A stretch of 64,000 bases of DNA. It comes from Alphaproteobacteria bacterium (GTDB lineage: Bacteria; Pseudomonadota; Alphaproteobacteria; WRAU01; Hepatincolaceae). The position numbers and the translations under genes were made by a program. Positions 1 through 64,000 of this stretch are shown here, piece by piece. Below the pieces are notes generated by a model, which worked only from the letters and a program-made list of their open reading frames with translations, was not told the DNA's origin and did not search any database. The stretch lies in the NCBI GenBank assembly GCA_009780035.1, contig WRAU01000006.1, forward strand, positions 1-64,000, read 5' to 3'. Within the stretch, counting starts at the first letter, position 1; each line of letters opens with the position of its first letter.

Positions 1-73
1 GGACCCAAGACGAGCCGGACAATAACCTACTGCTTGAGAAGGCAGTTGCTCTAATTTTGTTGAGCTATATTAG
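1..73 (-). pseudogene. decayed tRNA-Arg copy (tandem duplicate, cut by window edge)
   Basis: The minus strand is closely similar to the intact tRNA-Arg at 90-166 in the D arm, anticodon arm and 3' acceptor strand. The anticodon loop has one extra base (eight instead of seven), the T loop has lost the TTCGA core, and the 5' acceptor strand no longer pairs with the 3' strand. It is most simply a dead tandem copy. The 3' end lies at or beyond the window edge. Confidence 0.6.
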
Positions 74-89
74 GGAATTATATTTAGAA

Positions 90-166
90 TGGCGGACCCA
101 AGACGACTCGAACGTCTAACCTACTGCTTAGAAGGCAGTTGCTCTATCCTGTTGAGCTATGGGTCC
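90..166 (-). tRNA. tRNA-Arg(TCT)
   Basis: Cloverleaf read on the minus strand: acceptor GGACCCA pairs with TGGGTCC, anticodon stem ACTGC/GCAGT, loop CTTCTAA with anticodon TCT, a normal TTCGA T loop, discriminator G and an encoded CCA. It reads AGA/AGG codons, which are common in this AT-rich genome. A damaged copy lies directly downstream of it, at the window edge. Confidence 0.93.
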
Positions 167-248
167 CTAATAAGAAATGTTTCTTTTATAGAAGACTGCC
201 TAACAATCACAAGAATAATAGCAATATTTTATAAAATAGTCAAACAAA

Positions 249-349
249 AATTAAATATCTTGTTTTTTATGTTGTTGCTTAGTCCCTTATATATGCTTAT
301 ATGCTACAGGACAAAGCTCCTAATAAAAACTCCAATATATTTAAATTTT
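249..349. repeat. imperfect palindromic element, family Q copy 1
   Basis: The outer arms are AT-rich and roughly complementary around a core containing ATGCTACAGGACAAAG, which recurs almost unchanged in the copy at 4991-5086. It lies between tRNA-Arg and plsY and can fold into a long hairpin. I see no gene in this 215-base gap. Confidence 0.5.
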
Positions 350-381
350 ATCATATTTTTGGATTGCTATGCTGTTATTTC

Positions 382-978
382 TTACTTCCTAAAACTAATT
401 TTACTTTCTGTTCCCTGCAGCAGTCTTTTAATATTTTCCCTATGTTTATAAATAATTAACACGGCAATAACTATTGCAACATAAAACAAAGGTTCATCTA
501 AAAAATAAGCAGCGATAGGAAAAACAATTACAGATACTACTGCAGCAAGTGAAGAGTATCTTGTGGGAATAGCCACAAACAGCCAAACAATTCCGCAAAT
601 TAAAAATAGCAGGGGATCAAATGCTAATATTGTGCCGAAAAAAGTAGCAACGCCTTTACCGCCCTTAAATTTCAGCCAAATTGGATACATGTGTCCTACT
701 ATGGCAAGCAATCCAGCAATTGCCGCAAAATCATCAGTTAAATTAAGGTAATATCTGGTTATAAGAATTGCAATTGCTCCTTTAAAAGAATCTAAAAGCA
801 AGGTGCAGAAAGCTAAGCCTTTAGATCCCGACCGCAATACATTAGTTGCCCCAATGTTGCCAGAGCCGATAGTTCTAATATCAATGCCCTTGAATAGCTT
901 GACCAAAATATATCCATAAGGAAGTGAGCCTAGTATGTAAGAGTAAACAATAACTATCATTAAGTAATCGGAATCCAT
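382..978 (-). CDS. plsY: glycerol-3-phosphate acyltransferase PlsY
   Basis: This inner-membrane enzyme transfers an acyl group from acyl-phosphate to glycerol-3-phosphate, the first step of phospholipid synthesis. The 198-aa protein has the expected length, several membrane segments, and the family motifs: a GSLPYGY start, GSGNIGATNV near residue 37-46, a GHMYPIWLKFKGGKGVAT block and a later region near the fifth helix. The ATG is preceded by an AGAGG ribosome site. It ends with TAA. It is followed on the same strand by tRNA-Arg, and a palindromic repeat element separates the two. Confidence 0.95.
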   Translation of the reverse strand: MDSDYLMIVIVYSYILGSLPYGYILVKLFKGIDIRTIGSGNIGATNVLRSGSKGLAFCTLLLDSFKGAIAILITRYYLNLTDDFAAIAGLLAIVGHMYPIWLKFKGGKGVATFFGTILAFDPLLFLICGIVWLFVAIPTRYSSLAAVVSVIVFPIAAYFLDEPLFYVAIVIAVLIIYKHRENIKRLLQGTESKISFRK

Positions 979-1003
979 TTCAACCTCTTTAACTTTTGGT
1001 CTT

Positions 1004-1070
1004 TTTTAACTTAACTTCATTAAGTTAGAACCAAGTTTAGTCGTATCACCCCAAAGGGGATACTCCAGTT
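1004..1070 (+). repeat. dispersed repeat, family R copy 1
   Basis: A stretch with TTAGTCGTATCACCCC and AAAGGGGATACTC recurs in reverse orientation near 38455-38520. It contains a short CCCC/GGGG hairpin. Function unknown. Confidence 0.45.
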
Positions 1071-1185
1071 TAAATTTTGCGGTTTGCTTTTTTATTCTAT
1101 CGCTGCAATACTCATGTATTCAATATACTACACTATCCAGGCAACTCAAGATAGAAAAGCAAAAATCCTTAAAATTTATTATATT
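1071..1185. repeat. imperfect palindromic element, family Q copy 2
   Basis: Left arm beginning TAAATTTTGCGG and right arm ending CCTTAAAATTTA are imperfectly complementary, with a CATGTATT core as in other copies. It lies between plsY and ruvX and could act as a transcript-end hairpin. Confidence 0.5.
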
Positions 1186-1195
1186 GCTTTTAAAT

Positions 1196-1633
1196 TTAGT
1201 ATAAAGCATTATTTAATTTATCCAAAAATATTTGTAAAAACCAGGCAGCAGCTTGCGAATCTATATCTTGTTTTTTATTTTTAATCATTTTTGTAGAGAA
1301 TCGTTCATCTTGAAAAAATATAGGGATATCTATATGTTTTAATAGCTCGTTGGCAAAGTCTTTAATTGACTGTGTTCTTTCGTTCAAACTGCCGTCGCCG
1401 TCGTAGGGAAAGCCAACCACAAGGGCGAAAATATCTTCGCGGGAAATTATTTTCTGCAAAAGAGTAATATCATCTTTAAATTTGGTTCTTTTGATAGTTT
1501 TTAAAGGAAAAGCAAGAAGCAAATTGGCATCGCTGGTGGCAAGCCCTAAGTTGTTTTTACTTACATCAAGAGACAGCAATCTTTGATTTTTTTTAATATG
1601 ATTTTTAATATAAGATAACTCTGCAACAATCAT
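1196..1633 (-). CDS. ruvX: RuvX/YqgF-family RNase H-like nuclease
   Basis: The 145-aa protein matches the YqgF/RuvX family, which processes the 5' end of pre-16S rRNA in E. coli and has a Holliday-junction-resolvase fold. The first acidic site is in LLSLDVSKNNLGLATSD, where the usual LaiDpG is changed to LSLDVS; the central VVGFPYDGDGSLNERTQ and the late FFQDERFST motif are typical. The ATG follows an AGGAA site. The gene diverges from gatC, with only 75 bases between them. Confidence 0.88.
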   Translation of the reverse strand: MIVAELSYIKNHIKKNQRLLSLDVSKNNLGLATSDANLLLAFPLKTIKRTKFKDDITLLQKIISREDIFALVVGFPYDGDGSLNERTQSIKDFANELLKHIDIPIFFQDERFSTKMIKNKKQDIDSQAAAWFLQIFLDKLNNALY

Positions 1634-1708
1634 GAGGATTCCTATTTGTTTTTCTTTGTATTTTTTATTATAATAAGGAAATAATTATTAAAAAAGGAAA
1701 TTAATTTC

Positions 1709-2008
1709 ATGAAAAATGTGGATCTTGAACGATTAATTCGGCTGACTAATATCGAGGTTGAAAGTGAAATTTTAGAAAAATTTTCGGAATCTGTAAAAAA
1801 CATTTTAACATGGACGGAAGAGCTGCAAACTGTTGATACCGCAAATGTAGATCCTATGTTCAGCGTGTTTGATATACTCAACAAAGGCTTAGAGAATCTA
1901 CGGGTTGATGAGGTAAATGACGGCAATATGCGGGAACAGGTTTTATTGAATGCTCCTGATAAAAACGATATGTTTATTTGCGTGCCAAAGGTGATAGATC
2001 AAGAATAG
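1709..2008 (+). CDS. gatC: Asp-tRNA(Asn)/Glu-tRNA(Gln) amidotransferase subunit C
   Basis: A 99-aa small subunit that stabilises GatA on GatB. It has the typical start (VDLERLIRLTNIEV, a form of the conserved helix) and the DVLRED-like C-terminal segment in LRVDEVNDGN. It is the first gene of a tight gatC-gatA-gatB operon, with 9 bases before gatA, and ends in TAG. Together with the next two genes it makes Gln-tRNA and/or Asn-tRNA by transamidation, replacing direct charging. Confidence 0.93.
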   Translation: MKNVDLERLIRLTNIEVESEILEKFSESVKNILTWTEELQTVDTANVDPMFSVFDILNKGLENLRVDEVNDGNMREQVLLNAPDKNDMFICVPKVIDQE

Positions 2009-2017
2009 GAAAAATCC

Positions 2018-3499
2018 ATGAGTTTGTTAAAATTAAGTGTTAAAGAGGCTGCCAGTAAACTAAAGGCTAAAGAAATTAGCTCGGTAGAACTAGTAAAAAC
2101 CTATATAGAATCCTCAAATAAAGCGGATAGCTTAAATATTTATATTACTAAAACTTTTGATATGGCAATGGAACAGGCTGCACAGTCGGATGCTAGACGC
2201 AGTAAAGGTTCAGCACTTAGCGATATTGACGGCATTCCCATCGGCGTTAAAGATATTTTCTTAACAGAAGGCGTTAAAACTACCAATGCCTCAAAATTTT
2301 TAGAAAATTTTGTTGCTCCTTACGAATCTACAATAACAAAAAATCTTTTAAATGCCGGCTATATTTGTATGGGTAAATTAAATATGGATGAATTCGCTAT
2401 GGGTTCAGCAAATTTAACCTCGCATTTTGGAGCAGTAATTAACCCTTGGGAATTGGAAGATGGTAAAAATAGAGTTCCTGGCGGGTCTTCTGGCGGATCT
2501 TCTGCTGCTGTAGCGGCAAGAGCAGTTCCAATAGCTTTAGGAACAGATACCGGCGGATCTATTCGCCAGCCTGCAAGTTTCTGCGGTTTAGTGGGTATGA
2601 AACCAACTTATGGTGTATGCTCACGCTATGGTATTATAGCTTTTGCATCTAGCTTAGATCAAGCAGGATTGTTAAGCCGCGATGTTTACGATAATGCTAT
2701 GGTTTTAAACCATATGGCAGGGTATGATGAAAAAGATTCTTCCATGATAAAATTTAATAAGCAAGATTTTCTATCTAAAATCGGGCAGTCTATAAAAGGA
2801 GTTAAAGTTGGGATTCCTAAAGAATATTCTTCAGATATTCTATCAAAAGAAATTAAAGATTATTGGAAGCAAGCAGCTAAAGCCCTAGAGAGCGAGGGAG
2901 CAGAAATTATAGATATATCTTTGCCGCATACCCAATATGCACTGGCAGTTTACTATATGGTTGCCCCTAGTGAGGCTTATTCTAATTTAGCAAGATTCGA
3001 TGGAATCCGCTATGGTGAACGCACAGAAGGCGCAGATTTAGCAGATACTTATAAAAAATCACGCAGAGACGGCTGGGGAGAAGAAGTTAAACGCAGAATT
3101 CTTATTGGCAGCTATAATCTTATGACTGAAAATTTCGGCAAATATGTGCAGGCAGCTAAAATTAGAAGATTAATCGCTAACGATTTTATTGAAGCCTTTA
3201 AGCAGGTAGATGTAATTTTAACGCCAACTACCACATCACCAGCTTTTGCCATTGATGAAAAACCAAGCAATCCTATTGAAATGTATTATAATGATTTATT
3301 TACGGTAACTGCAAATTTAGCAGGACTGCCGGCTATAAGTATTCCTGTAGGGCTTTCGCAAAGTGGGCTGCCCGTAGGAATGCAGCTGATTGGCAATTAT
3401 TTTAAAGAAGCCGACCTTTATGCTTACTCTTACACCCTAGAGCAAAAGATGCCATTCTCTCATGTTTCTTCTTTTGTTAGAAAACATAACTTAAATTAA
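2018..3499 (+). CDS. gatA: Asp-tRNA(Asn)/Glu-tRNA(Gln) amidotransferase subunit A
   Basis: The 493-aa amidase-signature subunit frees ammonia from glutamine for GatB. The Ser-cisSer-Lys triad is visible: Lys78 in GIPIGVKDIF, the cis-Ser in the GGSSGGSSAAVAA segment near residues 155-167 and the nucleophilic Ser in GTDTGGSIRQPAS near 175-187. Length is normal for the family. The ATG is 9 bases after gatC and the gene is followed 12 bases later by gatB. Trp codons are TGG. Confidence 0.97.
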   Translation: MSLLKLSVKEAASKLKAKEISSVELVKTYIESSNKADSLNIYITKTFDMAMEQAAQSDARRSKGSALSDIDGIPIGVKDIFLTEGVKTTNASKFLENFVAPYESTITKNLLNAGYICMGKLNMDEFAMGSANLTSHFGAVINPWELEDGKNRVPGGSSGGSSAAVAARAVPIALGTDTGGSIRQPASFCGLVGMKPTYGVCSRYGIIAFASSLDQAGLLSRDVYDNAMVLNHMAGYDEKDSSMIKFNKQDFLSKIGQSIKGVKVGIPKEYSSDILSKEIKDYWKQAAKALESEGAEIIDISLPHTQYALAVYYMVAPSEAYSNLARFDGIRYGERTEGADLADTYKKSRRDGWGEEVKRRILIGSYNLMTENFGKYVQAAKIRRLIANDFIEAFKQVDVILTPTTTSPAFAIDEKPSNPIEMYYNDLFTVTANLAGLPAISIPVGLSQSGLPVGMQLIGNYFKEADLYAYSYTLEQKMPFSHVSSFVRKHNLN

Positions 3500-3511
3500 A
3501 AGGAAAGCAGC

Positions 3512-4993
3512 ATGACTAATTTAATTGAGGGTAAAACAGGTTTTTGGGAAGTAGTAATTGGGCTTGAAACTCATGCCCAAATTATTTCAAAATCAAAATT
3601 ATTTTCTGGCAGTTCAACGCTTTTTGGCAGCTCACCTAATACTCATGTTTCTTTTATAGATGCAGGAATGCCGGGAGTTTTGCCGCGCCCTAATCAATTT
3701 TGCATAGAGCAGGCAGTTAAAACCGGATTAGCATTAGACGGCGAAATTAATTTAACATCTTATTTTGATAGAAAACATTATTTCTATCCTGATCTTCCTT
3801 TCGGCTATCAAATTACCCAATTTTACAAGCCGATTATGGAGCATGGTAAAATGCTGATAGAACTGGAAGACGGCACTGCAAAATTTATTGGCATTACAAG
3901 ACTTCATATAGAGCAAGATGCTGGAAAGCTATTGCACGAACATCATCCAAATAAAAGTTTTGTAGATTTAAACAGAGCAGGTGTGGGTTTAATGGAAATA
4001 GTTAGCGAACCCGATATTCGCTCAAAACTTGAGGCAGCAACTTATGTTAGTAATTTAAGAACACTGCTGCGGGCAATCGGCACTTGCGATGGCAATATGG
4101 AAGAAGGCTCACTGCGGTGTGATATTAATATTTCAGTTAGAAAATCGGGTGAAGATTATCGCACACGCGTGGAAGTTAAAAATGTTAATTCCATAAAATT
4201 TTTGCAGCAGGCTATAGATTTTGAAGTAGAGCGTCAAATTGCCGTTTGGGAAGATGGTGGTGAGGTAGTTCAAGAAACTAAACTTTTTGACCCATCTACT
4301 GGAAAAACTTTTTCTTTAAGAAAAAAAGAAGACGCCGGCGGCTATAGATATGTAAGAGACCCGGATATTCTGCCGTTGATACTAGAATCCACATATGTAG
4401 AAAAAATTAGAGAATCGCTGCCGGAATTACCGCAGGCTAAAAAAGAAAGGTTTATTGCTGAATATTCTTTAACATCATATGAGGCGAATATTTTAACTAT
4501 TGATGCAGAAATATCAGCTTTCTTTGAAAAAACTCTAATTAAAGAAGATAGAAGCATTAGAAACCCTAAGATGGCTGCTAATTGGATAACTACGAATTTA
4601 TTTGCTTTGCTTAAAGAAGAAGGAATCAAAATAGGAGAATCTAAAATTTCTGCAGAACAATTAGGCGGAATGATAGATTTAATTGAGGAAGAAATTATTT
4701 CTTCTAAAATTGCAAAAGAAGTTTTTGAAACTATGTGGACTGATGCAAATTTTTTTGGCAAACCTCCACTATTAATTGTAGAAGCAAAAGGGCTTAAACA
4801 AATTACCGATAACACAGAAATTTCAGCCCTAGTAGATAAACTGTGTGAAGAAAATATGGATAAAATAGAGCAAATTAAATCCGGCAAAGATAAACTTTTA
4901 GGCTGGTTTGTAGGGCAGATAATGAAAGAAACCGGAGGAAAGGCTAATCCTGAGGTTGTAAATACCTTGCTTCATAAAAAAATAACTGGGTAA
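3512..4993 (+). CDS. gatB: Asp-tRNA(Asn)/Glu-tRNA(Gln) amidotransferase subunit B
   Basis: The 493-aa subunit binds mischarged tRNA, activates its side chain with ATP and amidates it. The GLETHAQ motif near residue 17, the HYFYPDLPFGYQITQ block, SLRCDINISVR and VEVKNVNS are all family signatures. The C-terminal helical tail (GatB/YqeY domain) is complete. An AGGAAAG site precedes the ATG. It ends in TAA and is followed by a Q-family palindrome that may serve as the operon's end hairpin. Confidence 0.97.
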   Translation: MTNLIEGKTGFWEVVIGLETHAQIISKSKLFSGSSTLFGSSPNTHVSFIDAGMPGVLPRPNQFCIEQAVKTGLALDGEINLTSYFDRKHYFYPDLPFGYQITQFYKPIMEHGKMLIELEDGTAKFIGITRLHIEQDAGKLLHEHHPNKSFVDLNRAGVGLMEIVSEPDIRSKLEAATYVSNLRTLLRAIGTCDGNMEEGSLRCDINISVRKSGEDYRTRVEVKNVNSIKFLQQAIDFEVERQIAVWEDGGEVVQETKLFDPSTGKTFSLRKKEDAGGYRYVRDPDILPLILESTYVEKIRESLPELPQAKKERFIAEYSLTSYEANILTIDAEISAFFEKTLIKEDRSIRNPKMAANWITTNLFALLKEEGIKIGESKISAEQLGGMIDLIEEEIISSKIAKEVFETMWTDANFFGKPPLLIVEAKGLKQITDNTEISALVDKLCEENMDKIEQIKSGKDKLLGWFVGQIMKETGGKANPEVVNTLLHKKITG

Positions 4994-5086
4994 TTTTTGG
5001 TCTTTTTGGATTTCTATTCATAAATTTTGAAAGGGTATGCTACAGGACAAAACTTTTAAATATAAATCAAAAAAATCCTCAAAATT
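4991..5086. repeat. imperfect palindromic element, family Q copy 3
   Basis: Arms TAATTTTTGGTC... and ...CCTCAAAATTA pair imperfectly around a core with TATGCTACAGGACAAAA, shared with copy 1. It starts at the gatB stop codon. The remaining 235 bases up to tRNA-Ser hold no gene that I can see. Confidence 0.55.
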
Positions 5087-5321
5087 ATTGAAAAGTTTTA
5101 GAAGTATTAAATTTTAACAATTTTTAAAAAAGTAGTTGAATAAGTTTAGGATTCCTTATATACTTAGATAGTCTCTGTTTTGGTGAGTGTTTAAAAAGTG
5201 AAGTTTTCTCTTCTTATAATTTACAAAACCCGCCTCGCGTAGAGTTAGGTTTAGTTTTTTGATTGGAAACTGAATAAATAATTAAAGTTTTGCAGTTTGT
5301 TAAAACTGCTAAGCTAAATAA

Positions 5322-5411
5322 GGATAGATGGCCGAGTGGCTGAAGGCGCGCCCCTGCTAAGGGCGTATTGGAGAAATCCAATCGAGGGTTCGAATCCCTC
5401 TCTGTCCGCCA
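5322..5411 (+). tRNA. tRNA-Ser(GCT)
   Basis: A 90-base type-II tRNA: acceptor GGATAGA/TCTGTCC (one G-U pair), anticodon loop CTGCTAA with anticodon GCT, a long variable arm (TATTGGAGAAATCCAATC), T loop GTTCGAATC and encoded CCA. It reads AGC/AGT. Confidence 0.95.
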
Positions 5412-5508
5412 TTTGACAACACTAATGGAAAAAAGAATTATTATAAAAATATAGTTCTAATCTAAACTAGAGAAATGTTTTTTATTTAAAAAAGAGATAA
5501 TAAAACTT

Positions 5509-6255
5509 ATGATTATAAAAGTATCCAATAGTGTAAAAAATATCGCAGTAAAATACACAATTTTATCAGTTTTTTTTGTTTTTTTATTATCTTTCAGCGC
5601 ATATGCAGCTCCAAAAACTGCGAATAATTATATATATCTGCAGGTTAATCAGGTTCAGCATGTTGGAACTATGGTAGATCAAACTGCTTGGGTGCCAGAT
5701 CTTCAAACCAACGGAGTTAATCAAACCAACTCTAGTATTACTTTCAGACTTTTTGAGCCGAATTTTATGTCTAATTTTCTTGTAGGCTATATGATTGCTG
5801 GTAAGTATGGGGTAGAGATGGAATATGCTTCTTATGATTTATTCGCTTATAAAGTTAATGGAGAGTTAGCTAGCAATGCTAATATTGTTAATTCTAATGT
5901 TCGTTTAGAATATGTTTTCTTTAATTTTAGACAAGATTTTTATGAATATAAGGATATTAATGTATTTTATAAAATAGGATTCGGTTTTGTGCAGCCGAAT
6001 TTTGCCAACCAAATGGTTGACGGTGGTGCTAATTTAGATTATGGCATAGCTGGATCTATTGGCGGCTATTATGCCCTTACAGATCATATTGACCTTGAGG
6101 TTTCTTATAAACTTTTAGGTAATTATGCCCGCCGTCAAGAATTATATTCACTAGGATACGAAGCAAAACATAAAGCTATAGAAAGCAGTATTAACTGGGG
6201 AATTAGATTTAAACTCCATTCTTTAACTAGAAGCAGCGATATAGCAACATATTAA
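5509..6255 (+). CDS. outer-membrane beta-barrel protein
   Basis: The 248-aa protein has a long signal peptide with a hydrophobic stretch around residues 15-31 and a likely cut after SAYA. The rest alternates polar and aromatic/hydrophobic residues, as in small eight-stranded barrels (OmpW/surface-antigen type), and ends in a strand-like segment GIRFKL rather than a terminal Phe. I do not recognise a precise family. It stands alone after tRNA-Ser, with a poor ribosome site (AGAGATAATAAAACTT). Confidence 0.6.
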   Translation: MIIKVSNSVKNIAVKYTILSVFFVFLLSFSAYAAPKTANNYIYLQVNQVQHVGTMVDQTAWVPDLQTNGVNQTNSSITFRLFEPNFMSNFLVGYMIAGKYGVEMEYASYDLFAYKVNGELASNANIVNSNVRLEYVFFNFRQDFYEYKDINVFYKIGFGFVQPNFANQMVDGGANLDYGIAGSIGGYYALTDHIDLEVSYKLLGNYARRQELYSLGYEAKHKAIESSINWGIRFKLHSLTRSSDIATY

Positions 6256-6298
6256 AAGTGAAATTAAAACATATTTTTATGTATTTTCTGTTTTTAGT

Positions 6299-6646
6299 TT
6301 AACCTTTAATAATGCTAATTTTTTCGCCGCTTTTGATAATTTCTGCTAAAACAAATTTTACTAATTTACTATAAAAATAAGAATAAACTTCGCTATCGTG
6401 GTTGTCCCCTTTATCTTCTTCAGAATCATCTTCATAAAAGAAAAATCTAAATTCAAGATAGCCGTTATTTTGCTTTACTTCAAAAAAGCCTTCACTGCCA
6501 TATTTTTCATCATCTAAATTTAGCTCAATTTCTTTGCTTTCTTTAGTTTCAACAATGGTATAATACCAATCGTTTAACTTATCTTTTTTTTCAAGATTCT
6601 CTAAATCGGTTTCCAAACTTTCTAAATCATATTCTATTTTAAACAT
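6299..6646 (-). CDS. small acidic hypothetical protein
   Basis: About 115 aa, very rich in Asp, Glu and Lys, with no signal peptide or membrane segment. It starts at an ATG (MFKIEYD); an in-frame GTG 12 bases upstream is possible but neither has a clear ribosome site. The pattern of beta-strand-like stretches (GFFEVKQNNGYLEFRFFFYED) followed by a C-terminal helix suggests a small alpha/beta fold. No family recognised. It is convergent with the outer-membrane protein gene. Confidence 0.55.
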   Translation of the reverse strand: MFKIEYDLESLETDLENLEKKDKLNDWYYTIVETKESKEIELNLDDEKYGSEGFFEVKQNNGYLEFRFFFYEDDSEEDKGDNHDSEVYSYFYSKLVKFVLAEIIKSGEKISIIKG

Positions 6647-6767
6647 AATAACATCCACAATTATTAATCTTTATTTAATATATAAGACTAAAATCCATAA
6701 TATGCAATAGTAAAAATGCAATTTGCAGAACAGGGGTGATATTAAAACTTATTTATTAAAAGAGCAT

Positions 6768-7865
6768 TTAGTTTATTTCACCAAATTCACCGGGATTTAA
6801 AGCAGTAAATTCATCTGCTTTTAAAGAATACTCTTGTTTTGCAGTTTCTAAGTCTTCCACAGGCTGCAGTCTTTTTTCAGCGGAAAGCTGAAATGTGCCG
6901 AAATGAATTGCTACAGATTTCTTTGCATGCAATAGCTCGTGAATTTTAACTGCATCCTCAGGGCTAGTGTGTCCTTTTCTCATAAAATTATAAGGCATAT
7001 AAGCACCTATTGGTAAAAAAGCTAAATCTATATTGGGAAATTTTTTATGGATTTCTTTAAAAATTTTACCATCTTCATTGCCAAAAGCGGTATCCCCAGC
7101 AAAATAGATAGTTTTACTAGGCGTTTCAACAATAAAACCACCCCAAAGAGCTTTATTCATATCGTTTAAACCCCGCCGAGACCAATGATACGCTTTAGTT
7201 AAGGTGATTTTTAAATTATCAACTTTAACACTTTCATTCCATAAAAGCGGAGCAACCCTAAAATTTTTATTAAGTTTTTTTAATAAATAATCATTCCCTA
7301 CCGGAGTTATTACTAGGGGATTGTCTCTCTTAAGAAGTTTTTCTAAGGTATTGCTATCAAAATGATCGTAATGATCGTGGCTTAGTAAAATAATATCAAT
7401 TTTAGGAAGATTCTCAAATGCTATACCTGGTAAATGCACTCTACGGGGACCAAAAACAAACGCTCCCGCCCGGTTAGAGTAAATAGGATCGGTAATTATA
7501 TTAAGTCCATTGGTTTGAATAAGTACAGTAGAATGATTGATAAAATAATACCTAACCGTATCGCCCTCAACTATAGTTTCTGGAACTGCCTGTTTAACAA
7601 TAATTTCCTCGTTCTGCCATTCTTCCCAAGTTAAATTTTTATCTTTTTTAATGCCAAGCAAATATCCTATGGCTTTCCATATAGAAAAATTGTAATCGCT
7701 GTCATCATCAATGCCGATTCTTTTAAAATGCTCCCCGTCAAAATATTCGTTTTTTTCTCCGTGATAATATGCCGATGCAAATAAGTTTGCCTGATATAAA
7801 ATTGGGCTGATAACTAAGGCAATTACTGCAATTATGCTTAATACAATCATTTTCTTTCTAAACAT
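6768..7865 (-). CDS. membrane-anchored MBL-fold metallo-hydrolase (NAPE-PLD/UlaG-like)
   Basis: 365 aa. An N-terminal hydrophobic anchor (residues 6-30) is followed by a metallo-beta-lactamase fold with the metal motif LSHDHYDHFD, an upstream TDPIYSNRAG strand, the FAGDTAFG Asp ligand and a late VAIHFGTF His. The layout FGPRRVHLPG-LSHDHYDHFD-FAGDT-IHFGTF is that of COG2220 enzymes, including N-acyl-phosphatidylethanolamine phospholipase D-like proteins. The substrate is likely a lipid or phosphoester, by inference. It is divergent from the MscS gene. Confidence 0.8.
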   Translation of the reverse strand: MFRKKMIVLSIIAVIALVISPILYQANLFASAYYHGEKNEYFDGEHFKRIGIDDDSDYNFSIWKAIGYLLGIKKDKNLTWEEWQNEEIIVKQAVPETIVEGDTVRYYFINHSTVLIQTNGLNIITDPIYSNRAGAFVFGPRRVHLPGIAFENLPKIDIILLSHDHYDHFDSNTLEKLLKRDNPLVITPVGNDYLLKKLNKNFRVAPLLWNESVKVDNLKITLTKAYHWSRRGLNDMNKALWGGFIVETPSKTIYFAGDTAFGNEDGKIFKEIHKKFPNIDLAFLPIGAYMPYNFMRKGHTSPEDAVKIHELLHAKKSVAIHFGTFQLSAEKRLQPVEDLETAKQEYSLKADEFTALNPGEFGEIN

Positions 7866-7937
7866 GTTAATCCTGTTGTTTTCGCATTTATTATATAGTA
7901 TATTTCATAAGTAAACTAATGCAAAATATAAAATCCT

Positions 7938-10109
7938 ATGAAAAAATATTTAAGAACTCTTGTTGTTGTGCTTATTGCCTTATTTTTAAGCGATAGCTCT
8001 TTTGCCGCTTCTTCATTACTGCCAATTCCTGGAATTACAGCTGCTCAGCCGGCTAGTTCTGGTCTTAGCGCAGAGGATAAGCAGGTTTTAAACGATTTTA
8101 TAAAAATTCTGCAAGACCCTAATAAAGCTCAATCTTTAATTAAAATCCTTAATACCCAAACTCCCGCTGCTGATGTATCGGTAGACGAATCTCCGCACAG
8201 CGATAGTATTACAGAGAATATAGACGGTATTATCGGCTTAGCTCATAACACATATCAAACACTAGGCTTGTATGAAAAGGCTAAGCAGTATTTTGAAGAT
8301 TTCAAGACAGACCTTATTAGTATTAATTACAGAAACTTAGGAATTTTAATTTTAGTTGTTGCTTTGGCTAATATTCTTTTAATTGTAATTGAGCATTTTT
8401 ATTCAAAGGCTTACGATGTTAAGGAATACAGAAGAGATTTTTCAAGATATTATAAAAGAAGCAATTTTTTCAAAGGAAATTTTCTTCTGTTCTTTATTAA
8501 TATAAGATACTTCCTGCCTACCATTCTGCCAGCCAGCCTTTTAATGACAGTTGGTAGAATCAGCACCGATGTGGTTTATGAATGGATATTAAATCTATTT
8601 GTTTTTACAGTTATTTTAATGCTGCTGCTGCGGTTTTTAAAAATTATTTTTTATGATACTAGGGGAGCAGATCTTATTAAACTTAGATTTTGGCTTTTTT
8701 TACTTTTATGGCTTTTATTTATTTTCTTATCCCTGCATTATGTTTTCTCGGCAATGAACGATTTTGCACTTGTAAAACTTAATATAGCTTTCTTTATTTT
8801 AGTAGCGTTATTTTATGTTGTGCGGCTGCGCTTCCTTTTCAAAATAATTAATCATAAAGCCTTAACAAGACATATGCGCGGATACACAAGATTTATCCTT
8901 CAGGTTAAAAGATATTCTATAACTTTACTTTATATGGCAGTTTACGCTTACCTTATATCCATTGTATTTTTAGATTCTGGTATCACTAAGTCTATAATTA
9001 TGAAGCTGTTGTATGTGGTTATAGGAATCCTATGTATTTATTTGGTGCAAGTATATCTTTCTAAAGCTATTATAAGAGATTTTATGATTAAAAAAAGCAC
9101 ATTCTCAGCGCATATTTCGCAAATGATATTCTCTAACACTACCGAAAGAAGCTCTGTAGAATTTACTTTTTTTTGGCGGCTTTTTAACATCTTTTACTAT
9201 GTAATTTTTGCATTAATATATATTTGGTTTTTTGATAGAGTATTAGATGCCAATCTTTTTACCAAGTTAAATGCCGTAAGCTCTTATAAAATTGTCAATA
9301 TTCTATCTAGCTTGTTAATATCTTTTAGCTTTTTAATGGCAATAACTTTTGCATTTGTGGCTTTTGCTGAAAGATATATCCAAAAACTGGCAGAAGCAGA
9401 AGATTTAGTAAGCCTTAAAAAAGCACTGACTCTTTACAAAATTCTACAAAAACCTTATAAAATAATATTCTGCATTATCTTTTTTATTTTTGTTCTGTCT
9501 TCAGTAGGTGTTTCTTTAACTGCTCTGTTGGCAAGCACAGGAGCGGTTACGGTTTTATTAGCCTTTGGAATGAAAGATATTCTGCAGAACTTTTTTAATT
9601 CCATAATGTTTTTCTTAGAAAACAGTTTTTCTTTAAACGATTATATAGATTTAGGCGGATCTAAGGGAACGGTTGAAGAAATTAGTATGGTTTACATAAA
9701 AATTAGGGATACCGAAGGAAATCTTATTATGATTCCTTTTAAAAATATTGGAACTATAACTAATTATTCTAAAGATTATTCCTTTGCTCTTGTGGATATT
9801 GGCGTTGCTTATAACAGTAATTTAGATAAAGTGTTCGCTTTATTGAAAAGTATTTCTGAGGAGTTGAAAGCCGATAAGGCTGTTGGAAAATTTATTTTAG
9901 CTCCCCTAGAAACCATTGGTGTAATAGCGCTTGCCGATAGCAGTGTAAATGTTAGATGCCGCATAAAAATAGCTCCCGGCAAGCAGACAGTTGTAAAAAC
10001 TTTATTCTTAAGAAAAATTCACGATACTTTCGGCAGAGAAGGCATTGATATTCCATTCCCGCAAAGAGTAATTACTATTAAAAATGAAGCTGTTAAGGTT
10101 GAAGATTAA
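7938..10109 (+). CDS. large MscS-family mechanosensitive channel
   Basis: 723 aa with a signal peptide, a 100-residue periplasmic part, about ten membrane segments, and a C-terminal MscS core. The pore helix LLASTGAVTVLLAFGMKDILQNF and the beta domain DYIDLGGSKGTVEEISMVYIKIRDTEGNLIMIPF match MscS/YbiO-type channels closely. It should release solutes on hypo-osmotic shock from the inner membrane. It ends in TAA, just before a P-family palindrome. Confidence 0.9.
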   Translation: MKKYLRTLVVVLIALFLSDSSFAASSLLPIPGITAAQPASSGLSAEDKQVLNDFIKILQDPNKAQSLIKILNTQTPAADVSVDESPHSDSITENIDGIIGLAHNTYQTLGLYEKAKQYFEDFKTDLISINYRNLGILILVVALANILLIVIEHFYSKAYDVKEYRRDFSRYYKRSNFFKGNFLLFFINIRYFLPTILPASLLMTVGRISTDVVYEWILNLFVFTVILMLLLRFLKIIFYDTRGADLIKLRFWLFLLLWLLFIFLSLHYVFSAMNDFALVKLNIAFFILVALFYVVRLRFLFKIINHKALTRHMRGYTRFILQVKRYSITLLYMAVYAYLISIVFLDSGITKSIIMKLLYVVIGILCIYLVQVYLSKAIIRDFMIKKSTFSAHISQMIFSNTTERSSVEFTFFWRLFNIFYYVIFALIYIWFFDRVLDANLFTKLNAVSSYKIVNILSSLLISFSFLMAITFAFVAFAERYIQKLAEAEDLVSLKKALTLYKILQKPYKIIFCIIFFIFVLSSVGVSLTALLASTGAVTVLLAFGMKDILQNFFNSIMFFLENSFSLNDYIDLGGSKGTVEEISMVYIKIRDTEGNLIMIPFKNIGTITNYSKDYSFALVDIGVAYNSNLDKVFALLKSISEELKADKAVGKFILAPLETIGVIALADSSVNVRCRIKIAPGKQTVVKTLFLRKIHDTFGREGIDIPFPQRVITIKNEAVKVED

Positions 10110-10124
10110 AATCGTAGGAATAGT

Positions 10125-10184
10125 TGTCATACCGGCGAAAGCCGGTAGCCACTTATGGCTTAACTGTTTTTCAACGGTATGACG
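10125..10184. repeat. GTCATACC palindromic repeat, family P copy 1
   Basis: Two short palindromes, the left one GTCATACCGGCGAAAGCCGG..., the right one ending ACGGTATGAC, make a nested hairpin between the MscS gene and apt, which converge here. Related copies occur at 19454, 30949, 33140, 36178, 43859, 47455 and partly at 13853, 38410 and 56222. Confidence 0.75.
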
Positions 10185-10204
10185 ATTTGGCATAATTACC
10201 TAAA

Positions 10205-10720
10205 TTAATATTTCAACAGAGTCTCTACATTAAAATTACATTTGGCACGACCGCCTAAGTTTAGAAGTTCTAAAATGCAAACTGCTCCAACTACTTCAGC
10301 ACCACTTTGCTTTATTAGTATTTCGCTGGCATTTAAGGTGCCTCCAGTAGCTAATAAATCGTCTAGTATAACTACTTTATCGTCTTTTTTTAGAATATCT
10401 TTTTTAATTTCAAGAGTGTCTTTGCCATATTCTAAATCGTAAGAATAAGAATATAGTTCACCTGGCAGTTTTCCTTTTTTGCGAACCATTACGAATCCTA
10501 AGTTTAATTCGCGGGCGATTGCCCCAGCTAAAAAGAAGCCGCGGGATTCTAAAGCTACTAAGGTAGTTGGTTTCATGGAATCTACAATTTTAGCACATTG
10601 CGATACGGTTTCTCCCCATGCGGTTTTATCGGCAAGAAGAGGTGAAATATCATAAAATAAAATTCCCTCATGAGGAAAATTAGGAATTTCAGCAATATAA
10701 TTTTTTAAGTTAATACTCAT
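10205..10720 (-). CDS. apt: adenine phosphoribosyltransferase
   Basis: 171 aa, the usual Apt length. It makes AMP from adenine and PRPP (purine salvage). The PRPP-binding loop is KVVILDDLLATGGTLN (residues 115-130); the upstream ESRGFFLAGAIA loop and the hood segment RKKGKLPGE are also typical. The ATG follows an AAGGATTATT leader. It is convergent with the MscS gene. Confidence 0.95.
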   Translation of the reverse strand: MSINLKNYIAEIPNFPHEGILFYDISPLLADKTAWGETVSQCAKIVDSMKPTTLVALESRGFFLAGAIARELNLGFVMVRKKGKLPGELYSYSYDLEYGKDTLEIKKDILKKDDKVVILDDLLATGGTLNASEILIKQSGAEVVGAVCILELLNLGGRAKCNFNVETLLKY

Positions 10721-10894
10721 AATAATCCTTAATTTCTAAGTTTTATAACAATTGAACCCTATTATTATATTAAAAACAAATATTTTAGTATAGTTTTATT
10801 TTATAAGCAACATGATTAGTGTTGCATATTATGCTTAAGCATGCTATTATACAATACATGTTTTTGCAAAAAATTCGGTAGTGGTTATAAATAC

Positions 10895-13627
10895 ATGATT
10901 ATAAAAATTATGCAGCATTGTTTGAAGACAATTTTCTTATTATCTTTTCTCGTATTAAGCTATAGCTTATCGGCAGCAGATACTCCGGCAACCGTTAACA
11001 GCGGAAATGCTGCAGAATCAGCCTTAAGCTCAATAGATAATTCAGCTCCTAGACCTTCAAGCAAGTATATAAAGCCTGAAGCGCTGCAGCAGCAAAGAGC
11101 CGCACAGGAAGAAATAAACGCGCCTCGCAGGGAAGAGAATCAAATAGGAACTCTTTTTTCAGATACATTTAGAAAACAAAATAATACTGATGCTAATTTT
11201 TTTGAAGAAGAAGTTCTAAAAAGTCAAATAAATGATACCGGCGTGTTCTTAGAAGGCGGCAAGCTAGACAGCACAAGAAGAAGCAATAACGATAGAGTTA
11301 GGGCTATTCAAGAGGGCGTGCTTGCTGATTATAAAAAAATTACTGACGGCAGAGATAAAAAAATCCTTGACCTTAAAAATCCTTTATTCTTTGTATCTGA
11401 GGGTGTAGATACATTCAGCTATATTAATACCATGAATTTATGCACGGTGGTAAATTTAGGAAACAGAGATGTTGATTGTTTAGTGTATCCGGAAAATGAT
11501 GTTAATAATATTGCGGCTATTTTAAGAAGAGGGCAAAAATCCGATTTCTTTGAAAAAACCGGAATGAATGCTGATTTTGTAATTATTAGAGACGATGTCT
11601 TTTCGCAGTATAAAACCGGCAGAGGTCCTTTAGCGCTAGCTCCGGAATTAGATTTAATGATGTATTTGAATGGCGATTATTTATTTATGTTTGCTAATTC
11701 AATGTCCAATATTTTTTCTTTTGAACATCTTTCTGCGCAAAAACGCGGAAAGCAAATAAAAGTTGGCTATATTAATCAGCAAAGCAGGGTTATTTTTGAA
11801 AGAACTTTGGCAAGAATTTATCCTAATCATGTGTATAGATATCAAAGTATTAATGTTAATAGTCTTAATGCAGCTAGAGATAATATTTGTAATCCCACAG
11901 ATGTGGATGTCTTTATATTCTTTGGCGGAAAATTCCCAGAACCTTTAGAAAAAGTAATGGAAGAATGCTCTTCTGTAATTAATCCTTTAACTTTATCTGA
12001 TGTTACTTTAGCGGAAGTTGTAAAACTAACCGATTTCTTCTCTGTTGCTAATGTGGTTGGTTATTTTCCTACTACTTCGGTTCTAAATTATTTAGAAATT
12101 TATATTGCCTTGGAAAGAGCGTATAAAGCAACGAATCAAAATGACGATGCTTCTGGGAAATTAAACTTAGCCGATTATGCCGATGGTTCTACAGCCAACA
12201 TTCAAAGTGCTGCTACGGTAAAGCAGCAGCAGGTGAATAGTCCTGCCGATGCCCGTGCTCGTGAGCTTGAGGCTAGAAGACAGCGCGCAGAAGTATTAAG
12301 AAAACAAAGAGATGAAGAAAGAGTAAGAAGAATCAATGAATTAAAACAAAAAAGAGAAGAAGAGCAAAGAAAACGCGAAGAATTGCTTAATAAGAAAAAG
12401 CAGGGCAGTGGAAAATCAAGATTTGCTTCTTTCTTCTCATTCTTGAATTTTTCTAGTAAAAAAGATCCAACTCAAGATAAAAAGTCTGAGCCGGTATATT
12501 TAAATCAAGAATTAATAATTAAAGAAGATTCTTTAAACAGAATTAAAGGCAGAGCTAATAATACTACTTTATTAGGAGCAAGCACCTTTGAAACCGAAGC
12601 TGAACGTTTAATTAATAGAACTGATAATAGCGGACGCATATATGTTACGGCAAATACCGCAATTAAGACATTTGGCATTAGATATGTTCTGTTAGCTTCA
12701 AGATATGCTAAAAGAGAAAATGTAATCAGCGTTTTTGATTCTATAGTTAAAGATTATTTTTTACTTAGAGAAAATATCTTAACTCCAGATATGGCTAAAT
12801 TTAATATTTCTGATATTATTCTAGGAACGCAAGGATTCCTAATACCAAATAATTATCATCCGGCTTTAGCGCAATATCCTACATTTCTTTTAGAGCAAAA
12901 AACTAGAAAAACCCCAGAGCAAACAATTGCTATTAAAGTTTTAAGCGCTACAGATTCTAGCAATAATATTAATTTCCCAACTCCTTTTGGTCCGGCAGCT
13001 TTAACAACGGAACAAATGGATTCGCTATATACTAAAGCCAGAGAGCTTAACAGAAGAAAAGAAGAACTTGCCGTTATTAGAATCTTCCAAAGAGATACAG
13101 TTAATATTAACAAAGCTTTAGAAGATATTAGAAATGGCAAACAGTCTTCAGATTCTCTGCTTAGAGCAACAGGGCTTGATTATGTAAATGCTGTGGTTGA
13201 CGAACAGAGTGTTCTAACACAAGGAATGCTGTCGGAAGAAAGACTGTCTCCAGACGCTATGAAAGAGCTAGAAAAATTAGTAGATCCATCGACAATTCCA
13301 GTTAAGAAAAATACTGCAGATGATGTAAAAAATGCAGTAGAAGGAGCTGGAAATAATACTGCAAGCGGTGATACTCCTGCTGCTGATAGTAATGCTAAGC
13401 AGCCGGCGGCAGAAACTGCTAATACAACGGTAGCTCCTAATTCAGCTAATGCTGCAGCAAATAATACTCCTGCCGCATCTACGGCTAATGCTGCAAATAA
13501 TAATGCAGCTGCTCCAGCAACAACAGGCAATGCTAATGCACCGCAAGCAGAGGGTGGTAATAACCAAACTCCTCCAACTGCTAGTGCTCCAGCACCTCAA
13601 GATGCTACTGCAACTGCTCAGCAATAA
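10895..13627 (+). CDS. large secreted protein with Ala/Asn-rich C-terminal tail
   Basis: About 910 aa. I chose ATG 10895 because it places a clean signal peptide (MIIKIMQHCLKTIFLLSF... to SLSAAD) at the start; an in-frame ATG at 10841 would add 18 unlikely residues. Residues 150-420 look like a periplasmic-binding-type alpha/beta domain, resembling TAXI/TRAP binding proteins only remotely. A charged, Arg/Glu-rich coiled coil follows near residues 450-510, then a second domain, then about 100 residues rich in Ala, Asn, Thr and Pro. No family is recognised. It is secreted, probably periplasmic or surface-exposed. Confidence 0.6.
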   Translation: MIIKIMQHCLKTIFLLSFLVLSYSLSAADTPATVNSGNAAESALSSIDNSAPRPSSKYIKPEALQQQRAAQEEINAPRREENQIGTLFSDTFRKQNNTDANFFEEEVLKSQINDTGVFLEGGKLDSTRRSNNDRVRAIQEGVLADYKKITDGRDKKILDLKNPLFFVSEGVDTFSYINTMNLCTVVNLGNRDVDCLVYPENDVNNIAAILRRGQKSDFFEKTGMNADFVIIRDDVFSQYKTGRGPLALAPELDLMMYLNGDYLFMFANSMSNIFSFEHLSAQKRGKQIKVGYINQQSRVIFERTLARIYPNHVYRYQSINVNSLNAARDNICNPTDVDVFIFFGGKFPEPLEKVMEECSSVINPLTLSDVTLAEVVKLTDFFSVANVVGYFPTTSVLNYLEIYIALERAYKATNQNDDASGKLNLADYADGSTANIQSAATVKQQQVNSPADARARELEARRQRAEVLRKQRDEERVRRINELKQKREEEQRKREELLNKKKQGSGKSRFASFFSFLNFSSKKDPTQDKKSEPVYLNQELIIKEDSLNRIKGRANNTTLLGASTFETEAERLINRTDNSGRIYVTANTAIKTFGIRYVLLASRYAKRENVISVFDSIVKDYFLLRENILTPDMAKFNISDIILGTQGFLIPNNYHPALAQYPTFLLEQKTRKTPEQTIAIKVLSATDSSNNINFPTPFGPAALTTEQMDSLYTKARELNRRKEELAVIRIFQRDTVNINKALEDIRNGKQSSDSLLRATGLDYVNAVVDEQSVLTQGMLSEERLSPDAMKELEKLVDPSTIPVKKNTADDVKNAVEGAGNNTASGDTPAADSNAKQPAAETANTTVAPNSANAAANNTPAASTANAANNNAAAPATTGNANAPQAEGGNNQTPPTASAPAPQDATATAQQ

Positions 13628-13636
13628 TCAAACAAA

Positions 13637-13678
13637 AATCTCCAGCAAATGTATAATTAAATTAATTTGCTGGAGATT
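13637..13678 (+). terminator. perfect inverted repeat after the large secreted protein
   Basis: A 14-bp perfect stem (AATCTCCAGCAAAT and its complement) with a 14-base AT loop, 9 bases after the stop codon. There is no long T run, so it may stabilise the transcript end rather than terminate alone. Confidence 0.7.
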
Positions 13679-13852
13679 AACCTGCATTGACATATTCTGG
13701 TTGCGCTAACTTGTTTTATACCATCTATTAATTGTCAAGAAGTAGAAAATCCTTTATGTAATATCATACATAAAGATGCTACACTTAGCAGCATATACCA
13801 AACTTATACCGTTTACCACTGTAAAATCCATGTAATTAAGCTGCAAATAATA

Positions 13853-13874
13853 AATACCGGTTTTGCTGGTATCT
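13853..13874. repeat. short P-family palindrome in a 400-base gap
   Basis: TACCGG..CTGGTA is half of a P-family element. The whole stretch 13679-13967 holds nothing else that I can support; no reading frame with gene-like content is present. Confidence 0.4.
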
Positions 13875-13967
13875 ATGGAATTATTATAAAATAATAGCTG
13901 TTTGTCTGCAATTTTCTGTGAGTAGATGCCGTATTGTATAGGGCATAATATAGATGATTTAAGATTG

Positions 13968-14017
13968 ATATATACATTATTCCTCTTAAATATTTATAAA
14001 AGAAATAATGTATATAT
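13968..14017 (-). terminator. hairpin downstream of the MFS gene
   Basis: A 14-bp perfect AT-rich stem (ATATATACATTATT and complement) with a 22-base loop, 10 bases past the stop of the minus-strand MFS gene. Confidence 0.6.
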
Positions 14018-14027
14018 TTAATTTATG

Positions 14028-15272
14028 CTAAATTTTATCAGCATCATTATGCGGGTTAGTTTCAGGTAGAGCTATGCATACTGCATAAAGCACAGCTGCT
14101 GCCGCTACATAAAACACTAAAGAAGCTTCTATGCCATAGCTGCCCCAAATTAAGCTCCAAACTATAGTAAGCAAAGTGTAGCCAACATAAGTTCCAGCCC
14201 ATAAATAGCCGAATATTATAGTAACTTTCTTTGGAGATAATCCTTTCATTTCATGGGGAATATTCATGAAAATCGGATACTGAATAAACATAAAAAATCC
14301 GGCAATAAAGGCAACTAAATAAGACATAACTTTATACTCAGTATAAGATATAATAAATAACAAAGCCATGCTAACCACCATCATAAATCCAGATATATAA
14401 AGCACAGTTTTACGATTAACATTCTTTTTTCCATACATAATTCCTACTGGAGTTCCTAGAATTGCACCGCCGGCTACCATTAAGCCAATTAAAGCTCCAT
14501 TTAACCCAAGAGTTGATCCTAAAATAGCAGGCAAAGAAGTTAGTGCTAGAATATATAAAAATACAAATCCAGTAAATACTGCAGTGTATTTCCAAATGAA
14601 GCTGGTTTTTATAACTGCGCCATAAGTAGCGGTTGGGTCGGCAACTGCAGATCCGCCTCCGTGCACATTAAAGTCTTCGGCAAAAATCAGCCATAAAATT
14701 AGTAAAACTACCGATACGCTGGCAATTGCTGTAAGAGTTAATTGCCAATCTAGTTTTAAGCTATCGGCAAAGAAGAAAAATAGCAAAGAAGCAATAAATG
14801 CACCCACATTGTAAGACAGCACATTAAATCCTGCTGCTATTACTTTTTTATCTTGCGGAATATAGTTTGTAATAACTGGATTAACATAAACAACAAGAAT
14901 AGATCCGCCCAAAGCCATTATCATTCTAGCAAAAGTATAAGCCCAATAATTTGGCATATGGATGGCTACCAGCGAGAACATCAGCATTATTAAAGCTAAT
15001 ATTGCAGCTTTTTTAGGACCCATTTTAACTAAAATTATTGCAGCCAGCAAATTGGCAATAACGCGCGCGGTGGTAATTGAGTAGTTGATTACCTGAGCAA
15101 CAATAGGGCTTACCGGATGACCAAAGAAGTAATCAATAATTTGGCTGCTAAGCATAGATCCGCCAACCCAGCTCATAGCAAAGTTTACATAACCAACCCA
15201 AAGGATGGCAATCATTATTACGCCACGCCATACATGAGGAGCTGCGGTATTTGTGGTAGAAGAACTACTCAT
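14028..15272 (-). CDS. MFS transporter
   Basis: 414 aa with twelve predicted membrane segments. The first conserved loop reads KMGPKKAAI (the A-motif position, normally GxxxDRxGRR, is shortened), and the second half starts with YGKKNVNRKT. The overall layout is like OxlT/NarK-type anion or nitrate porters, but the substrate cannot be named. It heads a minus-strand group with CoA-ester enzymes, so an organic acid is a fair guess. Ends in TAA. Confidence 0.8.
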   Translation of the reverse strand: MSSSSTTNTAAPHVWRGVIMIAILWVGYVNFAMSWVGGSMLSSQIIDYFFGHPVSPIVAQVINYSITTARVIANLLAAIILVKMGPKKAAILALIMLMFSLVAIHMPNYWAYTFARMIMALGGSILVVYVNPVITNYIPQDKKVIAAGFNVLSYNVGAFIASLLFFFFADSLKLDWQLTLTAIASVSVVLLILWLIFAEDFNVHGGGSAVADPTATYGAVIKTSFIWKYTAVFTGFVFLYILALTSLPAILGSTLGLNGALIGLMVAGGAILGTPVGIMYGKKNVNRKTVLYISGFMMVVSMALLFIISYTEYKVMSYLVAFIAGFFMFIQYPIFMNIPHEMKGLSPKKVTIIFGYLWAGTYVGYTLLTIVWSLIWGSYGIEASLVFYVAAAAVLYAVCIALPETNPHNDADKI

Positions 15273-15287
15273 AATATTTTCCTTATT

Positions 15288-15402
15288 TTGTATTTAATTT
15301 TGGTTTTTTTACTTTTATATTCATTCACTTTTCCTTTTGTGTATGTTGAATACACGGCGAGTCAAAGCTCTTGATATAAAAGCAAAAATCCTCAAAATTA
15401 AT
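15288..15402. repeat. imperfect palindromic element, family Q copy 4
   Basis: Left arm TAATTTTGG...ACTTTTATAT and right arm ATATAAAAGC...CAAAATTA are near complements, with an ATACAC...CAAAGCTC core. It fills the gap between the CoA-transferase and MFS genes. Confidence 0.6.
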
Positions 15403-15405
15403 ATA

Positions 15406-16959
15406 TTATAGCTTTAAGCCCATTGCTGAATCTTTAAATATTTCAACAGGCATGGTTTTTAAATCGGCAGATATAATTGGTTTAAAATCCATCAATGCTA
15501 ATACATCTTTTTCTAAATCAATGCCCGGCGCAATTTCAATAAGAGTTAAACCTGCTTTCTCCATTTTAAAAACAGCTCTTTCTGTAATGTAATAAACCAC
15601 TTGCCCGCTTTTTTGAGCTAATTCGCCACTGTAGGTAATTTGTTCAACATTTTGCACGAATTTTTTTACAGTGCCTTCAGTAGCAATATTTAGTTTAGAA
15701 TCTGCAATATTGATTTCTAACTTACCAGCAGTAAAAGTTCCGCAGAAAACTACAGTTTTAGCGTTTTGGGTAATATTAACAAAACCGCCGGTACCGGCAA
15801 TTTTTGTACCAAATTTAGAAACATTAATGTTGCCAGCTGCATCGCATTGCGCTAATCCTAAGAAAGCAATATCAATTCCGCCGCCATCGTAATAGTCAAA
15901 CATATAAGATTGATGAATGATTGACTGCGGCACATAAGATGCTCCAAAGTCTAACCCGCCAGCTGGAGTTCCGCCGAATATGCCGGGTTCTACAGTCGGT
16001 GTTAAAGCATCTTCCAAACCTTCTTCTTTTAAAACCATTGGGATAGCCTCAGGCATGCCAATGCCGTAATTAACTATTTTATGATTTTTGTTAAATACCA
16101 TTGCTGCTCTTCTGCCAATTACTTTTCTTTCGCTCATGGGAAAGGTTAATGCTCCGGCTTCTAAAATAACATTGCCCTTAACAAAACTGGTATTAAATTG
16201 TGTAGCAAAAGTTTGCATATTCTTTTTTTCGTCCGATGCAATTACCACATAATCTACAAGAGCAGCAGGGATTTCAACTAATTTTGGCTCTAAAGATCCG
16301 CGTCTAACTTTATTTTTAACCTGAACGATAACTTTACCGCCGCAGTTTCTGGTAGCCATAGCAATGGCTAAAACTTCCAAAGTTAAAGGTTCTTCTTCAA
16401 AACTAATGTTGCCGTCTTCATCGGCATAGCTTCCTTTTAGAATAGCAATATCAATTTTAAATGGCTTATAAGATAAATATTCTTTGCCGTCAAAATTAAT
16501 AAGTTCTACTAATTCTTCAGTGGTGGCTTCGTTCAGTTTACCGCCGGCAATTCTGGGATCAATAAAAGTATTTAATCCTACATGAGTAATGTATCTTGGT
16601 CTGCTGGCAGCAATATCGCGGAATAAATGCGACATTACGCCTTGCGGAAAATTGTAGGCTTCAATTTTATTTTCAGCAACTAAGGGTTGTAATTTTGGCG
16701 CTAAGCCCCAATGTCCGCCGATTACTCTTTTTAATAGCCCCGAATGTCCGTAGTGGTTTAAGCCTCTGTCTTTACCATCACCAATTCCAGCAGCATATAC
16801 TAAAGTTAAATTTTTCGGCGATTGTTTGGCTAAGAAAGATTCTTCAACTTTAGAATGAATTTCTTCAGCCACACCTGTTCCAATAAAACCGCCGGCAACA
16901 ACGGTAGAATTATCGGCAATTAAGTTTACAGCCTCTTCGGCATTAATAAATTTTACCAT
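15406..16959 (-). CDS. acyl-CoA:acetate/propionate CoA-transferase (YdiF/Pct type)
   Basis: 517 aa, a single-chain family I CoA-transferase with both the alpha and beta halves. The N-terminal domain has the VVAGGFIGTGVAEEI loop, and the catalytic Glu lies in TPTVEPGIFGGTPAGG near residue 320-334. Such enzymes move CoA between acetate, propionate, acetoacetate or lactate. The neighbours (thiolase, acetoacetyl-CoA reductase) suggest short-chain acid or PHB-related metabolism. Start ATG after AGGAGATTAATT. Confidence 0.88.
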   Translation of the reverse strand: MVKFINAEEAVNLIADNSTVVAGGFIGTGVAEEIHSKVEESFLAKQSPKNLTLVYAAGIGDGKDRGLNHYGHSGLLKRVIGGHWGLAPKLQPLVAENKIEAYNFPQGVMSHLFRDIAASRPRYITHVGLNTFIDPRIAGGKLNEATTEELVELINFDGKEYLSYKPFKIDIAILKGSYADEDGNISFEEEPLTLEVLAIAMATRNCGGKVIVQVKNKVRRGSLEPKLVEIPAALVDYVVIASDEKKNMQTFATQFNTSFVKGNVILEAGALTFPMSERKVIGRRAAMVFNKNHKIVNYGIGMPEAIPMVLKEEGLEDALTPTVEPGIFGGTPAGGLDFGASYVPQSIIHQSYMFDYYDGGGIDIAFLGLAQCDAAGNINVSKFGTKIAGTGGFVNITQNAKTVVFCGTFTAGKLEINIADSKLNIATEGTVKKFVQNVEQITYSGELAQKSGQVVYYITERAVFKMEKAGLTLIEIAPGIDLEKDVLALMDFKPIISADLKTMPVEIFKDSAMGLKL

Positions 16960-16973
16960 AATTAATCTCCTGT

Positions 16974-17078
16974 ATTTTTGAATATCTTGGCTTTCTACGG
17001 TGTTGCAAAGCAGTTAATGTATTATTTTCATACACTTCGCAGCAAAGCTCCTAGTATAAAGCCAAGATATTCAAAAAT
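16974..17078. repeat. palindromic element, family Q copy 5 (21-bp perfect arms)
   Basis: The outer arms, 16974-16994 and 17058-17078, are perfectly complementary over 21 bases. The loop carries CATACACTTCGCAGCAAAGCTC, the family core. It is the cleanest copy and lies between the CoA-transferase and thiolase genes, where it would form a strong hairpin in the mRNA. Confidence 0.8.
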
Positions 17079-17097
17079 TATTAATAAATTTCAAATA

Positions 17098-18309
17098 TTA
17101 AGCAATATTTTCTACTAAAATAGCAATACCCATGCCGCCGCCGATACATAAAGAGGCAATGCCGTATTTCTTTTTAGTTCTTTTCAGCATATGAACTAAG
17201 GTTGTTAGCACGCGCGCACCGCTTGACCCAATAGGGTGCCCGATAGCAATTGCTCCGCCTTGAATATTTACTTTTGCCATAAATTCTTCTTTGTTTAATT
17301 TATGCTGCTCGCAAAGCTCCTTAACTACACCCAAAGATTGAGCAGCAAAGGCTTCGTTAAGCTCGAAAATATCCACATCATTAATAGAAATATCGGTAGT
17401 TTTTAGCAGATTATTAATAGCGCCAACCGGACCTAATCCCATAACAGCTGGGTCAAGCCCGCTTTGTCCAATGGCAATAATTTTAGCCATAGGCTTAAGG
17501 CTATTTTTAGACACATAATCAGCAGATGCCACAATAGCTGCAGCTGCACCATCGTTAAGCCCAGAAGAGTTTCCAGCAGTAACAGTGCCGCCTTCTTTTT
17601 TGAAAGCAGGGTTTAATTTTGCTAATTTTTCAAGAGTAGTATCACGGTTGATATACTCGTCTATTGCAACTACTACATCACCTTTTTTACCTTTAATTAC
17701 GACAGGGATAATTTCGTCTTTAAATAATCCTGCATCTTGGGCAGCTATGGCTTTCTGTTGAGATGCAAAGGCAAAGGCATCTTGTTCTTCACGAGTTAAA
17801 CCATGTTTTTCTGCAATATTTTCAGCAGTGATGCCCATATGGTAATTATGAAAAGCGTCAGTCAAGCCATCGGCTATCATGGTGTCGGTAAGTTTTAAAT
17901 CACCCATTTTCGCGCCTCCACGAGCCGTATAAGGCAGAGCATAGGCAGCCTGCGACATAGATTCAGTTCCGCCGGCAATGTAAATTTCGCCAACGCCTGA
18001 TTTAATATTAATAAAACTTTGGTTTACAGCTTTTAAGCCGCTGCCGCAAACCATATTAATGCCATAAGCTGGAATGGTATTCGGCAATCCACCATGAATA
18101 GCAGCTTGTCTAGCAATATTTTGCTTATGCCCAGCCGATAGAACATTGCCCATAATAAGCTCTGCAACATCAGCAGGATTAATTTTATGGGTAGTAATTA
18201 AATGATTTATAACAGGGGCAGCTAATAGGGCAGGAGAAACTCCTGATAATGCTCCTAAAAATTTACCCACTGGGGTTCTTTTAATGTCAACTATATATAC
18301 TTCTTTCAT
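17098..18309 (-). CDS. phaA: acetyl-CoA acetyltransferase (thiolase)
   Basis: 403 aa. It condenses two acetyl-CoA to acetoacetyl-CoA, or the reverse. All thiolase signatures are present: the nucleophilic Cys in NMVCGSGLKAV near residue 88, NEAFAAQS, GGAIAIGHPIGSSGAR with the catalytic His, and the second Cys in LCIGGGMGIA. The gene is upstream of the CoA-transferase and downstream of the reductase on the same strand. The symbol is by role with the adjacent reductase; atoB would be equally valid. Confidence 0.92.
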   Translation of the reverse strand: MKEVYIVDIKRTPVGKFLGALSGVSPALLAAPVINHLITTHKINPADVAELIMGNVLSAGHKQNIARQAAIHGGLPNTIPAYGINMVCGSGLKAVNQSFINIKSGVGEIYIAGGTESMSQAAYALPYTARGGAKMGDLKLTDTMIADGLTDAFHNYHMGITAENIAEKHGLTREEQDAFAFASQQKAIAAQDAGLFKDEIIPVVIKGKKGDVVVAIDEYINRDTTLEKLAKLNPAFKKEGGTVTAGNSSGLNDGAAAAIVASADYVSKNSLKPMAKIIAIGQSGLDPAVMGLGPVGAINNLLKTTDISINDVDIFELNEAFAAQSLGVVKELCEQHKLNKEEFMAKVNIQGGAIAIGHPIGSSGARVLTTLVHMLKRTKKKYGIASLCIGGGMGIAILVENIA

Positions 18310-18320
18310 ATGATATACTC

Positions 18321-18430
18321 CTAGTATTTTAAATATTTTGGCTTTCTACTTTGTTGCTTTGCTACTCATGTATTAGTTATACACTTCGCAGCAAAGCTCC
18401 TCGTATAAAGCTCAAACTATTTAAAATATT
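18321..18430. repeat. palindromic element, family Q copy 6
   Basis: Outer arms ATTTTAAATATTTTGGCTTT and a near complement, plus an inner GCTTTGCT/AGCAAAGC stem. It shares the ACACTTCGCAGCAAAGCTCC core with copy 5. A further copy follows at once. Confidence 0.75.
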
Positions 18431-18432
18431 AT

Positions 18433-18546
18433 ATTGCTAATCTTAAATATTTTGGCTTTCTATGCAAAAGTTTTTCAGTTCATGTATTATTCATACACTT
18501 CACTAAAAAACTTTCACATATAAACTACAAGCTATTTAAAATAAAA
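18433..18546. repeat. palindromic element, family Q copy 7
   Basis: Starts TCTTAAATATTTTGGCTTT, has a CATGTATTATTCATACACTTC middle and an AGCTATTTAAAAT end. Copies 6 and 7 are in tandem and fill the whole gap between thiolase and reductase genes. Confidence 0.7.
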
Positions 18547-18561
18547 TTGTTAATTTTAATT

Positions 18562-19290
18562 TTACAGTCTCATGCCGCCGTTAACGCCGATAACCTGACC
18601 GTTGACATAAGAAGATTCATCGCTGGCTAAAAATAAAGCTACATTAGCAATTTCTTGTGGTTCGCCTAATCTTTTAAGAGCTGACTTATCGCGGATTCCT
18701 TGCAATACTTCTTCAGGAACAGTTTTCATCATATCAGTATTAATATATCCCGGAGCTATAGCATTAGTTCTAATATTTTTAGTGCCTTTGCGAGTAAATT
18801 CCTTAGCCCAAGTATAAGTTAAGCCGATAACACCGGCTTTAGTTGCAGCATAGTTGGTTTGTCCGATATTGCCGTATTGTCCTACGATTGACGAAATGTT
18901 GATAATAGAGCCTTTGCCTTTATCTTGCATATTAGAGATAACTGCTTGAGTAACATTGAAAACACCCTTAAGATTCACATCAATTACGATGTCCCAATCA
19001 GCTTCGCTCATTTTGCCCATTAAAGAATCTTTAGTGATGCCGGCATTATTAACTAAAACATCAATTTGACCTTGTTCAGCGATAATTGTATCAATAGCTT
19101 CTTTAATGCTGTCTCTGTTGGTAACATTCATAATTATAGATTTAATATTGCCTTGTTCAAAAGCAGCTGGTTTCATATCTGCAGCATAAACAGCCTTAGC
19201 ACCTTGAGCGGCAAAAGTTTCGCAGATAGATCTGCCAATGCCTTGAGATCCTCCGGTTACTAAAATAACTTTATCTTGTAGTCTAGTCAT
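18562..19290 (-). CDS. phaB: acetoacetyl-CoA reductase (SDR family, PhaB-like)
   Basis: 242 aa. I chose the ATG at 19290 (MTRLQDKV), which follows a GGAGAA site, over a longer start 21 bases upstream. NAD(P) motif VTGGSQGIGRSI, NNAGIT, catalytic Ser in NISSIVGQYGNIGQTNYAATKAG with Tyr and Lys, and the PGYINTDM segment are all present. Members reduce 3-ketoacyl-CoA or -ACP; next to thiolase the acetoacetyl-CoA role is likelier than FabG. I see no PHA synthase in the window. Confidence 0.85.
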   Translation of the reverse strand: MTRLQDKVILVTGGSQGIGRSICETFAAQGAKAVYAADMKPAAFEQGNIKSIIMNVTNRDSIKEAIDTIIAEQGQIDVLVNNAGITKDSLMGKMSEADWDIVIDVNLKGVFNVTQAVISNMQDKGKGSIINISSIVGQYGNIGQTNYAATKAGVIGLTYTWAKEFTRKGTKNIRTNAIAPGYINTDMMKTVPEEVLQGIRDKSALKRLGEPQEIANVALFLASDESSYVNGQVIGVNGGMRL

Positions 19291-19453
19291 GATTTGATTC
19301 TCCATAATCATTTAATAGTTAATACTAATAATACATTATTAGAGTGAATTTAATTTTCTTTGTCAAGTTGAATAGCGCATAATTGATATATGTCAATTAT
19401 TAAGCAAAGGGAATATTATGGTCTATGTGTGTTGTATTTTATGAATTGCATCT

Positions 19454-19567
19454 TGTCATACCGTGAGAGCTTTCAGCTACGGTATCCATTTACAAAATAT
19501 TCAAGTATTAAAAAAACTAAGAATTTAGCATAAGAACCCAATAGATACCGGCTTTCGCCGGTATGAC
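19454..19567. repeat. GTCATACC palindromic repeat, family P copy 2
   Basis: A left GTCATACCGTGAGAGC...ACGGTATCC unit and a right GATACCGGCTTTCGCCGGTATGAC unit flank an AT-rich middle. It occupies the gap between the reductase and rquA genes. Confidence 0.7.
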
Positions 19568-19583
19568 AGAAATTGGGAAATAC

Positions 19584-20456
19584 TTATTCTTTAGAAGAAT
19601 CTTCAGGAACTTCTCCTAATTCTTCATCTGTTTTTTTCGTAACCACAACTTTTTGATAAACACCGCCGAAATAAGTAGTTTGCTTCCAATTATATTTGCC
19701 GGCTCTATTTTTAGTGATAAAATCTTTAATTTCGCGATGCCACATAGCATTGGCAAAAGGTTCTAAGGTATAGTTAATAAAGCGGAGGATTTGTCTTACT
19801 GGATTATAATAAGAAGGGTTGTAATAATCTATAAATACAATTTTACCGCCGGTTTCATCAATTACTTTCAAAGCATTTTCAATAATGCGTTTTTTAAGGG
19901 GATCGGGCACTTCATGCAGTAAAAAGTAAATGCCTACTACATCATATTGTTTATGGTATGGTTCACTGGCATCTTGCAGCCACATATCTATATTTTCTTC
20001 ACCCTCAACGCCTTTAAGTTTAATGGCTGCGCGTTTCAGCTGATGCGGCACTACATCTATTATATCTAGGCTGCCGTTTTTGGCAACTTTTTCAGCTAAA
20101 AGTCTTACTACATTGCCGTAAACATGGGCCACCTGCAGAACTCTATCGGTAGGGCTGAATTCTTCTAAATAGGCGCGCATCAGCTTCCAGCCTTGACCGA
20201 ATAAAATTGTATGATAAACAATGGGTCTGTCTAGTAGATCTATATTTTTAGGCTTAACATAAGCCCAGTTATAAACATCAACCAAATAATTAGGGATTTT
20301 ATGTTGATTTAAGGATTCGATAGATTCATCTTCCAACATAGGAATTCCTGTGTTTTTATCAATCTCTAGTTCTTTTTCAATTTTAGAGATTTCCTCCACA
20401 GATAAGTTAAGTTCCTCTTGCGGACCGGCGTTATCCTTTTTATTATCTTGCTGCAT
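19584..20456 (-). CDS. rquA: rhodoquinone biosynthesis methyltransferase-like RquA
   Basis: 290 aa. RquA converts ubiquinone to rhodoquinone, the low-potential quinone used for fumarate reduction without oxygen. The family hallmarks are visible: NYLVDVYNWAYVKP, FGQGWKLMRAYL, a degenerate SAM motif VLQVAHVYGNVVRLLAEKV in place of the usual Gly-rich loop, DIIDVVPHQL, FLLHEVPDPLKKR and FIDYYNPSYYNPVR with the following LEPFA..MWHREI. The N-terminal 45 residues are an acidic extension. It stands alone on the minus strand, next to the CoA-ester group. Confidence 0.9.
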   Translation of the reverse strand: MQQDNKKDNAGPQEELNLSVEEISKIEKELEIDKNTGIPMLEDESIESLNQHKIPNYLVDVYNWAYVKPKNIDLLDRPIVYHTILFGQGWKLMRAYLEEFSPTDRVLQVAHVYGNVVRLLAEKVAKNGSLDIIDVVPHQLKRAAIKLKGVEGEENIDMWLQDASEPYHKQYDVVGIYFLLHEVPDPLKKRIIENALKVIDETGGKIVFIDYYNPSYYNPVRQILRFINYTLEPFANAMWHREIKDFITKNRAGKYNWKQTTYFGGVYQKVVVTKKTDEELGEVPEDSSKE

Positions 20457-20575
20457 TTCTATATATCCAATTATTCACATATAATTATATATTATACACA
20501 AAATATGAATTAATTTCATTGTTTTTTTTAATAATTTGTTATAATAATTAGAATTATAGATTATTGAGGACTTTA

Positions 20576-21664
20576 ATGATAGATTTTGATGGTGTTGATA
20601 AAAATGCCAGAATAGTAGTGGCTATGTCAGGAGGGGTAGATAGCAGCACAACCGTTGCTTTACTTAAGGAAGAAGGCTATAAAAATGTAGTCGGCATGAC
20701 TTTGCTGCTGCATGAAAATAATTTAGAAAAAGGAATTGTCTCTAAAGATCAAAATGTGAAGGCAGACTGTCTTCGTGTAGCAGAAACTTTGTCAGTTGAA
20801 CACCATTTTGTGGATATTAAAGATTTATTCATGGAAGAAATTATTAATCCTTTTTTAGATGCCTATCTGCATGGAATTACTTTTAATCCTTGCGTTAAAT
20901 GCAATCGAGTAATTAAATTCGGCAAAATGCTAGATGAAGCTAAAAAACTTAATGCTGATATACTAACTACTGGGCACTATATTAAATGGGGACGCGGCAG
21001 CGATGGTAAGGGTGCTATTTACCGCGGAAAAAATTCAAATCGCGACCAAAGCTATTTTTTATCGCAGGTAAAAAAAGAATCCTTGCCGTATATTAGGTTT
21101 CCCTTATATTCTTATACTAAAGATATGGTAAGAGCAGAGGCTGAACGGTTGGGAATCCATGTGGCGCAGAAAAAATCTTCAGCAGATATTTGTTTTGCAG
21201 GAATTGGTTCTTATAATGATATTTTAAAAACTCAAGGCAAGGAAATTATTCCCGGCGATATTGTTGATATGCAGGGGAATGTTATCGGGCGTCATGAAGG
21301 TATTCATAATTTTACAGTGGGACAGCGTAAGGGTGTTGGCATTGGCGGTGTTGGCAATCCTTTATATGTTATGAAAATTGATGCGGAAAATCATAGAATA
21401 ATTGTTGGCAATAAGGAAGATTTACAAGTGCGGGAAATTTTTATCTCTAATGTTAATTGGCTGGGCGATGGCGATTTTGATTTTGCAGAAAAAAAACTAT
21501 TTGCAAAAGTTAGGGGCAGCCAACCTTTGAAAGAAGCAGAGGTTTATCCGTTAGGTGAGGGAAAGGCAAGGGTAGTATTTAAAGAAAATATTTTTGGTGT
21601 AGCACCAGGTCAGATTTGTGCTTTTTATGATGAGGAACAATTGTTGGGCGGCGGCTATATATAA
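20576..21664 (+). CDS. mnmA: tRNA-specific 2-thiouridylase MnmA
   Basis: 362 aa. It thiolates U34 of tRNA-Lys, -Glu and -Gln. PP-loop AMSGGVDSS near the N terminus, first catalytic Cys in NPCVKCNRVIKF, second in SSADICFAG, and the FTVGQRKG segment are all present. I chose ATG 20576, which follows TGAGGA, over an in-frame TTG 12 bases earlier. Ends in TAA. Confidence 0.95.
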   Translation: MIDFDGVDKNARIVVAMSGGVDSSTTVALLKEEGYKNVVGMTLLLHENNLEKGIVSKDQNVKADCLRVAETLSVEHHFVDIKDLFMEEIINPFLDAYLHGITFNPCVKCNRVIKFGKMLDEAKKLNADILTTGHYIKWGRGSDGKGAIYRGKNSNRDQSYFLSQVKKESLPYIRFPLYSYTKDMVRAEAERLGIHVAQKKSSADICFAGIGSYNDILKTQGKEIIPGDIVDMQGNVIGRHEGIHNFTVGQRKGVGIGGVGNPLYVMKIDAENHRIIVGNKEDLQVREIFISNVNWLGDGDFDFAEKKLFAKVRGSQPLKEAEVYPLGEGKARVVFKENIFGVAPGQICAFYDEEQLLGGGYI

Positions 21665-21711
21665 AAATTCCAAGATATTAAATATTTGGTTAATTAAATT
21701 AAGGAAAAAAT

Positions 21712-22749
21712 ATGGAAGATAAATCGTTTAAACAATATTTAATAGATGTGCTGTTAAAAACTAAAGAAACTTCTTGGGAACTTTTTAGAATTATGATTCC
21801 TTTGATTCTACTTATTAAAATTATTCAAGAGCTGAATCTTTTGCAATATTTTGTTTATCCCTTTGAGTTTATTATGGGTGCAGTAGGAATTCCCGATATT
21901 TATGCACTGGCTTGGCTAGGGGCAATTTTTAACACCTGCTATATGGCAATGACTTTAATTGCCGTGTTTTTTAACGATTATCCGCTAACTGTAGAGCAAA
22001 TATCCGTATTGGGCTTAATGATTCTTATCAGCCATAGCTTAATTATTGAAGGGGCGATTATCAGTAAATTTAAAGTAAGCGGCATATATTCCATAGTGTT
22101 AAGGGTAGTATGCTCGCTTTTGTTCGGCTATTTATTTCATATCACCGCTCAATATTTCGGCATTATGCAGCAGCGGGCAACCTCAATATTTTATGGCAGC
22201 AGCGAGGTATATCATCAAAATTTCATGGAGCTTTATTTTGCGGGAAATTTAGCCGCTGAGTTTAATGTTTGGCTGCAGAATGTTTTATTTTGGTTTTTAG
22301 CACAGGCTAAAACCATGTGCTTAATTGCTTTTGTGATATTTGTAATTTTCTTATTGATTCAATTTATGAAAGATTTTAATATCGTCCAAAAAATTGATAA
22401 ATTATTTAAACCATTTTGGTCGGTTATGAGTATTTCTAAGCGGAATTATACGGTAACCTCGATTTGTTATTTAATTGGGCTTTCTTATGGCTATGGCATA
22501 TTAAAAGAAGAAAGCGAAAAAAATATCTATTTTAGAAAAGATCAGCCCTTTAAAGTGCTGAGCTTTTTAGCGATAGTCCATGCGGTAATTGAAGACGGCA
22601 TAATTTTTATGCTGCTAGGAGCAAGCGGCTGGATTGTAATTGTAGGCAGAACTATAATTGGTATTTTAGTGGTGGCTGTTTTGGTGAGGCTAGTTTTGCC
22701 AAGACTTTCAAGTGAAACTAAAAATAAATTTTTATATAAAAGGGTGTAA
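21712..22749 (+). CDS. nucleoside-recognition (Gate) domain membrane protein
   Basis: 345 aa with about nine membrane segments. The pattern, with two similar halves each starting in a helix before GxPxxxAxxWLGA-type or SYGYGILKEE segments, fits the SpmA/YjiH-like nucleoside-recognition family, whose members are inner-membrane proteins of poorly known transport function. It lies 47 bases after mnmA and 2 bases before serS, so the three genes are probably one operon. Confidence 0.6.
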   Translation: MEDKSFKQYLIDVLLKTKETSWELFRIMIPLILLIKIIQELNLLQYFVYPFEFIMGAVGIPDIYALAWLGAIFNTCYMAMTLIAVFFNDYPLTVEQISVLGLMILISHSLIIEGAIISKFKVSGIYSIVLRVVCSLLFGYLFHITAQYFGIMQQRATSIFYGSSEVYHQNFMELYFAGNLAAEFNVWLQNVLFWFLAQAKTMCLIAFVIFVIFLLIQFMKDFNIVQKIDKLFKPFWSVMSISKRNYTVTSICYLIGLSYGYGILKEESEKNIYFRKDQPFKVLSFLAIVHAVIEDGIIFMLLGASGWIVIVGRTIIGILVVAVLVRLVLPRLSSETKNKFLYKRV

Positions 22750-22751
22750 AA

Positions 22752-24023
22752 ATGTTAGACATGAAATTAATTCGGCAGAATCCCGAAATATTGAAAAATG
22801 CACTAAAAATGCGGAATATGGATTTATCTATAGACAATTTACTGCAGCTAGACAGCAAACTGCGGGAAAAACAAGTTGAATCGCAAAGCCTTGCAGCAGA
22901 AAGAAATAAACTTGCAAAAGAAATTGGGGTTTTAAAATCTCAAGGAAGCGATGCTGGTGAATTACTTGCGAAAGTGGCAAAATCTAAAGAGTTAGAAGAC
23001 AAATTAGTTAGTGAAACTAAAGCTCTTGAGGCAGAATTGTTTGATAAACTATCATATATCCCTAACATTCCAGATTCTAGCGTGCCTTACGGAGTTGACG
23101 AAAAAGATAATGTTGAAGTTCGTAAAGTAGGAAAAATTCAGGAATTTTCTTTTAAGCCGAAAGAACATTATGAGCTAGGTGAAGAGCTAGGCATGATGGA
23201 TTTTGAAGCTGCCGCCCAAATGGCAGGCAGCCGATTCGTGGTTTTAAGCGGCGATTTAGCAAGGTTAGAACGGGCAATTGCCAGCTTTATGCTAGATTTG
23301 CATACGGGAAAAAATGGCTATAAAGAACATAGTCTGCCGGTAATTTTGCGGGATAATGCTTTGTTTAATACCGCACAGCTGCCAAAATTCAAAGAAGATT
23401 TATTTAAAGTAGGGGAAGAGCAATGGTTGATACCTACAACAGAAGTTCCTTTAACTAATCTTGTGGCGAATAAATTTATTGAGCGGGAAAAATTGCCGAT
23501 TAGAAGCACTGGGCTTTCGTTATGTTTCCGCAGTGAAGCCGGCAGTGCCGGACGCGATACTAAGGGTATGCTAAGGCAGCATCAGTTTTATAAGGTAGAA
23601 TTGGTATCTATTGCCGATCCTGAAAAATCTTTTGATGAACTAGAATATATGACAAGCTGTGCCGAGGAAGTATTAAAACAGCTAGAAATTCCGTATCGTG
23701 TAGTGTTGCTATGCAGCGGCGATATGGGCTTTAGTAGTTGCAAAACCTACGATATAGAAGCGTGGCTACCCGGACAGAATACCTACCGCGAAATATCCAG
23801 CTGCTCTAACTGCGGCGACTTCCAAGCTAGAAGAATGGGCGCTAAGGTGAAAGAAAAAGTAAATGGCGAATATCCATTCACCCACACCCTAAATGGCTCA
23901 GGCTTAGCCGTCGGTAGAACCCTAATCGCCATCATGGAAAACTACCAACAACCCGACGGCAGCATAATAATCCCGAAAGTTTTGCAGAAATATATGGGTA
24001 AGGAAATTATTGAAAGGCATTAG
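22752..24023 (+). CDS. serS: seryl-tRNA synthetase
   Basis: 423 aa. It has the N-terminal coiled-coil arm that grips tRNA-Ser (about residues 28-100), then the class II motifs: FKEDLFKVGEEQWLIPTTEVPL, CFRSEAGSAGRDTKGMLRQHQFYKVE (motif 2) and LNGSGLAVGRTLIAIMENYQ (motif 3). Normal length. Ends in TAG. Confidence 0.97.
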   Translation: MLDMKLIRQNPEILKNALKMRNMDLSIDNLLQLDSKLREKQVESQSLAAERNKLAKEIGVLKSQGSDAGELLAKVAKSKELEDKLVSETKALEAELFDKLSYIPNIPDSSVPYGVDEKDNVEVRKVGKIQEFSFKPKEHYELGEELGMMDFEAAAQMAGSRFVVLSGDLARLERAIASFMLDLHTGKNGYKEHSLPVILRDNALFNTAQLPKFKEDLFKVGEEQWLIPTTEVPLTNLVANKFIEREKLPIRSTGLSLCFRSEAGSAGRDTKGMLRQHQFYKVELVSIADPEKSFDELEYMTSCAEEVLKQLEIPYRVVLLCSGDMGFSSCKTYDIEAWLPGQNTYREISSCSNCGDFQARRMGAKVKEKVNGEYPFTHTLNGSGLAVGRTLIAIMENYQQPDGSIIIPKVLQKYMGKEIIERH

Positions 24024-24063
24024 GAAGTAGTATATAATTAGATGTTTGTTATAGGAAATTTAA

Positions 24064-25248
24064 ATGCTTTTAGAAATAAAAATAAAAAACTTTTTTTCTT
24101 TTGCTGAAGAGCAAGTGTTTTCTATGATTCCTAACACGGAACTTAAAAAACATAAAGATGTATTGTTATTAGGTAAAAATAAAAAGCCTGTAGCCTTGCC
24201 AGTTGCAGCTATTTATGGAGCAAATGCCTCTGGTAAAAGTAATTTTATTAGAGCCTTTCAGTTTTTAACATTATTCTTAACTAGAGAGCCTTTTCAAAAT
24301 ATTAATCCTAGATATTTTTTGTATGGAAATAAATATCAAAATGAGCCAACTGAAATTACGGTCTCTTATTGTAAGAATGGCTATGTTTATGAGTATTTGG
24401 TATTAATTAAAGGGCAGTATATTGTTAAAGAACTATTAAAAAGAGAAGATTCCAATAACAATAGGACGATTATTTTTAGCAGAAATGGGGCAGCTACTTT
24501 AGATGGGAAAAGTTATACATACGATTATGATTTTATAGAAGATATAAAGAGTAATAACCTATATGTAGAAAGTTTAAAAAAACTTGTGCTAGCAGAAAGA
24601 ACTATGTTTTTTGCTTTAGTTAATAATAATAATGATAGTGCAGATTATATTCAAGATATTAAAAGTTTTTATATAGATTTAACTAGGCAATATTATATAA
24701 ATAATCTTATTAATAGATTTGATACAGATGAAAAATTTGCTAATAAAGTTAATAGATTAATTCAAGCAATAGATGTAAATATTTCTTCAGTAAAATTAAG
24801 CAAAGGAAATCTTTCTTATTTTAATGGTGAAGTGGAGCTAAAACCAGAATTAGGACAAGTATCATTGGGAACACAGAATGCTTTTAGTAGGTTTTTACAT
24901 ATTTTGCAAGTATTAGAAGATGGAGCTTTTTCATACGCTGATGAATTAGATGCTAGCTTACACCCTCATGTGGTAGAGTTTATTATTCAACTATTTTACA
25001 ATAAGAAAATTAATAAAAATAACGCCCAGTTAATATTTACAACTCATGATACATCGTTATTAAGACAAGGTTTATTTAGGAAAGACCAAGTATATTTTAT
25101 AGAAAAAGACGAAAATCAGGCTTCAAAAATATTTTCCATTGAGGATATAAATGATACAGATAAAGATGATTTTGCAAAAGAATATTTAAAAGGTAGGTAT
25201 GGAGCTATTCCTATCTTAAGCGATATTGAGGATATTTTTGATGAATAG
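24064..25248 (+). CDS. AAA15-type ATPase of an AbiL/RloA-like defence pair
   Basis: 394 aa. The N terminus is SMC/RecF-like (LLEIKIKNFFSFAEEQVFS), then Walker A YGANASGKSN (residues 51-60), a DELDASLHPHVVEF segment in the Walker B/D-loop position, and an FTTHDTSLL H-motif. This matches the AAA_21/RloA-AbiLi ATPases. It overlaps the next gene by 23 bases. Such pairs are known as anti-phage systems that sense infection and stop growth. The gene is low in GC even for this genome and lies between housekeeping genes, which suggests acquisition. Confidence 0.8.
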   Translation: MLLEIKIKNFFSFAEEQVFSMIPNTELKKHKDVLLLGKNKKPVALPVAAIYGANASGKSNFIRAFQFLTLFLTREPFQNINPRYFLYGNKYQNEPTEITVSYCKNGYVYEYLVLIKGQYIVKELLKREDSNNNRTIIFSRNGAATLDGKSYTYDYDFIEDIKSNNLYVESLKKLVLAERTMFFALVNNNNDSADYIQDIKSFYIDLTRQYYINNLINRFDTDEKFANKVNRLIQAIDVNISSVKLSKGNLSYFNGEVELKPELGQVSLGTQNAFSRFLHILQVLEDGAFSYADELDASLHPHVVEFIIQLFYNKKINKNNAQLIFTTHDTSLLRQGLFRKDQVYFIEKDENQASKIFSIEDINDTDKDDFAKEYLKGRYGAIPILSDIEDIFDE

Positions 25249-25792
25249 ATCAAAAAATAAGACAAATATTAATAAGAAAAAAATTATTGTTGTTATATCT
25301 GAAGATTCTAAAAGCTCTTACTATTATTTAGATTCCTTTAGGAAACAGCATAGAGTTAATTTTATACTTAAAAAATCTAATACTAAAACAGATATTAAAA
25401 ATCTATATAAAATAATAAAAAAAGAAAATGCCGATGAGTATTATATTATTATAGATAAGGAAGATTGTAATGTTGGTGAAGTTAAATCTTATAATGATAA
25501 ACATAAAGGAGCTAATTTAATATTTTCTCTACCATGTTTTGAGTATTTTGTATATTTGCATTATGGAAAATCTGATAGGCAGTTTAAAGATTGGCAAGAA
25601 ATAGCTGATTGTTTAAAAAGTGAATTTGATGTTGATTACAACAAATCTGATAGACAATTTTTTGAAAATTTAACAAAAGATTTTCATAAAATAAATTTAA
25701 ACTATAGTTTTATGGAATATAAACACCCATCTACGAAAATACCGCAGTTTTTATCTAAAATAATAGAGTATAAAAATCAAGAATTATTATAA
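25226..25792 (+). CDS. RloB/AbiLii-like effector of the defence pair
   Basis: 188 aa, starting inside the end of the ATPase gene. It has the RloB pattern: an N-terminal strand with an acidic ending (KKIIVVISEDSKSSYYYLDSF), a central YYIIIDKEDCNVGEV block, and FSLPCFEYFVYLHYG, which corresponds to the family's SNPCFExWLLLHF. This fold is Toprim-like, and the two acidic sites may bind metal. Gene overlap and pairing with the ATPase support a two-part system. Confidence 0.75.
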   Translation: MRIFLMNRSKNKTNINKKKIIVVISEDSKSSYYYLDSFRKQHRVNFILKKSNTKTDIKNLYKIIKKENADEYYIIIDKEDCNVGEVKSYNDKHKGANLIFSLPCFEYFVYLHYGKSDRQFKDWQEIADCLKSEFDVDYNKSDRQFFENLTKDFHKINLNYSFMEYKHPSTKIPQFLSKIIEYKNQELL

Positions 25793-25803
25793 ATAATTTT
25801 ATC

Positions 25804-26187
25804 CTAATCAACACTATCAATAATAACTATTGGGACTGTTTTATAATTATCGTCTTTAGTTTGATATTTAAAAATACCGACTTGTCTTGCACATTGTTTT
25901 TTTGAGATTTTAATTATTTGGTCGTCATAATAATATTTTCTTTCATCGTTTACAAATAAAACTGTTAACCCATTATATATATCCATTGTATCGTATAAAT
26001 CATTTTTTTCACTTGCTAGTGCTGCAGTTGGTGCTAATACTTGGAATACTTTAAATTTATTTGCTTCACCAACACAATCACCTTTTTCAGGAAGCGGTAT
26101 AAAATCAAGTTCAGATTCAGCTTTAACAACCTGAATCAATAGTATAAATAAAACTATTATACCTACAGCGTATTTCATTATCTTCAT
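25804..26187 (-). CDS. secreted hypothetical protein
   Basis: 127 aa with a signal peptide (residues 1-22, MKIMKYAVGIIVLFILLIQVVKA). Two Cys residues remain in the mature part (GDCVGEANKF and KKQCARQVG) and may form a disulphide. No family recognised. Convergent with the RloB-like gene, only 11 bases away. TAG stop. Confidence 0.5.
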   Translation of the reverse strand: MKIMKYAVGIIVLFILLIQVVKAESELDFIPLPEKGDCVGEANKFKVFQVLAPTAALASEKNDLYDTMDIYNGLTVLFVNDERKYYYDDQIIKISKKQCARQVGIFKYQTKDDNYKTVPIVIIDSVD

Positions 26188-26193
26188 TTTTAT

Positions 26194-26784
26194 CTACTTC
26201 CGCAACCCCTCCATCAAAATGCTCAATTTTTCATCCACTCTTTTAGTTTTTTCTTCAAATTCTTGTTTGAGGCGTTCTTTTTTTTGTGGAATTAGGTAAG
26301 TTTTAGTTAGCAGAGCTTCTATGGTGTTTACCATATACTCAGGATTTTCAGCAAGATAGCTTTTATGAAGATGAATGCCTAATTCTATTCTTGCCACTTC
26401 CAACACTCTAGCAATAATATCCTCAAGATTAATATGCTTAGCATCTGCCTCTAAAAAAGCGGCTGCCAATAAAACCGCTGCGCCCATTTTAACTTTATGC
26501 GATAGCTCTTCATCGCGCAGCACATCTATTGCATCTATATAAGATTTCTTTAATACATCAGGCAGATAATCTACCAAAACATTGCAATCATAAGTTTTCT
26601 TTAGTTGTGTAAATTCTTCTAAACTAAGGATATACTCCCGATAGGCATAAGCTCTAACATAGGTTTTGCCGCATTTATCGCACACAAACTCTTTTGCGCT
26701 TTCAAAGAAAATTTCCCTATCGTAATCATAGTGCATAATAATATTCAAATCGTATTTTTGTGCTACGCAATAAGGACACTGCAT
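26194..26784 (-). CDS. zinc-ribbon protein of unknown role
   Basis: 196 aa. The N terminus holds two CxxC pairs, CPYC at residues 3-6 and CDKC near 34-37, typical of a small zinc ribbon. The rest is helical and charged (LKKTYDCNVLVDYL..., LKQEFEEKTKRVDEKLSIL). It ends with TAG and lies immediately after ispB on the same strand, 1 base away, so the two are probably translated together. Function unknown. Confidence 0.55.
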   Translation of the reverse strand: MQCPYCVAQKYDLNIIMHYDYDREIFFESAKEFVCDKCGKTYVRAYAYREYILSLEEFTQLKKTYDCNVLVDYLPDVLKKSYIDAIDVLRDEELSHKVKMGAAVLLAAAFLEADAKHINLEDIIARVLEVARIELGIHLHKSYLAENPEYMVNTIEALLTKTYLIPQKKERLKQEFEEKTKRVDEKLSILMEGLRK

Positions 26785-26785
26785 G

Positions 26786-27781
26786 TTAATTCTCCCTAAT
26801 TATTGATGATGCCAGAAGGTTTTTTAAAACATTTTTATATTCGCTTTCTGCAGTTATATTTTCTAAATTCTGCAATCCGCGTTTAACATAAGAATTTGCC
26901 ACTTCTATAGATTTTTCTACGATATTATATTTTGCAATATACGATAAGACAGTTTCAAAATCTCCGTCTTTTTGATTCAAATCACCGAAGACTCTGCCTA
27001 AAAATACTTTCTCTTCCGCATTGCATTGCTCCAACACCAAAAGAATAGGGAGAGTAATTTTACCCTCTTTAAAATCGGTGCCGATACCTTTGCCAAGTGT
27101 ATCAACCGTGCTAGAATAATCTAAAATATCATCCATAATTTGAAAAACAATTCCCAAATTCACACCATACTGATAAATATTTTCTATATTTTTCTCAGAT
27201 TCACAAGCAAGCATTGCTCCAACCTTAGCAGCCGCAGCGAATAAAGAGGCAGTTTTGGCGAAAATAATTTCTTCGTAATTCTCAAAAGTAATTTCAAGAT
27301 TGTTAATATAAGCCAGCTGCATAACCTCGCCTTGGGCTATAACGCTGGAAGCGTTAGATAAAACCTCTAAAATCGGCAGAGATTCCACTTGCACCATTAG
27401 TTCAAAAGATTTTGTGAATAAAAAATCACCCACTAAAACACTGGCTTTGTTGCCCCAAATGTTGTTAGATGTAGCAACTCCGCGCCGAGAATCATTTTCA
27501 TCAACCACATCGTCGTGCAACAGGGTAGCCGTATGAATAAACTCAATGCAAGATGATAATAAAATATGATTGCTGCCGTTGTATCCAAATAATTTTGCGG
27601 TTGCTAGTGTTAAAATCGGGCGGATTCGTTTACCGCCGCTAGCTACAATATGCGAGGCAATCTGCGGAATAAGCTCTACCTTGTTTTGCATTTTTTCTAA
27701 AATTATAGCATTAACACTTTGTAGTTCTGGCTCTAACATGCTTTTTATAGTGTATGCAATATTAGAAAAATTATTAGACAT
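26786..27781 (-). CDS. ispB: long-chain polyprenyl diphosphate synthase (IspB-like)
   Basis: 331 aa. It makes the isoprenoid side chain of ubiquinone, and so also of rhodoquinone. GGKRIRP (residues 49-55), first Asp-rich motif LLHDDVVDENDSRRG (88-102), and second FQIMDDILDYSS are present. The chain length cannot be told from the sequence; octaprenyl is likely. It shares 40 bases of upstream region with the divergent trmN6-like gene. Confidence 0.92.
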   Translation of the reverse strand: MSNNFSNIAYTIKSMLEPELQSVNAIILEKMQNKVELIPQIASHIVASGGKRIRPILTLATAKLFGYNGSNHILLSSCIEFIHTATLLHDDVVDENDSRRGVATSNNIWGNKASVLVGDFLFTKSFELMVQVESLPILEVLSNASSVIAQGEVMQLAYINNLEITFENYEEIIFAKTASLFAAAAKVGAMLACESEKNIENIYQYGVNLGIVFQIMDDILDYSSTVDTLGKGIGTDFKEGKITLPILLVLEQCNAEEKVFLGRVFGDLNQKDGDFETVLSYIAKYNIVEKSIEVANSYVKRGLQNLENITAESEYKNVLKNLLASSIIREN

Positions 27782-27820
27782 ATTTTTTTCTTCTCTAAAT
27801 TATTGTAATATATTTATAAT

Positions 27821-28576
27821 ATGTTCTTTCTAGGAAAAAATAAAGTGAATAATATAAGTATAGATGCTTTTTTAAATGGCAGAATTAAGGTTTATCAAGA
27901 TGATTCGGGATATAAATCTGGAGTTGATGCCGTGCTGCTTGCCAGCATGGTTAAAGCTAGTAAAAATCAAAAAGTGCTGGATATGGGAAGCGGCGTCGGA
28001 GTAGCTGCCCTATGCCTTGCCTGCAGGATTCCTAACATTGCAGTTTACGGTCTTGAAGCATGTGAACATTTTTATAATCTTGCATTGAAGAACTCACAGG
28101 AAAATATGCTGCCATCGCAATATATTCCACGCCTTGCCAGCGTGCTGGATAAAAATATTTTTGATTTTCAATTTGATGTTGTCCTAAGCAATCCGCCTTA
28201 TTATAAAAATTATCAAAATAAAAATGAATTAAACCTTAAAGAGCAGGGGAATATAGAGGGCAAGGCAAAATTAGCAGATTTTATCCGTTTTGCCTTTTAT
28301 AATCTTAAAAATAATGGATATTTATATTTAATTCAAAACTCTGCAAGATTAAAAGAAACTTTAGATTTACTGCCGCCGAAACACTGGGGCAATATAGAAA
28401 TTCACCCGCTTTATTCTTTTGAAAATCAACCGGCAAAAAGATTTATTGTATCGGCAAAAAAACTAGGAGGCGGCGATAATACAATTTTACATTATGGTAT
28501 TGTGATTCATAAAAATGATACTACATATACAAAAAGGGCAGAAAAAATCTTAAAAGACGGCGGTTCTTTTTATTAA
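27821..28576 (+). CDS. tRNA1(Val) A37 N6-methyltransferase-like (TrmN6/YfiC)
   Basis: 251 aa SAM-dependent methyltransferase. DMGSGVGVAALCLACR is the SAM loop (motif I), and VVLSNPPYYKN is the NPPY motif of N6-adenine methyltransferases. The start YQDDSGYKSGVDAVLLASMV matches the family's YrfgtDavLLA segment. It is followed 15 bases later by the protease gene. Confidence 0.8.
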   Translation: MFFLGKNKVNNISIDAFLNGRIKVYQDDSGYKSGVDAVLLASMVKASKNQKVLDMGSGVGVAALCLACRIPNIAVYGLEACEHFYNLALKNSQENMLPSQYIPRLASVLDKNIFDFQFDVVLSNPPYYKNYQNKNELNLKEQGNIEGKAKLADFIRFAFYNLKNNGYLYLIQNSARLKETLDLLPPKHWGNIEIHPLYSFENQPAKRFIVSAKKLGGGDNTILHYGIVIHKNDTTYTKRAEKILKDGGSFY

Positions 28577-28591
28577 TAGAAGGGGAAAAAA

Positions 28592-29392
28592 GTGTTTAAA
28601 AAAGCAAAAAAACAAATCAATGTAATTAAACTATATGGAATTATTAACAAAGGCGGTAAAAAAAGCCTGTATTTAAGCGGTTTAAGAAAAAATATCGATA
28701 AAGCCTTTGAATGCAAAAAAACTGCTGCTGTGGCTTTATTAATAAACTCACCGGGCGGATCGCCGGCGCAGTCGGAAATGATTGCTAATTATATTAGAGA
28801 AAAATCCCGTGAAACTAAAATTCCTGTCTTATCTTTTGTAGAAGATGTTGCAGCTTCAGGCGGCTATTGGCTGGCTTTGGCGGGCGAAGATATTTATGCT
28901 CTTTCTAAAAGCTCTATTGTCGGCTCGTTGGGAGTGCTAAGCGCTGGCTTTGGATTAGACGAATTTATTAAAAAACATGGCATTGTGCGGAGGGTTTATA
29001 CTGCAGGGAAAAATAAAGTTTCTAACGATATGTTCCAACCTGAAAAAGAAGAAGATATTGCCAGATTAAAAAATATGCTGGCAGAAATCCATAAGCATTT
29101 TAAAGACTGGGTGCTTGCCAGACGCGAAGGCAGACTAAAAATAAACGAAGAAGAACTTTTCAGCGGCGAATACTGGGTGGCATCTCAAGGTTTAACTAAA
29201 GGTTTGATTGATGATATTGTGGTATCAATGGAACATAAACTGCACGATACCTACGGCGATAAAGTAAAAATTCATTATATAGAAGCAAAAAAAAGCTTTT
29301 TAAGCAGTTTGCTGTCAACAAAAGCATCGTTAAGTGAAGATGTAGTTGCGGAAATTAAAGATGTATCAGCGTGGAATAAATTCGGGCTTTAA
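28592..29392 (+). CDS. S49 family serine protease (SohB/SppA-like)
   Basis: 266 aa; GTG start behind AAGGGG. The Ser nucleophile is in VAASGGYWLA, and the general-base Lys lies in VGSLGVLS or the later SQGLTKGLIDDI region. INSPGGSPAQSE is the other conserved loop. Short, single-domain members such as SohB act on membrane peptides or short-lived membrane proteins. No clear signal anchor is visible at the N terminus, which is unusual for SohB. Confidence 0.85.
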   Translation: MFKKAKKQINVIKLYGIINKGGKKSLYLSGLRKNIDKAFECKKTAAVALLINSPGGSPAQSEMIANYIREKSRETKIPVLSFVEDVAASGGYWLALAGEDIYALSKSSIVGSLGVLSAGFGLDEFIKKHGIVRRVYTAGKNKVSNDMFQPEKEEDIARLKNMLAEIHKHFKDWVLARREGRLKINEEELFSGEYWVASQGLTKGLIDDIVVSMEHKLHDTYGDKVKIHYIEAKKSFLSSLLSTKASLSEDVVAEIKDVSAWNKFGL

Positions 29393-29421
29393 GTAAAGTT
29401 CAAAACATTAAACTTTTTGAT

Positions 29422-29892
29422 TTACTTTTTAACCGAAGATTCTAAAGAAATTAAATATAGCTTTTTAGATTTTTCTTGCAGTATCCATTTTTGATAAATA
29501 TTGACATCTAAATTTTCTTTAGCATAAGTTTGAGCTTTCCAATTTACTAATAAATTTACTTGATATTGATTATTATTAAGTTTTTTAACGCTTACTTCTT
29601 TTATGTCATGAAAGTTATAATAAATATTATCCTCAACATTTTTATACCAATTTATAAAATCAGCAATAGATTTTATCTTATAATCGGGATATTGAATATT
29701 TATGTTTTTTTCATCTAAATGATTTGTAAATACTGAGGCATCATTTTGATGATCAAAGTTAGCAAACCAAAAATATACAAAAGAATATATATCGTTTTCG
29801 CTTAAATTATTTTTAGCCTCTATATTGTAAGAAGCAAATGCAGAACTAACACTCATTAATATACCTGTTAATAATATTATTATTTTTTTCAT
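29422..29892 (-). CDS. secreted NTF2/SnoaL-like protein
   Basis: 156 aa with a signal peptide (MKKIIILLTGILMSVSSAFA). The mature part has the pattern of a small NTF2-like cone fold: helices IYSFVYFWFANFD and IKSIADFINWYKNVED, then strands with Trp-rich ends. Function cannot be given. Convergent with the protease gene and 12 bases after the flavodoxin-like gene on the same strand. Confidence 0.45.
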   Translation of the reverse strand: MKKIIILLTGILMSVSSAFASYNIEAKNNLSENDIYSFVYFWFANFDHQNDASVFTNHLDEKNINIQYPDYKIKSIADFINWYKNVEDNIYYNFHDIKEVSVKKLNNNQYQVNLLVNWKAQTYAKENLDVNIYQKWILQEKSKKLYLISLESSVKK

Positions 29893-29904
29893 TATATATT
29901 TCTC

Positions 29905-30477
29905 TTATTCTGTGGGTTTATTCATTAATTCTTTTATTTTTGCAATTAAATTAAGTGCGTGCTTGCTAGCACGGAATTCAACATCTTCTTGAGTGTTATA
30001 AACATCTGGAATATAAACCATGCGATGAGAAACTATAGGAGTTTGATAATTCATTCCTGCTAAATATGCAGTTTGTTCTAATGGTTTTAACAATTCATTT
30101 ATGCGGAAATGATTATATCCCAATGGATTATACGATTCCTCTGGTCCGCCTACGGTTATAGAAACAAGAAAATCTTTATTTTTTAATTTATTACCTTGCG
30201 GACCATAAGCAAAATTAAAAGTAAAAACATCGTCTATCCATTTTTTTAATAGGGCAGGCATAGAATACCAGTAAAATGGAAACAGCAGTATAATTATGTT
30301 TGCATTTATTAAAGCATCTTGCTCTGCTTGGGTATTAATTTGAAAATTAGGATATAAAGCGTCTAGCCTGCGAATGCTAGCATTTTCTATACTTTTTGTT
30401 ATATCATTAATTATAACTTTATTAGCATAAGATTTCTCTAAGTTAGGATGCCCTGAAATTACTAACACTTTATTCAT
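29905..30477 (-). CDS. NAD(P)H:quinone oxidoreductase, flavodoxin-like (MdaB/KefF type)
   Basis: 190 aa. VLVISGHPNLEKSYANKVI is the FMN-binding start, FPFYWYSMPALLKKWIDDVFTFNFAYG the typical central block, and VSITVGGPEESYNPLG the third FMN loop. It likely does two-electron quinone reduction. It sits next to rpmB, with which it is divergent. Confidence 0.85.
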   Translation of the reverse strand: MNKVLVISGHPNLEKSYANKVIINDITKSIENASIRRLDALYPNFQINTQAEQDALINANIIILLFPFYWYSMPALLKKWIDDVFTFNFAYGPQGNKLKNKDFLVSITVGGPEESYNPLGYNHFRINELLKPLEQTAYLAGMNYQTPIVSHRMVYIPDVYNTQEDVEFRASKHALNLIAKIKELMNKPTE

Positions 30478-30572
30478 TTTAATATAAACTTTTTATAAAT
30501 ATTAATACTATATTAACTATAGCATAAATTAGTTAATAACTTAAATATTTATTTAAAATTGCAAAATAAACT

Positions 30573-30640
30573 ATTGACAAATCTTAGTTTTTTATGTAAA
30601 AATAAATGGTTAGAATTTGTTAGCTGCATTTTTGCAGCAG
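30573..30640 (+). promoter_or_regulatory. rpmB promoter and leader hairpin
   Basis: TTGACA, 17 bases, then TAAAAA forms a likely sigma-70 promoter. The leader then holds a 5-bp GCTGC/GCAGC hairpin just before the ribosome site, which may be an L28 control element. This is inferred from position only. Confidence 0.4.
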
Positions 30641-30655
30641 TTGAGGAGATTAAGA

Positions 30656-30937
30656 ATGTCAAGAAAGTGCGTAATATCTAGTAAAAAGCCTATGAGCGGA
30701 AATAATGTTTCCCATGCTAATAATAAAACTAGAAGAAGATTTTTACCAAATCTGCAAGTTTCATCTTTTTATAGCAACATAGCTCAGAAAAGTTTTAGAT
30801 TAAGACTTTCAGCTAATGCTATTAAAACTATTGATTTTAAAGGCGGTTTAGATTCTTGGATAGAGGGTGCTAAAGACAGCATGCTTTCACCAGAACTTAA
30901 AAAAATTAAAAAATATATTATTTCTAAAAAAGCGTAA
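30656..30937 (+). CDS. rpmB: 50S ribosomal protein L28
   Basis: 93 aa. SRKCVISSKKPMSGNNVSHANNKTRRRFLPNL is the L28 signature. The ATG at 30656 follows GAGGAG and is chosen over a longer frame. A hairpin GCTGC/GCAGC lies in the leader, and the upstream TTGACA...TAAAAA spacing is promoter-like. Monocistronic in this window. Confidence 0.95.
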   Translation: MSRKCVISSKKPMSGNNVSHANNKTRRRFLPNLQVSSFYSNIAQKSFRLRLSANAIKTIDFKGGLDSWIEGAKDSMLSPELKKIKKYIISKKA

Positions 30938-30948
30938 GTTATCTTTAT

Positions 30949-31066
30949 CGTCATGCTGTGCTAGTAAGCCGGCATTCATTTGCAGAATATTCTATTATTA
31001 AAACTAAAAGTTTAAATTTAACATAAACCTCAAGTAATACCGATTGCTGAAGGCTCTCGGTATGAC
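30949..31066. repeat. CGTCAT palindromic repeat, family P copy 3
   Basis: CGTCATGCTG...GCCGGCATTC on the left and AATACCGATTGCTGAAGGC...CGGTATGACG on the right. It lies between rpmB and the aldo/keto reductase gene, which converge here. Confidence 0.7.
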
Positions 31067-31091
31067 GAGGTTTAGTTTTTTAGTATATGCA

Positions 31092-31940
31092 CTAATATTC
31101 TACAGTATCAGGATTTTTAGCGCTGCCGGCTTTTCCTGTAAGTTTATCAATTGTTTTAATATCCTCAGCATTTAGTTTAAAATCAAGATTCGCAAAGTTT
31201 TCAATGATTCTTTCTTTATGAACCGATTTTGGCAGCGGATTAACTCCATGTTCCAAACACCAGTTAATAACTACCTGTGCTGCAGTTCTATTATATTTTT
31301 TTGCTATTTCCTGCAGCTCAGCAACCTCAAAAATTTTGCCGGTCCCCAACGGAGAATATGCTTGGGTTAGAATATTGTGCTTTTTATTAAACTCAACTAT
31401 ATCAGCCTGCATATCGCTGGGATTAAATAAAATTTGATTTACCTGCGGAACAACTTTAGCTGATTCTAGCAAAACTTCTAAATGGCGGGGGTGAAAGTTA
31501 GAAACTCCAATAGCTTTTGTTTTGCCGTTTTTATAAATTTCTTCCATAGCGCTATATACATCGGTATTTCTTTGCTGCCAAGAATTTCTTACAGAAGCAG
31601 GATTAGGCCAATGAATAAGGTATAAATCTACATAGTCTAGCTGCAGCTTTTTTAAAGATTCATCGAAAGCTTTATAAGCATCGGCAGCACTATGGTTATT
31701 GTTCCATAATTTTGTAGTAATAAATAAATTTTCTCTTTTAATACTAGGATTTTCTTTTAAAAAATCGCCGATAGCTTTACCTACGCCTTCTTCATTCTTA
31801 TAAATAGCAGCAGTATCTATATGGCGATAGCCTGTTTCTAGGGCAATTTTAACAGCTGTATAAGCGTCTTCTGGGCTGGCTTGCCAAGTGCCGAACCCAA
31901 TTTTTGGAATTTTTACGCCATTAGATAAAACATAAGTCAT
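31092..31940 (-). CDS. aldo/keto reductase
   Basis: 282 aa, a full TIM-barrel member. The catalytic tetrad is visible: Asp42 and Tyr47 in YRHIDTAAIYKNE, Lys in TTKLWNN near 75, and His in LIHWPNP near 110. IGVSNFHPRHLE and the NADPH loop PKSVHKERIIEN are also present. Reduces small carbonyls; substrate unknown (AKR5-like). TAG stop; good AAGGAG site. Confidence 0.92.
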   Translation of the reverse strand: MTYVLSNGVKIPKIGFGTWQASPEDAYTAVKIALETGYRHIDTAAIYKNEEGVGKAIGDFLKENPSIKRENLFITTKLWNNNHSAADAYKAFDESLKKLQLDYVDLYLIHWPNPASVRNSWQQRNTDVYSAMEEIYKNGKTKAIGVSNFHPRHLEVLLESAKVVPQVNQILFNPSDMQADIVEFNKKHNILTQAYSPLGTGKIFEVAELQEIAKKYNRTAAQVVINWCLEHGVNPLPKSVHKERIIENFANLDFKLNAEDIKTIDKLTGKAGSAKNPDTVEY

Positions 31941-32014
31941 AACTTTTCTCCTTTTAGTTGTTTAAGGAAGCTATCTTCCTATATTTAGTATATCATACTC
32001 CAAACACTTACTCA

Positions 32015-33064
32015 CTATAAATATATAGACAATCCTAAATACGATACTAACAGCATCATTAAAATTGACGCAAGGGCAAAGGGTTTAAGCCCCACATCTT
32101 TAATTTTTACAAAATTAGTGCCAACGCCAAGCGCAGCCATAGCCATCGTTAATACTAAGTTGTCAAAAACATTGATGGCATTAATATATTCTAGCGGAAT
32201 AATATTTAAGGAATTTATGCAAATCATTAATATAAAACCCAAAGCAAACCATGGAAAAGTTTCTATAATTATTTTTGCTGTAGTTTTATTATCTTTGCTG
32301 TCAGCTGCTTGATTTAACTTATATTTTTTTGCAAAAAATATGCTGACAGCTATAATAACCGGCAGTAAAAGCATAACTCTAGTTAATTTAACAATAATGG
32401 CGACGGCGGCCACATTCTCGTTTATCATATTGCCGGCTGCCACTACCTGCGCTACCTCATGAACTGTAGCTCCCAGCGCAATTCCCATAGCATAATCATT
32501 TAAATTAAAAAACAAGAGGATATAAGGAAAAGCAAAAATGGAGATAGTTCCAAAAATAACTACTGTAGCTATAGCTATAGCTGTTTCGTAATTTTTGGCT
32601 TTAATTGTTCCATCAATTGCCAGCACTGCGGCTGCTCCGCAAATTGCACTTCCTCCTGCTATTAAAATTGATAGCTTATCGCTTAATTTAAAAAATCTTG
32701 TTCCTAGGTTGTAGCCAATTATGATAATAGAAGTAATTACAAACACATCAAGCAGCAGAGGCATAATGCCAACATCAAGAACCTGTTGCAATGTAAGCCT
32801 AAAACCATAAAGAATAATTCCAAGACGAAGCAGCTTTTTTTGCGAAAAAGCTAAGCCGCCATTGTTTTCATAAGAAATATATTTGGCAATAGGCTTATTG
32901 AATAAATTGCCTAAAAGCATGCCAAGAATGATGGCAATTGTTAAAGAGCTAAAATTAATATGTAAAAAAAAACTATTATTAGAAAGCACAATGCTTATTA
33001 AAGCAATAAAAAAGGTAAAAAAAACACCTTTATATATATTGTTTAAAACAATGAAATATCTCAT
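32015..33064 (-). CDS. YeiH-family putative sulfate/anion exporter
   Basis: 349 aa with about ten membrane segments. LRLGIILYGFRLTLQQVLDVG, IAGGSAICGAAAVLAIDGTIKAK, and GATVHEVAQVVAAG are the characteristic motifs of UPF0324/YeiH. In other bacteria a member (TauZ) exports sulfite/sulfoacetate-type anions. Stop is TAG. Confidence 0.88.
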   Translation of the reverse strand: MRYFIVLNNIYKGVFFTFFIALISIVLSNNSFFLHINFSSLTIAIILGMLLGNLFNKPIAKYISYENNGGLAFSQKKLLRLGIILYGFRLTLQQVLDVGIMPLLLDVFVITSIIIIGYNLGTRFFKLSDKLSILIAGGSAICGAAAVLAIDGTIKAKNYETAIAIATVVIFGTISIFAFPYILLFFNLNDYAMGIALGATVHEVAQVVAAGNMINENVAAVAIIVKLTRVMLLLPVIIAVSIFFAKKYKLNQAADSKDNKTTAKIIIETFPWFALGFILMICINSLNIIPLEYINAINVFDNLVLTMAMAALGVGTNFVKIKDVGLKPFALASILMMLLVSYLGLSIYL

Positions 33065-33139
33065 ATTTTCCTTATTACCTAATAGTTTGTATTATTATAT
33101 AGTTATATAATTAATTATGATAATTATATCAAATAAAAT

Positions 33140-33205
33140 CGTCATACCAGCGGAAGCTGGTATCCATTTGCATATAATTCTATGGATGCCGTTTTTTAAC
33201 AGCAT
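33140..33205. repeat. CGTCAT palindromic repeat, family P copy 4
   Basis: CGTCATACCAGCGGAAGCTGGTATCC followed by GGATGCC...AACAGCAT. It lies between the YeiH gene and the CNNM gene on the same strand. Confidence 0.7.
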
Positions 33206-33218
33206 AGTTTTATTCATT

Positions 33219-34505
33219 TTACTTTTCCATTGGCGTAATTTTAATTTTAGCAAGGCGGTGGCGGAATTTTTCAATTATTTCAAACTTAAAGCCATAGAAA
33301 ACGAAAATATTGCCGATATAAGGAATTTTTCCGGTTTCATATAAAATAAGTCCGGCGACAGTAGTGAATTCTTCATCGGGCAGCTTCCAAGACATTTTGC
33401 GGTTTAAATCTCTAATTTTATAATCGCCGTCAACAATATAGCTGCTGCCGACTTTTTGGATATATTCGTTATTTTGATACTGCTCGGTATTTTTAATATC
33501 GCCGGCAATTTCTTCTAAAATATCGCCTAGAGTTAGAATCCCCATAAAACTGCCGTATTCATCAACAATTAAAGCCATTCTTTGATTTTTTTCGCGGAAA
33601 TTTACCAATAAATCAATCACATAAGTGCTTTCAGGAATAAAATAAGGATCTTTCATCAGCGACTGCAGGTCAATATTGTGATTTTCATCTTCCCGATAGG
33701 CTTTAAATACATCTTTCACATTAATAATGCCAATAATATGCTCTAAATCGTCTTTATAAACTGGAATTCTATTATAGGCAGAATCAAGGATTTTTTTAAG
33801 ATTATCTTCCATGCTGTCATCAATATCTATACATAAAACATTTTTGCGATGATTCATAATATCAGCTGCATTTAGTTCGTTTAAATCAAGAACGCTATGC
33901 AGCATTTCCTTTTCTGCCGATATAGCCACTTTGCTTTCTTCTTCCCGCTCTAGCATTTCAATAGCCCCGCGCAGATTATCTATGGTTATTAAATCGTTAG
34001 AGGTATTCTTAGGGGCAACTAGCCGCAGAAATATTTTATTAATAAATAAAAAGAAAATGCTGATGGGTTTAAAAATAAAAATAAAAATAAATGTAAACGG
34101 TGCAAGAATAATAGCATATTTGTTATAATTAGAAAAAGCAAAGGTTTTCGGCAGAATTTCAGCAAATAATAAGATAAAAAATGTTAAGACAAGGCTGATT
34201 ATTATGGTGTTTCCCTCGCCGAACTTTCTAATTGCCATGCTGGTAATAATAGTAGTAAAGAAAATAATCGCAACGGTATTGCCGAATAATAGGGCGGTAA
34301 TAATATTATTAGGGTCTTGCAGCATTTTGTTTAAAAGTTTAGCCCGCCGGTTTCCCTGCTGCGCTTGGGTTAGCAGATATGGTTTGCTTATGCTCATTGT
34401 AGCGGTTTCGCTGGCGCTAAAAAAAGCCGCTAATAATAAGAATATAATGCTAATTGTAATAGTCGTAAATTCTATGTCAATATTTCCTACATTTATACTA
34501 TCCAT
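33219..34505 (-). CDS. CNNM/CorC-type transporter with CBS domains
   Basis: 428 aa: a DUF21/CNNM membrane domain (about residues 12-170, with the FFSASETATMSISKPYL start), then two CBS repeats (about 205-325) and a C-terminal CorC_HlyC domain with EYGSFMGILTLGDILEEIAGDI. Members move or sense Mg2+/Co2+. It overlaps the end of aroB by 8 bases, giving an aroK-aroB-cnnM operon. Confidence 0.9.
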   Translation of the reverse strand: MDSINVGNIDIEFTTITISIIFLLLAAFFSASETATMSISKPYLLTQAQQGNRRAKLLNKMLQDPNNIITALLFGNTVAIIFFTTIITSMAIRKFGEGNTIIISLVLTFFILLFAEILPKTFAFSNYNKYAIILAPFTFIFIFIFKPISIFFLFINKIFLRLVAPKNTSNDLITIDNLRGAIEMLEREEESKVAISAEKEMLHSVLDLNELNAADIMNHRKNVLCIDIDDSMEDNLKKILDSAYNRIPVYKDDLEHIIGIINVKDVFKAYREDENHNIDLQSLMKDPYFIPESTYVIDLLVNFREKNQRMALIVDEYGSFMGILTLGDILEEIAGDIKNTEQYQNNEYIQKVGSSYIVDGDYKIRDLNRKMSWKLPDEEFTTVAGLILYETGKIPYIGNIFVFYGFKFEIIEKFRHRLAKIKITPMEK

Positions 34506-35601
34506 TTAAAGCCCCGTCTAAAAATTTTTTTAAAATTATTGTTTCCATATTTTTTTCAATTATACACTTGCCTATATCTTCTGCCAAAATTAAGGTAATT
34601 AAGGAGCTGTGATTTTTTTTGTCTTTACCCATAAGTTTCACAATTTTTTTCGTGCTAACCATTTTAAATATCTGTTTTATGCTAGCCGGCAAGCCAATTT
34701 CTTCTAGGTGTTTTTTTATTATAGCATAATTCTGCCCGCTGCACATGCCTAATTCAGCAGATAGTTTAAATGCCAGCACCAATCCTATACCTACTGCCTC
34801 GCCATGAGTTAAATTAGGCTTGTATTTATTATATGCCTCTAAAGCATGGGCAAAAGTATGTCCTAAGTTTAAAAGAAAGCGAATCTCTTTGGTTTCAAGC
34901 TCATCTTCTGCAACTATTTTTGCCTTAAAGCTGCAGGAATTTTTAATGATATTTACCAAATAATCATGATTTTTGTCTAAAAATAAATTTTTATGGCTGT
35001 TAAGATAATTAAAATAATCTTTAGAAAATAATAAAGCATACTTCACAATTTCAGCATAGCCAGATTTATACTCTCTTTCATTAAGAGTATCAAGCGTTTT
35101 TACATCTATAAATACCGCTTTAGGCTGGTAAAAACTGCCGACTGTATTTTTTCCCGCCCTTGTATTTACACCAACTTTGCCGCCTACAGAGGAATCGACC
35201 ATCGCCAATAGAGTAGTAGGAATTTGAAAAAACGGCAGACCCCTATAAATAATTGAGGCGCAGAAGCCTGCAATATCTCCCGTAATGCCGCCGCCAAAAG
35301 CAATAATAGGAGTTTTTCGGTTAATTGGCAGCTTTAAAATTTTATTAATTAAAGAATCTGCTGTTTTCATAGATTTATTTTTTTCAGAAGCCCTGATGAA
35401 CAAGATCTGCGGATGAAAGCCTAAAAATTTTAAAGGCTTTAAAAAGCGCGGCAGATGATTTTTTGCCAAAGATTTATCGCAGATTATGACAATATTTTTC
35501 TGTTCTGTATGTTTTTTCAACAAGGCTGGGATAGCTTCAAGATTAGCATCTAAGTAAATTTCATAAGGATTGCTAATTTGAACTGTAATGGTATTAGTCA
35601 T
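34498..35601 (-). CDS. aroB: 3-dehydroquinate synthase
   Basis: 367 aa. Second step of the shikimate pathway: makes 3-dehydroquinate from DAHP using NAD+ and Zn/Co. GGGITGDIAGFCASIIYRGLPFFQIPTTLLAMVDSSVGGKVGVN is the main signature; metal ligands lie in RFLLNLGHTFAHALE and LTHGEAVGIG. It overlaps aroK by 8 bases and cnnM by 8 bases. TAG stop. Confidence 0.97.
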   Translation of the reverse strand: MTNTITVQISNPYEIYLDANLEAIPALLKKHTEQKNIVIICDKSLAKNHLPRFLKPLKFLGFHPQILFIRASEKNKSMKTADSLINKILKLPINRKTPIIAFGGGITGDIAGFCASIIYRGLPFFQIPTTLLAMVDSSVGGKVGVNTRAGKNTVGSFYQPKAVFIDVKTLDTLNEREYKSGYAEIVKYALLFSKDYFNYLNSHKNLFLDKNHDYLVNIIKNSCSFKAKIVAEDELETKEIRFLLNLGHTFAHALEAYNKYKPNLTHGEAVGIGLVLAFKLSAELGMCSGQNYAIIKKHLEEIGLPASIKQIFKMVSTKKIVKLMGKDKKNHSSLITLILAEDIGKCIIEKNMETIILKKFLDGALNG

Positions 35602-36133
35602 GAAGTTTTCCTAGCTTATAATCGTTAATTTCGCTTAGTATATATTTTGCCATATAAGAGGCAGGATAATCTTTTGTAAGATTTACTTCAATATGAGCAT
35701 TTGCATAGCTAAACTTCCTTTTTGCCAGCAGCTTTTCTAAAATTTCCCTTACATTTGCCTCTTGTAAAAGCGGGCGTTTTTTTAAATTAGATTTTTTTAA
35801 ACGGCTTTCAATAACATCTAAGTCTGTATTCAGCCAAACCACAATTCCTCCTTGCAAACATAAACGGATATTTTCTGCAGTTGTAAATGTGCCGCCGCCG
35901 AGTGCTAAAACTGAATTCTCTTGAGTGTTTGCCAATGTTTCTTTTAAAATTTTACTTTCAAGATTTCTAAAATAAGGTTCGCCGCATCTTTTGAAAATTT
36001 CGGCAATAGATATGCCGGCGCTGGTTTCAATCTGTTTGTCTAAATCAATAAATCCGTAGCCTAATAATTTAGACAGTGCCTTTCCTGAGGAACTTTTGCC
36101 TGCTCCCATCAGCCCCGTGATAATAATAATCAT
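35594..36133 (-). CDS. aroK: shikimate kinase
   Basis: 179 aa. Walker A GLMGAGKSSSGKALS near residues 7-21; substrate site DLDKQIE and YFRNLESKIL; GGGTFTT is the shikimate-binding loop; the lid holds KKRPLLQ. First gene of the aroK-aroB pair, so the cell makes at least part of its own chorismate pathway. Confidence 0.95.
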   Translation of the reverse strand: MIIIITGLMGAGKSSSGKALSKLLGYGFIDLDKQIETSAGISIAEIFKRCGEPYFRNLESKILKETLANTQENSVLALGGGTFTTAENIRLCLQGGIVVWLNTDLDVIESRLKKSNLKKRPLLQEANVREILEKLLAKRKFSYANAHIEVNLTKDYPASYMAKYILSEINDYKLGKLHD

Positions 36134-36177
36134 TATACTTCTTAATATTTTTATATTATAATTAAGGTAAGTCTATC

Positions 36178-36247
36178 GTCATGCCGCTTGTTTACGGCAT
36201 CCATATAATTAAGCCGTAAATGGATACCGGCTTTCACCAGTATGACG
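36178..36247. repeat. CGTCATGCC palindromic repeat, family P copy 5
   Basis: CGTCATGCCG...CGGCATCC on the left and GGATACCGGCTTTCACCAGTATGACG on the right, in the gap between the divergent aroK and the small gene ahead of xer. Confidence 0.7.
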
Positions 36248-36284
36248 AATTTATATATATACTATTATAATATAGGAATTAACA

Positions 36285-36449
36285 ATGAAATCAAGATATA
36301 AAGGTGCTAATAAATCAAATAAATCTTTTTTAAAGAAAGTTATCGCCGCTGCTGTAATTATTGCAGTTTTTATTTTTGCTGAAAGATATGTCAGCCTAGA
36401 TGATTCACGGCTTTTACAAGAAACCGCAAATGTTGTTATAAAGTTTTAA
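36285..36449 (+). CDS. 54-aa single-span membrane protein upstream of xer
   Basis: MKSRYKGANK..., basic N terminus, then a hydrophobic segment (KVIAAAVIIAVFIFAERY, about residues 18-35) and a short C-terminal tail. ATG behind TAGGAATT; ends in TAA five bases before the xer start, so the two are probably cotranscribed. It is short, but the arrangement and composition look coding. No family recognised. Confidence 0.5.
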   Translation: MKSRYKGANKSNKSFLKKVIAAAVIIAVFIFAERYVSLDDSRLLQETANVVIKF

Positions 36450-36454
36450 ATTAT

Positions 36455-37393
36455 ATGAATAAAGTCAGCCCTAAAAACAGCACCTATATAAATTTATTTT
36501 TAGATTCCCTAAAAATAGAAAGAGGACTGTCTTTTAATACCATAGCTTCTTACACCAATGATATTGCCGATTTTGCAGCGTTTCTTTCTAAAAGAAAGCC
36601 GCAGCGGAATTTAGATACTGCAGATAGTGCTGATATTCAAGACTATCTGCAATCGCTTAATAGAAAATCCTTTAGCGCTAAAACGCAATCCAGAAGAATT
36701 TCCGCAATCAAACAGCTATATGCTTTTTTATTCAATGAGAAAATTATTCCTAGCAATATCGCACAAAGTATTAAAAATCCCAAACTGAATAAAAGCCTGC
36801 CTAAGTATTTATCTGAAGAAGAGGTTCTACAAATGCTGGAGGTTTCGCAAAAAGATAAAAATCCCATGCTATATACTATGCTGGAAGTGCTGTATTCTAC
36901 AGGGGTAAGAGTCAGCGAGCTGGTGAGCCTGAAATTATCTTCGCTTTTAGAGGGCGGCATGTTTGTGCGGGTATTCGGCAAAGGCGGTAAAGAGCGGATA
37001 ATTCCCTTAGTAGATGTTGCTACCCGTGCCATTGAACATTGGCTGAATGTGCGGGAATCTCATATAGCTTTAACAGCTAAAAATAGGCTGTTTCTTTTTC
37101 CATCTAACAGGGCAGGCTCGGGGCATCTTAGCCGCGAAAGGTTCGCCCAGCTGCTGAAAGAGCTGGCTGTAAAATGCAATATAGATAGGGAAAAAGTTTC
37201 TCCCCATGTGCTGCGCCATTCTTTTGCTTCGCATTTGTTAAATAATGGCGGCGATTTAAAGTCTATACAGAATATGCTGGGGCATTCTGATATTGCCACT
37301 ACCGAAATTTATACTCACATGTTGGATTCTAAGCTGATTGAGGCTGTTTATAAAAACCATCCGCTGAATTATTATAAAAAAGATAGGAAATAA
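36455..37393 (+). CDS. tyrosine recombinase XerC/XerD
   Basis: 312 aa. Full N-terminal core-binding (SAM-like) and catalytic domains. The catalytic residues are Arg152 in TGVRVSEL, Lys176, His251-xx-Arg254 in PHVLRHSFASH, His277 in LGHSDIATTEIYTH, and Tyr286. This is a dimer-resolution recombinase; LNNGGDLKSIQNMLGH favours XerD. It is a housekeeping recombinase and is not near enough to the tail cluster to be its integrase. Confidence 0.92.
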   Translation: MNKVSPKNSTYINLFLDSLKIERGLSFNTIASYTNDIADFAAFLSKRKPQRNLDTADSADIQDYLQSLNRKSFSAKTQSRRISAIKQLYAFLFNEKIIPSNIAQSIKNPKLNKSLPKYLSEEEVLQMLEVSQKDKNPMLYTMLEVLYSTGVRVSELVSLKLSSLLEGGMFVRVFGKGGKERIIPLVDVATRAIEHWLNVRESHIALTAKNRLFLFPSNRAGSGHLSRERFAQLLKELAVKCNIDREKVSPHVLRHSFASHLLNNGGDLKSIQNMLGHSDIATTEIYTHMLDSKLIEAVYKNHPLNYYKKDRK

Positions 37394-37455
37394 CTGCTTG
37401 CTAAATAATGGCACATATTTTATACTCAATACATATTATTAAGGGATTTTAATAA

Positions 37456-38406
37456 ATGCACTATTTAGATTTTGAAAATGAAATAGCTCTTTTAGAAAAC
37501 AAATTAAAAGATTTATCTCAAGCTAACGGCACAATAGTTGGCACTAACTTTTCTAAAGAAATAGAAAGTTTAGACGCAAAATATAAAAAATTATTAGAAA
37601 CTACCTACAAGAATTTAACGCCATGGCAGAAGGTGCAGGTAGCAAGACACCAAGACCGTCCGCATGCTTTAGATTATATCAAAAATATAATTACCAGCTG
37701 GACGCCGCTATTCGGCGATAGGCTTTTTGCTGAAGATGCCCCAATGATAGCTGGAATTGGACGCATTAAAAATCAATCAGTAATGGTAATTGGCATTGAA
37801 AAAGGCAACGATTTAGAATCCCGAATCAAACATAATTTTGGCATGCCAAAGCCAGAAGGTTATAGAAAAGCTCAAAGATTAATGAAATTAGCCGATAAGC
37901 TAGATATTCCTATAATTACTTTGGTAGATACAAGCGGAGCTTATCCAGGGCAAGAGGCTGAAGAAAGAGGACAAGGTGAAGCGATTGCTAAATCTATCGC
38001 TACCTGTTTAGAAATTACCACGCCAATGGTAAATATTATTATCGGCGAGGGCGGATCTGGCGGAGCAATTGCCATTGCCAGCGGCGATGTGGTTATGATG
38101 CTGGAGCATTCAGTTTATTCGGTAATTTCTCCAGAGGGCTGTGCATCTATTTTATGGCGTAACGACAGCATGGCGCCAGAGGCAGCCAACAGCCTGCACT
38201 TAACCGCCCAAGATTTATTAAAATTAAAAGTAATAGATAAAATTATTCCCGAGCCAATCGGGGGTGCTCATAGGAATCATGAGGCAGCTTTTAAGGTTGT
38301 TAGCGAAGCCATACTAGAAAACTTAAAAAAATTAAAAACACTGCCTGCTGATCAACGCAAAGCTAAAAAAAGAGAAAAATTCATCGCCATTGGGAAAGCG
38401 GTGTAA
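37456..38406 (+). CDS. accA: acetyl-CoA carboxylase carboxyltransferase subunit alpha
   Basis: 316 aa. First committed step of fatty acid synthesis. ALDYI..ITSWTPLFGDRLFAEDAP, KPEGYRKAQRLMKLADK and VNIIIGEGGSGGAIAIASGD (oxyanion-hole glycines) are family signatures. Stands alone on the plus strand. TAA stop. Confidence 0.96.
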   Translation: MHYLDFENEIALLENKLKDLSQANGTIVGTNFSKEIESLDAKYKKLLETTYKNLTPWQKVQVARHQDRPHALDYIKNIITSWTPLFGDRLFAEDAPMIAGIGRIKNQSVMVIGIEKGNDLESRIKHNFGMPKPEGYRKAQRLMKLADKLDIPIITLVDTSGAYPGQEAEERGQGEAIAKSIATCLEITTPMVNIIIGEGGSGGAIAIASGDVVMMLEHSVYSVISPEGCASILWRNDSMAPEAANSLHLTAQDLLKLKVIDKIIPEPIGGAHRNHEAAFKVVSEAILENLKKLKTLPADQRKAKKREKFIAIGKAV

Positions 38407-38409
38407 GAT

Positions 38410-38520
38410 CGTCATACCGACTACGCCTGTATCCAAACCGCAAGAATTTAAATTAGAGTATCTCCCAAAGGTGATACGACTAAAATTGGTTATAGTTAAC
38501 GCCTCTAACTAAATTGCAGA
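38410..38520. repeat. half P-family element plus inverted family R copy 2
   Basis: CGTCATACCGACTACGCC at 38410 is half of a P-family repeat. GAGTATCTCCCAAAGGTGATACGACT near 38455 is the reverse complement of the family R stretch at 1004-1070. I see no gene in this gap of about 280 bases before tRNA-Leu. Confidence 0.5.
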
Positions 38521-38685
38521 AGGTTCAAGTTATAAAATTAAAAATCTCATTAAATATGTTGACTAAAAAATAAATTTATGATAGATTCTTAAAAGTAATT
38601 TCATTAAGGCATAACAAAATGCCTTAAATTTACCAAGCAGTATTCTGTTTTTTAGGAAATTTTTCTAGGCAGAATATTTAATTTT

Positions 38686-38770
38686 GCGGGTATGGTGGAA
38701 TTGGCAGACACGCTGGATTTAGGTTCCAGTGGCGCAAGCCGTGGGGGTTCAAGTCCCTCTACCCGCACCA
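38686..38770 (+). tRNA. tRNA-Leu(TAG)
   Basis: 85-base type-II tRNA: acceptor GCGGGTA/TACCCGC, anticodon loop TTTAGGT with anticodon TAG, variable arm TGGCGCAAGCCG, T loop GTTCAAGTC and encoded CCA. It lies at the left edge of the accessory region; no copy of its 3' end is seen on the far side. Confidence 0.95.
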
Positions 38771-38893
38771 CTCAATAGTATATTTGCTAATTATTCCTAA
38801 AAAATATCTAATTAGTATTAGTATGAATTTGCTAAACTCTTTTAAAAATATTATAATTATACAACAGTGTTCCTTTGCTTTATGGAGGTGATT

Positions 38894-39670
38894 ATGAGTA
38901 ATGAAAATGTTTTAGTAAGTTTAGAAGATTTAAGTAAACAAAATGGTATAACTTATTGGACTTTAGAGGATATAGCTTTATTTTTTGATTACAAAGATAT
39001 TAGCAACTTTAAAAATGTTGTAAATAAAGCGATTGCTTTTTCTACGGAATTATTAGGTGATGGCGTTCATGAAGAATTTAAGCCTATTTTTGAAAATGAT
39101 AGATTGAAAACCTATAAACTAAGTAGATTTGGAGTTTTGCTTTGTGCTATGTTTGCATCTGAAAGTAAACCTAATGTAAAGGAAATAAGAATATCTTTAG
39201 CAAACTTAGCTAATTTTATGTTTCAAGATATAGAAAGATTAAGAGAAAGAAAAGAGCTTACTCATGGTGAAAAATATATGGTTAATGTAGCTTATAATCA
39301 AGGGCTAGATAATAATGATATTGGAATGTTTAAAGATGCTGGTTATAGAGGCATGTATAATATGGGTTTAAAAGACCTTAAAAATTATAAAGGAGTATCT
39401 CAAAATGCAACTTTGTATGATTTTATGGGAATAACAGAATTAGCAGCAAATACATTTAGAGTTACTCAAACAGCAGAGAATATTAAAAGAAACAATATCA
39501 ATACTAGAGCTGGAATGATTGGAGTAGCTAAAGATATAGGCAAGCAAGTTAGGGGTATCGTAATGGAAAATACTGGAAATACTCCAGAAAATCTACCTAC
39601 AGAACCAAAAATAAATGTTATTAATCAAAAAGTTAAAAAAGGCAGAACACAAATAAATAAAGATAAATAA
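38894..39670 (+). CDS. DinD-like DNA-damage-inducible protein
   Basis: 258 aa. I chose ATG 38894, which follows GGAGGTGATT closely, over a start 27 bases upstream. The C-terminal half matches DinD: GYRGMYNMGLKDLKNYKGV, MGITELAANTFRVTQTAENI, GKQVRGIVMENTGNTPENLP. The N-terminal part (ITYWTLEDIALFFDYKDISNFKNVVNKAI) is BRO/KilA-like in pattern. E. coli DinD is SOS-induced and inhibits RecA. Placed between tRNA-Leu and the tail cluster, it could tie the cluster to DNA damage; that is inference. Confidence 0.8.
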   Translation: MSNENVLVSLEDLSKQNGITYWTLEDIALFFDYKDISNFKNVVNKAIAFSTELLGDGVHEEFKPIFENDRLKTYKLSRFGVLLCAMFASESKPNVKEIRISLANLANFMFQDIERLRERKELTHGEKYMVNVAYNQGLDNNDIGMFKDAGYRGMYNMGLKDLKNYKGVSQNATLYDFMGITELAANTFRVTQTAENIKRNNINTRAGMIGVAKDIGKQVRGIVMENTGNTPENLPTEPKINVINQKVKKGRTQINKDK

Positions 39671-39785
39671 GATTAACTATAAACTTTTTTAGTTGTTGGT
39701 ATAAAAATATCTAATAAGTTTTTTGAATATAACACCCTAATTACTTCATAATTTAAATAATTATATTATTAAATACAAAATTCTC

Positions 39786-39814
39786 TTGACAATCATATTC
39801 TTTTAATGTATAAT
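39786..39814 (+). promoter_or_regulatory. consensus sigma-70 promoter of the tail cluster
   Basis: TTGACA (39786-39791), exactly 17 bases, TATAAT (39809-39814). Both hexamers are perfect matches to consensus. It is followed by a 90-base leader with a CTATAAG/CTTATAG hairpin, before the first tail gene at 39904. Confidence 0.8.
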
Positions 39815-39903
39815 AAAAAAGTTAAAAAGCTATAAGCAAGAAATTCTTAGCAATTTCAGCTTCTTATAGGCAAACATTAAAATAGTGCAAGAGAATTAAA
39901 ATT

Positions 39904-40344
39904 ATGGAAACAAAACAAATTTTTAAACTTATAGAAAGCACGGTGTGAGATCTACTAAGTAAAACCAACGCTGAAGCAAGTATTTCCTTTATACAGGGAG
40001 ATTATATACTTGCAATCAATAATATTGTTAAATCTGGTGATGGCAACATTTATATTGCTAATGGCAGCATTGTTAAAAAGGTTGATTTAAATGACGATTT
40101 AGACAATGGCGAATTTAACTTAATAAACAAGAATCATAATTACAGCGATACTAGCGGAGATTGTGAGATTGATATTTATCAGAAAATTTTCGTATATTCT
40201 ATTCCCAACGATTTAACAATTATAGATTTAAAAGCAGAACTTAAAGCTAAAGTTTATTTGCACGAGCAAAACGAACATTTAGCAGTAGAAACATTTGATG
40301 TAAGAGTGAAAGAAGAACTAGCTATTCATAATAAAAATAAATAA
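39904..40344 (+). CDS. first tail-cluster gene, tail-terminator candidate (one in-frame TGA)
   Basis: 146 aa when TGA at 39946-39948 is read as Trp (ESTVWDLLSK). It ends in TAA. The small size and position just before the sheath match tail terminator/completion proteins of contractile-tailed phages, but I see no decisive motif. With the standard code the frame would stop after 14 codons and no start is available soon after; no reading frame of this length is seen otherwise, so it would be missed by normal gene calling. Confidence 0.6.
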
Positions 40345-40482
40345 GGCGGCAGCAAGGGTCAGCCTTATTAAAAAATTTCTTTTTAGGAAAACATCCTTAA
40401 TGGCGGATTTTTCTAAAAGAAAGCACCCCTAGATATATATAACTATCTTAGGGATAACAATTTACAACAAGGAGTAAAAAAC
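40345..40482 (+). promoter_or_regulatory. structured leader before the sheath gene
   Basis: Two inverted repeats: TTTCTTTTTAGGAAAA with TTTTCTAAAAGAAA, and CCCTAGATA with TATCTTAGGG. The strong GGAGTAAAAAAC ribosome site follows. These hairpins probably tune translation or processing of the tail mRNA. Confidence 0.4.
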
Positions 40483-41565
40483 ATGGCAGGATATTTAGTT
40501 GATGAAATTATAAAAATCACTTTCGAGCTAAGTAAAACAGCGAAACTACCAAGAGCGTATCGTAGATTTGCTTGAATAACTGCAACTAATGGCAGTGATA
40601 GTAAAATTATCATGGATTTATCAAATTATGTCTCTAAATTAGAACAATTCGATGAAACCCAGCAAGATTTTATTAAATTATGGTTCTCACGCGGCGGTCA
40701 GTATTTAACCGTTTATAAATATACAGCTGAAACATCAACACCTGAGATTGATGAAAACGGTGATCCTGTTTTAGATGAAAACGGCGATGAAGTAATGATA
40801 ACTATCCCGGCAACCCAAGTAAAGAACTTAGATATTCTTGAAGGCGTTGTAATTTTAGCCGGCAATAGCTTTAGCCTGCAAGAAACAATGTATAATTCTG
40901 CAGATACCGAGCAAACCAATGAAGAATCTGGCAAATATTGGATTCTTTCAGCAAAACAATCAGACAGCATCTCAGAAACTCTTAAAACTGTTCACGGAAT
41001 TCATATTTTTATGACAGCTGAAACAACTTCTAGCACAGGAGCAAGCATTGATAAGCCAATCTTTGAATATTTTGCCCCATATACGCAGGATAATTTTTAT
41101 AAGCAAAATAGCTTTGGCAATTCGTCAATTGCAGGCATTAGCTTAAAAACTCTGCAATATTTAGATGCTAATAATTTGGGTGCATTAGTTTATTTTCCAG
41201 AATTCCAAGCCAATTATTACTACAATGTCGGCGATACTAAAGGCTTTACTTTCAATGCCAATATGCTTCGTAAAGATTTAGAATCAGTTATAAAAGAAGA
41301 AGGTTTTAAAGTTTTAATGCGCGATAATACTTACAATCAAGATACTATCAGCGCCTTAGAAAAAGTTTTAGCTGATACTGCTGAATATTACAAAGGGCAG
41401 AACAAAATCGGAAGCTATGCTACAGCCAGCATTCCGTTTAAAAAACAATTGGAAAATGATATTTTAGCTAAAACTATCAAAGGGTTAAGCCTAAGCTATC
41501 AAGTGCTGCTAGAAGCCAAAAAAGCAGAGATTACCATCAAAGAACAATTAACTGCGGTTGCGTAG
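40483..41565 (+). CDS. tail sheath-like protein (one in-frame TGA)
   Basis: 360 aa with TGA at 40573-40575 read as Trp (RRFAWITATN); ends TAG. The large size, its place just before a 131-aa tube-like gene, and the alternating strand/helix pattern with a C-terminal KAEITIKEQL helix fit a sheath or DUF3383-type sheath protein of myophages. Two other Trp residues are TGG (KLWFS, GKYWILS). A standard-code reading would lose the N-terminal 43 residues. Confidence 0.6.
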
Positions 41566-41592
41566 TATATTAAATTAATCAGGAGAAAAACT

Positions 41593-41988
41593 ATGATACA
41601 CCCAATGAATATAATTATTTTGTGAGGCGATTATAATCTCACTAATATGTTCAATCTAATTTCCACAGGAGAGCTGCCGGCGTTAAAACCCTATACTACA
41701 CAGCTAGAAATTATGCCTAACGGTAAATCGCGGCAGACGGCTAGCGTATCAACCAATTTAGATTTAGCAATTACAGTTAGCAGAGATAGCGCTAAAGCTA
41801 ATTTAGATATATTATTAGGCGAGTTTGAAATCAATACCGTATCTTCGCTAAGAATAATTGATAAAACTAGCGGCGAAGTTATCGGCGATTGGCAGAAAGC
41901 AGTATTGAAAGATATTCCTTCAGCAGGTGCAATAACTGAATCTGCTAATGATGTAGTAATAACTTTCAGCTGCATTAACGAGATGTAG
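41593..41988 (+). CDS. tail tube-like protein (one in-frame TGA)
   Basis: 131 aa with TGA at 41623-41625 as Trp (NIIILWGDYNL). Beta-rich, with the size of tail tube proteins (FII/DUF3277 type) and directly after the sheath. GDWQKAVLKDIP carries a TGG Trp. AGGAGAAAAACT precedes the ATG; stop is TAG, with the lysozyme ATG 2 bases later. Confidence 0.6.
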
Positions 41989-41990
41989 CC

Positions 41991-42446
41991 ATGCCGAAAT
42001 ACATAACCCAAGCCATTGAACTGATTAAAAAATTTGAAGGTCTTTCTTTAAATGTATATTTAGATGTGGGAGGATTGCCAACCATCGGCTACGGACATTT
42101 AATTAAATCGCACGAGTTTTTTCCTTGTGCGATTACACAAGAACAGGCAGAATCTTTGTTAATGGCAGATTTAGAACCATTTAATAGGGCGCTTGACTGC
42201 ATTAAGGCAAAGATAGGCGATAATCAAAAAGCAGCAATTTTATGTTTAATGTATAACATTGGCGTTAATGCTTTTAAAAATTCAACGCTGCTTAAAAAAA
42301 TCAATGCTAATGCAGAACTTGCGGAAATAGAAGCACAGTTTATGGCTTGGGTTTATGTTAATAAAAAATCGGTAGCCGGTTTAATTAACCGACGAAAAAA
42401 AGAATTTGAACTATTTTCCCTAAAATATGGAGAAATTAATGACTAA
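41991..42446 (+). CDS. GH24 phage-type lysozyme (endolysin)
   Basis: 151 aa, a T4-lysozyme family muramidase without a signal peptide. The catalytic triad is visible: Glu16 in KKFEG, Asp25 and Thr31 in YLDVGGLPTIGYGH. LCLMYNIGVNAFKNSTLL is the second conserved region. It could act as the release enzyme or as a tail-tip lysozyme. No in-frame TGA; one TGG Trp. It overlaps the next gene by 8 bases. Confidence 0.9.
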   Translation: MPKYITQAIELIKKFEGLSLNVYLDVGGLPTIGYGHLIKSHEFFPCAITQEQAESLLMADLEPFNRALDCIKAKIGDNQKAAILCLMYNIGVNAFKNSTLLKKINANAELAEIEAQFMAWVYVNKKSVAGLINRRKKEFELFSLKYGEIND

Positions 42447-42855
42447 ATCACCAACTCAAAATTTTATAACAGAAACCACTTCTGGTTTACAGCTTTTAAG
42501 CCTTGAGGAAATGAATAAAAATGTGCTGGATAATTTATCGGCAGTGCTTTCGCAGCCGCTTAATGCCGACCCTACCAGCAATGTATCCATTATGGTTAAT
42601 CAGCACAACTTAGATTTAGTAGCAACAGCAGGAAATGGTGAAGATTATAATGTTAGCTTAGAATCATTAGTGCAAGAGGTAGAAAAGCAATTGTTACAAC
42701 CATTGTTGCTAGATAGAATGGGCAAAATTATTATAAATTATGACCAAAGAGAAATGCCTCAAACCTATAGCGATGGATATTTTAAGTATATATTATGCGA
42801 TGGCACACTTGGTTATAGGTTAGATGATTATCCATATAACAAATTAATGTTTTAA
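42439..42855 (+). CDS. chimeric remnant: J-like N terminus joined to fibre segment
   Basis: 138 aa. Residues up to about 60 (LNADPTSNVSIMVNQHNLDL) match the N terminus of the baseplate protein at 44028 (FNSDATSNIYLLANQHNLDL). The last 45 residues (QTYSDGYFKYILCDGTLGYRLDDYPY) match the fibre proteins at 44919 and 46665 (KTYNDGVYEYILCDGTAGYKLADYPY). This looks like a deletion fusion of the two, or a short independent fibre-adaptor. No TGA. TAA stop. Confidence 0.6.
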   Translation: MTKSPTQNFITETTSGLQLLSLEEMNKNVLDNLSAVLSQPLNADPTSNVSIMVNQHNLDLVATAGNGEDYNVSLESLVQEVEKQLLQPLLLDRMGKIIINYDQREMPQTYSDGYFKYILCDGTLGYRLDDYPYNKLMF

Positions 42856-42917
42856 TGATATTGCAAAAATTTCTAAATAGTGTATTATTTTACTTGCATA
42901 TAAAAGAGGGGTTATTA

Positions 42918-43682
42918 ATGAAAAAGCTGGCATTAATTTTAGGAATGTGTTTAATTTCTTTTAACCTATTTGCTTTTGAGCATGTTATTGGTATTAGCGG
43001 AGGGCTGGTTTCTTCTAAATCTGATGTAAACCATTCTTTAACTGCTGAATATGATAATATATGCTTTTACGAGCCAACGAATACGATTTGTCAGCCTAGT
43101 TTTCCCGAGCAAGTTGTAAATACTACAGACCCAAGAATCCAAAACACCTTTCGTAATATTTCTGATAATATTCATAGAAACAACGGCTATAATTTTAATT
43201 TAGAATATCAGGCAAGAACAACTTTGTTTGATATTCCTAATTTTCTTACACTTGGCTTAGGCTTAGAAACCAGCAAAACAAATATAAAGCCTAACTATTT
43301 AGATTTAAACAGCATTAACTATAAAATTAATACTCCCTATGTTTTAGCCATGCTGACAATTTATCAAAATAAATCCTTTGCTTTTAGAGGGGGCTTAACC
43401 GGCGGTCAAGATTTTATTAAGGCAGATTCTAATACATATAAAAATGCTGCTTTTAATATGCTTATAGATTGCGAATACATAATTAGCAATCACCTTATGC
43501 TGTTCGGCAGAGGAGCAACGCAATTAAATAAAGGAAAAGATATAGTTTATAATGCTAGAAGCGACCAAACTGTCGGTAATGGTGTGAATAATGGTAACCC
43601 AGTTATTTTAGATAATAAAATAGCTGTAAGCCCGCAGGAATCCCTTTTGAAGCTAAACTTTGGCGTTCGGTATAAAATTTAA
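42918..43682 (+). CDS. outer-membrane beta-barrel protein (passenger)
   Basis: 254 aa. ATG behind AGAGGGG, signal peptide MKKLALILGMCLISFNLFAF, then strands and loops ending in SLLKLNFGVRYKI. It is a host-type outer-membrane protein sitting inside the tail cluster. It has no Trp, so it cannot tell us about TGA. It is a likely surface receptor or shield. Family not identified. Confidence 0.65.
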   Translation: MKKLALILGMCLISFNLFAFEHVIGISGGLVSSKSDVNHSLTAEYDNICFYEPTNTICQPSFPEQVVNTTDPRIQNTFRNISDNIHRNNGYNFNLEYQARTTLFDIPNFLTLGLGLETSKTNIKPNYLDLNSINYKINTPYVLAMLTIYQNKSFAFRGGLTGGQDFIKADSNTYKNAAFNMLIDCEYIISNHLMLFGRGATQLNKGKDIVYNARSDQTVGNGVNNGNPVILDNKIAVSPQESLLKLNFGVRYKI

Positions 43683-43700
43683 AATAATTTTTAAATTTTC

Positions 43701-43729
43701 TTGACAGCAATTGTAAGTTGTATTATGCT
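43701..43729 (+). promoter_or_regulatory. promoter of a short RNA
   Basis: TTGACA (43701-43706), 17 bases, TATGCT (43724-43729). It starts 18 bases after the outer-membrane protein stop codon and leads into a short, terminated transcript. Confidence 0.65.
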
Positions 43730-43735
43730 ATAGAT

Positions 43736-43798
43736 AATTAAAAAGAGGCATAAATCAATCTCCTTAAAGGGCTATAAAGCAGTTTATAGTCCTTTTTT
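43736..43798 (+). ncRNA. putative small RNA between tail genes
   Basis: The promoter above is followed about 60 bases later by a 10-bp hairpin (GGGCTATAAA/TTTATAGTCC, loop GCAG, 43769-43792) and TTTTTT, a textbook terminator. No reading frame fits inside. The RNA would be about 60 bases long and contain a GAGG and a CTCC segment. Start is estimated from promoter spacing. Confidence 0.5.
43769..43798 (+). terminator. intrinsic terminator of the short RNA
   Basis: Stem GGGCTATAAA/TTTATAGTCC with one G-U pair, loop GCAG, then six T in a row. Confidence 0.85.
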
Positions 43799-43858
43799 AT
43801 TATTGAAATCAAATCTAAGCAGTAATTTTTTAATAATTAATAATAAACCAAACAGATT

Positions 43859-43887
43859 CGTCATACCGTCGCAAGCCGGTATGACGA
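43859..43887. repeat. CGTCATACC palindrome, family P copy 7
   Basis: CGTCATACCG...CGGTATGACG forms a single perfect short hairpin between the small RNA and the promoter at 43926. Confidence 0.7.
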
Positions 43888-43925
43888 TTACTTGATATTT
43901 TATGTATATAATTATCAAAATTATC

Positions 43926-43954
43926 TTGACAAATTTATGCTTATAGAGTATAAT
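43926..43954 (+). promoter_or_regulatory. second consensus promoter of the tail cluster
   Basis: TTGACA (43926-43931), 17 bases, TATAAT (43949-43954), again a perfect match. It drives the block from 44028 onward. Confidence 0.8.
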
Positions 43955-44027
43955 AATTCCAATTAAAGAATAAATCTCGCTCTAAGAGGAGAATTGTTTG
44001 ATGTAATTATTTAAAGGAAGTATAAAA

Positions 44028-44903
44028 ATGACAAAAAATAAATTTCAAGAAAAACTAACGGCTTACAATACATTTATGAATCTGCCAAGCCTAGAGAATC
44101 TAAATTTGCAATATATTAATAAATTATCAAGCACCATCGGGCAGTCTTTTAATAGCGATGCTACCAGCAATATTTATCTGCTGGCTAATCAGCATAACCT
44201 AGACTTGCTGAATATGGCAAACACCATGCTTGATATCCTAAACGGCATGAACGAATTTTTTGATTATAACCGCTTCGACGGCTATCAAAACGGCACTTAT
44301 AGCGGATTGCGAATTGCCTTGCTTGAGCTGAGTTTATTCGATGATGTTAAAATTGTTGATACCAACGCTAATGCTACCGTGCAGATAGTTTTACTGTCTA
44401 AGGCAGAATATAGCGATAACATCACCAATATTTTCAAACTGCTGATTGCCCAAAAGATACATGAAAATATTGCCTTCGGCATTAAAACTCTTAGCAATGA
44501 AAATGCAGTTTCACAAGAAATTACTGCATCTACCGGACAAAATAAAACTTATAACTGAAATATGGGCAGCCGCCGCAGCTTTAATATTCATGTAGATTAT
44601 ATTGTAGATTTTGAACAAAATTTTACGAATTACGATTTTAATACGCAAATCAAAGATGTTATTGCGTATGTTTATAAAAATAATTACGGCTATTTAGGCA
44701 AAGATGTAATTATTCAAGATTTCTTTGCCATTACCCAGCAGATTCTTGGCATTAAACAAGTGAGCATTACTTTTAATTCTGTAGAGGTAAATGAAAATAA
44801 TGAGCCTAATCTTATAGTTAAGGACGCAAATATTCCTATAGATATAACCGAAATTTTTGATATTAATAGTATTACTGCAACGCAAATCGATACCATCGCG
44901 TAA
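44028..44903 (+). CDS. baseplate J-like protein (one in-frame TGA)
   Basis: 291 aa with TGA at 44556-44558 read as Trp (KTYNWNMGSRR). The C-terminal half (YIVDFEQNFTNYDFNTQIKDVIAYVYKN) and the TITF/VSITFNSVEV strands resemble the C-terminal domain of gpJ/baseplate wedge proteins. The N terminus shares FNSDATSN...ANQHNLDL with the chimeric gene at 42439. Ends in TAA. The standard code would cut it into two frames of 176 and 113 aa. Confidence 0.55.
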
Positions 44904-44918
44904 TTAAAGGAAACAATC

Positions 44919-45638
44919 ATGGCAACAAAAACATTATACAATAATGAAATTTCAGCAGATTCTAAAGGACTAGATTTTATTACCACCAACGGCGAAGGCA
45001 ACGATTTTAGGGTCCCCAGAGATACGCTGTTTGTTGATATTCATAACATATTGCTAAAACCTATGTTAATAAGCCAAGTAGGTCAAATGCGTGTAGATTT
45101 GAATATGCAAACGCAATCACTGAAAACCTATAACGACGGCGTGTATGAGTATATTTTATGCGACGGCACAGCTGGGTATAAACTAGCAGATTACCCGTAT
45201 TTAAAAGATAAAATAGCTACTTATGCAGGAGAGGGCGGTGAAATATTATTCAATGCCCCAAATGCGATTGATAGAACTATCCGCCAAGTTAGTGATGCTG
45301 AAAATTTATTAATGCTGCAGGAGGATGATATTAAAGCTCATGGGCATGATATGACCCACGATCACGATATGAGCCATCAGCATGGGTATCATGCTACGAG
45401 GAGGGATAGAGGAGTTGTTTATAATGGAAACTACTGGGATAGCTACTATGATGATCAAACAACATGAGGAGGCAGAGATAGAACCGGAGGCAGCTCAAGA
45501 GGCACAACAGCAAATACCGGAGGAACAAACACCCGCATGAAGAATATCGGAGTTAATATGTATTTAATAGCAGGAATAGTCAATCAAATAGATTTATCAA
45601 CAAAAATATCCCGCCCCCGTAGCACAAATATAGAGTAA
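44919..45638 (+). CDS. tail fibre/adhesin 1 (one in-frame TGA)
   Basis: 239 aa with TGA at 45465-45467 read as Trp (DDQTTWGGRDRTGG). Domains: N-terminal anchor MATKTLYNNEI, central QVGQMRVDLNMQTQSLKTYNDGVYEYILCDGTAGYKLADYPY collar-like segment, His-rich HGHDMTHDHDMSHQHG (HxH motifs as in metal-holding phage fibre tips), then the typical tip end NTGGTNTRMKNIGVNMYLIAGI. Reading through TGA restores exactly this tip, which is strong support for the Trp decoding. Confidence 0.85.
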
Positions 45639-45700
45639 AGAATTGAGATATATGTAAATATAGACTAAAATATATGTAAATAAATTAGGAATCACTAATA

Positions 45701-46654
45701 ATGAACAAATCTTATAACATAACTTTTTCAATTAATAGGGCACATTTACTATTTGCAAGTGTAACGCTTTATTCTTTGCTTAAAAACAATGCAAAATATT
45801 ATTTTAATGTATATATTTTACATAATAATTGCCTAAGCCAAGAAGATATAGATAATGTTTGTAATAAATTTCCGCTTAATCATTTTAGTAATTTTAAAAT
45901 TCATTTAACTGATGTTTCAGGTATAAATATTTTACAATTAAAGGATACTATGATTTATGAAGACCAATCAAAAGTAATAACCATTATAAAAAAAGAAGTA
46001 TTATTTAGGTTGTTTATTCAAGATTTAATACCAAATGCTGATAAAGCTCTTTATCTTGATACTGATGTTATGATTAGAGGTGATATATCTAAACTATTTG
46101 AAATAGAGGATAGTTCTATATTTAAAGGCTATTGGAAAGGTGAGGACACTTGGATAAATGCTGGTGTATTACTTATAAATTTAAAACTGGCAAGAGAATT
46201 AAAAATTACTGAAGAAATAACTAACTTTTTAAAAGAAAATAATAATACCGATGAATATATAATTAATCATTTGTATAAAAATAGAATATCTAAGTATCCT
46301 GCTGGTATGGTTTTACATTTAAGAAGTAGTGATAGGAAAGAAGAATATAAATTATCAAGTATTGTCCACTTTTTAACAAACAAACCGTTTGATTTTAACA
46401 GCACCATTCCTAATAAAGTTTTATATAAAGAATATCACTCTTATCTGGCAGATTTTATAGATAGTAAATTTAAGTTTAGATTATTAATTTTAAATTCTTA
46501 TATATTTACTGTATTTTTATCGCTTAAGCGAAGAGTTATCCATGCAATTAATAAACGGCTTAATAGAAATAAAAAAACAGTTAGAGACATGTTTAATAAC
46601 AATACATATATGCGGAATAAAATTTATAAATACGCAATAATAAAGGAACAATAG
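45701..46654 (+). CDS. GT8-family glycosyltransferase (passenger)
   Basis: 317 aa. DxD motif in KALYLDTDVMIRGDI (Asp120, Asp122) that binds metal and UDP-sugar, and INAGVLLINLKLAR, typical of LPS galactosyl/glucosyltransferases. A basic C-terminal tail (KRRVIHAINKRLNRNKK) fits membrane association. Its Trp codons are TGG only, unlike the two fibre genes on either side, so it has a different origin. TAG stop. Confidence 0.85.
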   Translation: MNKSYNITFSINRAHLLFASVTLYSLLKNNAKYYFNVYILHNNCLSQEDIDNVCNKFPLNHFSNFKIHLTDVSGINILQLKDTMIYEDQSKVITIIKKEVLFRLFIQDLIPNADKALYLDTDVMIRGDISKLFEIEDSSIFKGYWKGEDTWINAGVLLINLKLARELKITEEITNFLKENNNTDEYIINHLYKNRISKYPAGMVLHLRSSDRKEEYKLSSIVHFLTNKPFDFNSTIPNKVLYKEYHSYLADFIDSKFKFRLLILNSYIFTVFLSLKRRVIHAINKRLNRNKKTVRDMFNNNTYMRNKIYKYAIIKEQ

Positions 46655-46664
46655 AGGAAAAGAA

Positions 46665-47444
46665 ATGGCAACAAAAACATTATACAATAATGAAATAGCT
46701 CAGAATTCAAAAGGGTTAGATATAATAGCAACCAATGGCGAGGGGAACGATTGAAGGATTCCAAGGGATACCTTTTTACTAGATATATATAATATCTTAA
46801 TGAAGCCCATGCTAATGAGCCAAGTAGGTCAAATGCGTGTAGATTTAAACATGCAAACGCAATCACTGAAAACCTATAACGATGGCGTGTATGAGTATAT
46901 ATTATGCGACGGCACAGCAGGATATAAACTGGCAGATTACCCGTATCTTAAGGATAAAATAGCTACATATCAAAGCGAAGAGAACGAAACTTTATTCAAT
47001 GCCCCAAATGCTATAGATAGAACTATCCGCCAAGTAAACAATACTGAAAATCTTGGTATTCTGCAAACTGGTGAAATTAAATCACACAATCATGTTGTGC
47101 CGATAGGTTGGGTTGGATATTTTAGTGCCATTCAGATATGACCAAATTCAGATATGGCTCGTCCTGATATGGTTGATGGTGAATTTGATCATCAATGACG
47201 CGGGCCCAGAAAATCCGCTACGAATAGTGGGAATGATTTATGACAAGAAAATGGAATTCGTTTATTTGTAGGGGATAGAACTACAAACAACACAGGTCAA
47301 CCCAAAAACACTATGGATAACATTGGCGTCAACATGTATCTAATTGCTGGGATTGTGAATCAAGTTAGTTTTACCACCAAAATATCGTCTGGTGAGGGAG
47401 TTCGCTTAAACAAAGGAGTGCGGCTTATGAAGAAAAAGAAATAA
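46665..47444 (+). CDS. tail fibre/adhesin 2 (four in-frame TGAs)
   Basis: 259 aa with TGA at 46752, 47139, 47196 and 47241 all read as Trp. The first stands where fibre 1 has Phe (GEGNDFRVPRDT against GEGNDWRIPRDT), a conservative aromatic change. The N and central parts are nearly identical to fibre 1; the tip differs (SHNHVV..., GDRTTNNTGQPKN) but ends again in NIGVNMYLIAGIVNQ. The standard code leaves only one piece of 113 aa visible. Confidence 0.85.
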
Positions 47445-47454
47445 CACAACCTCT

Positions 47455-47522
47455 CGTCATACCAGCGAAAGCCGGTATCCATTTTAACAACTAAATGGAT
47501 GCCGTTTTTCAACGGCATGACG
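47455..47522. repeat. CGTCATACC palindromic repeat, family P copy 8
   Basis: CGTCATACCAGCGAAAGCCGGTATCC then GGATGCCG...CGGCATGACG, between fibre 2 and the next tail gene. Host-type repeats have inserted within the tail cluster, so the cluster is not a very recent arrival. Confidence 0.75.
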
Positions 47523-47554
47523 ATAAACTAACAAACAACAAACAGGAAAACAAA

Positions 47555-48178
47555 ATGAAACAAAATTTAAACTTTTTAAAAGATACCGAGTTTGGCAGCT
47601 GAATTAGTCTGCAAACCGAACTAAAACAGGAAAATCTTGGCAATTATTTAAAAGGATTCCAAAAAAGCATAGAAACAATAGAAGAACCCTTTAAATCTCT
47701 TGCTCTTAAAGCATTTGGCTTTGATGGTGTAAGTGTATTAATTTACGATTCAACGCTATTCTTCAGCGCTTTGCCGCATTTGCCGAAGTTCGAGGCGGTA
47801 ATAGATATTCTTGCCTCTATATTTGGCGGCAGAGATATTACAGTGCTTGAAGAGGAAGACGGCACAAGCATTCATATAATCAACCAAAATCAAAGGCTAA
47901 AAGCCTATTATGTTGATAGAAAACCTGTGAGTGAAACTCAATATACCGATAAAATCAAAAAGGAATATATAGGATTTGTCAGCGGCGATTATGGCAGCCT
48001 TAACTGGTTTTTTGCTCATTTAATCAACCGTTTTATTACCTGCGGCATTAAAATTAAAACGCTGTCAATTGATTTTAATCATACAAGATATTCAGCAACA
48101 ATTAATAATTATAAACAGCAGCAAAAAAACATTAAGAATCTTGAAAAACAACTTAAAGAGGAAACAAATGGAAAATAA
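47555..48178 (+). CDS. tail/baseplate protein, gpI position (one in-frame TGA)
   Basis: 207 aa with TGA at 47600-47602 as Trp (EFGSWISLQTEL). Two alpha/beta segments (SVLIYDSTLFFSALPHLPKFEAVI and YIGFVSGDYGSLNWFFAHLINRF) and a C-terminal charged helix. Its place after the fibres is that of gpI or a fibre chaperone; the sequence does not settle it. One other Trp is TGG. Confidence 0.45.
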
Positions 48179-48644
48179 CAACTATAAAATAAGCACGGCT
48201 GCCCTTACAGGATTAGACGGAAAAGCCTTTAATGCAGTTATAAATGCCATGCGGGCAGGCAACTATGTAGCTTTTTCGGCGCACTATACCGATAGCTTTA
48301 AAGATTTTTTCACAAAATCTTATATAGAAGAAGACGGCAAGCAAAAAGATTTGGCGCTAATTTGAGAACATCTGCCGATTGCTAAACTAAAACCCATTTG
48401 AGAGCAGGTTTACTTAATGCGCTCAACAGAATTTACTAAGGAGCTTTTTCAAGAAAAAGCTATAAAATTTGAAGAGCTGAACAGTATAGATAAAATGCGC
48501 TATAGCCTAATTTACAACTACGGCGATAAATTAGGCGGATATTTAGGTGTAGCCAGCCTTTCACTTTTTGAGCTTATAAAAATTAATAAATTTTTCGTTG
48601 ATTTTGAAAAAAATACCGCCAACCATATAAATACTAAGGAGTAA
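48168..48644 (+). CDS. tail assembly chaperone candidate (two in-frame TGAs)
   Basis: 158 aa with TGA at 48363 and 48399 as Trp (LALIWEHLP and KPIWEQVYLM). It overlaps the previous gene by 11 bases and is immediately upstream of the tape-measure-like gene, the usual place of gpE-type chaperones. Mostly helical. Under the standard code it would break at residue 66 and be called as two unrelated pieces. Confidence 0.5.
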
Positions 48645-48648
48645 AACC

Positions 48649-49410
48649 ATGTTTTTTCAAGAACAAATCAGTAATATGCTATTTAATATAGATAAAAGCG
48701 CTGTTCAAAAAATCCAATCATGAACGCAGAACGCTATGCCAAATATAAATTTTGCGCCAATCAAAGATGGCATAGAGGCTATTAATAAAAGTGTTGATAA
48801 AATTACAAACATGCCAGATAAAATAAATCAGCAATTTAGCTCGGTGAAAAATAATTTTTTAGCGGATATTAATAATACAAAAAATAATATTTTTAATAAT
48901 GGCATGAAGCAATTTAATACTATTAAAAATGAATTTAATAACACTAAGGAATCTATAATAGAGAATTATATCAATAATCCTATGGAACACATTAACAATG
49001 TGAAAAATAATTATCTGCAGGAGTTTAACAATGCTAAATCATCATTAGAAAACTATAACAGCCCAGTGGAGCATATTAAAAATATTGTGAATAACCCCAT
49101 AGAAAATATTAGCAATGCGGTTCATAGCAATATTACAAATTTAACAGAAGATTTCAATATTAGCAGTATTGCAGATAAAATATTCGGCGATGCTACGGAT
49201 ATTGTCAAGTCTATAATTCCTCAAAGTCCTACTGGAATTACAAGCGTCATAGAAGAAATTACGGCGAATTTAGCGAATACCACGCAGGCTTTAAAAGATT
49301 TTATGCTATTTTTAAGCGGAATTAAAGTTGGAATGGCTGATAGCAATCCATTTCCCGCTAATAATGCTAAAACAACCAACGATAATATTATCAATAAAAA
49401 CGGCAGGTAA
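48649..49410 (+). CDS. short tape-measure-like helical protein (one in-frame TGA)
   Basis: 253 aa with TGA at 48721-48723 as Trp (KIQSWTQNAMP). It is a long Asn-rich helical protein with internal repeats (NNPMEHINNVKNN, NSPVEHIKNIVNNPIENI) and a hydrophobic end near residues 205-235. Its place between the chaperone candidate and the U/X/D-like genes is that of the tape measure. It is much shorter than the 800-residue P2 gpT. If it is the tape measure the tube would be very short. Confidence 0.5.
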
Positions 49411-49414
49411 AAAA

Positions 49415-49927
49415 ATGAATTTAGATACACTTACTAATATAAACGAAATGCAGGGAATGCTTTTTTTATCCTCAGGATCAAATGCAGTCAATACTATTGC
49501 TAAAACCTTTGAGATTACATTTAATTCTTACAGCATAAATGGGCAAACCCACGCCAGCGATTATAAGTCGCCTATCGGCAGTAATTTTATTAACTATATT
49601 AAAAATGAAGAGCTTTATATATCCCTAAATGATGTGCAGTTTAAAAATATTTGAACGCAAGAATTTGATTTAGGCTTGGCAAATAATAATTTTGGCATGA
49701 TTGTGCTGCAAACCTTGCGGCAAATGCAAACTAAAGTGCCGCTGTTTGTTCAGCTGTCTTTTTATACAGGCAATGTTCTGCTGCAAGATTTCAGCCTTAG
49801 CAGCAATTCTATTGAATCTACATACAATCTTAAATTAAAGCAAACATCGCTTTATCAAGATTTTAAAAGCGTTAAATTTGATGGGCAAGTGCAGTCTGCA
49901 AAACCAATTTTTAGCATAGGAGGCTAG
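49415..49927 (+). CDS. gpU-like tail/baseplate protein (one in-frame TGA)
   Basis: 170 aa with TGA at 49652-49654 as Trp (VQFKNIWTQEFDLG). Beta-rich, with LFLSSGSNAV...FEITFNSYSING at the N terminus as expected for the gpU fold. It lies in the U position of the P2 order. The standard code would split it into 79- and 83-residue pieces. Ends in TAG with a 1-base gap to the next gene. Confidence 0.5.
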
Positions 49928-49928
49928 T

Positions 49929-50252
49929 ATGAAACTTGTAGAAAAATATAAAAATATTTACTTTGTGGATTTTCCTAATTTAACTTTAGATTTCTCACAA
50001 AACTATTTCAATGAAATCAGCTTTAATTTTAAAAATGTTAATTACACTTGAAAAATTATCGGAGGTTTAAGCGATGCATCTTTAAAGTTGTTTGAAGAGG
50101 GCAGCTTGAATGTTAAAGCTCTTGCCAATACTGTTCTTAAGCATGCTGATTTTGATTTTATCTTGTATGATGCCAATCAAAATGCGCCAAGCATAGTTCA
50201 GCCGAATAGACTGTTTATCGATGTAAAACTAGGGATACTGCAAAATGAATAA
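49929..50252 (+). CDS. gpX-position small tail protein (one in-frame TGA)
   Basis: 107 aa with TGA at 50049-50051 as Trp (FKNVNYTWKIIGG). Ends in TAA. It overlaps the next gene by 8 bases. Size and position match gpX, but no LysM signature is plain. Not visible as a gene in a standard reading, so it would be overlooked. Confidence 0.45.
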
Positions 50253-50994
50253 TTTTCTTAATGATATACCATATAATTTTGATAAATGCGAGCTGTATTT
50301 AGACGATCGGCTTTTTAATTTAGACTGAGAATTTGACTGCTCTTACACCATTGGCGGAGGAGTTAATATGAGTTTGCTGCTATATAACACCATGCCGAAT
50401 TTTTCTAAGGTTTTAATCAAAATCAACGGCTTGAACTTCTTTAAAGGGGTGCCTAAGGTGAATGAAATAGACTACTACACGCTTTCTACAAATCAAGTTA
50501 ATAGAGTTTTAGAAGTTAAATTGACGCCGTTTATTTTAGAAGATAAATCTCCAAATATTTGGCAGAAAGGAAATACTCTAAGCAATTACATTGCTGCTAA
50601 TTATGATTTTACATTGGGAAAGGATTTGTTTTTTAAAAACGACAGCATTTTTGCAAAAGTAGAAAAAGCAGTAGCCGATAATAATCAATCACCAGAATAT
50701 TCTTTTTTGGTAAGCGATAAAGGCGAGCTCTCAGTATTTTTTGGTGTTGCCAATGTTATCGGCTTAAATAAAATTGTAGATATGGTAGAAAGCATCAACG
50801 GCGAGGCAAGCATCGCTTGCCGTTATAACCATAACATACTGCCAGGGCAGATTATTGCCGTAAAACAAGAATATATAATCCTTGAAATTCAGCATAAATA
50901 TAGTCTTAACAGCGGCTATATTATGAATATTTTCGGTAAAACCAAAAAAAGACTTGATGATGAGTCTCATTATAAAAAACAAATAGGAGGGTAA
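50245..50994 (+). CDS. gpD-like baseplate hub (one in-frame TGA)
   Basis: 249 aa with TGA at 50326-50328 as Trp (LFNLDWEFDC). It has the hub pattern: NVMSLLLYNTMPNFSKVLIKINGLNFFKG-like strand region, GNTLSNYIAANYDFTLG (the gpD 'sdlaariaa' helix) and a late LPGQIIAVKQEYIILEIQHKYSLNSGYIM. One TGG Trp (NIWQKGN). Supports gpD/VgrG-type hub. Confidence 0.55.
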
Positions 50995-50998
50995 TTTT

Positions 50999-51406
50999 AT
51001 GAATAATCAAGAGATAAAATATATTGCAGAACTTATAAAAGGAATTATTAGGGAAAATCAGGTTAGCTTAAGTATTAAAGATGCAGTTAGAGACGAAAAG
51101 AATAATTATACAATTGACGGCAAAGATATTAAAGATGTAAAACCAATAGTGCAGCCTAGCGGTGAAAATAGCGGCAAAGGAAGTATGATAATTCTTGATA
51201 ATAATTATTATTTGTATCTGGAGCATTTGAAGTTTTTTACTGAGTTAAAAACTACATTAACAAAAATTGATGAATTAATGGGAGCAATAGCCGGTTCAAA
51301 ATGAACTACCCCCAACGGCGGTCCTGTTGATGGTTTTGCAGATATAGTAAGCGCTGCCACTGAAGTTCAAAACAGTATAGGTCAATTAACTGATAAACTA
51401 CCATAA
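50999..51406 (+). CDS. spike-position tail protein (one in-frame TGA)
   Basis: 135 aa with TGA at 51302-51304 as Trp (AGSKWTTPNGGPVDG), then 34 further residues to TAA. The position after the hub is that of gpV, but I see no clear OB-fold. Under the standard code the C-terminal quarter is lost. GGAGG precedes the ATG. Confidence 0.45.
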
Positions 51407-51416
51407 GGAGAAAAAA

Positions 51417-51713
51417 ATGCAAGATATTTACACAACTAATCAAAACAAACTGCAAGTAAGCAACGGCGATATTATATTCGCTGACGATTTAACAAAAAAT
51501 CCGCAGAATATAAGCATACAAAATGTTAATGTGCTGGCAGCTAGGAATTACCTTAATATGAATAAAGAGTTTTTTTTAATAAACAATATAGATATAACAA
51601 CTATCAACAATTTTATACTGCAAACTCTAATGCAAAAGAACATTGCCCCTAATTCCATTGAAATTAAACAGGAAAACAGAGAGCTGTCTTTTAGTATTAA
51701 CTTGCAGTCATAA
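51417..51713 (+). CDS. gpW/gp25-like baseplate wedge protein
   Basis: 98 aa, no Trp. GDIIFADDLTKNPQNISIQNVNVLAARNYLNMN and a beta ending (ENRELSFSINLQS) match the size and pattern of the gp25-like lysozyme-fold wedge proteins. Very good ribosome site (AAGGAGAAAAAA). Last gene of the tail cluster. Confidence 0.5.
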   Translation: MQDIYTTNQNKLQVSNGDIIFADDLTKNPQNISIQNVNVLAARNYLNMNKEFFLINNIDITTINNFILQTLMQKNIAPNSIEIKQENRELSFSINLQS

Positions 51714-51815
51714 AATTATTATGCAAACAGATGTCGCCTAAAAGGCATCTATTTGCAGATAGTTGCAGCCTATGGCATAATAGGTTATACTATATAAATT
51801 ATACAGAAGCACATT

Positions 51816-52901
51816 ATGAAAAGCCGTTTAATTTTACCTGCCGCAAGTTTTTGGAATAATTTTTTAATTCATACAATTCTTTTTGCAGAGAATTCTAAAG
51901 AGGAATTCAATAATATTATTTTTGATGATGTTCTAGCAAGTCCATTATTTTTTAGGGCAGATGTTAAAAAAAGCGATCCAAGTTTTACCAAAAAACACAT
52001 GGTTATTAATGCTGCTGAAATTCTAAAACTAAATAACAATAATCCCTATTTTGACGAGATATATATCACCATATCTTCGCCGTCTTTGCGGGTATATAAG
52101 CAATTAGCTAAGATATTTACTTTTAAGAAGGTATATTTTATTGAAGAAAGCCTATTCTCTTATGTTAGGTTTATGGTAGATAAAAAATTAGTTAAGCTGG
52201 TTAATAAGCATCAGATCTATTTAATTAATTATGATGAAATTCTTTTGCAGGCGATTTTTAAAGCGGGGGTTAATCCTAAAAACACTATCTTTTTAAAAAA
52301 GCAGGATTTATTAAATAATATCAAGAACTTTGCTGAAGACCATAATAAAACGGCAATTGTTTTAATTGATAGAATTAGGTTTAATAATCCTAAAAAAGAT
52401 TTTATTATAAATGAGTATAAAAATTATTTAAAACTATTAAATGACAACGGCAATAGTATTTTATTAAGACCTCATCCTAAGCTAGATTCAAGAATTTATA
52501 ACGATTTAGCAGAGTTTATTAAACCATTTCCTAATGCCAGCATTAATAACGGCAAAATGGGGGTTGAGGTATTAGCTGTTAAAAAGGGCAGCATAGTTAT
52601 AGCAGCTTATTCTACGGCACTTTTTAGTTTGAAATTTTTATACGAGGCAGATGTTTTTACATCTATTAAATTGCTAAAAGATAGGGTGTCTTTTTTTAAA
52701 TTTAATTATATGGCTTTATCTGCAAGGGTTATAATATATCTGCTTCCAGATTTTAGCGGAGAAAAAGTAAAATTGCCGGTAAGTATTGCAGATTATGTGC
52801 TGGGTAAAAAATACTCTTTGCGATGGCTTTTAAATATGTTTGTTTTTTGGTATTCAAGATTATTGCTGGAAAGACTTCATTATCGTATTAAAATTAAATA
52901 A
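51816..52901 (+). CDS. polysialyltransferase/GT52-like glycosyltransferase (passenger)
   Basis: 361 aa. ILLRPHPKLDSRIYNDL and AAYSTALFSLKFLYEADV match the nucleotide-sugar (CMP) site region of bacterial polysialyl- and GT52 transferases (the HP motif and SS/STAL motif). No signal peptide; basic C terminus (RLLLERLHYRIKIK) fits membrane attachment. Two Trp at the C terminus are TGG. Likely modifies surface polysaccharide. Placed downstream of the tail cluster. Confidence 0.65.
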   Translation: MKSRLILPAASFWNNFLIHTILFAENSKEEFNNIIFDDVLASPLFFRADVKKSDPSFTKKHMVINAAEILKLNNNNPYFDEIYITISSPSLRVYKQLAKIFTFKKVYFIEESLFSYVRFMVDKKLVKLVNKHQIYLINYDEILLQAIFKAGVNPKNTIFLKKQDLLNNIKNFAEDHNKTAIVLIDRIRFNNPKKDFIINEYKNYLKLLNDNGNSILLRPHPKLDSRIYNDLAEFIKPFPNASINNGKMGVEVLAVKKGSIVIAAYSTALFSLKFLYEADVFTSIKLLKDRVSFFKFNYMALSARVIIYLLPDFSGEKVKLPVSIADYVLGKKYSLRWLLNMFVFWYSRLLLERLHYRIKIK

Positions 52902-52946
52902 TCTTCCCTCTTTCTTTTAATAAGATGATGGAAATGATATATTTAT

Positions 52947-53068
52947 GCAAACAATAAGAAGTATTTCCTCCTTTCCTAAGGCAAATTACGGCGATGGCAG
53001 CGGGTTAAATCACTACGATTGACGACATTGATACTTTAGGAAATAAGGAAATACTTCTTATTGTTTGC
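52947..53068. repeat. 122-base element with 32-bp inverted ends
   Basis: The ends 52947-52978 and 53037-53068 are complementary over 32 bases with two mismatches; the 58-base loop holds no frame. The right end runs into the TAG stop codon of the aldehyde dehydrogenase gene. It may be a MITE-like element or a large transcript-end hairpin. No target duplication is seen. Confidence 0.6.
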
Positions 53069-54450
53069 TACTCTTTTATTACAATCATTTTATGATTAGT
53101 CATTTCCAGCATGGCATGCCCGATACCGCCAATTCCAACCCCGGCAGATCTACGCCCAGCGAACGGCATCCAATCTACACGGAAAGCTGTATGGTCGTTT
53201 ACAATTACCGCGGCTGCATCAAACTCTTTATAGGCTTTGGTTATAACATTAATATTATTGCTGAATATCGCCGACTGAAAAGGCAAATCTAAAGAATTTG
53301 CCCAAGCAATGGCTTCATCTAAATTTTCATAAGCATATAAGCATAATACCGGACCAAAGGTTTCCTCAGTTGATACTTTAGATTGTTTAGATGGCTCTAA
53401 AAATAAAGTTGGCTCAAACATGGTAGCTGAAATTCTTTTGCCGCCGCATAAAACTTTTGCCCCTTCAGCAATAGCCTCATTAACCCAAGATTCAACTCTT
53501 GCAGCTTCTTTTTCAGTAATTAAAGGACCTACATCAGTATTTTCACTTGTGGGATCACCGACCTTAAGTTTTAAAACAGCTTCCGTGATTTTTTTAGACA
53601 TTTCAATAATTATGCTCGAGTGGATATAAACCCGCTTAGACGAAATACAAACCTGCCCGGCATGATAATATGCGCCTTTAACTATGCTTGCTGCCACTTC
53701 GTCCATATTATCGATATTTTTATCAACAATAATCGGAGCTACCCCGCCATGCTCTAGGGCGTATCTTGTGCCAGCATGCAGTTTGTTTCTTAAATACCAG
53801 CCAACTTTTGAAGAACCGATAAAACTGAAGAAGGAAATTCTTGCATCAGCCACTAAAAACTCGGCTACTGAAATATCACAAGGAGCAAAAACGCACCAAT
53901 TTTTATCCAGCCCAGCTTTATGAACTAGATGAACGAATTTTTCACAGGTTAATGCAGTTGAACTGGCAGGCTTAACAATTACCGGACAGCCAACGGCAAT
54001 TGCCGGCACTACCTGATGCACTATTAAATTAAGCGGATGGTTGAAAGCACTAATTGCCAATACCACGCCAATAGGTTCACGAGTGGTAAATGCTAAGCGA
54101 TTTTCTGATGGTTTTGTAAATCCCATAGGAATTTCTTGACCTGCGTAAACAGACATCATTTCTTTAACCGCTAATTTAATGCCGTCAATAGCACGAGCAA
54201 CCTCAATCCGCGCATCTACAAGAGGTTTGCCGCCTTCTTTAGCAATTAGTAAGGCAAACTCTTTAGCTTCTGCAGATACAAGGGCTGCTAGTTTTTCTAA
54301 AATAGCAATTCGTTCATAGTGGGGAAGAGCAGAAGATTTATCGTGTGATAGCTCATAGGCTTTAGCTAAAGCCGCTTCGGCATCTTCTAAGTTAATTTTT
54401 TTAACTGTTCCAACATTAGACCCGTCAAAAGGGGATAAAATATTCAGCAT
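53068..54450 (-). CDS. NAD(P)-dependent aldehyde dehydrogenase
   Basis: 460 aa. Catalytic Cys in YYHAGQVCISSKRVYI, Glu in LEHGGVAPIIV, NAD site FSFIGSSKVGWYL, and TFGPVLCLYAYENLDEAI are all present. The family (COG1012) includes succinate-semialdehyde and lactaldehyde enzymes; the substrate is unclear. The TAG stop lies inside the 122-base inverted repeat, so the C terminus may have been set by that element. Confidence 0.9.
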   Translation of the reverse strand: MLNILSPFDGSNVGTVKKINLEDAEAALAKAYELSHDKSSALPHYERIAILEKLAALVSAEAKEFALLIAKEGGKPLVDARIEVARAIDGIKLAVKEMMSVYAGQEIPMGFTKPSENRLAFTTREPIGVVLAISAFNHPLNLIVHQVVPAIAVGCPVIVKPASSTALTCEKFVHLVHKAGLDKNWCVFAPCDISVAEFLVADARISFFSFIGSSKVGWYLRNKLHAGTRYALEHGGVAPIIVDKNIDNMDEVAASIVKGAYYHAGQVCISSKRVYIHSSIIIEMSKKITEAVLKLKVGDPTSENTDVGPLITEKEAARVESWVNEAIAEGAKVLCGGKRISATMFEPTLFLEPSKQSKVSTEETFGPVLCLYAYENLDEAIAWANSLDLPFQSAIFSNNINVITKAYKEFDAAAVIVNDHTAFRVDWMPFAGRRSAGVGIGGIGHAMLEMTNHKMIVIKE

Positions 54451-54469
54451 TACGAATACTCCTAGTAAA

Positions 54470-54545
54470 AGTTATTATTTTTATTTTCTGCTTTGTTGCC
54501 TTACTGTTTATGTATTATTATATACTTCCATAAAGTTAAGTTTAA
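54470..54545. repeat. weak family Q element, copy 8
   Basis: A CTGCTTTGTTGCCTTACTG...TATGTATTATTATATACTTCC stretch resembles the core of the Q family; the arms are worn. It is in the gap between two minus-strand enzyme genes. Confidence 0.4.
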
Positions 54546-56182
54546 ATTGTTTGTTTATTTTTTAACTCATCTAATAATACCTTTTTATTTTCAGAATAAT
54601 CTATTGGCATATCTATTATATGAACCCCGCCGGCGTTAAAGCATTTTTCTAAAGTTGGAATTAAATCCTCAGTTTTACTAATTCTAACTCCATTAGCTCC
54701 ATAGGCTTGAGCATATTTAACAAAATCTGGATTATTAAAAGTTAATCCAAAATCTTGAAGATTCATGCCCATTTGCTTCCACCGTATCATGCCGTAAGCG
54801 TTATCATTTAAAATCATAACCACAAGATTCAAGTTCAAGCGCACAGCAGTTTCTAGTTCTTGAGAGTTCATCATAAATCCGCCGTCCCCAACAACAGCCA
54901 AAACTTTCTTATTAGGATAAATTCTTGCTGCCTCCATGGCTGAAGGCAATCCTGCCCCCATCGTGGCAAGGGCATTATCAAGCATCAAAGAATTAGGATG
55001 ATAGCAAAGATAGTTTCTGGCAAACCATAGTTTATACATGCCATTATCAAGCAGAACATAGTCGTCTTTCATAACTTTATTAACATCTCGCACTAATCTT
55101 TCCGGCTTTATAGGAAACCCATTATCTTTATCATGCGCCGCAATATGATTTAAAATAAAATCACGCACTTTATAAGCATAAGAAAAATCTTGATGGCAGC
55201 TTCCTAAAGCGTTGCCAAGCATCTCTACAGAATTGCCAATATCTCCTAGCACCTCTAAAGCAGGGAAGTAAATGTTATCAAGAATTGCTGAGGTATAGTT
55301 GATATGAATAACCGGTGTAGAATTTTTTTCCATAAAAAAAGCTGGTTTTTCTATAACATCTACACCTATGCTTATAATTAAATCGGATTGTTTAATTTCA
55401 TCATGGATGTAATCTCCCGAGGAAAGGGCAGCAGTCCCGATAAAATGAGGGTTATCTTCAGCCACCACTCCTTTTCCCATCTGCGTATTAAAAAAAGGCA
55501 GCCCGGTAGTATTAATAAAATTGGTAATCTCTGCGGATACATTACCGCGGTTTCCAGCTGCTCCAATTAACACTAAAGGAAATTTTGCTTTTTTTATAAG
55601 CGCAGCAGCTTTAGCAATAGCCTTAGGATTTGCACTAGGGTAAAAAGTTTCCAATTTTGGCAAACCCAAAGGTGTATCTTTCTCACATTCTTGCGCGGAT
55701 ACATCTTCCGGAAACTCTATATGAACGCAGCCGGGCTTTTCTTCCAAGGCAATTTTTATAGCCTCGCACAAGGTAGAACTAACCATAGCGGCATCAACAA
55801 TCTGTTTAGAGTATTTACATAACGGTTTCATCATTGCTACTACATCAATAATTTGAAACAACCCTTGCTTAGATTTTTTAATAGGTTTTTGCCCGGTAAT
55901 TAATAATAGCGGAAAGCCGCCAAGATTAGCATAGGCAGCGGCAGTTGTAAAGTTGGTTGCTCCTGGTCCTAATGTAGATATAGCCACGCCAATTTTTCCG
56001 GTCATTCTGCCATAAGTAGCTGCCATAAAAGCCGCTCCTTGTTCGTGGCGGGTTAAAATCAATTTTATTTTTGATTTTCTTAAAGCCTCTAAAAGATCTA
56101 AATTTTCTTCACCGGGAATGCCATAAACTACTTCAACGCCATTTTCTTCTAAAATACGGACAAATAAATCAGATGCGTTCAT
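54542..56182 (-). CDS. acetolactate synthase-like TPP enzyme
   Basis: 546 aa. The TPP-activating Glu is in LTRHEQGAAFMAATYGR near 50, the central FAD/linker domain is present, and the TPP-binding motif is GDGGFMMNSQELETAVRLNLNLVVMILND. FHBIC features such as KQGLFQIIDVVAMMKPLCKYSKQI fit AlsS/IlvB-like enzymes. There is no small regulatory subunit next door, so a catabolic role making acetolactate is likelier than Ile/Val synthesis. Confidence 0.85.
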   Translation of the reverse strand: MNASDLFVRILEENGVEVVYGIPGEENLDLLEALRKSKIKLILTRHEQGAAFMAATYGRMTGKIGVAISTLGPGATNFTTAAAYANLGGFPLLLITGQKPIKKSKQGLFQIIDVVAMMKPLCKYSKQIVDAAMVSSTLCEAIKIALEEKPGCVHIEFPEDVSAQECEKDTPLGLPKLETFYPSANPKAIAKAAALIKKAKFPLVLIGAAGNRGNVSAEITNFINTTGLPFFNTQMGKGVVAEDNPHFIGTAALSSGDYIHDEIKQSDLIISIGVDVIEKPAFFMEKNSTPVIHINYTSAILDNIYFPALEVLGDIGNSVEMLGNALGSCHQDFSYAYKVRDFILNHIAAHDKDNGFPIKPERLVRDVNKVMKDDYVLLDNGMYKLWFARNYLCYHPNSLMLDNALATMGAGLPSAMEAARIYPNKKVLAVVGDGGFMMNSQELETAVRLNLNLVVMILNDNAYGMIRWKQMGMNLQDFGLTFNNPDFVKYAQAYGANGVRISKTEDLIPTLEKCFNAGGVHIIDMPIDYSENKKVLLDELKNKQTI

Positions 56183-56221
56183 TAAAAAAATCTCCTTATT
56201 TTAAAAACTAAGGTGATTATA

Positions 56222-56242
56222 TACCGTCAAGCACGGCATGAC
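56222..56242. repeat. partial P-family palindrome
   Basis: TACCGTCAAGCACGGCATGACG; a short worn copy between the two enzyme genes. Confidence 0.35.
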
Positions 56243-56280
56243 GATTGGTCTGTTATGTATATAATCGCCAAAACTAAATA

Positions 56281-57543
56281 TTAATTAAATTCGGTAAATT
56301 TTGCCTTAAGTGAAGATTCAATTCTGCTTAATGCAAGCGCATAGGCAGCTGAGCGGCAGCTTACCTTATTTGCTTCTTTTAATTTCCAAACATTATTAAA
56401 GGCTTTAGTCATAATTTTTGTTAATTTTTCCTGCACCTCTGCTTCTTCCCAATAATAGTAAGATAAGTTCTGCAGCCATTCAAAATAACTAACCACTACA
56501 CCGCCGGCATTAACTAAAACATCTGGCATTACTACAATTCCTGCCTCCTCTAAAATAGGATTGGCTTCAGGGGCAACCGGTCCGTTAGCAGCTTCTACAA
56601 TATATTTAGCTTTAATTTTAGCTGCATTTTTAGCAGTAATTACATTTTCTATTGCTGCCGGCAATAAAATATCAATATTTAGTTCTAACAGCTCGCTATT
56701 GCTGATAGCTTTTGCTCCTGCTGAAACCGAGATAATTTCTTTTACAGAAGTTCCTTTTTTAGCAGTTTTCAGTGCTTCAAAAATTGCCGGAATATTTAAG
56801 CCGCTTTCAGCATAGATTGCTCCGTCAACATCAGATATTGCCATAATTTTATATCCTAATTCATGCAGGAATTTTGTTAAATAATAGCCGACATTACCCA
56901 GCCCTTGAATAGCTACAGATGTAGCAGAGGGTGCTTTGCCGATTTTTTCGCTTAATAGCTTTGTAATAATAGATGCTCCAAATCCTGTTGCCTCAGTTCT
57001 AAATAAACTGCCGCCTAAAGCAACCGGTTTACCTGTAAAAGTTCCCGGAGATTTTATACGGTTTATGGTATTATATTCATCAGTCATCCAAGACATTACC
57101 TGCGGATTCGTTCCTAAATCGGGGGCGGGAATATCAGTTTTTTCGCCAATGGAATCAAAAATTGCCCGCACATAGCCGCGGCTGATTCGCTCAAGCTCGC
57201 CCATTGATACAGATCTGGCATCTACAATAACTCCGCCTTTGCCTCCGCCATAAGGAAGCCCTACAAGAGAATTTTTTACCATCATCCATAAACCTAAACT
57301 ATTAACCTCATCAGCATTAACATCTTGATGAAAGCGAATCCCACCTTTAGCAGGACCTAAAATTGTGCTGTAACGGCTGCGGTAGCCTTTAAAAATTTTT
57401 ATTTTTCCATTATCCATTTTTACTGGAAAGCTAACATCAGTTAGAAGCTCTGGCTGGCTTAAAAAATCTAAAATTTCAGGTTTAATTCCCGATTCTTTGC
57501 CTAATTTATTTAGCAGCTGGACGGTATCGTTAAAAATACTCAT
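56281..57543 (-). CDS. glutamate dehydrogenase
   Basis: 420 aa, the hexameric Glu/Leu/Phe/Val dehydrogenase length. Catalytic region KGGIRFHQDVNADEV and PYGGGKGGVIVDAR, NAD loop VAIQGLGNVGYYLTKFL and DVLVNAGGVVVSYFEW are all clear. It links glutamate with 2-oxoglutarate; with the symporter divergently placed upstream, glutamate catabolism is a fair inference. Confidence 0.93.
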   Translation of the reverse strand: MSIFNDTVQLLNKLGKESGIKPEILDFLSQPELLTDVSFPVKMDNGKIKIFKGYRSRYSTILGPAKGGIRFHQDVNADEVNSLGLWMMVKNSLVGLPYGGGKGGVIVDARSVSMGELERISRGYVRAIFDSIGEKTDIPAPDLGTNPQVMSWMTDEYNTINRIKSPGTFTGKPVALGGSLFRTEATGFGASIITKLLSEKIGKAPSATSVAIQGLGNVGYYLTKFLHELGYKIMAISDVDGAIYAESGLNIPAIFEALKTAKKGTSVKEIISVSAGAKAISNSELLELNIDILLPAAIENVITAKNAAKIKAKYIVEAANGPVAPEANPILEEAGIVVMPDVLVNAGGVVVSYFEWLQNLSYYYWEEAEVQEKLTKIMTKAFNNVWKLKEANKVSCRSAAYALALSRIESSLKAKFTEFN

Positions 57544-57723
57544 TATATATTCCTTTAATTTTAACTATTAATTATTTTATCATTAAATAACTTTAATAAC
57601 TACCTCAATAATTAATAATATATTACCTTAAAGCACATAAGTCAACATATTTTCATAAAGAAAATTGATTTTTATCAAATTTTTTGCTAACATTTTTTAT
57701 AGTTTTTAAATAGGAGGTTTGTT

Positions 57724-58992
57724 ATGAAGTTAACGATGACAAAAAAAGTGATTCTAGCATTAATTCTTGCTGTTTTATTTAGTGCGCTGCTTATTTTTAT
57801 AAGAAACGATTATCCAACCGTATATAATGTTAGCGTCAGCTTAGCTAATATGGTGGGGACAATCTTTTTAAGATTATTAAAGCTGGTAATTGTTCCAATT
57901 ATAATATTCTCTTTAATGAATGGGATAGTTAATCTAAATAGCTTATCTTCTCTGAAATCTTTAGGGTTAAAAACCATCGGGATATTTTTTATAACTATGT
58001 CTATGGCTTTATTTTTATCTATTACCATAAGCTATAATTTAAGAGCAGGAGCATCATACAGCTCAGAACAGTTTCATACGGTGGCAAAAGCGGTAACTAA
58101 TGCTAATCCTCCATCTCTTACTGAGAATATCATAACTCTATTTCCAGATAATATAATATCGCCGATGCTTAACAACAATATGTTGCAGCTAGTGTTTATT
58201 GCTATTGTTTTTGCAGTGGCTATTTTAGGGCTTGAAGATAAAAAAAGACAGCCTCTTGTGCAAGGTATAAACAACTTAGAAACTGTAGTTATTGGAGTAA
58301 TTTCCATGATTATGAAGCTAACTCCCTATGGGGTATTTGCGCTATTGACTAAAACTTTAGCCACTCAGGGTTTTGCTTTGCTGGGAGCTATGGTGGAGTA
58401 TGCTTTAATTATGTTCTTAGTGATGCTTGTGCATTTCTTAATAGTTTATATTCCGCTTATTAAGTATTCTGGAGCACATCTTTTTACTTTCTTAAAAAAA
58501 TCCTTTCCAGCCTTAGCCGTGGCTTTTTCTACCAGCAGCTCAAGTGCAACCCTTCCTGTGGCTATGAAAGTAGCTGAAGGGAGCTTAGGGGCTAAAAAAA
58601 CTTATGTCAGCTTTGTGCTGCCGATGGGAACTACAATTAATATGAATGCAACGGCAATTATGCAAGGGCTGGCAGTAGTTTTTTTGGCAAATATCTATGG
58701 AGTTCATATGAGCTTATACGATTTAATAGGCGCAGCAGCGCTGGCGCTTATGGCAACGGTAGGGGCAGCAGGGATTCCCGGCAGCGGTCTTATTACCCTA
58801 ACTATAGTTTTATTGCAGTATGGAATTCCTATAGAGGGCATTGGCATTATTATCGGTATTGATAGACTAATGGAAATGTTTCGGACTCTTATGAATATTT
58901 TAGGTGATATAATTGCAACGGTAATTGTAGCAAAATCTGAAAAAGGTCTTGACTTAACAATATTGAATGATAAGAATATTAAATCTATGTAA
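57724..58992 (+). CDS. dicarboxylate/amino acid:cation symporter (DAACS, GltP/DctA type)
   Basis: 422 aa with eight helices and two re-entrant hairpins. The Ser-rich HP1 AFSTSSSSATLP, the NMNATAIMQG segment (helix 7), AAGIPGSGLITLT (HP2) and GIDRLMEMFRTLMNILGD (helix 8) match glutamate/aspartate or C4-dicarboxylate carriers. ATG behind AGGAGG. It shares an upstream region with glutamate dehydrogenase. Confidence 0.92.
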   Translation: MKLTMTKKVILALILAVLFSALLIFIRNDYPTVYNVSVSLANMVGTIFLRLLKLVIVPIIIFSLMNGIVNLNSLSSLKSLGLKTIGIFFITMSMALFLSITISYNLRAGASYSSEQFHTVAKAVTNANPPSLTENIITLFPDNIISPMLNNNMLQLVFIAIVFAVAILGLEDKKRQPLVQGINNLETVVIGVISMIMKLTPYGVFALLTKTLATQGFALLGAMVEYALIMFLVMLVHFLIVYIPLIKYSGAHLFTFLKKSFPALAVAFSTSSSSATLPVAMKVAEGSLGAKKTYVSFVLPMGTTINMNATAIMQGLAVVFLANIYGVHMSLYDLIGAAALALMATVGAAGIPGSGLITLTIVLLQYGIPIEGIGIIIGIDRLMEMFRTLMNILGDIIATVIVAKSEKGLDLTILNDKNIKSM

Positions 58993-59042
58993 GTTTTATT
59001 TACAAAATATTTAATTAAATATATACTATACTTTAGTATTTT

Positions 59043-59093
59043 GTTTTTTATCTTAATGCTTTGGTGTTGAACCAAATCACTAAGATAAAAAAC
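59043..59093. terminator. hairpin terminator after the symporter gene
   Basis: 13-bp perfect stem GTTTTTTATCTTA/TAAGATAAAAAAC with an inner TTGGT/ACCAA stem. T and A runs on both sides suit either strand. Confidence 0.75.
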
Positions 59094-59140
59094 TTAAAAT
59101 TTTATGAAATTATTACAAGAATTAGTTAGGATTTCTTTAC

Positions 59141-60760
59141 ATGGTTTATAGTTATCTAAATAGAGCTATGCAATGCTTATGTGTGTTTTTTATAGTTTTT
59201 TTAGTGCTGGTTAATTCTTCAATTGCCGCAACTAAGGAAGAAGAAGAAAAATCTTTGGTAGCTATGGAAGTTTTTAATAAATTTAGAGATGTTGCCGCCA
59301 ACCAAGGAGATATTGATTTTTTCATGGATGGAAGAGACAGCACAAGAATGAGCATATCTTCAGCGGGAAATATTTATAAAATTAAATATGCTCCCACATC
59401 TTTCTTAGATATTACTATGGATTATGATAGAAGTAATTCCCAAATTACCAGCGGCACTATTCAAAGCCGGTTGCTTGATACTCCTGAGAAAATTGAGTTC
59501 TATCGTAATAATTTCTTAATTCTTGCAAAACTTATTGACAATAAACTTAGCACAGCAACTTTTAATAATATCTTTAAAGGTTTCGATCTCAACAAGGTGC
59601 GGAACGAACCTAGATTTTTTATTTCAGTCATTAATAATGATTATTTTTATAACATAGATGCTTATTCCAGAAAAACTCAAATTTTTACCGTAAAAATTAG
59701 AAAAAGCAACAAAATAGATAACGAAGAAATTAATCTTGCTAAAGATATGCGGGATAACTTTAACAATGCTTTAGCGGCACTGGGTAAAAGCCCGCAATGG
59801 GTTTATCCTGAGGTGGTTAGATCTACTTTAAAAATAAGAAATTTGTTTTTTTATTCTTCAGCAAATATCTCAATGAATGTTGTAGCGGAAATGGGTTTTC
59901 TTGGGTCAACGCCAATTTCTGGCAGTGCTGTATATGAAAGCCAAAAAGCCAATGACAGCAAACAGGAAGATTTTAGCAGAGATTCTTTAATTTTAATTCT
60001 GCTTACCAATCCTAAATTAAGCGCAGATGAAGCTAAAGGCATACTTAACAATTTTAATATAGCCGACAGCATTAATAACCTTAAATATTATAAATCTGTG
60101 CCTAGCAAAACAAATGTTTATACGCTTTCTTATATCAAGGGCAAGCTAACTTTTGCCGTTGATGTTAGAAATGCTGAATATGACAGAAAAGCTAGAATTG
60201 AATCACTCATTCAGAAATCTTATAATAGCATAATTACGGAATTTAATTTAGATGGAGCTGTCCAACCCTTAACTGCGCAAGATTTAACCATTTATATTTT
60301 AAATAAGCAGAATGTTGTGGTATTCCGTCCAGCACCTTTATTGCTGTTTAGAGTGTATCTTGATGATGCCAGCGACAGTATTTTGCGAATCAATATTGTT
60401 ATACCTAAAGTAGCTGTGGATAAAAACTTGGAATTACAGAAGAATAACTCTCTTATTGCTATCGGTATGTTAAACCCAAGTGCTACACGCAATGATGCGG
60501 AAGAAATTTTTAACTATTTAAAAAATGCTTATGGTGCAGTTGAAACTAGAGTAGTGGGAGACTTTAGGTTTAAAAGGTGCACTTATAAAGACGAAACTTT
60601 AGTTTTTTCTAAATATGATGCTAAAGAAGTTTTTGACGATAATAGTCAAATAAAAGACAGCGCTAATGCTGCGGCTTATAATCCTAACTTATTATATGAA
60701 CCGGAAACTACTTCACCTTCAGGAACTGTAATAGCAAAACCGCAGCCGCTATGCTATTAA
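59141..60760 (+). CDS. secreted hypothetical protein
   Basis: 539 aa with a signal peptide (MVYSYLNRAMQCLCVFFIVFLVLVNSSIA). The body is alpha/beta with about four similar blocks, each ending near an 'EEIFNYLKNAYG' or 'EAKGILNNFN'-type helix (LSADEAKGILNNFN; TRNDAEEIFNYLKN), suggesting internal repeats. Only one Trp (TGG). No family recognised; likely periplasmic. Confidence 0.55.
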   Translation: MVYSYLNRAMQCLCVFFIVFLVLVNSSIAATKEEEEKSLVAMEVFNKFRDVAANQGDIDFFMDGRDSTRMSISSAGNIYKIKYAPTSFLDITMDYDRSNSQITSGTIQSRLLDTPEKIEFYRNNFLILAKLIDNKLSTATFNNIFKGFDLNKVRNEPRFFISVINNDYFYNIDAYSRKTQIFTVKIRKSNKIDNEEINLAKDMRDNFNNALAALGKSPQWVYPEVVRSTLKIRNLFFYSSANISMNVVAEMGFLGSTPISGSAVYESQKANDSKQEDFSRDSLILILLTNPKLSADEAKGILNNFNIADSINNLKYYKSVPSKTNVYTLSYIKGKLTFAVDVRNAEYDRKARIESLIQKSYNSIITEFNLDGAVQPLTAQDLTIYILNKQNVVVFRPAPLLLFRVYLDDASDSILRINIVIPKVAVDKNLELQKNNSLIAIGMLNPSATRNDAEEIFNYLKNAYGAVETRVVGDFRFKRCTYKDETLVFSKYDAKEVFDDNSQIKDSANAAAYNPNLLYEPETTSPSGTVIAKPQPLCY

Positions 60761-60801
60761 AACTGCTGGCATTTTAAATTAGGTTTAGTGTATAATTTAC
60801 G

Positions 60802-60838
60802 CAAAGGCATTCACATAAATTTATGTGTTTTGCCTTTG
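60802..60838. terminator. long perfect-looking palindrome after the secreted protein gene
   Basis: Outer CAAAGGCA/TGCCTTTG and inner CACATAAA/TTTATGTG stems. No T run follows, so its role is uncertain. Confidence 0.5.
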
Positions 60839-60891
60839 TTGGTGTTGAAGAGTAATTAAGATTTTTTGTATGTTGTTTATGGTTATTAAAA

Positions 60892-61559
60892 ATGTCTGTT
60901 AAATATTTAGGTGCCTTTTTTATAGTTTTTTCTTTTTTGAATTTAGGTGCAAATCTTTTTGCTAATGACAAAGAAACCCAAACTTCTTTCTTTCAAACAG
61001 CAAGTTCAATAAAAGATGAATTCGGAGATAATGAAGCTGAAGGCTGGCTGAATAATTATAATAGAAGCGAAGCAAGATTTCAGTATAGTTTTAAAGATAA
61101 AGAGTCGTTAAAACTTTCTTGCTTTGAACAATTCCAAGAGGCAGCAATTAAAATTTCATTTTTAGATTTGGCAGATCGGCTTAAAGTAGAAGATTTTGGA
61201 GTTTTAGAAGATTTCAAAATTCAATATCAGCCAATACAGAATGTTATTACAAAATTTATTGTAAATCCTTATAATAAAACAATTAATGAAGCATCAATTG
61301 TGGTTGACTTAAGCAATGCTAACAGCTATCAGTCAGAGACTTTAAAAATTTCGGCATTTTGACAGAAATTGTAATAGGCATGGTAAATATTGATATTACT
61401 AAGCATGATGTTATTGATATCCACACAAAAGTTTATGATATGCACGAAGTTTTTTATAATCATGCCTATAGGAATAATTTTATCAAAGGCGGCATTATGT
61501 ATTCAACATTTTTTATAGGAGATTCTCTTGTTTTTACAGCTTCAAAACTAAACACATAA
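60892..61559 (+). pseudogene. secreted hypothetical protein split by a frameshift
   Basis: The first frame (60892-61362) codes for a signal peptide and 130 residues ending LKISAF; the second frame (61359-61559) continues naturally with TEIVIGMVNIDITKHDV to TAA. One more T in the ATTTTG run would join them into about 221 aa. This is the only place outside the tail cluster where a TGA ends a gene-like frame, and a one-base deletion explains it better. Either a recent mutation, a sequencing error or slippage. Confidence 0.55.
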
Positions 61560-61648
61560 GATATTTGCAATTTAGTATATATAATGCTATATTACAACAG
61601 CAAGTAATAATTATTTAAAATAAATAAACAAATAAATAAGGAGTAATT

Positions 61649-61933
61649 ATGAAAACACTGCTGTTAGCAATGCTATTACTTATAGCATTCATACCTATAA
61701 TTAAATCTAATGCGAATCAATCACAAAGAATAACAATAATAAGCAAACATTATTTACATGTAAAAAATCCATTGGCAGCACCTTTGCAAGAAGAGATGAA
61801 CAGAAGATATATCAAGACCAATAATTGTAATTATATAGAAGAATTGAATACAATTATGTGCTCTGCAAAATTGCGTCCGGTTATCACTCAAGCAAGAAAA
61901 CCAGGATATCCAATGACAAGACCTATTCATTAA
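61649..61933 (+). CDS. small secreted hypothetical protein
   Basis: 94 aa with a signal peptide (MKTLLLAMLLLIAFIPIIKSNA). Mature part is basic with two Cys (TNNCNYIEELNTIMCSAKL) spaced for a disulphide. ATG behind AAGGAGTAATT. No family recognised. Confidence 0.55.
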   Translation: MKTLLLAMLLLIAFIPIIKSNANQSQRITIISKHYLHVKNPLAAPLQEEMNRRYIKTNNCNYIEELNTIMCSAKLRPVITQARKPGYPMTRPIH

Positions 61934-61995
61934 AAAAAACAAATGTAGAATCAAGATATTAGGTTATATTTTAATAGTTTTGCTCTATTGTCATA

Positions 61996-63228
61996 TTATT
62001 TTTTGCCTAGTTTTATCCAACTCTTGATAATTTCAAGATATTCTTCTTTCGTTTTTATAGGATACTGCCAGAATATTGCATAGATTTTTCTTAGATATTC
62101 TCCAATATCAGTGCCGCTTAAACCAATGCCTATTAAGTCTTTACCGTTTACAGGAAATTCAATTTTAGATTTTTCTCTTAGCTTATTAATTATTTCAATG
62201 TAGTGAATTTTATTATAAGATTCGCCGGCAGCATTAATAATTAAAGCATTTATAATATTTTCATAGCCATAATGTAAAATTAATTCACAAATTTCACCAT
62301 AGCTTACAACACTGTATTGGTTAATAAAATTCTTCAATTGCACAGTATTTTTAACGGCAGTTAGATCCGTTTTTTTTAAAAGAAACCTGCCGGCATCAAG
62401 CGGATTATTTAAAATATAGGCTGCCCGTAAAATTAGATTGGGTTCAAGATTAAAAACTTTCTCAATTGCAATAATATTTTCAAACTTAATTATAGAATAT
62501 CTGTCTGCCGCAAATAAATGGTTAAAAACCTCATACTCAAGCATTAAATTAAGAGTTTTTGATGGATTAGGGTGGCAGAGTATTTTCAGAAATTCTTGAG
62601 AAACTCGTTCAATCGATAAGGCAGTTAAGTGCGGCGAGAGATATTTAATAATTTCTAAAGTAGATTTATCAATATTATCAGCAAAAAAACAAAAAAAACG
62701 AAAATATCTAAGAATTCTAAGATAATCTTCGTTTATCCTATCCCGCGTATTACCTATAAAATTAATTCTGCGGTTGATTAAATCATTCAACCCATTATGA
62801 TAATCATAAAATTCTTCTGTGATTGGATTAAAATAAAGGGCGTTAAAAGTAAAATCCCGCCGCTGTGAATCCATGTAAAAATCATCAGTCCACTCTACAG
62901 CAGCCCGGCGTCCATCAGTTGCAATATCTTTACGCAATGTGGTAATTTCAAAATGCTGATCTTTTATTACCGTAGCAATAGTTCCATGATTAATTCCAAC
63001 GGGAATAACCGGCAGTCCAAAATTTTTTAGCAGCGCAATATTTTCATTAGGAGTGTTGCTTGAGGCTATATCTATATCAGTAAAAGATTTTTTAATTATA
63101 GAATCCCTAATGCAGCCGCCTACAAAAGAAAATTTATGATTGTGTCCGCTTGCAAGGGCGGCGGCTAAAGTTTTAACTGCAGGCTTTTTAAGCCAAGGAA
63201 AAGTTTTTTTAGGGTTAGTGTTTAGCAT
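61996..63228 (-). CDS. cca: CCA tRNA nucleotidyltransferase/poly(A) polymerase family
   Basis: 410 aa, class II. The catalytic site is FVGGCIRDSIIKKSFTDIDIAS, with GG and the DxD pair; DFTFNALYFNPITEEFYDY and EDYLRILRYFRFF follow, and ERVSQEFLKIL is the nucleotide-choosing region. All tRNAs in the window already encode CCA, so it is a repair enzyme here. Stop is TAA. Confidence 0.93.
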   Translation of the reverse strand: MLNTNPKKTFPWLKKPAVKTLAAALASGHNHKFSFVGGCIRDSIIKKSFTDIDIASSNTPNENIALLKNFGLPVIPVGINHGTIATVIKDQHFEITTLRKDIATDGRRAAVEWTDDFYMDSQRRDFTFNALYFNPITEEFYDYHNGLNDLINRRINFIGNTRDRINEDYLRILRYFRFFCFFADNIDKSTLEIIKYLSPHLTALSIERVSQEFLKILCHPNPSKTLNLMLEYEVFNHLFAADRYSIIKFENIIAIEKVFNLEPNLILRAAYILNNPLDAGRFLLKKTDLTAVKNTVQLKNFINQYSVVSYGEICELILHYGYENIINALIINAAGESYNKIHYIEIINKLREKSKIEFPVNGKDLIGIGLSGTDIGEYLRKIYAIFWQYPIKTKEEYLEIIKSWIKLGKK

Positions 63229-63322
63229 GTAAAATATCTTTGCTTTTTAAATTATTTAATATTATACTTTTTGAAGTATATCATAAATTTTAAGATTTGT
63301 GGTGTTTAACAGGAGTTTAATT

Positions 63323-64000
63323 ATGAAACTATGGCAATTATTTATTGTATTGGCATTAGCAGCCCCTTTATATCTATCTGCGGCGGAAACAGCCCAAACT
63401 GCAGATAGCCCGCAAACAGCTGCAGAAAACCCTGCAACAGCAGAAACTCAAACCCCTGCAGTAGCAGCGGAAGCACAAAATCAAAATGCAGATGCAAATA
63501 CAAATGCAGCGGTTAATCAAAATGCGGCAGCCGCACAAGATACAGCCCCGCAGCCTCCAGTGCAAAAAAATATTACAGATTTTCCTAATACAGCAGACGG
63601 CGCTAAAAGTTTTGTAGCATATATGCTAGAAAGCGTTTATACCGAGCTGCCAAACAAAGCTAACAATCAAGATGTATTTGTATATTTATCACAAATTACT
63701 AATGAATATTTTGCTTTTTCATACATGGCAACTTGGACAATTGGACGCGATGTAATTAAAGATGTTCCAGAAGACCAGCAGCAAAGATACTTGGTTTTAG
63801 CTAAAGAGTTTATGGTGCTGTTGTATGGCGAAATTTTTAACACTTATTACAAGCAATATACTTATACTTTAGGCGAGGTTGATCAAAAGTCTGGGAATCA
63901 GTTTGATGTTAAGATGTTTGTTGAGCCGAAAATTAAAGATGCCAAAAATCAAGATACACTTTTAAATGTGGTTTGGAAAGTTAAATATTCTACGCAAGAA
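63323..64000 (+). CDS. MlaC-like ABC lipid-transport substrate-binding protein (partial)
   Basis: At least 226 aa, cut by the window end. Signal peptide MKLWQLFIVLALAAPLYLSA, then a 60-residue Ala/Gln/Asn-rich linker, then the MlaC/Ttg2D domain: ITNEYFAFSYMATWTIGRDV, DQQQRYLVLAKEFMVLLYGEIFNTYYKQYTYT. MlaC carries phospholipids from the outer to the inner membrane. ATG behind AGGAG. The linker is unusual for MlaC. Confidence 0.8.
   Translation, partial: MKLWQLFIVLALAAPLYLSAAETAQTADSPQTAAENPATAETQTPAVAAEAQNQNADANTNAAVNQNAAAAQDTAPQPPVQKNITDFPNTADGAKSFVAYMLESVYTELPNKANNQDVFVYLSQITNEYFAFSYMATWTIGRDVIKDVPEDQQQRYLVLAKEFMVLLYGEIFNTYYKQYTYTLGEVDQKSGNQFDVKMFVEPKIKDAKNQDTLLNVVWKVKYSTQE

Follow-up and report, generated by a model that had tools for sequence, protein, structure and literature searches.

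The window, by which we mean the whole stretch of 64,000 nucleotides that was analysed, carries the four open reading frames that an earlier note on this DNA had described, all of them on the minus strand and all confirmed in position. They are rquA, encoding a rhodoquinone biosynthesis enzyme of 290 aa (19584..20456), a predicted SDR reductase gene of the FabG/PhaB kind (18562..19311), a thiolase gene (acetyl-CoA C-acyltransferase; 17098..18309) and a CoA-transferase gene of the YdiF/FadX type (15406..16959), with an MFS transporter gene downstream of the latter on the same strand (14028..15272; PF07690, 83 bits). The SDR gene and rquA are separated by 272 bp (19312..19583), which hold two short hairpin repeats of the GTCATACCG type and fold with z = -3.0. 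Divergent from rquA, on the plus strand, lie mnmA for the tRNA 2-thiouridylase (20579..21664, the start being taken as the first ATG within the listed open reading frame 20564-21664), a gene for a Gate/nucleoside-recognition-type membrane protein (21712..22749), which matches PF07670 weakly at 24 bits, under the curated cut-off, and occupies the same place in the relatives, and serS (22752..24023), assigned from its open reading frame and conserved synteny. Further along, a minus-strand gene for an IspB-like polyprenyl diphosphate synthase (26786..27781; PF00348, 250 bits; octaprenyl synthase equivalog missed at 289 versus 412) possibly encodes the maker of the quinone side chain. The four family genomes that we compared all have rquA, the proteins of the three relatives being 65, 61 and 58% identical to that of the window, and the divergent arrangement of rquA with mnmA, the Gate-type gene and serS is uniform across them, which points to inheritance within the family. 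No rquA was found on plasmids or viral contigs.

The assignment of rquA rests on several independent features of its product. In a profile search the protein scored 251.5 bits (6.8e-75) against the NCBIfam equivalog NF038261, for which the curated cut-off is 175 bits. The motif VLQVAHVYGN, which the earlier note had pointed out as a degenerate SAM motif, spans residues 106-115 and bears out the assignment, as its first seven residues (VLQVAHV, 106-112) have Q and V at the diagnostic positions of motif I, where RquA proteins are marked by these residues in place of D/E and G (PMC7813818). Both aspartates of the SAM site are present: D134 aligns with D118 and D162 with D143 of the Rhodospirillum rubrum enzyme (PMC9814641), a three-residue insertion explains the shift in their spacing, and D134 is invariant and D162 is kept in 10/11 homologues. 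RquA converts ubiquinone (UQ) to rhodoquinone (RQ) with SAM as the amino donor (PMC9814641). Expression of a Desulfobacterota rquA in E. coli did not lead to RQ formation (PMC13386864), so that an rquA gene by itself is no proof of RQ. We conclude that the Hepatincolaceae protein is a genuine and ordinary member of a known family, with a predicted RQ-forming activity.

The genome to which the window belongs (G000) has 1.42 Mb and is 98.8% complete. Its family-mate G001 consists of a single contig of 1,340,442 bp with two 16S genes, and the flanks taken to both sides of each, 1.5 kb long, contained no 23S gene. G001 holds the primer site ACACGTGGGAATTTGGCT, which is specific for Hepatincola, and matches in size the 1.34 Mbp reported for Hepatincola Av (PMC9992710). 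G001 is Hepatincola Av, and the window, coming from the same family, therefore belongs to Ca. Hepatincolaceae (GTDB WRAU01). This family has been placed in the Rhodospirillales, apart from the Holosporales (PMC11724238); where a host is known, its members live extracellularly as gut symbionts of Ecdysozoa. An affiliation with the Rickettsiales or Holosporales, at which the small genomes, the unlinked 16S and 23S genes of G001 and the label 'Rickettsia typhi' on G003 had hinted, was discarded because G001 is Hepatincola Av. For the two remaining family genomes, the matching contigs are CANHGT010000005.1 and CAMCZU010000005.1; the latter (L015, of G003) comes from the public metagenome-assembled genome (MAG) labelled 'Rickettsia typhi', which is a Hepatincolaceae genome with a wrong label.

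Ubiquinone genes, whose absence the earlier note had named as counter-evidence, are present. In G000, ubiT, ubiU and ubiV are adjacent and their products all score over the equivalog cut-offs, and each of the four family genomes encodes UbiU and UbiV. The genes ubiA and ubiD are also adjacent, UbiA scoring slightly under its equivalog cut-off (264 versus 275) and UbiD passing a subfamily cut-off. Flavin hydroxylases of the UbiH/I/F/L/M type (PF01494) were found in none of the four family genomes and in 14/14 control genomes; the PF01494 traces in the family are Rossmann matches of only about 30 residues. Neither UbiE nor UbiG nor UbiB was found in the roughly 360 kb of sampled stretches of the 1.42-Mb genome, a negative that carries no weight.

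A second group of genes lies elsewhere in G000 (stretch L136), where aspA, dcu, sdhC, sdhD, sdhA, sdhB and ansB follow one another on one strand. The arrangement recurs as aspA-dcu-dcu-sdhCDAB in G001 and as aspA-dcu-sdhCDAB in G002, the contig of G003 being too short to show it, and complex II is encoded in a single copy in each of the four family genomes. Complex I is likewise found in all four, with nuoB, C, D, F, G, H, K and L in order in G000. As to the fumarate reductase for which the earlier note had proposed a search, a complex II is encoded beside aspA, dcu and ansB, and its flavoprotein is not of the FrdA type: SdhA matches TIGR01816 (sdhA_forward) and fails the FrdA equivalogs. Because SdhA is of the forward type, the reductase direction of complex II rests on context. 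In RQ users such as R. rubrum, a single SDH-type enzyme is thought to serve both directions. The Krebs cycle of Hepatincola keeps the part from succinate to oxaloacetate and misses the succinate-making steps (PMC9992710). The potential of RQ is about 160 mV lower, which suits the quinone to fumarate reduction (PMC13386864). Taken together, complex I, the one complex II next to aspA, dcu and ansB, and the O2-independent UQ genes argue that this member of the Hepatincolaceae very probably respires fumarate, as the earlier note had supposed, and most likely does so with RQ. Two FNR-like boxes matching at 9/10 bases were also present in G000, upstream of aspA (L136 12332-12618) and upstream of the SDR gene (window 19312-19583); against about 0.3 expected, an estimate from the window background, this count is weak evidence against chance, and the boxes are not repeated in the counterparts of the relatives.

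The genes suggest a scheme that would reach from RQ synthesis and the direction of complex II to the flow of substrates and the end product. UQ would be made without oxygen by UbiA, UbiD and the UbiT/UbiU/UbiV hydroxylation system, and RquA would turn it into RQ in a single step that needs Mn2+ and in which SAM donates its amino group, the reaction demonstrated for the R. rubrum enzyme. Placed between complex I and complex II, the quinone would link the two in an NADH-to-fumarate respiration, in which electrons pass from NADH through complex I and RQ to SdhCDAB acting as a fumarate reductase. Fumarate may be supplied from asparagine by way of aspartate (AnsB, then AspA), and Dcu would take up C4-dicarboxylates and release succinate. 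When oxygen is scarce, the yield would be the proton-motive force of complex I and the reoxidation of NADH; when oxygen is present, some species may use cytochrome bd or a haem-copper oxidase.

Since cytochrome bd is present, complex II could run forward too. In a reading built on this, complex II would act mainly as a succinate dehydrogenase on succinate from the host, passing electrons by way of UQ to either cytochrome bd or the haem-copper oxidase, and rquA would be kept for occasional anoxia only. This reading is consistent with the forward type of SdhA and with the existence of the oxidases, cytochrome bd being confined to G000 and G001 and the haem-copper oxidase to G001 and G003. We nevertheless consider it unlikely, because the sdh locus is tied to aspA, dcu and ansB, because the succinate-making Krebs steps are missing in Hepatincola, because neither oxidase was found in G002 (92% complete), and because UQ would be made, as far as tested, by the O2-independent route only (UbiU/UbiV present, PF01494 absent). 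G002, the genome of L014, has complex I, complex II and rquA, and its lack of an oxidase may reflect a missing contig.

The position of fumarate respiration as the preferred reading leaves the acyl-CoA genes beside rquA to be placed. The thiolase (TIGR01930, 457 bits) carries the conserved Cys, His and Cys catalytic motifs, and the CoA-transferase (PF01144) has E. coli YdiF as its closest solved relative (466 bits) and stays under the FadX equivalog cut-off. These two names given in the earlier note hold, and that of an acetoacetyl-CoA reductase is not secured: the SDR protein falls under the cut-offs of PhaB (220 versus 436) and AcAcCoA_reduct (253 versus 302), and the one model whose cut-off it clears is that of a FabG-type subfamily (247 versus 222). 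Synthesis of PHB by a phaCAB pathway was rejected, as the PHA synthase PhaC (PF07167) was found in none of the four family genomes while the Caulobacter control was positive. A cluster of this kind without PhaC could, as its genes would lead one to infer, make or use acetoacetate or 3-hydroxybutyrate. Among the four family genomes, G000 alone has the thiolase and CoA-transferase genes; G001, G002 and G003, all of which bear rquA, lack them. We also examined the flanks (854 kb) of 80 named rquA loci from a genome collection, two of which are the family members G002 and G003. Thiolase or CoA-transferase genes were near none of these loci (0/80), and sdhAB was near rquA in 13/80, in agreement with an earlier report of rquA close to complex II (PMC5953543). 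The idea that rquA and the acyl-CoA genes form one conserved unit was accordingly abandoned; with no conserved module on the acyl-CoA side, the pairing is a feature of one genome. The two are probably separate transcription units, and the thiolase/CoA-transferase cluster is a separate, genome-specific addition whose link to rquA is incidental.

These observations also bear on the proposal that rquA and the acyl-CoA genes are one functional unit, in which RQ would additionally donate electrons to enoyl-CoA reduction, in the manner of Ascaris mitochondria, with short-chain acids as the end product. The genes adjoin on the same strand in the window, thiolase, SDR and CoA-transferase would suit an enoyl-CoA route, and the absence of PhaC rules out PHB as the product. 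Yet the three relatives keep rquA without the thiolase and the CoA-transferase, the other rquA loci (0/80) give the same picture, a hairpin-bearing gap of 272 bp separates rquA from the acyl-CoA genes, and in the neighbourhood of these genes we saw neither an ETF nor a crotonase nor an acyl-CoA dehydrogenase, so that we hold this proposal to be very improbable.

The spaces between the acyl-CoA genes contain a dispersed, imperfect intergenic palindrome of about 110-125 bp that is ERIC-like in size and shape. Copies lie in the acyl-CoA module (window 15273-15410, 16961-17090, 18312-18435 and 18430-18548), elsewhere in the window (235-359, 1057-1185 and 4981-5097) and in the sdh locus (L136 9303-9430, 10827-10961, 12513-12641 and 13180-13315). 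Each tested copy folds with z of about -7, and the four copies of the acyl-CoA module show compensatory changes among them. A covariance model found about 17 places in 362 kb of the genome, the sdh locus and the acyl-CoA module accounting for four each, and gave no confident match in the stretches fetched from the three relatives. Rfam returned only chance microRNA matches on the acyl-CoA module, far under the gathering score, and an interpretation of the structured leaders as riboswitches was dropped because the same palindrome recurs across the genome, facing either way with respect to the genes. A second, shorter intergenic palindromic family of the form GTCATACCGGCGAAAGCCGGTAT occurs at window 10126-10180, 19454-19560, 31058, 38411 and 43860, at L138:5080 and at L139:3639. 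Judged by eye, the window also holds a prophage-like stretch at about 38867-50994, with many small unassigned open reading frames beside a tRNA (38686-38767), an antirepressor-like protein (38867-39670), a lysozyme-like endolysin (41991-42446) and a baseplate-like open reading frame (50368-50994).

In phylogenetic terms, RquA does not group among unrelated methyltransferases, a placement against which the earlier note had wished it checked. That the window protein is a UbiE-kind methyltransferase without a part in RQ synthesis is extremely improbable, for the shared superfamily and the weak matches of UbiE-type models in the profile search (about 23-26 bits) stand against a passed RquA equivalog, a motif I of the RquA type and clustering with the 80 named RquA loci. 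The four family proteins are monophyletic (100/100), and their stem measures about 1.0 change per column. When the longest branches were removed from the tree, they joined the alphaproteobacterial MAG sequences L048 and L053 (96/85) and not Terasakiella, a member of the organismal sister group of the Hepatincolaceae (PMC11724238). A join with Terasakiella, as expected for vertical descent from a shared ancestor, is disfavoured at p-AU = 0.045, a borderline value given on long branches with odd composition.

This clade touches on the origin of rquA in protists. In 2018, rquA was found in no Rickettsiales or Holosporales genome, and gut Rhodospirillales MAGs were proposed as donors of the Group A protist gene (PMC5953543). 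Since Hepatincola genomes first came out in 2023 (PMC9992710), the clade was not part of the 2018 donor test, and the Hepatincolaceae RquA is a branch previously missing from the tree used to seek such donors. We see a slim chance that gut-dwelling Hepatincolaceae, or an extinct sister group, were one source from which gut and anaerobic protists obtained their Group A rquA; what prompts the suggestion is the absence of the family from the 2018 tree, the extracellular life of the studied members in animal guts, and a long unbroken RquA stem to which unsampled or transferred sequences could attach.

The RquA family itself has been described before, and what appears to be new is its occurrence in the Hepatincolaceae, of which we found no earlier report. 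Two genome papers ascribe to Ca. Hepatincolaceae a truncated Krebs cycle, a minimal oxidative phosphorylation and an anaerobic growth that relies on fermentation or nitrate, and their main text does not mention rquA (its presence or role), fumarate or quinones. The genomes provide good evidence for fumarate respiration and O2-independent UQ synthesis in this family, and rquA together with the aspA-dcu-sdh genes would assign a role to the truncated Krebs branch, namely an amino-acid-fed fumarate respiration with RQ.

Compared with RquA of R. rubrum, the Hepatincolaceae protein shares the curated family model, motif I and both SAM-site aspartates, and differs in a longer N-terminal extension, common to the four family proteins, and in a genome setting in which rquA stays beside mnmA and serS. 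Enterobacteria carry out C4-dicarboxylate/fumarate respiration of the aspA-dcuA type. As in that system, an aspartase, a Dcu antiporter and a periplasmic-type asparaginase would supply fumarate to the reductase; in contrast to it, the genes are joined to sdhCDAB and the likely carrier is RQ, not menaquinone. The predicted path from complex I through RQ to a complex II acting as fumarate reductase also resembles that of RQ-based mitochondria, known from protists and helminths. In helminths RQ arises by a different route. Protists use RquA (PMC5953543), as the Hepatincolaceae are predicted to do. Finally, Magnetococcia make UQ solely by the O2-independent route and have RquA, and O2-independent-only UQ synthesis occurs together with a low-potential quinone (PMC11707229). 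The Hepatincolaceae are like them in having UbiU/UbiV and rquA, with no flavin UQ hydroxylase found. Unlike the free-living marine Magnetococcia, the Hepatincolaceae are an animal-gut family with reduced genomes, and they may represent the second lineage after Magnetococcia in which UQ is made only without oxygen, again in company with a low-potential quinone.
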